Shown: piece by piece, positions 1 to 26,293 of the stretch
How positions within the stretch are numbered: position 1 is the first letter of the stretch
How the letters are laid out: every line of letters begins with the position of its first letter
IMG/VR virus record: IMGVR_UViG_3300045284_000364
Span: 1 to 26,293 of that record
DNA from: a virus
Reading direction: 5' to 3' (one strand)
Length of the DNA stretch: 26,293 bases
Program-made: the position numbers and the translations under genes
The notes under the pieces: generated by a model
Database searches by the model: none
Told to the model about the DNA's origin: nothing
What the model saw: the letters and a program-made list of their open reading frames with translations, nothing else

Positions 1-195
1 AGTTACAGGCTCAGGTCTGCCGGTCGCCACAGGCCGGACACGAAGATAAGCTATGAGGACGTGGCAGTCTTGAGGGAGCTCCGCGCAGGAGGGGCCACTT
101 TCAGGGAGCTAGCGTCGCTGTTTAATTGTCACCCCAGCACGGTACAAAAGGCCATTTTCGGCCATGGCATAGCTCATTCCAGAGGTGTCAAATGA
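1..195 (+). CDS. Helix-turn-helix protein, C-terminal part (5' end outside window)
   Basis: The frame is open from base 1 and ends at TGA 193-195; 64 residues are visible and the start lies upstream. Visible residues 19-57 form a resolvase/Hin-like helix-turn-helix: a first helix (EDVAVLRELRAG), a turn, then FRELASLFNCHPSTVQKAI as the recognition helix. Phage HNH endonucleases and small regulators often end in such a domain, so the missing N-terminus could be a nuclease or another DNA-binding module; the window cannot tell. The stop overlaps the next start (ATGA), so the two genes are probably translated together. Confidence 0.75.
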   Translation, partial: SYRLRSAGRHRPDTKISYEDVAVLRELRAGGATFRELASLFNCHPSTVQKAIFGHGIAHSRGVK

Positions 196-461
196 AGATA
201 TTCGACGCATGCGTCCGCGGGAACGGGGACTTCGTAGTCGTGTACGAGACGGGCGAGGCAGCTCCCTTGTTCGTCCTCATGACCCAGGGCGAGGGGCCCA
301 GGGAGTTCCCCGGGTCGGCACTGTACAAGCGACCCTGCACCGGGTGCTGGCAAATCCACGACAAGCATCACTGCCCTACCTGCGGGATGCCCGCGTTCCC
401 ATACATCCATCACTACCCGCCCTTTCCCTGCGAAGAGGAGGACCAAGATGGCCAAGGCTAG
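192..461 (+). CDS. Small zinc-ribbon-like protein
   Basis: 89 residues, ATG overlapping the upstream stop in an ATGA junction. Near residues 50-65 there is a CxxC...H....HxCxxC cluster (CTGCWQIHDKHHCPTCGMP) that looks like a zinc-binding knuckle. The C-terminus is acidic and proline-rich. I do not recognise the family; a zinc-stabilised nucleic-acid or protein-binding role is plausible but inferred. An in-frame ATG at 126 exists, but it would overlap the upstream gene by about 70 nt and lacks the coupled junction, so 192 is preferred. It overlaps the DUF2786 gene by 14 nt. Confidence 0.7.
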   Translation: MKIFDACVRGNGDFVVVYETGEAAPLFVLMTQGEGPREFPGSALYKRPCTGCWQIHDKHHCPTCGMPAFPYIHHYPPFPCEEEDQDGQG

Positions 462-1221
462 CGACGGGACGGCGGCGTCCATCATCGAGCGGGCGAAGCA
501 GATACGCGCCCTCGCCGAGAGCGAGAGGTCGTTAGGCCACGAGGAGGCGGCCAAGAACTTCGCGGCGATCCTGCAGAACCTCCTGTTGAAGCACGAGCTG
601 GACATGGTCGACGTGGACGCCCACGTCGAGAACCCGATCGAGACGCGCATCCTGGATTGGTCGGAGCACGGGCTACCCAGGTCTAAGACCCGCTGCACCT
701 GGACGGAGAGGCTCGCCTACCTGGTGACGCGCTCCTACGGCTGCGGGTTCATGGTGACGACCGGCACCAACCGCCTGGTCATCGTGGGCAAGAGACTCAA
801 CCGCGAGCTGTGCGAGTACACGCTCGTGGTCCTGTGCAGGTCGGCCAGGGAGGTGGCGGAGAGCGAGTACTCCGTGGCCTTTAGGGCAGCCTACGCCGCC
901 GGCGAGGTCCATCGCGTCCGCGGCTTCAAGAAGGCCTTCCTGTTCGGCTTCGTCACGCGGGTCGGCGAGAGACTCGCGGCGGAGGTGACCAGGTTCAAGG
1001 ACGCCGAATCCCGCGGCGAGATGGCCCTCGTGCGGGTGGACACCGACGCAGACGAGGCGATGAAGTTCGCCTGGAGCATAGGCCGAGCGGCGAGGACACC
1101 CCACGTGGAGATAACCTGCGCCGAGGGACTGGAGCGCGGCAGGGCCAGGGCCGAGGAGGTCGACCTGGGGACCAGGGGAGTGACAGGAACTGTCAGACCG
1201 AAACTGTCAAATGGCCTATAA
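448..1221 (+). CDS. DUF2786-domain phage protein
   Basis: 257 residues. Residues about 8-50 match the DUF2786 pattern: an I..RA.QIRALAES segment, then EEAAKNFAAILQNLLLKHEL. The remainder, with WTERLAYLVTRSYGCGF near residue 90 and a basic FKKAFLFGFVTRVGERL helix near 165, resembles the region that follows DUF2786 in many phage proteins (DUF7168). The domain is common in phages and mobile elements, and its biochemical role is unknown. The start is an ATG with GAGGAGG just upstream, overlapping the previous gene by 14 nt. The last 13 codons overlap an inverted repeat and a TATAAT hexamer, so the 3' end doubles as a probable control region. Confidence 0.8.
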   Translation: MAKASDGTAASIIERAKQIRALAESERSLGHEEAAKNFAAILQNLLLKHELDMVDVDAHVENPIETRILDWSEHGLPRSKTRCTWTERLAYLVTRSYGCGFMVTTGTNRLVIVGKRLNRELCEYTLVVLCRSAREVAESEYSVAFRAAYAAGEVHRVRGFKKAFLFGFVTRVGERLAAEVTRFKDAESRGEMALVRVDTDADEAMKFAWSIGRAARTPHVEITCAEGLERGRARAEEVDLGTRGVTGTVRPKLSNGL

Positions 1222-1222
1222 T
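1181..1222 (+). promoter_or_regulatory. CTGTCA inverted/direct repeat with TATAAT (operator-promoter candidate)
   Basis: TGACAG-GAA-CTGTCA at 1181-1195 is a perfect 6-3-6 inverted repeat. A third CTGTCA follows at 1204-1209, then a perfect -10 hexamer TATAAT at 1217-1222 that spans the stop codon of the DUF2786 gene. No good -35 lies 17 bp upstream. I infer a repressor- or activator-controlled promoter for the small genes downstream. Confidence 0.4.
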
Positions 1223-1290
1223 TGTCTGCCAGCCTGCAAGTCTCGTTTCCCTAAGTCGTTAGTTTCTCGCCTTCCAGATTTTCCCCGCTT

Positions 1291-1306
1291 GGGCACGATA
1301 GTTGCA
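1291..1306 (+). promoter_or_regulatory. Sigma-54-type (-24/-12) promoter candidate
   Basis: GGGCACGATAGTTGCA matches the RpoN consensus TGGCACG-N4-TTGCW at all fixed positions but the first, including the GG and GC pairs and their spacing. It sits in a 122-bp non-coding gap (1222-1343), about 40 bp before an ATG with a good ribosome site. No enhancer-binding-protein site was recognised. The rest of the gap holds nothing else I can name. Confidence 0.45.
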
Positions 1307-1343
1307 GTATATCTATCGTAGCCCAACAACCGAGGAGACAGAC

Positions 1344-1550
1344 ATGCGGACGAGAGACGAGATAAATAAGACGATCAGCGCGACGCAGAACGAGATAATG
1401 AAGTTCTTCCCCGGGCACTACAAGCTGCTGGCCCTATACGCCCAGCTGAAGGCCGCGCGGGTAGAGCTGAAGTGCCACGAGCAGATCAACGGCGAGGCCA
1501 GGTGGTCGGGAGTGGTTCCCGCCGGGCGCGCCTGCCACGGACCCAAGTGA
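1344..1550 (+). CDS. Small hypothetical protein
   Basis: 68 residues. The ATG at 1344 is chosen because GAGGAGA (1332-1338) precedes it at the right distance; the upstream in-frame TTG at 1302 lies inside the sigma-54-like element. Residues 1-50 are predicted helical and charged (RTRDEINKTISATQNEIMKF), with two cysteines in the second half. It is the first gene after the control region and is followed directly by another small helical gene, so the two probably share a transcript. Family not recognised. Confidence 0.6.
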   Translation: MRTRDEINKTISATQNEIMKFFPGHYKLLALYAQLKAARVELKCHEQINGEARWSGVVPAGRACHGPK

Positions 1551-1561
1551 GGAGGAGAGAC

Positions 1562-1711
1562 ATGCGAGATACCTGGGAGAAGATGGACGAGCTGGCCGAC
1601 GAGGCCGCGATGCTGAGCCTGTGTGGCGAAGTTGATACAGCGGAGTACCGCAGGATACTGAACGAGTGGAACCAGCTGGCCCGCTCGCTGTGCGAGGTGA
1701 CCCATGCTTAA
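1562..1711 (+). CDS. Small helical hypothetical protein
   Basis: 49 residues, strongly helical and acidic (WEKMDELADEAAML...YRRILNEWNQLARSL). A strong GAGGAGAGA ribosome site lies 11 nt after the previous stop. It overlaps the next gene by 8 nt. No family recognised; the coding call rests on the ribosome site, tight spacing and composition. Confidence 0.55.
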   Translation: MRDTWEKMDELADEAAMLSLCGEVDTAEYRRILNEWNQLARSLCEVTHA

Positions 1712-2201
1712 CGACGAACAATTAGACAAGATGGCCAAGATACTGGAGCTCAAGGACTCGGTCCTGGTCGTCCCGGCCCTCGGGATCGAGACCCACTTCG
1801 AGGGACGCAGGGGGAAATGGGAGAAGATGACTCAGTCACGTATCCGGTGGAAGTCGCTCGGCTACGCCACCCTGGCCAGGATGGCAGTCACCCTGTCGCT
1901 CCTGATCGGGTGCGCGGGTTGCGTCTCCGAGGAGCGCGCCCGCCCGGACGAGATAGCCCGCGCCGAAATTTATAACGCGTCGCTGGCCGCCAGGAACACG
2001 GACGCCGCCTGGCTCGAGGAGTACGCCCGCAGCTTGACCGAGAAGAAGTTGGGAATGACGGTCGAGTCGACCGCGCTTTCCAATGTCCAGTTCGTGTGTG
2101 GCACCTTGCAGTGGGACGTTTACTTGGAAAAAGTCACTATGCACCTGACGTACTTCCGGGAGACCGGGTACGTCGCGACATCCAGGAGGTACGACCGGTG
2201 A
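1704..2201 (+). CDS. Putative lipoprotein / membrane-anchored protein
   Basis: 165 residues from an ATG with GAGGTGA 4 nt upstream. An internal hydrophobic stretch at residues about 59-73 (ARMAVTLSLLIGCAGC) is a convincing lipoprotein signal ending in a lipobox, but it lies 58 residues from this start. An in-frame ATG at 1827 (residue 42; GGGAGA upstream) would give a normal-length lipoprotein of 124 residues with a basic n-region. So either 1827 is the true start, or a short leading gene is fused in frame to a lipoprotein, or this is a type II membrane protein. The mature part is helical then beta, with no known domain. Lipoproteins of this size in phages can act in lysis or superinfection exclusion; the role here is unknown. 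Confidence 0.55.
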   Translation: MLNDEQLDKMAKILELKDSVLVVPALGIETHFEGRRGKWEKMTQSRIRWKSLGYATLARMAVTLSLLIGCAGCVSEERARPDEIARAEIYNASLAARNTDAAWLEEYARSLTEKKLGMTVESTALSNVQFVCGTLQWDVYLEKVTMHLTYFRETGYVATSRRYDR

Positions 2202-2359
2202 TGACTCTCTGCTCCATATTCGCGGCTTGTTTCTGGATAGGGTATTTCGCCGGGCGGTTCTTCGGGAAGCGAGCGGCTGCCCGGGGAACGCCGGAGTACA
2301 GGCTCGGCGCCTTCCTGCAGGGGACGCGCCGGCGCAAGGGAAAATGGAAAGAAGCCTGA
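2201..2359 (+). CDS. Small single-span membrane protein
   Basis: 52 residues; the ATG overlaps the upstream stop (TGATG) and GGAGGT precedes it. Residues 1-20 (MTLCSIFAACFWIGYFAGRF) form one membrane helix, followed by a strongly basic tail (GKRAAARG, TRRRKGKWK) that should stay in the cytoplasm. Family not recognised. It is flanked by two predicted lipoproteins, so this small group may act at the host envelope; that is inference. Confidence 0.55.
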   Translation: MTLCSIFAACFWIGYFAGRFFGKRAAARGTPEYRLGAFLQGTRRRKGKWKEA

Positions 2360-2366
2360 TGTACCG

Positions 2367-2395
2367 TTCGCTTCCACCAGTAAAAGGAGTATAAT
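2367..2395 (+). promoter_or_regulatory. Promoter candidate upstream of a lipoprotein gene
   Basis: TTCGCT (2367-2372), a 17-bp spacer and a perfect TATAAT (2390-2395) fill the 43-bp gap after the preceding gene. AAGGAG (2384-2389) lies inside the spacer and would serve readthrough transcripts. Transcription from this -10 would begin at about 2402-2403, on or next to the ATG at 2403. Confidence 0.4.
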
Positions 2396-2402
2396 ATGCG
2401 AC

Positions 2403-2738
2403 ATGAAATTTCTCTCCGCGGTCTCAGCTTGCTCATTGCTCGCGTCTTGCTGCGAAATAAGAGTGCACCCGCAGGGCGTCGGAGCCGTGCTCGTGAACGA
2501 AGTCGCTCGCAGGCAGCTCTTTCGCTACGCCGAGCCAGGGTCCTCATGGCCGAGGATAGACGTGCCGATGCTCGAGGTAGGTTCCTTGAAGATATCGTCG
2601 GCTTTCCACGTCGAGGAAGAAAAGCTAGACGAGACAGTAGAAAAGCTGCGACAACTCCAGCCTGAAGGCTGGCACCTGGGTTTCAACAGCCGCTTGTCTC
2701 TCCAGGGTTTCTACCTGCAGGCCACAGTGAGGTTCTGA
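2403..2738 (+). CDS. Predicted lipoprotein
   Basis: 111 residues. The N-terminus MKFLSAVSACSLLASC is a classic lipoprotein signal: one Lys, a short hydrophobic core, and lipobox LASC with Cys16 as the probable lipidated residue. The mature part mixes beta segments with an amphipathic helix (EEEKLDETVEKLRQL) and ends in a beta-rich segment. It would be anchored in the outer or inner membrane of a Gram-negative host. Domain not recognised; o-spanin or superinfection-exclusion roles are possible but unproven. The overlapping frame from ATG 2396 is rejected because its product is an Arg/Ala-rich shadow. Confidence 0.65.
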   Translation: MKFLSAVSACSLLASCCEIRVHPQGVGAVLVNEVARRQLFRYAEPGSSWPRIDVPMLEVGSLKISSAFHVEEEKLDETVEKLRQLQPEGWHLGFNSRLSLQGFYLQATVRF

Positions 2739-2741
2739 GCC

Positions 2742-3158
2742 ATGACTTTGCCCGAGAAGTTAAGTGATTGCCTGGAGCTCGCGCTGCGCGACCTGGAGGC
2801 ATGCGAGCAGGACCCAGCGTACGAGGTTGACATGAAGTTCTGGCACAAGCCGCAGCCTTTCCGTCGTCTGCATGGCCGGCGCCGTCATGGCGAAGACAAT
2901 CGGCCTCGAGTACTATAACCGCACCGAGGGCACCCTGGCGACCATGTTCGGCAGGGCCGTCGCGGGCAAGCTGTGCGCGATCAACCGGGCCCGCGAGGGA
3001 AACCTGAGAGAGGCCCTGCAGGACTTCCACGGGGAAGGATATTCACATCCAGACTACCCGGCAGGTGGATTTATGTGCCGCCCTACTGTGGCTACCCTGA
3101 GAAGTTCAAGAAAGTCATGAGAGACATAGCCCGCGAGCTGCGGGAGAAAGGAATTTGA
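2742..3158 (+). pseudogene. Phage-conserved hypothetical gene with two compensating frameshifts
   Basis: Three pieces line up as one protein. From ATG 2742, MTLPEKLSDCLELALRDLEA...DMKFWHKPQP is read in one frame, which stops at 2918. Near 2850-2866 the homology continues in the +1 frame as SVVCMAGAVMAKTIGLEYYN and on to LREALQDFHGEGYSHPDYPAG. Near 3060-3072 it returns to the first frame as RWIYVPPYCGYPEKFKKVMR, stopping at 3158. The order (N-terminal helix, W-H, VCxAGAVMA, then a final helix ending in EKGI) is what I know of a phage hypothetical family of unknown function. Either the gene is genuinely broken or the assembly has a one-base insertion near 2855 and a one-base deletion near 3065. 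Programmed shifting in both places is unlikely. Confidence 0.6.
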
Positions 3159-3159
3159 G

Positions 3160-3720
3160 ATGCTGGTAGAGACGTACGAGGCCGGCGAGGGAGTCGGCCA
3201 AGCGGAGGTGGACGAGGAGTCTCGCAAGCTCATGGAGCAGCTGGGACTGGAAGGGCAGCTGGGGCTGGCTACCGGTTTCCCGGCCGCCGGCACCAACCCG
3301 TATTCGGAAATGACGCTGGAGCAGAAGGTGACGTTCCGCGCGTTGTTCCCTGAGACTACTGAGATAGCCAGGTATGCCCGCGGGCCCATCCCGCTGCGCG
3401 TGCTGCAGGTGGCGGCCCACGCTGCTGGGCTGTTCGAGAAGCTGGAAGTCTGGCACTCACGGCACGACGCGGACCCGCTGCTCGTGGGATTGGTCAAGGG
3501 TCCAGAGTCCTACTCTGACCCTCGACCGTACCTGCTCGCGCGCTGGGGTGACCTGCTCGATCCGTTCGGGGAGCTTGTGAAGAAGGCCCGCGCGGTCATC
3601 CGCGAGAGGCTCAAGGCCTACTGGGAAGAGCAGGCCAGCGAAGCCGCGGGACGGCTGCAATGCTTGGACGCGCTCGTCACCAAGCACTTCAACGGCGAGT
3701 TCGTGGGGATACACCGATGA
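3160..3720 (+). CDS. Phage-conserved hypothetical protein
   Basis: 186 residues; ATG with GAAAGGA upstream, two bases after the previous stop. The segments MLVETYEAGEG, LMEQLGLEGQ and IPLRVLQVAAHA...FEKLEVWH, followed by DPLLVGLV, are a pattern I associate with a phage hypothetical family of unknown function. The C-terminal half is helical and charged. No catalytic motif or signal peptide was seen. Its stop overlaps the next start (ATGA), making it part of the 2742-4449 run of small genes. Confidence 0.65.
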   Translation: MLVETYEAGEGVGQAEVDEESRKLMEQLGLEGQLGLATGFPAAGTNPYSEMTLEQKVTFRALFPETTEIARYARGPIPLRVLQVAAHAAGLFEKLEVWHSRHDADPLLVGLVKGPESYSDPRPYLLARWGDLLDPFGELVKKARAVIRERLKAYWEEQASEAAGRLQCLDALVTKHFNGEFVGIHR

Positions 3721-4142
3721 AGCTGACGCCAGAGGAAGAAGACCTCATCAGCAGGAAAATCTGCTACTTCGACAAGACGGAGTGGCGCCTGCGACTATAT
3801 CACGGGCCGCGCATAACGAAGGCCATACGGGACCGGTTCCAGGAGCTCGAGGAGCTGGCGGTGCAAACGCTCATGGCGGAGTTCCACGCGGACGAGGAAC
3901 GCGTGCGACGCGAGCTGGTGTACCGTCTGGGCCCGCCGGAGCCAATTTGCGGCGGCAAGATAACGCAGGAGATGGTCGACGACATGATACAGGCCCGAGA
4001 CTTCGGGGGCATGTCGCAAAAGAAAATAGCCGCGGCTTACGGCGTTAGCGAGTGGACAGTGCACAAGCGGCTGAAGGATGTCGGCGCCACGAGGACCAAC
4101 GCCCCGGGGGCAGGGAGGCCAAAGCGTGGGGGCTCTGTATGA
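3717..4142 (+). CDS. Helix-turn-helix DNA-binding protein
   Basis: 141 residues, ATGA overlap with the upstream gene. Residues about 81-122 are a resolvase-type helix-turn-helix: a QEMVDDMIQARDFGG helix, then MSQKKIAAAYGVSEWTVHKRL, ending in a basic GRPKRGG tail. The N-terminal 75 residues are helical and charged and could mediate oligomerisation. It lies just before the gap with repeated TGTGGAAACC sites, so it is a natural candidate to bind there, though nothing in the sequence proves it. Transcriptional regulation is the likeliest role. Confidence 0.7.
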   Translation: MKLTPEEEDLISRKICYFDKTEWRLRLYHGPRITKAIRDRFQELEELAVQTLMAEFHADEERVRRELVYRLGPPEPICGGKITQEMVDDMIQARDFGGMSQKKIAAAYGVSEWTVHKRLKDVGATRTNAPGAGRPKRGGSV

Positions 4143-4449
4143 CTGTAAGCTGCTCTATGACTGCATGAAAGAGGCGGTCCAGATAGAGCCAAATTCCGTT
4201 CCAGACTTCACGGACTTCGCGCTCTGCTTGGGCATGGCAGTGCTTGGTCGGGCGTCCACCGTCGAGGAAGACGCTGAAATTTCCTGGCTCCTGGGGGAGC
4301 AAAACAGGTGCCACGAGGCTGCTCTCAGGCTCTCTGGCCTGGATTTCTCGGACAAAGAAATAGTTATCTCGTCGCTCAGGCAGAGAGCTCTGGACGTCCG
4401 AGTGAAGATGGCTTCAGCGCTGTGGAGGCTCTGCGAGCCGAGAGGGTGA
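4126..4449 (+). CDS. Small helical hypothetical protein
   Basis: 107 residues from GTG 4126, chosen because AGGGAGG (4112-4118) lies 7 nt upstream; the ATG at 4078 would overlap the previous gene by 65 nt. Mostly alpha-helical (EEDAEISWLLGEQNRCHEAA; EIVISSLRQRALDVRVKMAS), with four cysteines. No domain recognised. It is the last gene before the long intergenic gap, and no terminator hairpin follows it. Confidence 0.55.
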   Translation: MGALYDCKLLYDCMKEAVQIEPNSVPDFTDFALCLGMAVLGRASTVEEDAEISWLLGEQNRCHEAALRLSGLDFSDKEIVISSLRQRALDVRVKMASALWRLCEPRG

Positions 4450-4462
4450 GTCTGTTCCCAGG

Positions 4463-4483
4463 TGTGGAAACCGTGTGGAAACC
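4463..4483 (+). repeat. Tandem TGTGGAAACC direct repeats
   Basis: Two exact copies of TGTGGAAACC, preceded by G and followed by G, start 11 bp apart (4463 and 4474). That spacing puts both on the same face of the helix, as expected for cooperative protein binding. Confidence 0.8.
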
Positions 4484-4685
4484 GATAAATGAATGTGTAA
4501 GTATTTGCTAGAGCAAGTGTTTAATTTTGAATTTGTGTTTTCTGGTTTCCAGATCTATACCTTATCCTAAACTACCTACAATTTAATGGTAGGGTTATTA
4601 AGGAGATATGTGGGGGGAGGGCCTCAATTAGAAACCTTTTCGACCTTATGACGCACCAAAACGTTAGCCAGCAAGCTCCAAACAT

Positions 4686-4705
4686 GGTTTCCACATGTGG
4701 AAACC
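4686..4705. repeat. 20-bp perfect palindrome GGTTTCCACATGTGGAAACC
   Basis: A perfect 20-bp inverted repeat built from two head-to-head copies of the same site found in tandem at 4463-4483. It is followed by a weaker GTAGAAACC half-site at 4708-4716. Typical of a dimeric DNA-binding protein site. Confidence 0.85.
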
Positions 4706-4828
4706 GAGTAGAAACCACTGCAAATGCCTGCCCGTTCTCCGCGTCCAGCCTATGGGCCTGACGAATCCGCCACGGAACGGGCTCGGGTGTCCCAGGAGCC
4801 AGCCTGGGAGTCCTCGTGCAGGTCGTGG

Positions 4829-4834
4829 TACAAT
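4829..4834 (+). promoter_or_regulatory. -10 hexamer TACAAT, possible leaderless start of the small terminase mRNA
   Basis: TACAAT ends 6 bases before ATG 4841, so transcription would start at or next to the A of the ATG. No Shine-Dalgarno sequence lies in the 30 bases before that ATG. No clear -35 is seen. Confidence 0.4.
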
Positions 4835-4840
4835 GGCGCC

Positions 4841-5305
4841 ATGGACGAAAACCAGCGGATACAGTTCTTCGCGGTGCTCGCAGTGTCGGGCAGGCCGCTC
4901 GAGGCCTGCTTCGCGGCGGGCGTCCCGTTCCGCGACGTCAAGAAACTGCAGAAGTCAGACCCGGAGTTCGCTTACCGCTACGAGGAGTCCATGCTGCGGT
5001 TCTGCGAGACGCTGCAGGCCGAGGCAGTCCGTCGCGGGCGAGACGGCGTCGACGAGCCCGTGTTCGGCTCCCTGGGCGGCAACATGGGCTCAGGGAGAAT
5101 CGGCGAGAAGAGAGTCTACTCCGACCAGCTCCTCATGATGGAGCTGAAGCGGCGAGACCCGTCGTACCGGGAGAGAATGACGGTCGACGCCAACCTGACC
5201 GGTGGAGTGCTGGTCGTGGGACCCGTGGCCAAGTCGACGGAGCAATGGAAAAAGGAGAACGAGAATGCTGTTCCTGAACCAAGACCTGAAGTCGACGCCG
5301 GCTGA
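4841..5305 (+). CDS. terS: Terminase small subunit
   Basis: 154 residues. The N-terminal 50 residues form a helical DNA-binding-type region (FFAVLAVSGRPLEACFAAG; FRDVKKLQKSDPEFA). The second half carries the phage small-terminase signature: an AEAVRRGRDGVDEPVF segment, then KRVYSDQLLMMELKRRDPSY followed by RERM. It recognises the packaging site and recruits the large subunit at the portal. ATG 4841 is preferred to the upstream ATG 4724 because homology begins here and the upstream part is low-complexity. There is no ribosome site, so a leaderless start is proposed. The large-subunit gene is 5.3 kb downstream, unusually far. Confidence 0.8.
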   Translation: MDENQRIQFFAVLAVSGRPLEACFAAGVPFRDVKKLQKSDPEFAYRYEESMLRFCETLQAEAVRRGRDGVDEPVFGSLGGNMGSGRIGEKRVYSDQLLMMELKRRDPSYRERMTVDANLTGGVLVVGPVAKSTEQWKKENENAVPEPRPEVDAG

Positions 5306-5969
5306 GCCGCCCTTCGTCATCAACGCTCCTGACCCCGCTGGGAGCTACCTGAAGACCTGGAAAACGGCCGGGCGAGATTGCCTCAACGTAACGCTGCGGC
5401 GCAACCAGCCCCTGGACGAGAACGGGAAGGTCAGGGCCGAATTGCGGGTGCACAGGGAAGGCACCCCTGCGCGGCTCTTCCAGATGGACCCCATGGGCTC
5501 GCGCAGGAGCTCGGCCATCGGACTGTACGTGCCGGAAGACTGGCAGAGAGACGGGCAGAAAGTAATCCTCTTCCAGTGGCACCACTACGGGGAAGGGGTT
5601 TCCGGGGGAAACCCGCCACTCGCGTTCTTCATCTGGAACGACAACCTGTATTGCAGGCTCTGGCACGGGGACAAGAGCGACGCGGCGAGCTTCGTTGACC
5701 TGTACAAGGCACATTGCCCGAAAGGCCAGTGGCTGCACTTCCGCGTGGGCATCAAGTGGGACGCTGTGAACGGGGAAGTGGAAGCTTTGCTCTATGGCAA
5801 GCCCATGTTCCCGAAGTACTCGGGCCCGATCGGGTACAAGGACTCGCCTTTCATTTACAGCTCCATCGGGATGTACTGGCCGGGAGCCAAGTCGAGCTCG
5901 GTGCAGTCTCACCAGGCCTCCTATGGCTGGTGGAAAATCGGGGAAACTCTGGCGGACCTCGAGCCATGA
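5265..5969 (+). CDS. Polysaccharide lyase-like protein (heparin lyase I fold)
   Basis: 234 residues; ATG 5265 with AAAGGAG upstream, overlapping the small terminase by 41 nt. The central part follows the jelly-roll polysaccharide lyase pattern: RSSAIGLYVPEDW near 81-93, the ILFQWHH segment at 101-107, PPLAFFIW near 117-124, QWLHFRVGIKWD near 155-166, and IYSSIGMYWPG near 197-207. In the heparin-lyase family the QWH region contributes to the substrate cleft. No signal peptide, so it would act as a virion depolymerase or after lysis against host capsule or exopolysaccharide; a purely carbohydrate-binding role is possible. Family call is moderately firm, substrate unknown. Confidence 0.65.
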   Translation: MLFLNQDLKSTPAEPPFVINAPDPAGSYLKTWKTAGRDCLNVTLRRNQPLDENGKVRAELRVHREGTPARLFQMDPMGSRRSSAIGLYVPEDWQRDGQKVILFQWHHYGEGVSGGNPPLAFFIWNDNLYCRLWHGDKSDAASFVDLYKAHCPKGQWLHFRVGIKWDAVNGEVEALLYGKPMFPKYSGPIGYKDSPFIYSSIGMYWPGAKSSSVQSHQASYGWWKIGETLADLEP

Positions 5970-6295
5970 ACGCGCGCGACGCTGCAGCGCGCCTGAGGGT
6001 CATGGGTGTGACCAGCGCCAGCTCGAAGAAAGTGCTGCTGGAGCTGGCCGACTGGCTGGAGAAGGGAGCGGAGGTCTCCTTGGCGGAGGCCTCTCTCGCC
6101 GAGCTGTTCAAGGCCACGGCTTCCCGCGGCGCCCTCGCCCTGACCGTGGTGGCCAACATGGTGAACGGGAAAGAGGTGGTGTCGGTGCAGGCTGCCGGGA
6201 TGACGAGCGGCTGCGTGGGCCTGGCCGACGTGGCGAAGCGCCACCTCTGCAGGAAAATGAGCACGCAGAAAAAAGCCACCTGGGACGAAAAATGA
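5966..6295 (+). CDS. Hypothetical protein
   Basis: 109 residues, ATGA overlap with the lyase gene. Helical N-terminal half (ARDAAARLRVMGV; KKVLLELADWLEKG; SLAEASLAELFKA), then a small beta/alpha region and a basic C-terminus (KRHLCRKMSTQKK). No recognised domain. Co-translation with the lyase suggests a linked late function. It is followed by a promoter-like gap. Confidence 0.55.
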   Translation: MNARDAAARLRVMGVTSASSKKVLLELADWLEKGAEVSLAEASLAELFKATASRGALALTVVANMVNGKEVVSVQAAGMTSGCVGLADVAKRHLCRKMSTQKKATWDEK

Positions 6296-6306
6296 CGGTT
6301 CGCGGG

Positions 6307-6327
6307 CGAGCGCGCTCGTGGTAGGAT
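6307..6327 (+). promoter_or_regulatory. CGCG palindrome plus TAGGAT -10-like element
   Basis: A perfect 12-bp palindrome CGAGCGCGCTCG (6307-6318) sits 3 bp before TAGGAT (6322-6327); TTCGCG at 6299-6304 is 17 bp upstream of the hexamer. It lies in the 65-bp gap before the glucosyltransferase gene. The palindrome followed by a T-rich run could instead be a weak terminator of the preceding genes. The same layout recurs at 15599 and 19040. Confidence 0.4.
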
Positions 6328-6360
6328 TTGGTTTTCTCGTTTCTCGAAAGGACCTCTCCC

Positions 6361-7497
6361 GTGAAGATAGCTCTGCTGCGCTTCGGCAGGGGCTTGGTCA
6401 ACGCCAAGATACCCAACGTGACGGCCGCCGAGGAGGTGGGACTCGCCCTGGACCTCAAGGCCCTCGGCCACGAGCCAGTCATATACAGCAACTGGATGAG
6501 GGGCCACGAGCGCGACGAGTGGGGAGGCATCCCGTTTGCCAGCGTGATAGACTGGATCGAGGAAGTCAACTCCTGCGACGCCATGCTGATGTTCAACTGC
6601 ACGGTGAACTTCTTCGGGGGAGCGGAGCACGAGGGCTCCTGCTACGCGCAGCGAGCCTTCTGCCAGTTCCCCGGCCCCGTGGCCATGGTGGTGACCGACC
6701 CGCTCTGCCTGAACCAGGCCTGGAAGTATGGACCGCGACTCCCCAACCACCCCTGGCTCTCTCGTTACCCCGAGACGGAGTACTTCGCCCTTCGCGGGAA
6801 GCGGACCAGCGTCATCACGAACTTCAGGGACCTGGACAAGGTGCGGGACACGTGTGCCCGGAAGGTGAGCTGGAGCTGCGTCGAGCCGTTTGACTTCTTG
6901 GACCAGGGATACCTGACGCACTTCAGGTTTACGAATCTCGACGCGGTCAGGACCGTGGACCTCGGCTACGGCGGTTCAGGTCGGACTGGCAAGCGCGAGG
7001 ACCAGCTGAGGGAGTTCTACTTCGGCCATGGATACCTCGACGTCAGGATGTGTGGCACCATCTCGCAGAAGAATTTCTCGGACATGCCTTCTCCCGGTAC
7101 TGGCGTCCCGGCCTTCATGGGCAAGACCGCAGACTACTTCGAGTACCTCGACTTCATGCGGTCTTGCTTCGCGACGGTCTTGACGTGCGACGAGTGGTAC
7201 GAGGACAACTGCGTCCCCGCCAGGCTCGTGGAAGCGGCGGTGTGCGGGACCATCCCGCTGATAGACAGGGAGTACGACTCGAAGGGGCTCTTCGTGCGCA
7301 ACGACCCCCTGCTCGAGGAGCATTGCTACGTGTCCTGCAGGAAGGACGTGTCGGACAAGATTCGCCAGCTCAGGGCCAACCCGCAGCTCGCCCAGGAGAT
7401 CAGGGACAGGCACTCCAGGATATGGGTCGGGTACCCCCGTTTTTTAGACCGTCAGGCCAAGCTCGCGGGCATACTGAGGAGGCACTTCGGATGCTGA
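6361..7497 (+). CDS. T4 beta-glucosyltransferase-like DNA glycosyltransferase (GT63)
   Basis: 378 residues from GTG 6361 (GAAAGGA upstream; an in-frame TTG at 6328 is the alternative). It is collinear with T4 beta-glucosyltransferase (351 aa), which moves glucose from UDP-glucose to 5-hydroxymethylcytosine in DNA. Matches from memory of T4 BGT: N-terminal MKIALLRFG...N..K; a Glu after the first strand (E24/25, T4 E22); VNFFGG at 82-87 (T4 INFFGG); VTD at 111-113 (T4 catalytic D100); YGGSGRTGKRE at 203-213 with R208 and R212 (T4 R191, R195); YEDN at 280-283 (T4 YNDN); RLVE at 288-291 (T4 R269 and E272); then LIDREYDSK (T4 LIDEEFDTK). All known donor-binding and catalytic positions are kept, so an active enzyme is likely. 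Acceptor base and sugar are not determined. No hydroxymethylase is in the window. Confidence 0.85.
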   Translation: MKIALLRFGRGLVNAKIPNVTAAEEVGLALDLKALGHEPVIYSNWMRGHERDEWGGIPFASVIDWIEEVNSCDAMLMFNCTVNFFGGAEHEGSCYAQRAFCQFPGPVAMVVTDPLCLNQAWKYGPRLPNHPWLSRYPETEYFALRGKRTSVITNFRDLDKVRDTCARKVSWSCVEPFDFLDQGYLTHFRFTNLDAVRTVDLGYGGSGRTGKREDQLREFYFGHGYLDVRMCGTISQKNFSDMPSPGTGVPAFMGKTADYFEYLDFMRSCFATVLTCDEWYEDNCVPARLVEAAVCGTIPLIDREYDSKGLFVRNDPLLEEHCYVSCRKDVSDKIRQLRANPQLAQEIRDRHSRIWVGYPRFLDRQAKLAGILRRHFGC

Positions 7498-7955
7498 AGA
7501 CTTTCTTGACGATCTTGCGCCACAAGAGATTTGTGTACAGGGCAGGACGCAGGCTCGGCGTCTCCAGGTGGAGGCTGCTGAAGCATGACCTGTCGAAGTT
7601 CTCTCCCAGGGAGTTCCTCGCCTATGCCCAGCAATTCGGCCCCGGGAAAGAGAGGAACCCGTCGCGCTTCGCCGCGGCTTGGCTACACCACGTGCAGCAC
7701 AACGACCACCACTGGGAGCACTGGGTGCTGCCCCAGCCCGGGAAGGAGAACGTGTCCCTGGACATGCCGGACCAGTGCATCCGCGAGATGGTCGCGGACT
7801 GGCTCGGGGCGTCGATGGCCTACGAGGGCTACTGGCCCGTCAAGGGCAAGTGGAGGTGGTACACAGAGAACTTCAAGAATATCCAGCTGTCGTCGCTGAC
7901 GCGCCTGAGGGCACAGCTGTATGTCAACCAGGCGCTGACCCCGGAGGCGAGATGA
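7491..7955 (+). CDS. DUF5662 family protein (His-rich, HD-like)
   Basis: 154 residues, ATG overlapping the glucosyltransferase stop by 7 nt. The family signature is clear: KHDLSKFSPREF at 31-42, AWLHHVQHNDHHWEHW at 63-78, and EMVADWLGA at 99-107. The many conserved His and Asp residues look like a metal site of the HD-phosphohydrolase type, but the biochemical function of DUF5662 is unknown. Cytoplasmic; no signal or membrane segment. Tight coupling to the glucosyltransferase makes a nucleotide or DNA-modification role worth considering, though the pairing could be incidental. Confidence 0.75.
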   Translation: MLKTFLTILRHKRFVYRAGRRLGVSRWRLLKHDLSKFSPREFLAYAQQFGPGKERNPSRFAAAWLHHVQHNDHHWEHWVLPQPGKENVSLDMPDQCIREMVADWLGASMAYEGYWPVKGKWRWYTENFKNIQLSSLTRLRAQLYVNQALTPEAR

Positions 7956-8149
7956 AGAAGAAATCGCGCGGTGGCAACGCCTGCTGGATAGCCACGGAGA
8001 CGCGGAGAGGCTGGAGAGTGAAGCTGTCAACCGACTATCGCGACTTCCCGCTCTCCGGGCTGCTGCTGGATAGCTGCAAGGACGTGAAGCAGCTCCGCGG
8101 CTTGTCGGTGGTGTTCGTGTACCTGGACGGGAGCGAGTACAGGCCATGA
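7952..8149 (+). CDS. Small basic hypothetical protein
   Basis: 65 residues, ATGA overlaps at both ends; GGAGGCGAG just upstream. N-terminus KKKSRGG is basic; the rest looks like a small beta-rich fold (WIATETRRGWRVKLSTDYRD; VVFVYLDGSEY). Family not recognised. The overlapping arrangement supports coding. Confidence 0.55.
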   Translation: MKKKSRGGNACWIATETRRGWRVKLSTDYRDFPLSGLLLDSCKDVKQLRGLSVVFVYLDGSEYRP

Positions 8150-8481
8150 GCCTCGATCCGATCAACGGATTTTTCGAGTTCGCTGGCTCAGCCCTACTGT
8201 GGCTGAACGTCGCCGCTCTCGTGAGAGACAAGAAGATAGCTGGAATCAAGTGGTATTCCGTGGCATTTTGGACTCTCTGGGGCTTGTTTAACTGCGCGTA
8301 TTACCCCTCTCTCAGCCAGTGGTGGAGCTTCGCGGGCGGCGTCTCCGTGGTCAGCGTGAACTGCGTGTGGCTGGCGCTCCTGTGGAAGTACTCGAGGTCC
8401 AGCCGCTCCTTGTCGTACGTCGAAGAGACAGTCCACGGCGTGGAACCCGGGCGCAGGAGATTCTTCAGGGACGACCGATAA
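8146..8481 (+). CDS. Multi-span phage membrane protein
   Basis: 111 residues, ATGA overlap with the upstream gene. Three hydrophobic segments near residues 8-25 (EFAGSALLWLNVAALV), 35-52 (KWYSVAFWTLWGLFNCAYY) and 60-82 (WWSFAGGVSVVSVNCVWLAL), with a basic C-terminal tail. The pattern MSLDPINGFFE...GIKW...F.LWG.FN..YYPSLSQW resembles small phage membrane proteins of unknown function. Holin activity is possible but no other lysis gene is adjacent. Confidence 0.65.
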   Translation: MSLDPINGFFEFAGSALLWLNVAALVRDKKIAGIKWYSVAFWTLWGLFNCAYYPSLSQWWSFAGGVSVVSVNCVWLALLWKYSRSSRSLSYVEETVHGVEPGRRRFFRDDR

Positions 8482-8493
8482 GATAGGATCATC

Positions 8494-9663
8494 ATGATAG
8501 CTTCACACGTACATGCGGCAGTTCTCGTGCTCATCCCCGCGGCGGGTCGCTGGCTCCCGTCCATGGTGACGCCGTCCGGCGAGCAGCGCAACATCACGTC
8601 CACCACGACTGGAGGGATACAAGAAGCGATTGACTACGCGTGCGAGAAGGGCTTCGATCTGTACATCTCAGGGGGAGACGAGGACACTGGGGGAGCCACG
8701 GTATATGACTGCGGGTCAACCCCGATCGTGTTCCCGCCGATGCAGGGCAAGCGCGTCGCCACCGGGGCGATCACGCTGAACTTCAGCGGGGCCATTGGCA
8801 TGGCGCCGGGGATCAGGTTCGACAGCTGCATGATGGTCGACGTCGAGTTCTCCGCGGCCCAAATTGTCTACGCGGGGGAAGGCGCGGCGATTGAGTTCAA
8901 GCCCGTCAACCAGCTGCCGCTTGACCCCTTGGCCGCCATCATAGACTCCAGGTTCTTCTTCACCACCGTGGTGAGCCCGACCGGGACGTCGCTCGTCAAG
9001 TTCAGCACCTACTCCGGGGACATAACTTCGTGCGAGTTCAACTTCGTCGAGCTCAACGGCGCGGAGACAGGCGTGCTCGTGCACCAGGGGAGCCGACCGT
9101 TCCAGTCCAACTCGCTGCGGTGCCCGCACGTCCACGGGCAGTCCGAGACGTGCGTCTCGTTGGGCGACTCGGTCGACTTTGCCGACAACGTGCGGGACAA
9201 CTCGCTGGAGGTCTTCGCGTTCCCCCCGGACGGCGTGACTGCCTTCGACGTGTATGGCAGCGAGAACAAGGTATGTGGCCACTCTCGGGCCCCAGATGGC
9301 GCCACGCCGGCCCACGGGGTGCGTTTCAGGGCACCCGCGGCCAGCAACGAGTGCGACTTCCAGCACCTCGACGGCGGGATATTGGACGAGTCTACGGCCG
9401 CCACGAACCGCGTCGAGGAGCTCGGGCCCAAATCCCACTCGACGGTGACGGTCGGAGATTCTCCCTTCGTGTACCAGAACCTCGACGCGAAGATCGAGAG
9501 AGTCACGGTGCAGGGTGGGTCCGTCACCGGCAACTTGCTCATGAGCCTGGACGGCGCGACCTACTATGACCTCGGACTCCCGGCCGGGATGTTCACGCTG
9601 TACCCAGGAGAATATTTGAAGATAGTGCACGCGGGAGCCCCGACGATGAGGAAGTTCCAATGA
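8494..9663 (+). CDS. Beta-helix receptor-binding / tailspike-like protein
   Basis: 389 residues. GIQEAIDYACEKGFDLYISG (residues about 45-65) is the opening helix and strand typical of phage right-handed beta-helix spikes. Residues 70-300 are short repetitive beta turns rich in Gly, Asp and Ser. The last 70 residues (SPFVYQNLDAKIERVTVQGG, then TYYDLGLPAGMFTLYPGEYL and APTM) match a C-terminal beta-sandwich domain common on phage receptor-binding proteins. ATG 8494 has AGGA upstream; an ATG at 8563 would remove a hydrophobic 23-residue N-terminus. It probably binds or degrades a surface glycan. Encoded in the cargo between the terminases, with the polysaccharide lyase. Confidence 0.7.
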   Translation: MIASHVHAAVLVLIPAAGRWLPSMVTPSGEQRNITSTTTGGIQEAIDYACEKGFDLYISGGDEDTGGATVYDCGSTPIVFPPMQGKRVATGAITLNFSGAIGMAPGIRFDSCMMVDVEFSAAQIVYAGEGAAIEFKPVNQLPLDPLAAIIDSRFFFTTVVSPTGTSLVKFSTYSGDITSCEFNFVELNGAETGVLVHQGSRPFQSNSLRCPHVHGQSETCVSLGDSVDFADNVRDNSLEVFAFPPDGVTAFDVYGSENKVCGHSRAPDGATPAHGVRFRAPAASNECDFQHLDGGILDESTAATNRVEELGPKSHSTVTVGDSPFVYQNLDAKIERVTVQGGSVTGNLLMSLDGATYYDLGLPAGMFTLYPGEYLKIVHAGAPTMRKFQ

Positions 9664-9854
9664 CCATCTGCTTCCACTGCGACTTCAAGGAGGCCAAGGT
9701 CCGCTACCGCGGCGCGAAGGTATGCCGGGACTGCCGTCGCGACCTCGAGTCGGGCAACTCGGCCGGGATCCACGCCCGCCGGCTGCGCGGGAAAGAAGTC
9801 CGAGACTTTTTCAGCGACCAGCCAGACCACAGACGAGGTAAGATATACACATGA
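9660..9854 (+). CDS. Small zinc-ribbon protein
   Basis: 64 residues, ATGA overlaps at both ends. Two CxxC knuckles, CFHC (4-7) and CRDC (22-25), indicate a compact zinc ribbon followed by a basic helix (HARRLRGKEVRDFFSD). Such proteins in phages are usually nucleic-acid-binding or adaptor proteins of unknown role. First of a run of five overlapping mini-genes. Confidence 0.65.
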   Translation: MTICFHCDFKEAKVRYRGAKVCRDCRRDLESGNSAGIHARRLRGKEVRDFFSDQPDHRRGKIYT

Positions 9855-10129
9855 GAGGCGCGAGAGTCAAAGAGCTGCGTGAGCAGGTGGAGCGGTTCCA
9901 CTTGCGGTTGACCAAGAACCAGTGGCGCGAACTGAAGCGGGCATGGGCTCGAGGCGAGCGAGATGTCGTCGCGGCGCTCAGAAAGATTAAACTGTCCAAG
10001 GTGCGGGACGCTGCTCCTGCTGTGGAGATTCGGCCACCCAACGGACGAGCGCGAGGCGTTCTGTCATCTCTGCGAGTACTGTCTAGTGTGGGACTCCTCG
10101 AGAGACTTTTTTCGAGAGGTAAAGGATAA
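9851..10129 (+). CDS. Small basic helical protein
   Basis: 92 residues, ATGA overlap upstream with GAGGTAAG as ribosome site. The first 57 residues are strongly helical and basic (ARVKELREQVERFHLRLTKN; RELKRAWARGERDVVAALRK). The last 35 share their DNA with the zinc-ribbon frame starting at 9963 and look less natural. The gene may therefore be shorter in function than in length, or a frameshift near 9990-10010 may have separated an original two-domain protein. Confidence 0.5.
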   Translation: MRGARVKELREQVERFHLRLTKNQWRELKRAWARGERDVVAALRKIKLSKVRDAAPAVEIRPPNGRARGVLSSLRVLSSVGLLERLFSRGKG

Positions 10130-10169
10130 TGCCGCGGCCAACGAGGCGACCAGGCCAGACGACCGTTGA
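9963..10169 (+). CDS. Small zinc-ribbon protein nested in overlapping frame
   Basis: 68 residues. CPRCG (11-15) and CHLCEYC (33-39) form a clear zinc-ribbon pair separated by LLLLWRFGHPTDEREAF, followed by LVWDSSRDFFREVK. The match to a zinc ribbon is far better than expected of a shadow frame, yet 167 of its 207 bases also encode the end of the gene at 9851. The ribosome site is weak (GAGGCGAG). Real as a domain; whether it is a separate gene or the displaced C-terminus of the 9851 gene is open. Confidence 0.55.
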   Translation: MSSRRSERLNCPRCGTLLLLWRFGHPTDEREAFCHLCEYCLVWDSSRDFFREVKDNAAANEATRPDDR

Positions 10170-10332
10170 GCTAAATCCTATCAAGGTGACCCAAGATGAG
10201 TGGGAAAGGATTTTCGGCAAGCGGGAAAGGAAAATCTGGGCCCCGGAAGGCGACCCCATTCGGGAGCGCGAGCGGGAACCTCGGGAAGACGCGGCGGCCC
10301 TCAAGGAGTACCAGCGCGGAATACTTCGTTGA
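10129..10332 (+). CDS. Small charged hypothetical protein
   Basis: 67 residues, TAATG junction with the upstream gene and GAGAGGTAAAGGA as ribosome site. Contains VTQDEWERIFGKRERK, a motif type seen in many small phage proteins of unknown function, followed by an Arg/Glu-rich helix. Overlaps the 9963 frame by 41 nt and the 10196 frame by 137 nt. Confidence 0.55.
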   Translation: MPRPTRRPGQTTVELNPIKVTQDEWERIFGKRERKIWAPEGDPIREREREPREDAAALKEYQRGILR

Positions 10333-10408
10333 GCCCGAGGACGAGCTCCTCGACGACGGCATACCGAAGTACTGCCCGGAGTGTGGGACGAAGCTGAGGG
10401 AAGACTGA
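10196..10408 (+). CDS. Small protein with C-terminal CPECG knuckle
   Basis: 70 residues from an ATG with AAGGTGA upstream. The first 40 residues are Gly/Ser/Lys-rich low complexity read across the 10129 gene; the last 30 (EYFVEPEDELLDDGIPKYCP, then ECGTKLRED) are a natural zinc-knuckle tail. The C-terminal part is surely coding; the N-terminal part is less certain, and a frameshift from the 10129 frame near 10320 would also give a sensible fusion. The stop overlaps the next ATG (TGATG). Confidence 0.5.
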   Translation: MSGKGFSASGKGKSGPRKATPFGSASGNLGKTRRPSRSTSAEYFVEPEDELLDDGIPKYCPECGTKLRED

Positions 10409-10677
10409 TGGAAGGCTGGCCAACCAACAACTTCACTATCTTGGCCAGGGACCAGCACAGGGACGTCGAGATGAAGTCGGTGGTCAAGGCGTTCACCTTC
10501 GAGAGGGCCAGGGAGAGCTTCGAGAGAGCCTATCCCCCGTCGAGGTACCCGGTGCGCGAGGTGCGGTTCACCATAGACTTCGAGCTCGACCATGTCTTCC
10601 CGGACGGCGACACGCTGCGAGAGCTGCTGGCCATGGCCGAGGAAGGCGAGATAGTTTGCACGACCGACTTGGACTAG
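10408..10677 (+). CDS. Small hypothetical protein
   Basis: 89 residues, TGATG junction. An alpha/beta mix: VVKAFTFERARESFERAYPP helix, VREVRFTIDFELDHVF strands, and an acidic C-terminal helix. No family recognised. Overlaps the large terminase start by 22 nt, so the two are translationally linked. Confidence 0.6.
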   Translation: MEGWPTNNFTILARDQHRDVEMKSVVKAFTFERARESFERAYPPSRYPVREVRFTIDFELDHVFPDGDTLRELLAMAEEGEIVCTTDLD

Positions 10678-12179
10678 AGTGGCACGAAGACGCGGGGGAG
10701 CTGAAGGCTTTCCGCGACGGTCGCGAGATAGCCTGGGCTCCCCAGACCGGAGCCCAGTACGCTTTCCTGAGCTGCCCGGTGTTCGAGGCCCTGCTCGAGG
10801 GCAACCGCGGCGGCGGCAAGTCGGACGCGTTGGTCATGGACTTCGCCCAGCACTGTGGAATAGGCTTCGGCCCCGACTGGCGAGGCATGCTCTTCCGCCA
10901 GACGTACAAGCAGCTCGAGGACATAGTCGCCAAGACCAAGAAGTGGTTCCCGAAGGTCTTCGCGGGGGTGACCTTCAACTCGACGGCCATGCACTGGGAC
11001 TGGCCCACGGGCGAGCGGCTCTACCTGTCCTACATGGAGCGTGAGCAGGACTACTGGGGCTACCACGGGCACGCGTACCCCTGGGTGGGATGGGAAGAGC
11101 TCACCACCTGGCCCACCGACAAGTGCTACAAGGTCATGATGTCATGCTGCCGATCGACGAAGGCGGGCGTCTACCTCGAGAGGGAGAACCCAGATACCGG
11201 GAAGACCGAGCTGGCGTGGGAACCCATGCCCAGGAAATACAGGTCCACGACCAACCCGTACGGCGTGGGACACAACTGGGTCAAGCTGCGCTTCGGGTTG
11301 CCGGTCCCGCGCCACAGGCTCAGTGGACAGGTGATAAACGACAAGGCTGGGGACCGCGTGGCCATACATTGCGACCTGGAGAGCAACAAGGTGCTGCTGC
11401 ACGCCGAGCCGGGCTACCTCGACAAGGTGCTGATGTCAGCGATGAACCCGTCGCAGGCCAAGGCGTGGGCCGAGGGCTCCTGGGACATCGTCGCGGGAGG
11501 CATGTTCGACGACCTGTGGCAGCCGTCGACGCACGTCGTGCCGGACCTGTCGCCGAAGTCCATACCGCACGAGTGGAGGATCAACAAGTCCTACGATCAC
11601 GGGCAGTCGCACCCTTTCAGCGTCGGCTGGTGGGCTGAGTCAAATGGAGAGCCCATAAAGGTAAGCGGCAGGACGCTCGGCGGTGTCCCCGGTGACCTGT
11701 TCAGGTTCGCCGAGTGGTACGGGTGGAACGGGCAACCCAACGAGGGCATCCGCATGACGGCGCGCGACATAGCGCAGGGGATAGTCGAGCGCGAGACCAA
11801 GATGGGCATACTCGGCCGCTGCAAGCAGGGTCCGGCAGACTCATCTATCTTCGATGACTTCGAGCCTGGCAGCTCCGTGGCTGGCGAGATGAGGGCGAAG
11901 GGAGTCCTGTGGCAGCCCGCGCAGAAGGGACCAGGCTCGAGGATCCAGGGCTGGCAAGCGATACGCGCTATGCTGAAGAACGCCGCGCAGCAGCCCAGGG
12001 AGGAAGCCGGCCTGTTCGTCTGCGAGGGATGTGAGCAGTTTATAAGGACGGTGCCGGTCCTGCCGCGCCTCGAGAAGAACCTCGACGACGTGGACTCAGA
12101 CGCCGAGGACCACGTCGGGGACGAGGTACGCTACCGCGTGCGGGAGAGGATACACGCCGCGAAGTCGAGGAGTTTCTAG
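10656..12179 (+). CDS. terL: Terminase large subunit (ATPase and nuclease)
   Basis: 507 residues. ATPase domain: Walker A GNRGGGKS at 49-56, then the FRQTYKQLEDIV segment, and Walker B with catalytic Glu at 142-148 (PWVGWEE). Nuclease domain, RNase H-like: acidic residues at D314 (SYDHG), D395 (GPADSS) and D489 (GDEVRYRV), the usual three-Asp spacing. It pumps DNA into the prohead and cuts the concatemer. The start is TTG 10656, with GAGGAAGG upstream inside the preceding gene; no ATG or GTG fits before the conserved EWHEDAGELKAF region. Isoleucine is ATA in 13 of 18 codons, quite unlike the capsid gene. Confidence 0.92.
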   Translation: MHDRLGLEWHEDAGELKAFRDGREIAWAPQTGAQYAFLSCPVFEALLEGNRGGGKSDALVMDFAQHCGIGFGPDWRGMLFRQTYKQLEDIVAKTKKWFPKVFAGVTFNSTAMHWDWPTGERLYLSYMEREQDYWGYHGHAYPWVGWEELTTWPTDKCYKVMMSCCRSTKAGVYLERENPDTGKTELAWEPMPRKYRSTTNPYGVGHNWVKLRFGLPVPRHRLSGQVINDKAGDRVAIHCDLESNKVLLHAEPGYLDKVLMSAMNPSQAKAWAEGSWDIVAGGMFDDLWQPSTHVVPDLSPKSIPHEWRINKSYDHGQSHPFSVGWWAESNGEPIKVSGRTLGGVPGDLFRFAEWYGWNGQPNEGIRMTARDIAQGIVERETKMGILGRCKQGPADSSIFDDFEPGSSVAGEMRAKGVLWQPAQKGPGSRIQGWQAIRAMLKNAAQQPREEAGLFVCEGCEQFIRTVPVLPRLEKNLDDVDSDAEDHVGDEVRYRVRERIHAAKSRSF

Positions 12180-12203
12180 CGTAATCACTGTAGCCAGCGG
12201 CGT

Positions 12204-12209
12204 TAAAAT
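12204..12209 (+). promoter_or_regulatory. Weak -10-like TAAAAT before portal gene
   Basis: TAAAAT lies in the 48-bp gap between the large terminase and portal genes, 19 bp before the ATG, with GGAGGT as ribosome site in between. No convincing -35. Listed because most other gaps in the late region also hold a TANNAT hexamer. Confidence 0.25.
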
Positions 12210-12227
12210 AGCCGGTGGAGGTCCTAA

Positions 12228-13694
12228 ATGCCAGAATCAGACCCGAGGCTAGACCCGTCGACCACGTCCAGCGAGTACGACGCGATGGTGCCCAAGTGGG
12301 ACAAGATACAGACACTGCTCGAGGGCACCGCTGCCATGCGCGCCGCCGGGAAGAAGTTCTTGCCTCGCCACGAGAAAGAGACCGAGATAAACTACCAGAA
12401 CAGGCTGCAGATGACAGTGCTGTTCAACATGACGCAGATGACGCTCGACATGTGGGTCAGCCAGCCATTCTCCGAGCCCGTGAAGGTCGCGGACGACGTT
12501 CCCGGGGAAATCAAGAAACTGCTGGATGACGTCGACCTGCAGGGCAACGACGTGACCGTGTTTTCCCGGGACCAGCTCAAGGAAGGGCTGTCCAAGGCCT
12601 ACACGCACGTGCTGGTGGAGTATCCCCAGACATACGGGGTGAATACCCTGGCAGACCAGCGCGCGGCGAATCTCCGCCCCTACTGGTGCGTCATAAAGCC
12701 GGAAAACCTGATATTCACCTCGAAGGAAGTCGTCGCGGGGGTCAAGGTCTTGACGCATGCCCGGGTGCGCGAGACGCAGACGGTGAGGGACGGCTTCGCG
12801 GAGCGCGTCGTCCATAGGATACGCGTGTTTGACAGGTATGAGAATTATGCGCCCCCGTCGTCATCCGCGTCGGGCGTAACTGGGCCCGTCGTCACGGTAT
12901 CTCTCTACGAGTGGCAAGAAGACATCAAGACCAAGAAGGGCAAGTGGGTGCAGATACAAGCTCCGACGAAGATAGACATTGACGTGATACCCATCGAGAC
13001 GTTCGAGGCTGACTGTACCAAGCCACCGATAGAGGACATCGCCGACCTGAACGTCGAGCATTGGCAGTCTAAGGCTGAGCAGCGGTCGGTCTTGACCGTG
13101 GCGCGCTTCCCCATGCTGGCCGCTTCCGGCGCGACGGATGACGAGTCCTCTGTGGGCATCGGGCCTCGCCAGTTGCTCCACACCACGGACGCGGCGGGCA
13201 AATTCTACTACGTGGAGCATTCCGGGGCGGCGATCGCGGCGGGCAGGCAAGACCTGTTGGACATAGAGGAGAAGATGGCCGGCTACGGCGCCCACTTCCT
13301 GACGAAGAAACCGGGCAACCCCACTGCCACGGCCAAGTCCATCGACTCGGCCGAGGAGACCTCGCGCCTGCAGGATGCGGTCGTGAGATTCAATGACTTC
13401 CTGGCGAGGCTGCTGGCCCTGACGGCGAAGTGGATGGGGATGGACCCCGCCGCCGCGGGCAGCGTCGTGGTCGGCACGGACTTTGGCCCGACGATAGACC
13501 AGGGAGGTCTGCAAGCCCTGGTGCAGGCGCGCCAGCTGAGGGACCTCGGGCGACAGGAGTTCTTGTCCGGGCTCCAGGAGATGGGGGTGTTGCCCAAAGA
13601 ATTTGACTTTGACCAGAATGACAGGAACTTGGAGTCGGAGAACTCGGCGTTCTCCGGGCCGCCAGTCACGGGACCGATACACAACATGGGGTGA
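12228..13694 (+). CDS. Portal protein (DUF4055 family)
   Basis: 488 residues, ATG with GGAGGT upstream, directly after the large terminase as expected. Features of DUF4055 portals: YDAMVPKWDKIQTLLEGTAA at 17-36, HEKETEINYQNRL near 48-60, GLSKAYTHVLVEYP near 120-133, and RPYWCVIKPENLI near 148-160. The C-terminal third is a long helical domain (EETSRLQDAVVRFNDFLARL). It forms the dodecameric ring at the packaging vertex that docks the terminase and later the head-tail connector. Normal length; no anomalies seen. Confidence 0.85.
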   Translation: MPESDPRLDPSTTSSEYDAMVPKWDKIQTLLEGTAAMRAAGKKFLPRHEKETEINYQNRLQMTVLFNMTQMTLDMWVSQPFSEPVKVADDVPGEIKKLLDDVDLQGNDVTVFSRDQLKEGLSKAYTHVLVEYPQTYGVNTLADQRAANLRPYWCVIKPENLIFTSKEVVAGVKVLTHARVRETQTVRDGFAERVVHRIRVFDRYENYAPPSSSASGVTGPVVTVSLYEWQEDIKTKKGKWVQIQAPTKIDIDVIPIETFEADCTKPPIEDIADLNVEHWQSKAEQRSVLTVARFPMLAASGATDDESSVGIGPRQLLHTTDAAGKFYYVEHSGAAIAAGRQDLLDIEEKMAGYGAHFLTKKPGNPTATAKSIDSAEETSRLQDAVVRFNDFLARLLALTAKWMGMDPAAAGSVVVGTDFGPTIDQGGLQALVQARQLRDLGRQEFLSGLQEMGVLPKEFDFDQNDRNLESENSAFSGPPVTGPIHNMG

Positions 13695-13699
13695 GACTC

Positions 13700-13759
13700 A
13701 TGGGACCGTTTGACGACGAAGACGACGAAGATGAAGAGGACTTCGACAATTGCATCTGA
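13700..13759 (+). CDS. Acidic 19-residue mini-ORF
   Basis: MGPFDDEDDEDEEDFDNCI: 12 of 19 residues are Asp or Glu. ATG with GGTGAG upstream, 5 bases after the portal stop and 13 before the next gene. It could be a real acidic micropeptide or a translated leader that couples portal and lipoprotein genes; the evidence is only position and composition. Confidence 0.3.
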   Translation: MGPFDDEDDEDEEDFDNCI

Positions 13760-13772
13760 GAAAGGACATGTC

Positions 13773-13991
13773 ATGAAAATCTTGATCTTGACCGGGGTCA
13801 TGCTGCTGTGCGCGGGGTGCTTCTCGCCGCAGAAAGCTTTCGTTGACGCCGTGGACGCGCAGTTTCAGGCCATAACGCCGGAGTACGTGAAGTACGTCGA
13901 CGCGGACGCCAAGCTGACGGACAAGGAGAAGGCAGCGCGCCACGACACGGTGGACCTGCTGCACAAGATGATTCTGGAGGCTCAGAAATAA
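13773..13991 (+). CDS. Small lipoprotein
   Basis: 72 residues, AAAGGA ribosome site. MKILILTGVMLLCAGC is a clean lipoprotein signal with lipobox CAGC (Cys16 as the lipidated residue). The 56-residue mature part is helical and charged (KAFVDAVDAQFQ; LTDKEKAARHDTVDLLHKMI). Size, lipobox and position among morphogenesis genes fit an o-spanin or another small envelope lipoprotein; no partner is adjacent, though a membrane-anchored coiled-coil protein is encoded at 16819. The earlier in-frame ATG at 13710 would bury the signal peptide, so 13773 is preferred. Confidence 0.65.
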   Translation: MKILILTGVMLLCAGCFSPQKAFVDAVDAQFQAITPEYVKYVDADAKLTDKEKAARHDTVDLLHKMILEAQK

Positions 13992-14324
13992 GTGGCAAAT
14001 TTGAACGTGGACGTGAAGCAGATAGGCGACGCCTTGCTGGGAATTTTGACCGAACACTTGAAGGACTCCCTGGCTGACGTCAAGGCGGAGTACGTGCCGT
14101 ACATGGAGAGAGCCGGGACCCTAGCCGCGGAAGCTGCTGTCAAGAAAGCAGCGGGTGACCCCGCCGCTGACGCGGACATGCTGCAGGCTTCCGCCCAATT
14201 GAAGACCCTCGTCGCCATAGCCGCGATCAGGGAAGCCAAGCGAGTCGAGGCCGACCTGTACAAGGCCCTGGACATCGGGGTGAAGGTAGTGGCGTCCTTG
14301 CTCGCGGCCGCCGCCATAGCCTGA
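13992..14324 (+). CDS. Ala-rich helical hypothetical protein
   Basis: 110 residues from GTG 13992, immediately after the lipoprotein stop; GGAGG is upstream. Predicted almost entirely helical and rich in Ala ([20 protein letters not shown]), with a hydrophobic Ala/Val C-terminus ([12 protein letters not shown]) that could touch a membrane. No catalytic motif. It lies between two membrane-associated small proteins; function unknown. Confidence 0.6.
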
Positions 14325-14334
14325 GGAGACAACC

Positions 14335-14502
14335 ATGCTGTACTGGGTATTCATTTTCTTGGTGCTCGCGCTGGTCGCGGGCGTGTTCGGCTTCGGCGGG
14401 ATAGCCGCCGGCGCCGTGGGGATCGGGAAGATACTGTTCTTCATCTTCATAGTTCTCTTGATCTTGTCGCTCGTGGGCCACACGAGGGGGTGGAGAGACT
14501 GA
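14335..14502 (+). CDS. DUF1328 (YtjA-like) small membrane protein
   Basis: 55 residues with two membrane helices, CTGAGGAG just upstream. It is a near-perfect DUF1328 protein: [20 protein letters not shown], then [18 protein letters not shown] and [10 protein letters not shown]. In bacteria, mainly Proteobacteria, this family is a tiny inner-membrane protein of unknown function. Finding it in the head-gene cluster suggests capture from a host and possible use at the membrane during infection. Spacing is tight on both sides (10 nt and 1 nt), so it is part of the late operon. Confidence 0.8.
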
Positions 14503-14503
14503 G

Positions 14504-15595
14504 GTGGCCACCGCCAATTCCGACTACTTCGACGCGCAGCTGCGGCATGCCATCGGGGTGCGCCGATTCACTGCCGGGGAAGTGAAGAGGATACTGGCGC
14601 TGATAGAGAAGGGAGACCGGTCTCTCGCGTCCGACTTGCTGGACAAGCTCGGGGGATTCCGGTCTCCCCCTGACTTCAAGAGCGAGCGCTGGCTGAACCT
14701 GCTGCGCTCCGTGCGCGACGCGCGCCAGGAGTTGATCCTGAACGCGCGCAACGAGACGGCTGACTCGCTGATAGATTACGCCAAGCACGAGGCAGAGTTC
14801 GAATCCAGCACGCTCCAGCTGGTCATCCCCGTGTCCATAGACCTCGCTTCCGTGTCTGTCGAGCAGCTGCGCGAGATAGTCTACCGCAGGCCCTTCCAGG
14901 GTCACCTGCTCAACGACTGGTACAAGCAGATAGCCCTGAAGGACCGGGGGGAGATAACGCGGCAGCTGCAACTCGGCATGGCCCAGGGGGAGAGCATACC
15001 CGACATCGTGAAGCGCGTGGCCGGGACGGCAGCCAACAGCTTCGAGGACGGCGCGCTCGGGGGGACGCGACGCGGCGTCGAGGCAGTGGTGCGGACGGCA
15101 GTCAACCACGTGTCGAACGCGACGCGCGAGCAGATATGGGAAGATAACGCAGACATCATCGCGTACAAGAGGTGGACTGCCACCCTGGACAGGAGAACGT
15201 CCGCCATCTGCCGAGCCAACGACGGCAAGGGCATCCCCGTGGGCGACAAGCCCCTGCCCGACGGGGTTGACCCGGTGGTCCCCGAGGGCATCACGCCTCC
15301 CGCCCACATTAACTGTCGCAGCGTCCTCGTCGCAGTTCTCGACGGCGAGGGCGTGCTGGGCAACAGGCCATTCGTGGCCACCGAGAGCGGCGAGAAGGTG
15401 ACGCCCGAGGACATCGGGCAAGTGCCTGCCAGCACCACGTACTCCGACTGGCTGAAGACGCAGAGCGCCTCGTTCCAGGACGACGTGCTCGGGCACTCGC
15501 GGGGGCTCGCTTTCAGGAAAGGCGAGTACGCCCTGGACGAGTACGTGGACAGGAAGGGCAACGAGTTAACGCTTTCCCAGTTAAAGCTCGCTTGA
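14504..15595 (+). CDS. Minor head protein (Mu gpF / SPP1 gp7-like)
   Basis: 363 residues from GTG 14504 with GGAGAG upstream. The C-terminal half has the phage Mu-F head-morphogenesis signature: AVVRTAVNHVSNATREQIW near 198-216, TLDRRTSAICRANDGKGIPV near 227-246, and PPAHINCRSVLV near 264-275, with the paired Cys residues. The N-terminal half is helical. Such proteins are packaged in a few copies near the portal and help head assembly or DNA delivery. Position after the portal is the standard one. Confidence 0.85.
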   Translation: MATANSDYFDAQLRHAIGVRRFTAGEVKRILALIEKGDRSLASDLLDKLGGFRSPPDFKSERWLNLLRSVRDARQELILNARNETADSLIDYAKHEAEFESSTLQLVIPVSIDLASVSVEQLREIVYRRPFQGHLLNDWYKQIALKDRGEITRQLQLGMAQGESIPDIVKRVAGTAANSFEDGALGGTRRGVEAVVRTAVNHVSNATREQIWEDNADIIAYKRWTATLDRRTSAICRANDGKGIPVGDKPLPDGVDPVVPEGITPPAHINCRSVLVAVLDGEGVLGNRPFVATESGEKVTPEDIGQVPASTTYSDWLKTQSASFQDDVLGHSRGLAFRKGEYALDEYVDRKGNELTLSQLKLA

Positions 15596-15598
15596 ATG

Positions 15599-15617
15599 CC
15601 CGCGCGCGGGGTATAAT
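15599..15617 (+). promoter_or_regulatory. CGCG palindrome plus TATAAT promoter candidate
   Basis: Perfect 12-bp palindrome CCCGCGCGCGGG (15599-15610), one base, then a perfect TATAAT (15612-15617) in the 47-bp gap after the minor head gene. Transcription would give a leader of about 20 nt carrying GGGGAGGGAG, the ribosome site of the gene at 15643. TTGAAT at 15592 is too close (14 bp) for a standard -35. Confidence 0.5.
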
Positions 15618-15642
15618 GGCAGTAGTGGGGAGGGAGAACAGC

Positions 15643-15747
15643 ATGAAGAAGAAATTGCGCCGGGGAGTGCTTCGCTGGCTGATAAAGAAGCTGGAGAAAC
15701 TAGACTCCTGGCTCGACGACCTGAGTGACTGTAGAGGCAAGAAATGA
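15643..15747 (+). CDS. 34-residue basic amphipathic peptide
   Basis: MKKKLRRGVLRWLIKKLEKL, then DSWLDDLSDCRGKK. Very strong GGGAGGGAG ribosome site and a promoter directly upstream. The peptide is a cationic amphipathic helix followed by a short acidic segment, the sort of sequence that could sit on a membrane or bind nucleic acid. Its stop is 11 nt before the next ATG. Family not recognised; the promoter, ribosome site and spacing are the support. Confidence 0.55.
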   Translation: MKKKLRRGVLRWLIKKLEKLDSWLDDLSDCRGKK

Positions 15748-15758
15748 AGGAGGAACAA

Positions 15759-15902
15759 ATGACGTTTCTCACTTTTACCAAGGTGTTCTTACTCTTAGCG
15801 GTACTGACGTTCGTGCTCGCCGCCTTCGGAGTGACCGTCGGGCAGGTCCAGATGGTACCGATAGGGCTCGCGTTCTTCGCGGCCGCGTTCTTGCTGCCAT
15901 GA
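15759..15902 (+). CDS. 47-residue two-span membrane protein
   Basis: ATG 15759 with AAGGAGGAA upstream; an in-frame ATG at 15744 lies before that ribosome site and is less likely. Two hydrophobic segments: VFLLLAVLTFVLAAFGVTV near 9-27 and VPIGLAFFAAAFLL near 33-46. Holin-like in size and topology, but many phage mini membrane proteins look the same. ATGA overlap with the next gene. Confidence 0.55.
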   Translation: MTFLTFTKVFLLLAVLTFVLAAFGVTVGQVQMVPIGLAFFAAAFLLP

Positions 15903-16252
15903 ACGACGACAGCATCAGGATAGACCTGCACGTTTACGAGCACTCCGGGAATCAAGACATCAAAGAACTCAAGGGGATGGTTAGAGCTGGTTTCCAGCAG
16001 ATGGGAGTTGACATGAGCGACCTTTCCGACAGGATTGCTGCGGACCAAGCGGCCGCGGAAGCCGCGGCGGCACGCGAGGCTGCCGACGACGCGAAGCTCG
16101 AGGCGAAAATCGCTGACCTGGAGAAGCAGATCGCTGACCTCCAAGCCAGCATCGATAACGGGACTGCCAGTCCCGCCGACAGGGCTGCCCTGGACAAGCT
16201 CAAGGCTACCCTGGACGCGATCGATCCACCTGAAGGTCCTCCGGCACCATAG
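15899..16252 (+). CDS. Coiled-coil protein
   Basis: 117 residues, ATGA overlap. Residues about 45-85 are a long Ala/Glu/Lys coiled coil (AKLEAKIADLEKQIADLQAS fits heptads), followed by SPADRAALDKLKATLDAIDP and a proline-rich end. Small coiled-coil proteins with this tail are frequent among phage structural genes. Probably oligomeric; role unknown. Confidence 0.65.
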   Translation: MNDDSIRIDLHVYEHSGNQDIKELKGMVRAGFQQMGVDMSDLSDRIAADQAAAEAAAAREAADDAKLEAKIADLEKQIADLQASIDNGTASPADRAALDKLKATLDAIDPPEGPPAP

Positions 16253-16264
16253 AGGGAGGTGACC

Positions 16265-16516
16265 ATGCACGGATACTCTCACGAAGTGAACGAGTTGAGG
16301 AAGAAGTTGCACGAGGTGCACACCGAGGCTGACAAGGTTGAGTTCAAGAGAGCCCTCGCGGCTCTCGAGAGCAAGATGGCCAGCACGGGAGGGGGCAGCG
16401 AGTCCGACAAGTCCGCCGTCAAGGAGTTCAAGAAGAAACTCGACGCGGTCAAGCCGGAACCGTCGAAGCCGCCCGAGGTGAAGCCGCCCGAGGTGACTCC
16501 TCCGGGGCCGAAATAA
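16265..16516 (+). CDS. Charged helical protein with proline-rich tail
   Basis: 83 residues; ATG 16265 with GGGAGGTGA upstream. Two charged helices (NELRKKLHEVHTEADKVEFK; AVKEFKKKLDAVK) are joined by a Gly/Ser linker, then a PEVKPPEVTPP tail. It is the last gene before a strong terminator and probably works with the coiled-coil protein next to it. No family recognised. Confidence 0.55.
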   Translation: MHGYSHEVNELRKKLHEVHTEADKVEFKRALAALESKMASTGGGSESDKSAVKEFKKKLDAVKPEPSKPPEVKPPEVTPPGPK

Positions 16517-16525
16517 GGACCGTCT

Positions 16526-16556
16526 GGGACCTCCACGTGGAGGTCCCTATTTTTTT
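16526..16556 (+). terminator. Rho-independent terminator
   Basis: A perfect 22-nt palindrome (16526-16547; 9-bp stem GGGACCTCC/GGAGGTCCC around an ACGT tetraloop) is followed by TATTTTTTT (16548-16556). It lies 9 bases after the stop at 16516 and is the best terminator in the window. It should separate the 15600-promoter transcript from the genes at 16574 onward. Confidence 0.9.
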
Positions 16557-16573
16557 GAGGACTGCGAGACGAC

Positions 16574-16819
16574 ATGAGCAACGCGCCATATTTCGGGAAA
16601 GAGCTGAGGGGGAAAGCCCAGTACGGGATACCTGAGCCCGCCGGGTCCATCCTACGGGCAGTGTCGACGCGCGCGGTGGCGCGCAAGATGGGGATCGAGG
16701 TGAGCCCGCACCACTCCCTGTCACAGCTGCATGACAAGATAGTGAGGGTCAAGGCTCCCCCGTTCAAGTTCCCGCGCCACGGCGGGCAGTCGCGCGACAG
16801 CCAGGGGAGGTGGGACTGA
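16574..16819 (+). CDS. Small basic phage protein ending in RDSQGRWD
   Basis: 81 residues. Basic, with helices around AGSILRAVSTRAVARKMG and HHSLSQLHDKIV. The C-terminal RDSQGRWD belongs to the RDSxGRF-type tail seen on many small phage proteins, including the one at 17139. Ribosome site is weak (GAGGACTGCGAG). It is first after the terminator, so its promoter is unclear. Family not identified. Confidence 0.55.
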   Translation: MSNAPYFGKELRGKAQYGIPEPAGSILRAVSTRAVARKMGIEVSPHHSLSQLHDKIVRVKAPPFKFPRHGGQSRDSQGRWD

Positions 16820-17142
16820 TGAGGAGCGTCTGGGCGTTCGTGAAGTACATCTTCCGCGCGGCCGTGCTGGTCGCCCTACTGGCCACGCCGCTAGCCGCTT
16901 ACTGGCACTTCAAGACCCTGCATGACGTCGTCGTTCTCCGGGTAGAGCATGACTTCAAGGTAGAGATACTGGCCATGGAGCAGTCACACGAGCGCGGCAA
17001 GGTAAACGCCGCGATGGTCAACAGCATGAACAGGGAAATCTACGTGGCCAAGCAGGAACTCAAGAGATGCAAGCTCATGACGTCTGGGCCGAAGCCCAGG
17101 AGTGAGAGCTGCAAGCTGAAGAAACTCAAGGTGGAGAAATGA
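16819..17142 (+). CDS. Single-span membrane protein with coiled-coil region (i-spanin-like candidate)
   Basis: 107 residues, TGATG junction with AGGGGAGGTGG as ribosome site. Basic N-terminus, one membrane helix at about 10-29 (IFRAAVLVALLATPLAAYW), then a charged helical domain (FKVEILAMEQSHERGKVNAA; NREIYVAKQELKRCKL) with two Cys residues. This N-in/C-out layout fits an i-spanin (Rz-like), and small lipoproteins elsewhere in the window could partner it. No sequence-level spanin match, so this stays a candidate. Confidence 0.5.
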   Translation: MRSVWAFVKYIFRAAVLVALLATPLAAYWHFKTLHDVVVLRVEHDFKVEILAMEQSHERGKVNAAMVNSMNREIYVAKQELKRCKLMTSGPKPRSESCKLKKLKVEK

Positions 17143-17303
17143 CGGGCCACGACGTCATATCACAGTCCCAAGCCCGCGTGGCGGAGTACAGGAAGAAGAC
17201 CGCCGCGCTGAGGGCTTACACCAAGGACCTGAGAGCTGCCCGCAGGTCCTTCGAGCGAGGCGTGGCCAACATAAAGAGGGACAGCATAGGGAGATTCGCG
17301 TGA
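17139..17303 (+). CDS. Small basic protein ending in RDSIGRFA
   Basis: 54 residues, ATGA overlap with the upstream gene. Helical and strongly basic (ARVAEYRKKTAALRAYTKDL; RAARRSFERG), ending NIKRDSIGRFA. The RDSxGRFA tail is a recurring C-terminal motif on small phage proteins; it may be a targeting tail for the prohead, but that is inference. Confidence 0.55.
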   Translation: MTGHDVISQSQARVAEYRKKTAALRAYTKDLRAARRSFERGVANIKRDSIGRFA

Positions 17304-17304
17304 C

Positions 17305-17469
17305 ATGGCGAAGCCGAAGTTAGGTTCAGGAGCGCGGTTCAAGCACCTCGAGAACGAGATCGGGAAGCATCCCGGGGTGCATGACCCGGGCGCGGTGGCC
17401 GCCGCGATCGGCCGCGCGAAGTACGACAAGAAGCGCTTCCAGAAGCTGGCAGCGAAAGGGAAGAAATGA
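17305..17469 (+). CDS. Small basic phage-conserved protein
   Basis: 54 residues, one base after the previous stop. GSGARFKHLENEI, then GVHDPGAVAAAIGRAKYDKK and RFQKLAAKGKK: the pattern GxGxRF...GVxDPxA.AA.IGR.KYG.K.F..LAA.GK is a recognised small phage family of unknown function. Basic and possibly nucleic-acid-associated. ATGA overlap with the next gene. Confidence 0.65.
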   Translation: MAKPKLGSGARFKHLENEIGKHPGVHDPGAVAAAIGRAKYDKKRFQKLAAKGKK

Positions 17470-17600
17470 AGCAGCAACCATACACTGTCGTGTCTTCGAC
17501 TGCCCTGAAGCAGCGGCTCGGCAAGCACCCGGCCGTCAAGGGCATGGTGGACAAGAATTGCGGTAACCACGCGGGTGGCGGCTACGGCGGCAAGAAATGA
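17466..17600 (+). CDS. 44-residue basic Gly-rich protein
   Basis: ATGA overlaps at both ends. TALKQRLGKHPAVKGMVDKN, then CGNHAGGGYGGKK. The LGKHPAVKG segment echoes the GKHPGVHD segment of the preceding protein, so the two may be related fragments. Function unknown. Confidence 0.5.
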   Translation: MKQQPYTVVSSTALKQRLGKHPAVKGMVDKNCGNHAGGGYGGKK

Positions 17601-18055
17601 GCGACGCGACCCAGGTAACCGAGGTACAGCAGGAGTCGATAGATTCCAAGAACTTCTTCCCGCAGGTCATAACCATCATCTGCGTGGCGGGAGTCGTGAT
17701 GGCCGGGGTCGTCGGGTCCGTCATGTACAAGGAAGGCACCGTGCAGATAATCGGTTTCTGCTCGCTGATAGCCATGTCGCTGCTCAAGTACTTGCAGTCC
17801 AGCAAGACGGCGACGAAGACGGCCGTGCAGCTCGGTGGGCTGGCCAAGGTCGCCGAGGACACGCACACGCTGGTCAACTCGAACATGGGGAACCAGCTCA
17901 AGGTGAGTTCGGTAGCGCTTACCCGCGTCGCCGAGCTGACTGGGCACCCGGACGACCAGGCCGCGGCCAAGGCGGCACAAGAAGCCCTGGTTGCCCACGA
18001 AGGCAAGCAGAAAGTCGTCGATGCCTCTCCATCTGCAGCTACGGAAAGCAAATGA
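17597..18055 (+). CDS. Two-span membrane protein (holin-like candidate)
   Basis: 152 residues, ATGA overlaps at both ends. Hydrophobic segments near 23-42 (QVITIICVAGVVMAGVVGSV) and 50-65 (QIIGFCSLIAMSLLKY), then a cytoplasmic helical part with the motif HTLVNSNMGNQLKVSSVALT and RVAELTGHPDDQAAAKAAQEA. That motif recurs in phage membrane proteins; class II holin-like topology is possible. No endolysin is in the window to support a lysis cassette. Confidence 0.55.
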   Translation: MSDATQVTEVQQESIDSKNFFPQVITIICVAGVVMAGVVGSVMYKEGTVQIIGFCSLIAMSLLKYLQSSKTATKTAVQLGGLAKVAEDTHTLVNSNMGNQLKVSSVALTRVAELTGHPDDQAAAKAAQEALVAHEGKQKVVDASPSAATESK

Positions 18056-18213
18056 TAGAAGTGACAGCCGTCCTGATAATCGGACTATTGCCACTGGCAG
18101 CGACCATCTCTTCGGCGTGCGCGCTGCTGTACGTCAAGTCCATGTCGAACAAGGTAGACGAGTTGAATCTGCGTCTGGAAGTGTTGTCCACGACGCTGTC
18201 GAGTAACAAGTGA
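18052..18213 (+). CDS. 53-residue single-span membrane protein
   Basis: ATGA overlap with the holin-like gene. One membrane helix at about 5-27 (TAVLIIGLLPLAATISSACA), then a short polar helix (NKVDELNLRLEVLSTTL). Likely partner of the preceding membrane protein. No family recognised. Confidence 0.55.
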   Translation: MIEVTAVLIIGLLPLAATISSACALLYVKSMSNKVDELNLRLEVLSTTLSSNK

Positions 18214-18251
18214 GGCGCGCGGCGTGATGCCGCAGAAAGTGGAGTGATTCC

Positions 18252-19019
18252 ATGGATTTCGATTTTGGTGACGCGGCCGTGGTAGAGACGCTGGACAAAG
18301 TGCCCGAGCAATTCAGGCCCCTGTACGCGGAGACGCCGGAGAAGAAGTTCGCTATCAAGTCGGCGGACCCGGCCATCAAGGGAGCCGTCGAGGCGATCGT
18401 GGGCTTGAACAGGGCGCTCAAGGCCGAGCGCGCGACGAAGAAACCGACGGTGGACCTGAGCCCGCTGAAGGACTACGGCGCCACGCCCGAAGAGATCAAG
18501 GCGAAGCTGGACGAGATGGCGGCGCAGGTAACTGCCAACGCGAAGATAGACGTCAAGAAGATCAAGGACGAGATGGCCACGCAGTTCAAGGGCGAGATAG
18601 ACAAGAGGGAAGCCCGTGTGCTGGCCCTCAAGTCCATATTGGACGGGCATCTCATCGACTCGGCCCTCAAGGGAGCCATCGCGTCAGAGAAGGGGGACGT
18701 GGACCTGCTGCTGCCGTTCGCGCGCGGCTTCATGAAGCCGCTCGAGGTAGACGGGAAGTACACGGCCATGGTGGTCGACGAGGCGGGCAACGCCCGCTAC
18801 TCGGGAATCACGGGCCTCCCGCTCAGCCCCTCGGAGCTGGTCAAGGAGATGAAGGCCAACCCGAAATTCGGGAAGCTGTTCGAGCCGGACGCCAAGAGCG
18901 GGGGCGGGGCGAAGCCAGGGGCAGCCAGCCGCACCCAGCAGGCTCCAAATAGTACTGCTAACTTGTCTGCCATGGACAAGATTCGCATGGGCCTGGACGC
19001 GATGCAAACTGCTCGCTGA
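18252..19019 (+). CDS. Scaffolding protein
   Basis: 255 residues, immediately upstream of the capsid gene, GGAG ribosome site. Typical scaffold composition: an N-terminal LDKVPEQFRPLYAETPEKKF region, a long charged coiled coil (KAKLDEMAAQVTANAKIDVK and onward to about residue 130), then a LILxG-like packing region (ALKSILDGHLIDSALKGAIA) and the EFA/FARGFMKP...DGKYTAMVVDEAGN segment. The C-terminus is Gly/Pro/Ser-rich, ending in a basic helix. It directs prohead assembly and is then expelled or degraded. Confidence 0.8.
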   Translation: MDFDFGDAAVVETLDKVPEQFRPLYAETPEKKFAIKSADPAIKGAVEAIVGLNRALKAERATKKPTVDLSPLKDYGATPEEIKAKLDEMAAQVTANAKIDVKKIKDEMATQFKGEIDKREARVLALKSILDGHLIDSALKGAIASEKGDVDLLLPFARGFMKPLEVDGKYTAMVVDEAGNARYSGITGLPLSPSELVKEMKANPKFGKLFEPDAKSGGGAKPGAASRTQQAPNSTANLSAMDKIRMGLDAMQTAR

Positions 19020-19035
19020 AATTTTCTCACGAGGT

Positions 19036-19157
19036 TCACCCGCGCGGCATTACAATAGTTCTCATAGTAGCGACTCGCGCGCGGGTGACCCGCGTGGAAA
19101 CCTGGGAGGTGACCTCCGGGGATGGCGAGGTAAATAACCACCAACCAGGAGACACCA
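19036..19157 (+). promoter_or_regulatory. Capsid-gene promoter candidate and structured leader
   Basis: 138-bp gap before the capsid gene (19020-19157). TACAAT at 19051-19056 follows CCGCGCGG (19040-19047) by 3 bp, repeating the palindrome-plus-hexamer layout seen elsewhere. TCACCCGCGCG (19036-19046) pairs with CGCGCGGGTGA (19078-19088), bracketing the hexamer. Downstream, GGAGGT-G-ACCTCC (19105-19117) forms a short hairpin, and GGAGA precedes the ATG. The transcript would carry a leader of about 95 nt, suited to mRNA stabilisation or translational control of the most abundant protein. Confidence 0.5.
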
Positions 19158-20123
19158 ATGAGTTCCGTAACTCTCGCAGAATCGGCAAAGCTAGCCCAGA
19201 ATATGCTGGTCGCCGGCGTGATTGAGAACATCATCACGGTAAATAAGATGTTCAAGATGCTGCCGTTCGATGGCATCGACGGCAATGCCATCGCGTACAA
19301 CCGCGAGGCAATTCTCGGCGGAGGTGGCGTTGGCACGGTAAATGATTCCATCACGACCGACGTCAGCGACCCGACGGAGAGCGACGCCAACAACGCCAAG
19401 GACCCGGCGACGTTCGACTTCCACACGGCCGCGCTGACATCGATCATCGCCGACGCGGAGGTAAACGGCCTGATCGAGGCGACTCGTTCCGGTTTCGGCA
19501 ATGACCAGAAAGCCACGCAGGTGGCGTCGAAAGCCAAGAAGGTTGGCCGCATTTACCAGCAAATGCTGATCAACGGCACGGGAGCGGGAGCCCAATTCAC
19601 GGGTCTCTTGGGGCTATGTGCTTCTGGGCAGAAAGTCGACACGGGAGTGGACGGCTCGAGCTTGACGTTCGAGATTTTGGATGAGCTGATCGACCTGGTG
19701 ACTGACAAGGACGGCGACGTGGATTACTTCACTCTCCACGCCCGCACTCTGAGGAAGTATTTCTCGCTCCTGCGCGCCCTCGGGGGAGCGTCGATCAACG
19801 AGACCGTAGCGATGCCTGATGGCATGATGGTCCCGGCCTACAGGAGCATCCCGCTGTTCAGGAATGACTGGATTCCGAAGAACGTCACGAAGGGTAACCA
19901 GACAGCTTCAACTAGCTATGTCATCGCCGGAACATTCGACGACGGTTCCCGCACGCATGGCATCGCAGGCTTGACGGCCTCGAACGCCGCGGGGATCAAG
20001 GTCGTGGAAGTTGGGGAGAAGGAAGACGCGGACGCCACCATCACGAGGATCAAGTGGTACTGCGGACTCGCGCTGTTCAGCGAGAAGGGCTTGGCCCTCG
20101 CCGACGGCATCCGCTCGACGTGA
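19158..20123 (+). CDS. Major capsid protein
   Basis: 321 residues, following the scaffold gene, with the size and character of an HK97-fold major capsid protein: helical N-terminus (ESAKLAQNMLVAGVIENIIT), MLPFDGIDGNAIAYNRE, a DGSSLTFEILDELIDLV spine-helix region, VPAYRSIPLFRNDWIP, and a beta-rich C-terminus ending CGLALFSEKGLALADGI. It builds the icosahedral shell. All 23 isoleucines use ATC (18) or ATT (5) and none ATA, in contrast to the large terminase, as expected for a very highly expressed gene. Preceded by its own promoter-like leader and followed by a terminator-like hairpin. Confidence 0.88.
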   Translation: MSSVTLAESAKLAQNMLVAGVIENIITVNKMFKMLPFDGIDGNAIAYNREAILGGGGVGTVNDSITTDVSDPTESDANNAKDPATFDFHTAALTSIIADAEVNGLIEATRSGFGNDQKATQVASKAKKVGRIYQQMLINGTGAGAQFTGLLGLCASGQKVDTGVDGSSLTFEILDELIDLVTDKDGDVDYFTLHARTLRKYFSLLRALGGASINETVAMPDGMMVPAYRSIPLFRNDWIPKNVTKGNQTASTSYVIAGTFDDGSRTHGIAGLTASNAAGIKVVEVGEKEDADATITRIKWYCGLALFSEKGLALADGIRST

Positions 20124-20145
20124 TAACTGTTTGACCTGGACGATG

Positions 20146-20180
20146 GCCGGGGAGCGTCATTGGCTCCCCGGCACTCTTTT
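20146..20180 (+). terminator. Terminator hairpin after capsid gene
   Basis: GCCGGGGAGC (20146-20155) pairs perfectly with GCTCCCCGGC (20163-20172) around a 7-nt loop, followed by ACTCTTTT. Strong stem, short U-tract, so probably a partial terminator that lowers expression of the genes downstream. Confidence 0.7.
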
Positions 20181-20194
20181 GAAAGGGGAATTTA

Positions 20195-20752
20195 ATGAGT
20201 TTTTTCAAGATCGACATCGTGGGGAACAGTCGCGTAGACGAAGTCAAGAGCATGATCGTAGAGGCAGACAGCCTCGCGATCGCGAAAGCCCTCGCGGAGG
20301 CCCAGTTCGACGGGGACAGCCCGTGGTCGAGCGGGGCTGAAATCGTCACGGCATCTTCTGACCTGACGGGCTGGTCCTACAAGATCAGGATCGGGAACAC
20401 CGAGGCGGGATACTTGTCCGCCAAGAGCGGGGCTCCCGTCGTGGAGGTCGAGTACGTGGGCATCGAGAACGACACCGTCGACGACGTCGGCGCGGCTCTC
20501 GTGACGGCCCTCAACGCCTCGTCCTTGATCGCCGGCGCTGCCTATAACACGAGCAGCAATGTGCTGACCATCGCCGAGACGACCGACGTCCTGGGAGACC
20601 GCACGGTCGAAGTGCTCGTCACTCCCCCGGGCGGGAAGTCGCAGATGTCTGCCATGACGTCCACGCTCGTCCACGCTGGCTTGTCCAGCGCGGCCTTGAA
20701 GGTGACGCTCGTGGCGCCGACGAAGATTCCCAAGGTGCTCTCGGAAATCTAA
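20195..20752 (+). CDS. Structural protein sharing a C-terminal domain with the 21064 protein
   Basis: 185 residues, AAAGGGGA ribosome site, directly after the capsid gene. N-terminal helical part (DEVKSMIVEADSLAIAKALA), then beta-rich residues from about 55. The last ~110 residues match the C-terminus of the giant protein at 21064: ENDTVDDVGAAL against DNDTLTDVLDGL, GDRTVEVLVTPP against GDRSMTVTVTPP, and KIPKVLSEI against KIPKVIKEF. All 12 Ile codons are ATC or ATT, as in the capsid gene, suggesting abundance. A capsid-decoration protein is the best guess; the shared domain may be the capsid-binding part. Confidence 0.7.
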   Translation: MSFFKIDIVGNSRVDEVKSMIVEADSLAIAKALAEAQFDGDSPWSSGAEIVTASSDLTGWSYKIRIGNTEAGYLSAKSGAPVVEVEYVGIENDTVDDVGAALVTALNASSLIAGAAYNTSSNVLTIAETTDVLGDRTVEVLVTPPGGKSQMSAMTSTLVHAGLSSAALKVTLVAPTKIPKVLSEI

Positions 20753-20754
20753 CC

Positions 20755-20946
20755 TTGAAACTGACGCTGACAGGTGAACCGAGTTCGGGCCCATTTCGGA
20801 GATGGAAAGCCGAGATGGGCCCGTCTACTCCCCGGAGAAATCTACAGCTGAAAGCGGCCGACATGCTGAAGCCCACGCCCGGGGTCAGAGCCAACAGGCC
20901 GCGAGGAGTAGATCTCGATGCCCCCAGGGCAGAAAACAAAGAGTAA
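20755..20946 (+). CDS. Doubtful small reading frame
   Basis: 63 residues from TTG 20755, two bases after the previous stop, product MKLTLTGEPSSGPFRRWKAE and onward; a basic, proline-rich protein with no recognised domain and no ribosome site. It reads straight through a strong hairpin (20787-20822) and overlaps the next gene by 29 nt. The region may instead be non-coding. Confidence 0.25.
   Translation: MKLTLTGEPSSGPFRRWKAEMGPSTPRRNLQLKAADMLKPTPGVRANRPRGVDLDAPRAENKE
20787..20822 (+). other. Strong RNA hairpin between structural genes
   Basis: GGGCCCATTTCGG (20787-20799) pairs with CCGAGATGGGCCC (20810-20822): a 13-bp stem with one G-U pair and a 10-nt loop. No T-run follows, so it is not a standard terminator. 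It may be a processing site or stability element for the decoration-gene mRNA. Confidence 0.6.
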
Positions 20947-21061
20947 GAAGCAGGTCGCTTACTTGCTGAGCAGGTGGAGCCCGCTGACTGGGCAACAGAA
21001 AGAGAAGCTCATGAACGAACTGCACGGTGGCCAAGTCAGGGTCTCCGGCAAGAAGAGGTAA
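20918..21061 (+). CDS. 47-residue basic phage protein
   Basis: MPPGQKTKSKKQVAYLLSRW, then SPLTGQQKEKLMNELHGGQV and RVSGKKR. Basic start, then a helix. The SPLT..QK.KL..ELH.G.V.V pattern occurs in tiny phage proteins found near structural genes, with no known function. AGGAG lies about 11 nt upstream. Two bases separate its stop from the next GTG. Confidence 0.6.
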   Translation: MPPGQKTKSKKQVAYLLSRWSPLTGQQKEKLMNELHGGQVRVSGKKR

Positions 21062-21063
21062 AC

Positions 21064-24000
21064 GTGACGACCCAGGTCATCAAGCACATCAAGCCGTCGG
21101 GCGGTGACTACGCCTCGTTGGCGGAAGCGGCGGCGGACGTCCACAACCTGATATTCCTCGACCAGCAATGGGACCTGGTGTGCGACACGTTTCTCGATAC
21201 CGCGCCCGCGGACTTCACCGCGTGGATCCTCGGCGGGCCGAACTTCATCAGGATACGGCCCACGGATCCTGGGCAGTTCAAGGGCACTGAAGACACGAAC
21301 ACCTACCGTCTGCACGTCGCCAGCGGCTTCGCCATCCACATGGGCGACAATGGCAATGGCGGCGGGACGTTCATCTCCTGCGAGGGCGTCCAGTTCATCA
21401 CGGACGACCCGACCAATAAAGCCATAAGTTTCTCTGGCGGCACGGACGGGAAGATGCTCCTGTATCGCTGCCAAGTCATATCCGCGGGTCAGGGATGGCA
21501 CACTACCGTCAACAGGAACCTGGACGTTTTCGAGACCACCTTCGTCTGCGCGGGTTCCTGCATAGTCCGCGAGGACGGCGATTGCCAGATTTACCAGTCT
21601 ACGCTCATAACGACGCAGGCAGGTGAGCACTGCGTGAACTTCGGGGCCTCGGATGGCAAGACGCGGAAGGCGTTCAACACCTACGCCAAGGGAGGCGGCT
21701 CGGGAGGCAACGCCTACAACGGCGCCGGCACCACCCTGACCAAGGCCGCCTCGAACGACACCACGGGCACTGCCACCGAGCAGAGCATAGCCTACTCGAC
21801 CGCGAACTTCAAGAACGTCACCGCCGGCTCGGAGAACCTGCAGATACCGACGGGAAGCGCGCTCAAGGACACGGGCGCGGACCGCTCGGGTGAACCCGCT
21901 CCGTTCAACACGGGCGGAGACATATTAGGCAATTCGCAGCCGTTCAACACCAACTACGACATCGGCTCCTACGAGTACCAGCCTCTCCCTCCCGTGGCTG
22001 ATTTCTCGGCAGACCTGACGACGATCATCGCCGGGACGCTCGTCAGCTTCACGGACTTGTCGACCCAGACTCCCACGAGCTGGGCCTGGACGTTTGGCAC
22101 GGGAGAGGGCACGTCGGCGGCGCAGAACCCGACGCACACGTACAATACTCCTGGGACTTTCACGGTCACGTTGACGTCGACCAACGCGGACGGCTCGGAC
22201 CTGGAGACCAAGACCAACTACATAGTGGTCCAAGCCGCGGTAGTGGCTGATTTCCACGCCGACGTGACGACGGTAGAGCTCGGGGACCAGGTGCACTTCA
22301 CGGACGACTCCACGGGGAGCCCGACAGCGTGGGCGTGGACGTTCGGGACAGGACAGGGCAGCTCCATGAACCAGAACCCGACCAAGATATACAGCGCCCT
22401 GGGGACCTATGACGTCTCGCTGACGGCCAGCAAGGTGAGCCCGAATTCGTCGGACGTCGAGACCAAGACCAGCTACATCACGGTGGTCGACCCGCCCCCG
22501 GTGGCTGATTTCCACGCCGACGTCACCACGACCGGCAGGAAAGACACGATACAGTTCACCGACGACTCGACCAACAACCCAACGTCCTGGCTGTGGGACT
22601 TCGGCGACAGCAACACTTCTACCGACCAGAACCCGACGCACCAGTACGCCGCCTTGGGCAACTACACGGTGACGCTGACGGCGACCAACGCCCAGGGCTC
22701 TGACCCCGAAGTCAAGACGAATTATATCCACGTGGTACCGCCGACCGAGGTGGACATCCTGGTCGACCCGGGCAGCGGTGACTACCCGTCGCTGTTCGAC
22801 ATGGCGGCCGACGCGCAAGACTTGGTGGCGCAGAACGTTTTCTGGGTCGTCACCGTGTCGAGCTTCGCGGAAGTCACCAGCGTGGATTTTACCGGGTGGA
22901 ACACCGACGACACGCGATACCTCGACATCCGAATCGAGGAGCCGTCGACCCTGCATGGTGCCCTGAGCGGGGACTCCTATTCGCTGACGGGCACGCTGTT
23001 GTTCAGCGACATCGGGACGGACGGATACGCCAAGTTATCCGGGATACAAGCAGTCGCGAACGGCGCCAACCAGGCAGTCAAGGTAGACTGCGCAGCGGGG
23101 GCCACGGTGGAGATAGGAAGGATCATAGCGTTTGGGAACGGCGCTACCCCCGCCGTTTTGGCAGAGTCCGGGACGACTCTCATGTACGACTCCGTGGTCA
23201 ACGGTCACGTGACCCAGTCCGGGGGTACCTGTAAAATCTATTCTTCCACGGTGATAGGAACCGTGGACCTCGGAGACGTCGGCAGCGGGACGCTGTTCAA
23301 CGTCTATGCCCTCGCCTATTTGGGCCTCACGGCGGCCGTGGTGACATCTTCGGCTTCCGCGGACAACTCCGGCTCTCTCGACCTGCGCGGCATCCCGAAC
23401 GATACATCCACGTTCTTGGGTACAGATGATTTCAGGCTGCAACCCACGAGCCCGCTGAAGGATTCCGGCTCTAGCCGCTCTGGCGAAGACCCGCCGTTTG
23501 ACTTCGCTGATGATTTTTCCGGGAGCCCTAGACCTGACGACGGCGGGCTGGAAGACGTGGGAGCCTTCGAGCAATTCGCCGTGGAAGCAGACTGGCCCAC
23601 GGACGTGTTCCTCGTCACGAAAGGACCCGCGCTCGCTGAAAGAAACTCAGTGAAGTCTTCTCTCACCCTGGCAGACGACTCTACGTTCGCCAAGAAGATA
23701 AATTCGGCTCTCAGCCCGGACGAGGGCTGGGAAAACTCTTCCACTGAGCAAGTCGCCACTCCCGCGGCTCATGGGTGGTACGGGTGGACGTTCAAGATAG
23801 ACGGCCCGTTCAAGGCGACCTACGTCGGGCACGACAACGACACCTTGACAGACGTCCTGGACGGGCTGTCCGCGCAGGTTGGGGGGTCCTCGGTCTCGGG
23901 GAGGAAACTGGTGTTGGCGAGCTCGGGATATGGTGACAGGTCCATGACTGTCACAGTGACTCCGCCCGAGGCGACGAGACCCGTCAACTTCGTGGTCTTG

Positions 24001-24090
24001 CGGATAAACCAGCTCGCTTCTTCGGGAGACGAGCTCTCGGTGGTCTTCGCCAATGTCCTCAAGATTCCAAAAGTCATAAAGGAGTTCTGA
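21064..24090 (+). CDS. Giant beta-helix / triple PKD / beta-helix structural protein
   Basis: 1008 residues from GTG 21064 (GAGGTAAAC upstream; the longer in-frame extension lies on top of the 20918 gene). Order: beta-helix domain A (1-305, opening HIKPSGGDYASLAEAAADVH); three tandem PKD/Ig-like domains (about 310-392, 393-478, 480-560), each with ADF.AD..T, VxFTD.S, W.WxFG and a P-T-x-x-Y...G.Y/F.V.LT core; beta-helix domain B (561-845, opening VDPGSGDYPSLFDMAADAQD); and a C-terminal domain (about 880-1008) shared with the 20195 protein. PKD domains are adhesion and spacer modules often found on phage capsids and tails. Between the capsid and connector genes this is probably a capsid or neck fibre; tailspike is the alternative. 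Confidence 0.75.
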   Translation: MTTQVIKHIKPSGGDYASLAEAAADVHNLIFLDQQWDLVCDTFLDTAPADFTAWILGGPNFIRIRPTDPGQFKGTEDTNTYRLHVASGFAIHMGDNGNGGGTFISCEGVQFITDDPTNKAISFSGGTDGKMLLYRCQVISAGQGWHTTVNRNLDVFETTFVCAGSCIVREDGDCQIYQSTLITTQAGEHCVNFGASDGKTRKAFNTYAKGGGSGGNAYNGAGTTLTKAASNDTTGTATEQSIAYSTANFKNVTAGSENLQIPTGSALKDTGADRSGEPAPFNTGGDILGNSQPFNTNYDIGSYEYQPLPPVADFSADLTTIIAGTLVSFTDLSTQTPTSWAWTFGTGEGTSAAQNPTHTYNTPGTFTVTLTSTNADGSDLETKTNYIVVQAAVVADFHADVTTVELGDQVHFTDDSTGSPTAWAWTFGTGQGSSMNQNPTKIYSALGTYDVSLTASKVSPNSSDVETKTSYITVVDPPPVADFHADVTTTGRKDTIQFTDDSTNNPTSWLWDFGDSNTSTDQNPTHQYAALGNYTVTLTATNAQGSDPEVKTNYIHVVPPTEVDILVDPGSGDYPSLFDMAADAQDLVAQNVFWVVTVSSFAEVTSVDFTGWNTDDTRYLDIRIEEPSTLHGALSGDSYSLTGTLLFSDIGTDGYAKLSGIQAVANGANQAVKVDCAAGATVEIGRIIAFGNGATPAVLAESGTTLMYDSVVNGHVTQSGGTCKIYSSTVIGTVDLGDVGSGTLFNVYALAYLGLTAAVVTSSASADNSGSLDLRGIPNDTSTFLGTDDFRLQPTSPLKDSGSSRSGEDPPFDFADDFSGSPRPDDGGLEDVGAFEQFAVEADWPTDVFLVTKGPALAERNSVKSSLTLADDSTFAKKINSALSPDEGWENSSTEQVATPAAHGWYGWTFKIDGPFKATYVGHDNDTLTDVLDGLSAQVGGSSVSGRKLVLASSGYGDRSMTVTVTPPEATRPVNFVVLRINQLASSGDELSVVFANVLKIPKVIKEF
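21994..22742 (+). repeat. Three tandem PKD-domain coding repeats
   Basis: GTGGCTGATTTC opens each unit, at 21994, 22243 and 22501 (periods 249 and 258 bp, 83 and 86 codons). Units two and three share a 23-bp identical start, indicating recent internal duplication or conversion. Confidence 0.8.
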
Positions 24091-25511
24091 TGCCTTTCGT
24101 GGTGAACAAGACAGTCAAGCCGACCGGGGGAGACTACGTTTCCCTGGCAGCCCTGGCGGCGGACGTTCAAGACCTGGTCTCGGCCGATGAGCAGTGGGAC
24201 GTGGTCTGCGACAATTTCGAGGACACGGAGCCAGCCACTTTTTCCGGCTGGACGACCGACTCCACGAGGTTCATCCGCGTCAAGGCCTCCACGCTCCACC
24301 ACTCCCGTGGACCCATTACCGACCAGGCCTACAGGCTCGTGTGCGACACTACCTGTGTGCACGTCCTGGGTGCCATGCGGGTGCTGTTCGAGACGATGCA
24401 GATCGAGTGCACGAGCTCCGCCGACAAGGCAGTAGACATCGGCGACATCCCGGGAGACCTGGTAAGGTTCTACAGGTCCGTCCTGCGGTCGCAGGGAATT
24501 GGCATCGACAATCGCGGCGACACTGACCTGCAGATGATTAACGTCATCGCCAAGTGCGTGGGTCCCTGCGTCCAGAGAGCGCCCGGCGGGGACCTGCAGA
24601 TATACTCCTCGACCTTGATAACGACTGGAGACAACCAAGACTGCGCGTCTTTCGGCTCCAACGACGCCTCGCTGCGGGAGGTGTGGAACAGCTACGCTTC
24701 CGTGGGCGCGGGAGGCGGGTCCGCCTGGGCCGGGGCCGGGATCGACAAGCACGCGGCCGCGAGCTCAGACACGTCCGGAACTTTCGGGTTCAGGAACGTG
24801 GCATATGACTTCGTCACTTTCGTGGGCATCGATGACTTGCGGCTCGTCGAGGGCAGCCCGCTGGCCGAGGCAGGAGACTCCCGGGCGAGTCTCATATCCC
24901 CGTTCAACTACGACGTCGACGTCGAGGGAAACGCCCGGCCGGACGGCGAGGAGGATATCGGCGCGTATGAGATAGTCGTCGAGCTCCCCCACGGCAATGA
25001 ACTGCTAGTGCAGGACGACTTCGGGTCAGTGGTGGGAGCAGTTGCTTACATAGATCGACTGTACCTGCTCGACTACTTCACGGCCCGCGGGATAGACCTG
25101 AGCTCGTACACGGACGAGGCTCTCGAAGCTGCGATAGTCAAGGCCACGGACTACCTGGACCAGAGATTCCAGTTCGTGGGCTTCAAGGCCAGGCTAGAGC
25201 AACGCACCAAATGGCCCAGGATCGCGGCCGAGGACGTGGATGGGTGGATTCGTACAGGCATACCCGTGGAAATCAAAGAAGCCACGGCAGAGTACGCCAG
25301 GATAGCCCTCACGGTGACGCTGAACCCGACCCCCACGAGGGACGCGAGCGGGGCCTTGATAACTTCGATTTCCAAGACGGTGGGGCCCATCTCGAAGTCG
25401 GTGACGTTTGCGGGATCGGGAAGTTTTCAACTGCCGTCCTACCCCGTCGCGGACAGTAGACTGAAGAATTCTGGCCTGGTGAGCGGCGGTAAAACTCTCA
25501 GGCTACACTGA
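24090..25511 (+). CDS. Beta-helix domain fused to a head-tail connector (DnaT-like) domain
   Basis: 473 residues, TGATG junction with the giant protein. Residues 1-300 are a third copy of the same beta-helix module (VKPTGGDYVSLAALAADVQD, DEQWDVVCDNFEDTEPATFS, then STLITTGDNQ and DIGAYE). Residues about 305-473 are a full-length head-tail connector of the DnaT-like type: LLVQDDFGSVVGAVAYIDRL, LDYFTARGIDL, ALEAAIVKATDYLDQRFQFV, TKWPRIAAEDVDGW, IPVEIKEATAEYA, and YPVADSRLKNSG near the end. The connector normally stands alone and closes the portal after packaging. Here it would carry a beta-helix projecting from the neck. There is no stop or start-like junction between the parts. Confidence 0.75.
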   Translation: MPFVVNKTVKPTGGDYVSLAALAADVQDLVSADEQWDVVCDNFEDTEPATFSGWTTDSTRFIRVKASTLHHSRGPITDQAYRLVCDTTCVHVLGAMRVLFETMQIECTSSADKAVDIGDIPGDLVRFYRSVLRSQGIGIDNRGDTDLQMINVIAKCVGPCVQRAPGGDLQIYSSTLITTGDNQDCASFGSNDASLREVWNSYASVGAGGGSAWAGAGIDKHAAASSDTSGTFGFRNVAYDFVTFVGIDDLRLVEGSPLAEAGDSRASLISPFNYDVDVEGNARPDGEEDIGAYEIVVELPHGNELLVQDDFGSVVGAVAYIDRLYLLDYFTARGIDLSSYTDEALEAAIVKATDYLDQRFQFVGFKARLEQRTKWPRIAAEDVDGWIRTGIPVEIKEATAEYARIALTVTLNPTPTRDASGALITSISKTVGPISKSVTFAGSGSFQLPSYPVADSRLKNSGLVSGGKTLRLH

Positions 25512-26293
25512 TGAGCGAGAACCTCAAGGAAACTCTCGACCATATTCTCGAGCGGTTGGACCACCTCGAGGCGGCTCTCCAGCGGTCCACGCTGAGGCGA
25601 GCGCTGGAGCCTGGTGGCCGCTCGGCACTGCATGAACTCGACGACTCGTCGATAGCAGACGGCGCTGGCATCAAAGAGAGCAAGCTGGAGCTCAACTTCC
25701 CCACGCACCCCGAGACTACTGGGGGAGTCTCAGGCGCGGCGGTCATGCTGGCTTTGGGTATCGGCAGCGAGGAAGGTGATCCTGGCCCGCCTGGGCCACC
25801 TGGGTCTCAGGGACCGGCTGGAATAGATGGAACCAATGGTACGAATGGTACTGATGGTATTGACGGAGTTCAAGGCCCAATGGGTCCTCCAGGCCAGGAT
25901 GGCGACGACGGAGACCCTGGCCCGCCTGGACCTCAGGGTCCCTCGGGAGTAGATGGCACCAATGGTACGAATGGAACGAATGGAACCAATGGTACCAACG
26001 GCGTGGACGGCTCTCCGGGAGCCATGGGAATCCCTGGACGAGACGGGGAAGACGGAGACCCTGGCCCGCCTGGACCTCAGGGTCCCTCGGGAGTAGATGG
26101 AACCAATGGAACGAATGGAACCAATGGAACCAATGGAACCAATGGTACCAACGGCGTGGACGGCTCCCCGGGAGCCATGGGAATCCCTGGACGAGACGGG
26201 GAAGACGGAGACCCTGGCCCGCCTGGACCTCAGGGAATAGCTGGTACCAATGGTACGAATGGAACGAACGGCGTGGACGGCTCCCCGGGAGCC
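25511..26293 (+). CDS. Collagen-like phage protein (3' end outside window)
   Basis: 261 residues visible, open to the window's end; TGATG junction upstream. N-terminal coiled coil (LKETLDHILERLDHLEAALQ), then HELDDSSIADGAGIKESKLE LNFPT-type linker residues (40-65) common in phage neck and tail proteins, then from about residue 88 unbroken Gly-X-Y repeats: GPPGPPG, GTNGTNGTN, GVDGSPGAMGIPGRDGEDGD. Bacterial-type collagen repeats trimerise and form flexible fibres. Asn-Gly-Thr runs are a potential glycosylation or charge-neutral spacer. Likely a capsid or neck fibre beside the other decoration proteins. Confidence 0.85.
   Translation, partial: MSENLKETLDHILERLDHLEAALQRSTLRRALEPGGRSALHELDDSSIADGAGIKESKLELNFPTHPETTGGVSGAAVMLALGIGSEEGDPGPPGPPGSQGPAGIDGTNGTNGTDGIDGVQGPMGPPGQDGDDGDPGPPGPQGPSGVDGTNGTNGTNGTNGTNGVDGSPGAMGIPGRDGEDGDPGPPGPQGPSGVDGTNGTNGTNGTNGTNGTNGVDGSPGAMGIPGRDGEDGDPGPPGPQGIAGTNGTNGTNGVDGSPGA
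25911..26293 (+). repeat. Long tandem collagen-module repeats (144/153 bp)
   Basis: The unit starting GAGACCCTGGCCCGCC begins at 25911, 26055 and 26208. The first period is 144 bp and the second 153 bp; the 9-bp difference equals one more Gly-Thr-Asn codon triplet. Within each unit GGAACCAAT/GGTACGAAT-type 9-bp repeats vary in number. The third unit is cut by the window end. Confidence 0.85.

Follow-up and report, generated by a model that had tools for sequence, protein, structure and literature searches.

Control regions upstream of the terminase genes in described systems

The closest described counterparts of the locus analyzed here lie in Pseudomonas phage YuA, a Yuavirus, and in the Vojvodinavirus FP1, a Bordetella phage; both, like Pseudomonas phage Ab18, are classed as Mesyanzhinovviridae. 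In YuA and FP1, the regions upstream of the small terminase gene (terS) and of the helicase gene are AT-rich, as is the gap under study, and short repeats are arranged before terS in direct and inverted arms; the YuA gap also carries an annotated, active sigma70-type promoter. They differ from our locus in repeat sequence (ACTTAGGTT / AAGTAAGTT, versus TGTGGAAACC here) and in that the fragment analyzed here shows no second copy; for YuA, moreover, there is no alignable sequence between the two gaps. IMG/VR contig IMGVR_UViG_3300001687_000035 (L029), which has the top TerL identity (62%) among the loci fetched, likewise has tandem and inverted repeats confined to a single stretch (GTTCCYACCT; nine copies within 282 bases and 0 elsewhere in 43.9 kb), and its GTGGGAAC resembles our GTGGAAAC; its copy number and consensus differ, however, and the 20-base palindrome described below is absent from it. 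Repeated sites also adjoin an AT-rich region in iteron-type origins, such as lambda ori and the two origins of SPP1 (oriL and oriR), from which our locus differs in being known from sequence alone and in having yielded no initiator. In Brevundimonas phage vB_BsubS-Delta (PMC9437464), which is distantly related to YuA, putative sites for the host protein CtrA abound in a gap, and the gene blocks are divergent, whereas the blocks at our locus are co-directional and no CtrA pattern is present. The open-access papers searched contained no description of the repeats reported here.

Source phage and composition of the gap

The window (the whole stretch of DNA analyzed, an entire virus contig record of 26,293 bases) is a fragment of a phage that, judging from the similarity of its TerL, portal and head genes, is Mesyanzhinovviridae-like. 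More specifically, its terL product is ~55% identical to the TerL proteins of FP1 and Ab18, its portal protein is 47% identical to that of Bordetella phage CN2, and its TerS shares 34.5%, 36% and 38% identity with the TerS proteins of Ab18, L029 and locus L002, respectively. The genome is incomplete: the Mesyanzhinovviridae records examined measure 56-64 kb each, as compared with 26.3 kb for the window. The first-pass annotation had placed the gap before the small terminase, and the gene starting at 4841 is indeed a TerS homologue. It had also suggested a link between the gap and the helix-turn-helix (HTH) gene at 3717, yet nothing connects that gene to the repeats; no relatives of its product were found, and the family loci contain no counterpart of the small genes at 1302-4449, among them this one, apart from a weak match of the gene at 2872-3120 in locus L004.

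The earlier description of the gap as sharply AT-rich holds for its core and fails for its right end (Table 1). Positions 4491-4590 have 31% GC and form the lowest 100-base window of the record, which has 61% GC overall, and the AT-rich part of the gap remains the record's lowest-GC window at 200 and 300 bases, whereas the last 100 bases before terS (4741-4840; ~68% GC) are GC-rich like the rest of the record. Whether the gap is the largest in the window, as had been stated, is uncertain, as a longer stretch free of mechanically called ORFs lies at 17143-17380 (no plus-strand ORF of 60 aa).

Table 1. Features of the gap and of the flanking terminase genes (window coordinates)
Feature	Position	Strand	Basis
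Non-coding control region, from the last gene of the upstream block to terS	4450..4840		Positional match to FP1, Ab18, YuA and SN1 gaps
Repeat 1, TGTGGAAACC, exact, left arm	4463..4472	+	
Repeat 2, TGTGGAAACC, exact, left arm; 11-base period relative to repeat 1	4474..4483	+	
AT-rich core, 30% GC	4484..4600 (about)		
Repeat 3, TCTGGAAACC, 1 mismatch	4544..4553	-	
Degenerate repeat, ATTAGAAACC, 3 mismatches	4627..4636	+	
Perfect 20-base palindrome, GGTTTCCACATGTGGAAACC, right arm	4686..4705		Two exact repeats head to head
TGTGGAAACC, exact, left half of palindrome	4686..4695	-	
TGTGGAAACC, exact, right half of palindrome	4696..4705	+	
Repeat AGTAGAAACC, 2 mismatches; 11-base period from 4696	4707..4716	+	
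terS, small terminase homologue, 154 aa	4841..5305	+	Similarity to Ab18, L029 and L002 TerS
terL, large terminase	10656..12179	+	Similarity to FP1 and Ab18 TerL

The repeats are non-random and confined to the gap

The four exact 10-base sites, the tandem pair, the head-to-head palindrome and the weaker copies noticed in the first-pass annotation were all recovered. All seven copies (four exact, three weaker) have GAAACC in common, and because the three weaker copies (4544, 4627 and 4707) keep it, the site seems to consist of an invariant core, GAAACC, and a variable half, TGTG. A search of the whole 26.3-kb record found no exact TGTGGAAACC outside 4463-4705, so the 10-mer is not scattered through it. 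When 4450-4840 was dinucleotide-shuffled 5,000 times, only 1 shuffle had any 10-mer present four times, and GTGGAAACC, at ≤1 mismatch, has six copies in the 600 bases before terS, as compared with a maximum of 5 across 60 shuffles and 57 other windows. The repeats are thus real and non-random. A single site one mismatch from the repeat (CGTGGAAACC, 19093-19102) lies in a different gap, directly before the major capsid gene.

Neither the palindrome nor the tandem pair had an exact match in the viral contigs, and the palindrome had none in the genome_contigs collection (84,980 species genomes). The gapped repeat pair gave 7 matches in viral contigs; we rejected these as relatives, as none has a significant match to the TerL, TerS, portal, MCP or HTH protein of the window, and several look like repeats within coding sequence. 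Rfam gave no match in 4300-5000, and we also discarded the palindrome as an RNA hairpin (folding z-score only -1.3).

These properties bear on whether the sites belong to host proteins. The sites flank AT-rich DNA and GTTTCCACA fits the relaxed DnaA consensus TTWTNCACA at 8 of 9 positions, as would be expected of a cluster of host DnaA boxes; we nevertheless regard this as extremely improbable, given that exact TTWTNCACA is absent from the window, that GAAACC is invariant over the seven copies whereas the TGTG part needed by a DnaA box varies, and that the repeats found at the same place in relatives are unrelated, which is not expected for DnaA. Operators of another host transcription factor that the phage has co-opted, after the example of the CtrA-rich gap of vB_BsubS-Delta, are a highly improbable explanation as well: the lack of an exact match to the palindrome among the species genomes argues against a host factor, the CtrA pattern TTAA-N7-TTAA has one match at ≤1 mismatch, which falls outside the gap, and no parS-like match (TGTTTCACGTGAAACA-like site) was found.

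Relatives carry different repeats at the same position

Gaps upstream of terS measure 655 bases in FP1, 926 in Ab18, 659 in YuA and 706 in SN1, and FP1, Ab18 and four further loci (L013, L014, L017 and L019) show an AT-rich dip 350-500 bases before terS, as does the window. In the window, the DNA directly before terS is both non-coding and AT-rich, and it holds a confined cluster of short direct and inverted repeats. The repeat sequences vary: FP1, YuA and SN1 share one type, Ab18 and Epa5 carry ACTTGAGTT and ACTAGAGT types, and L013 and L014 carry GCTTAGAT. By a uniform measure, the repeat excess was greater than in all 60 shuffles for the window, L029, Ab18, Epa5, L014, L013, L006 and L002, marginal or weak for YuA and FP1, and not significant for L017, L019, PaMx11, SN1, L028, L009 and L099. 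We therefore describe a repeat-bearing gap as common among the relatives compared, without claiming universality.

The window gap aligned to none of the four relatives' gaps tried, L029 included, and the case for homology is therefore one of position and architecture. No large gap precedes terS in the more distant phages 9g and Kakheti25; the feature is therefore traced only within Mesyanzhinovviridae-like phages. In L004, similarity revealed no terS, and no repeat-bearing gap was seen directly before terL. Taken with the described systems, the gap is a repeat-bearing phage control region of a type already known; what makes it interesting is a repeat sequence specific to its lineage.

Paired regions within one genome

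Six genomes were found to have two related regions. In YuA, FP1 and Ab18, a second region with the same repeats precedes the helicase gene block, and in G002, G003 and G005 the second region lies elsewhere in the genome. The best within-genome alignments reached 62.8% identity over 218 bases in YuA, 82.9% over 140 in FP1, 81.6% over 369 in Ab18 (in which the two copies have opposite orientations), 69.1% over 97 in G002, 66.0% over 191 in G003 and 85.4% over 41 in G005. In contrast, there was no alignment between the regions of YuA and Ab18, or between those of FP1 and G002. Regions that match within a genome and diverge between genera would be expected if one reader per phage served both. By analogy, the phage of the window would have a second copy of its region, outside the 26.3-kb fragment.

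These pairs also bear on packaging, which the first-pass annotation had listed, next to an origin and an operator array, as a possible function of the gap. A packaging initiation (pac) site recognized by the small terminase would suit the position directly upstream of terS and a family reported to be circularly permuted and to package by the headful mechanism (PMC11946847). No physical ends are visible in the window contig. One pac site per genome is usual, and the two related copies in each of six relatives argue against such a site here; we consider it very unlikely and, of the three functions, the least supported. Along with the DnaA, CtrA and ParB readings, it is less likely than either an operator or an origin, and in all likelihood the gap is a regulatory or replication site.

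A possible operator array within a promoter region, or an origin

The YuA record holds five annotated promoters with measured activity, of which only two are of the sigma70 type (1000 MU, with -35/-10 elements, at 489-568 and 33014-33160), the remaining three active ones being of the -24/-12 type. In the paper on YuA, the active promoters reportedly came from a promoter-trap assay. The two sigma70-type promoters fall one in each paired region, and their annotated -35 boxes (509-514 and 33048-33053) both lie within the repeat CTTAGGTT. In the window gap, one sigma70 promoter scan gave no good match; the best sigma70-like match is weak (7.5 bits; TTTCCA-16-TAAACT, tenth on the plus strand), and the overlap of its -35 element with repeat 3 parallels YuA without being significant. 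As separate observations, a repeated CTTTACTTCTTCGG...CACTATA element, annotated as a putative promoter, occurs in YuA at 7722, 10500, 22639, 29058 and 31098, and TTTACT-17-TATACT matches recur in FP1.

An operator or promoter function is the best supported of the three options, because an active promoter of the sigma70 type is annotated in the YuA gap and because, in relatives, the second related region heads another gene block; the confinement of the sites to the gap, their conserved position and the paired copies are further support. We give an even chance to the view that the gap is an operator array, recognized by a putative phage protein, within a promoter region that precedes the terminase block. 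The terminase/virion gene block of this Mesyanzhinovviridae-like phage would then be controlled from the gap at its head, in which an AT-rich core is flanked by, and contains, phage-specific sites of ~10 bases with an invariant GAAACC, direct in the left arm and as a palindrome plus a direct site in the right. A phage DNA-binding protein may bind these sites cooperatively, as suggested by the spacing of one helical turn and by the head-to-head site, which could accommodate a dimer. We infer, the direction of regulation included, that the bound protein would switch a promoter used there by the host RNA polymerase, and that a related second region of the genome would be switched in concert. The relative inversion of the Ab18 copies is unexpected for a simple one-way promoter.

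That same inversion suits a replication origin, at which a phage initiator would bind the iteron-like repeats and melt the AT-rich core, with two origins per genome in relatives. The 11-base spacing next to an AT-rich core, the orientation independence of the duplicated regions, and the fact that in YuA, FP1 and Ab18 the 200 bases with the lowest GC content fall in the terS-upstream gap all fit this explanation. It is also consistent with the small protein encoded directly before primase in these three phages, which matches HTH domains in one of its halves or in both and differs from the 3717 HTH protein. This protein is a candidate reader of the repeats, and an initiator that binds the origin might just as well be encoded there. 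On the other side, the activity annotated for both YuA regions is promoter activity, both regions head transcription blocks in YuA, FP1 and Ab18, the GC-skew turning points of FP1 (16.5 and 41.7 kb) lie away from both regions, and the window contains no DnaA or IHF consensus site. GC skew, proposed earlier as a check for an origin, showed no switch at the gap within the window and was uninformative in relatives. Because the pre-primase position of the HTH protein and the orientation independence in Ab18 fit an origin, we keep it as a real rival, possible although unlikely. It is rather doubtful that the paired, orientation-independent elements are at once paired replication origins and the promoters of two gene blocks, and just as doubtful that, under this dual role, an iteron-like code has been rewritten in each lineage of a siphophage family along with its reader.

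Control of the virion genes probably centers on this gap in a phage group that includes many Pseudomonas aeruginosa phages, and copies that match within a genome while the repeats differ between genera offer a natural series for studying how protein and site change together. The genome part equivalent to the primase neighborhood falls outside the window; among the eight metagenomic relatives searched, only one has a gp25-like HTH protein, which counts against the operator reading.

Other features of the window

In FP1, YuA and Ab18, terS and terL are adjacent, whereas ~5.3 kb separates them in the window (5305-10656), with genes for polysaccharide-lyase-like, T4 beta-glucosyltransferase-like and DUF5662 proteins in between. 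The two genes are likewise apart in L029 (~3.5 kb), with two small genes in common with the window. The T4 beta-glucosyltransferase-like protein (6328-7497; PF09198, E 4.6e-08; phrog_7922, E 5.5e-34) is possibly a DNA modification enzyme. Over the whole window, CTAG is strongly depleted (17 observed versus ~91 expected from base composition), and a perfect 22-base palindrome, GGGACCTCCACGTGGAGGTCCC, occupies 16526-16547.

Follow-up and report, generated by a model that had tools for sequence, protein, structure and literature searches.

A β-glucosyltransferase gene between the terminase subunits

The window analyzed here, a linear, 26,293-base IMG/VR fragment from an uncultivated phage, carries between its two terminase genes a gene whose frame runs uninterrupted from a GTG start to the stop codon (Table 1). 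The gene shows no sign of decay: the frame is open, a good ribosome-binding site precedes it, and its base composition (GC 62%, GC3 87%) and codon usage resemble those of its neighbors. The encoded protein scores 35.5 bits against Pfam PF09198, above the curated cut-off of 27, and matches PHROG family phrog_7922 ("beta-glucosyltransferase") over residues 1–351 (1.2e-34) and the T4 DNA β-glucosyltransferase (BGT) structure in the PDB (4.9e-26). It shares ∼25% identity with T4 BGT over 346 aligned columns, and by these sequence comparisons the similarity far exceeds chance. A search for a second glycosyltransferase (PF13524) in the window and its relatives matched only the BGT itself.

Table 1. 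Features of the phage fragment around the BGT gene
Feature	Position	Strand	Evidence	Remark
Terminase small subunit, TerS (phrog_4044)	4724–5305	+	profile	
Polysaccharide lyase (PF14099, 5.2e-19)	5202–5969	+	profile	first cargo gene; true start probably ATG 5265
Cargo insert holding BGT	5306–10655	+		5.4 kb between TerS and TerL; variable in relatives, nearly absent in YuA/M6/CN2
Likely ribosome-binding site AAAGGA	6347–6352	+	sequence	8 bases 5' of the BGT GTG
DNA β-glucosyltransferase (T4 BGT family, PF09198/phrog_7922)	6361–7497	+	profile, PDB and fold matches	378 amino acids
NFFGG codons (residues 83–87)	6607–6621	+	alignment	motif of the family, with Phe or Tyr as its third residue
Codon of catalytic-base Asp-113 (T4 Asp-100)	6697–6699	+	alignment	followed by one-residue deletion relative to T4
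DUF5662 protein (PF18907, 1.1e-34)	7491–7955	+	profile	start codon overlaps BGT stop
Terminase large subunit, TerL	10656–12179	+	53–56% identity to Mesyanzhinovviridae isolates, 62% to L039	
Portal protein (DUF4055, phrog_145)	12228–13694	+	46–47% identity to YuA and CN2	
Head morphogenesis protein (Phage_Mu_F, phrog_241)	14504–15595	+	profile	
Head scaffolding protein (phrog_206)	18252–19019	+	profile	
Major head protein (phrog_212)	19158–20123	+	61–66% identity to YuA/CN2 and relatives	
Protein with C-terminal DnaT_2 domain	24090–25511	+	51–53% identity to YuA/CN2 head-tail adaptor Ad1	

We built an AlphaFold model of the protein (pLDDT 75, pTM 0.77) on 13 sequences taken from the window and from loci; because the alignment includes T4-like BGTs, the model does not count as evidence independent of the sequence matches. 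Foldseek returned T4 BGT as the best match (1.9e-22), and VIA-align 2 superimposed the model on T4 BGT (PDB ID 1nzd) with a Z-score of 34.7 (345 residues, 3.1 Å), the runners-up being T4 α-glucosyltransferase (AGT, Z 22.8) and general GT-B enzymes (Z ∼20). The modeled GT-B fold is nearest to T4 BGT by a wide margin. The original prediction, made from the DNA letters, had named a T4-type BGT at this locus and proposed superposition on the T4 enzyme as a check; the predicted fold bears it out, as do the PF09198, phrog_7922, and PDB matches.

All positions that had been singled out as catalytic or UDP-glucose-binding align with their counterparts in T4 BGT: Glu-24 with Glu-22, Asp-113 with Asp-100, Arg-208 with Arg-191, Arg-212 with Arg-195, Arg-288 with Arg-269, and Glu-291 with Glu-272. 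In the T4 enzyme, Asp-100 is the base and the Arg/Glu set forms the ligands of UDP-glucose. These six residues and Asp-306 are conserved across 31 diverse BGTs, except for an alignment gap at Glu-24 in L306. The NFFGG motif, which other BGTs maintain, and the YEDN motif (residues 280–283) are likewise present as predicted. Collinearity with T4 BGT holds over the whole length of the protein but not strictly from end to end: there is an insertion of ∼13 residues N-terminal to NFFGG, and a single residue is missing immediately after the catalytic Asp. On this evidence, the protein is apparently an intact, although very diverged, version of the T4 enzyme.

Packaging and head genes

The packaging and head genes mark the carrier as Mesyanzhinovviridae-like, related to Pseudomonas phages YuA and M6 and to Bordetella phage CN2. 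TerS, TerL, portal, Mu-F, scaffold, major head protein, and the DnaT_2/Ad1 adaptor follow one another in the order seen in YuA, M6, and CN2, which from TerL onward is also that of their metagenomic kin, and portal identity to these phages and kin is 46–51%. TerL and portal trees place the fragment close to L039/G028, L014/G003, L015, and L012, with weak support within the group. Domain matches confirm the DUF4055, Phage_Mu_F, and DnaT_2 neighbors already recognized in the original prediction, none of which is T4-like. The prediction had also taken the carrier for a phage type in which glycosylated hydroxymethyl-pyrimidine is not routinely expected. That view has to be revised, since in the YuA/M6 lineage modified pyrimidines are the rule: M6 DNA carries 5-NedU, a 5hmU-derived base (PMC6449724), and a hydroxymethyltransferase was found in all Mesyanzhinovviridae analyzed (PMC11946847).

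The adaptor is extended N-terminally by ∼300 residues compared with those of YuA and CN2, which are ∼170 residues long. The end of a large PKD-domain protein (20974–24090) apparently resembles a small virion protein (20195–20752), both matching the same L267 stretch, and its N-terminal part looks by eye like the DnaT_2 protein; judged by these resemblances, the three genes likely encode paralogous decoration or adaptor domains. A collagen-like G-x-y repeat protein rich in NGT repeats (25511–26293) runs past the end of the record.

The fragment differs from YuA, M6, and CN2 at the junction of the terminase genes. There TerS and TerL abut and BGT is absent, whereas in the fragment they are 5.4 kb apart. 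L039 and L012 likewise hold TerS-TerL cargo (3.5 and 5.6 kb, respectively); that of L039 includes a gene (8462–9238) whose product looks by eye like a serine protease of the trypsin type. The accessory genes in the slot would thus differ between phages. The polysaccharide lyase of the fragment is placed between TerS and TerL, not among the tail genes. Relatives of the DUF5662 protein in annotated phages are all distant (37% in Moorella phage MTATph1, for example), and the overlap of its start codon with the BGT stop makes translational coupling possible.

Distribution of BGT

Among annotated phages, 119 records match the BGT, and the matches listed belong to T4-like phages and Enterococcus phages. 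Profile scans of IMG/VR recovered ∼60 loci; a T4-type portal is present in 10 of a searched set consisting of 26 IMG/VR BGT records and T4 itself, including most of the longest records. Searches of 40 TerL-related records, of 23 MCP-related loci, and of the vicinity of 118 M6-type hydroxymethylases revealed no BGT. A single-protein scan of viral contigs yielded no close relatives, a genome contig scan gave 15 pattern matches with no relative among them, and plasmids gave no match.

In a comparison of 31 BGTs, the fragment's protein forms a lone, very long branch (∼3.4 changes per site) of unsure exact placement. As far as these sequences tell, it is the deepest-branching BGT among those found (∼25% identity), the nearest other BGT reaching at most ∼32% identity over part of its length. 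Both this divergence and the composition of the gene led us to reject a recent acquisition from a T4-like phage. The protein is like T4 BGT (gene b-gt) in fold, catalytic Asp, UDP-glucose residues, NFFGG motif, and overall length; apart from its sequence divergence, insertion, and deletion, it is unlike it in lacking an adjacent hydroxymethylase gene and in residing in a YuA-like rather than a T4-like genome.

A BGT outside T4-like phages has precedents in the Enterococcus siphophages VPE25/VFW, the DNA of which is bisulfite-resistant (PMC4999554), and in Vipetofemvirus nattely. The BGT of the latter lies on the T4 side of the tree, whereas the fragment's branches apart, and it has a D177 thymidylate-synthase-family gene directly upstream. 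Environmental phages (e.g. L300, L301, L304, and L313) have BGTs that share 30–32% identity (best segment) and the GGAE and DP-x-L-x-L-x-Q motifs with the fragment's protein, but these come from stretches of 43–52% GC that also encode a dCMP hydroxymethylase, and a T4-type portal occurs in several of the group's long records. New here, within the collections searched, are a BGT in the YuA/M6 lineage and the deepest BGT branch seen; BGT outside T4-like phages (PMC4999554) and pyrimidine modification in Mesyanzhinovviridae (PMC6449724, PMC11946847) are already known.

Hydroxymethylases and the acceptor base

Position 177 of the thymidylate-synthase family (E. coli numbering) is Asn in dUMP users and Asp in dCMP users, and position 147 differs too (PMC8670742). 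Nearly all other BGTs found have a hydroxymethylase within 10 kb, and the readable hydroxymethylases on BGT-bearing stretches are of the T147/D177, dCMP type in 59 of 59 cases (41 + 18, several being near-duplicates). The enzymes of M6, YuA, CN2, and SPO1 have N147/N177, as do that of G042, an MCP-near relative of the fragment, and 116 of the 118 M6-type hydroxymethylases in IMG/VR (dUMP type). The remaining two have D177. One belongs to G028 (L117:2830–3897), the phage whose TerL is most like the fragment's, and the other (L150:9899–10990) to a record with a phrog_145 portal; in these YuA-like phages the enzyme has apparently changed its substrate from dUMP to dCMP, and no BGT was found beside either gene. 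By eye, a ThyX-like gene lies directly upstream of the L150 enzyme. Other TerL-related phages (L113–L116) carry a second thymidylate-synthase-family type with P147/D177. By analogy, this type is perhaps cytosine-modifying as in XP12, a member of Mesyanzhinovviridae with full 5-methylcytosine (5mC).

The hydroxymethylase gene of M6, YuA, CN2, and G028 is located ∼17–21 kb upstream of TerS. We found no PF00303 hydroxymethylase in the 26-kb fragment, which begins 4.7 kb upstream of TerS; this absence says little because the fragment stops short of the expected site, the half with YuA-type replication and nucleotide genes lying outside the record. Long contigs of relatives, G003 (75 kb) and G044 (58 kb) as well as G043 and G045, also gave no match, so that a hydroxymethylase in the carrier is likely but not certain. 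A search for Tet_JBP dioxygenases (PF12851) returned no match in the window and its relatives, and no positive control gave a match either.

To our knowledge, base J (β-glucosyl-5hmU) has so far been found in kinetoplastids and their relatives. For the fragment's BGT, we favor 5hmC as the acceptor, giving glucosyl-5hmC as in T4, at about even odds; the preference rests on the habit of the BGT family, with its dCMP-type partners, and on D177 in G028. The foremost alternative, which we regard as about half as likely, is that a YuA/M6-type dUMP hydroxymethylase supplies 5hmU, that the product is base J, and that BGT replaces the kinase-based pathway of M6. It is kept alive by the N147/N177 enzymes that prevail in this mainly 5hmU-making lineage, by the 5hmU-derived base of M6 DNA (PMC6449724), and by the finding that T4 BGT accepts 5hmU in single strands (PMC4111573); in addition, the fragment's BGT is the most diverged member of its family, and the residue next to its catalytic Asp is deleted. 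Against it, no BGT found elsewhere is paired with a dUMP-type enzyme (0 of the 59 readable hydroxymethylases), the TerL-nearest relative G028 has D177, and on duplex DNA T4 BGT glucosylates 5hmU only when this is mispaired with G (PMC4111573). More doubtful still is the evolutionary scenario in which a deep-branching BGT replaced kinase-based thymidine hypermodification, so that virions would contain base J by a route unrelated to that of kinetoplastids. Loss of an Arg after the catalytic Asp was dropped as a mark of 5hmU enzymes, this residue being absent also from BGTs beside dCMP-type enzymes.

Discussion

We propose, with a probability of roughly 75%, that the gene is a working T4-family BGT which glucosylates the hydroxymethyl-pyrimidine DNA of a YuA/M6-like siphophage. 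A thymidylate-synthase-family hydroxymethylase of the phage's own would make a hydroxymethyl-pyrimidine nucleotide that enters phage DNA at replication, and BGT would then transfer glucose from host UDP-glucose to the hydroxymethyl group with inversion. The bulky sugar would block nucleases and could thereby guard against restriction and further defenses aimed at DNA. The glycosylated hydroxymethyl-pyrimidine of the original prediction thus stands as the best prediction for the virion DNA; what we infer are the activity of the BGT, the base on which it acts, and a hydroxymethylase gene in the portion of the genome outside the record. We count against this explanation that the 26-kb record, and likewise G003 and G044, are without a hydroxymethylase, and that BGT has a polysaccharide lyase beside it in a cargo slot and is not part of a DNA-metabolism block. 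The very long branch may also mean that the specificity of the enzyme has shifted.

It seems improbable that the protein is a degenerate enzyme or a BGT-derived moron glycosyltransferase whose acceptor is not DNA but, for instance, a glycan of the host or the virion. The adjoining lyase and variable TerS-TerL cargo would suit such a role, as would the lack of a linked hydroxymethylase and the long branch, but every catalytic and UDP-glucose residue and NFFGG are retained, the nearest fold is by far that of T4 BGT and not of sugar- or lipid-acting GT-B enzymes, and the gene is without signs of decay. An assembly chimera, in which a BGT segment of another phage was fused to YuA-like DNA, is very hard to credit even though a single record combining BGT with YuA-like genes was found, as packaging genes of the same lineage flank BGT on both sides in the correct order, it agrees with the rest of the fragment in codon use and GC (other metagenomic BGT stretches checked have 24–52% GC), and even the nearest BGT is only ∼32% identical, over part of the protein.

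We know of no previous report of glucosylated DNA in the YuA/M6 phage group. A glucosylating BGT in this lineage would add sugar-on-DNA to a phage family with two other pyrimidine chemistries, aminoethyl-uracil in M6 and full 5-methylcytosine in XP12. Because the readable BGT-linked hydroxymethylases are all of the dCMP type and YuA-type enzymes almost always of the dUMP type, the question of which base is glucosylated could be answered from one residue of the missing gene or by one assay. As the most diverged BGT found, the protein would be useful for learning the determinants of base specificity in this enzyme family.
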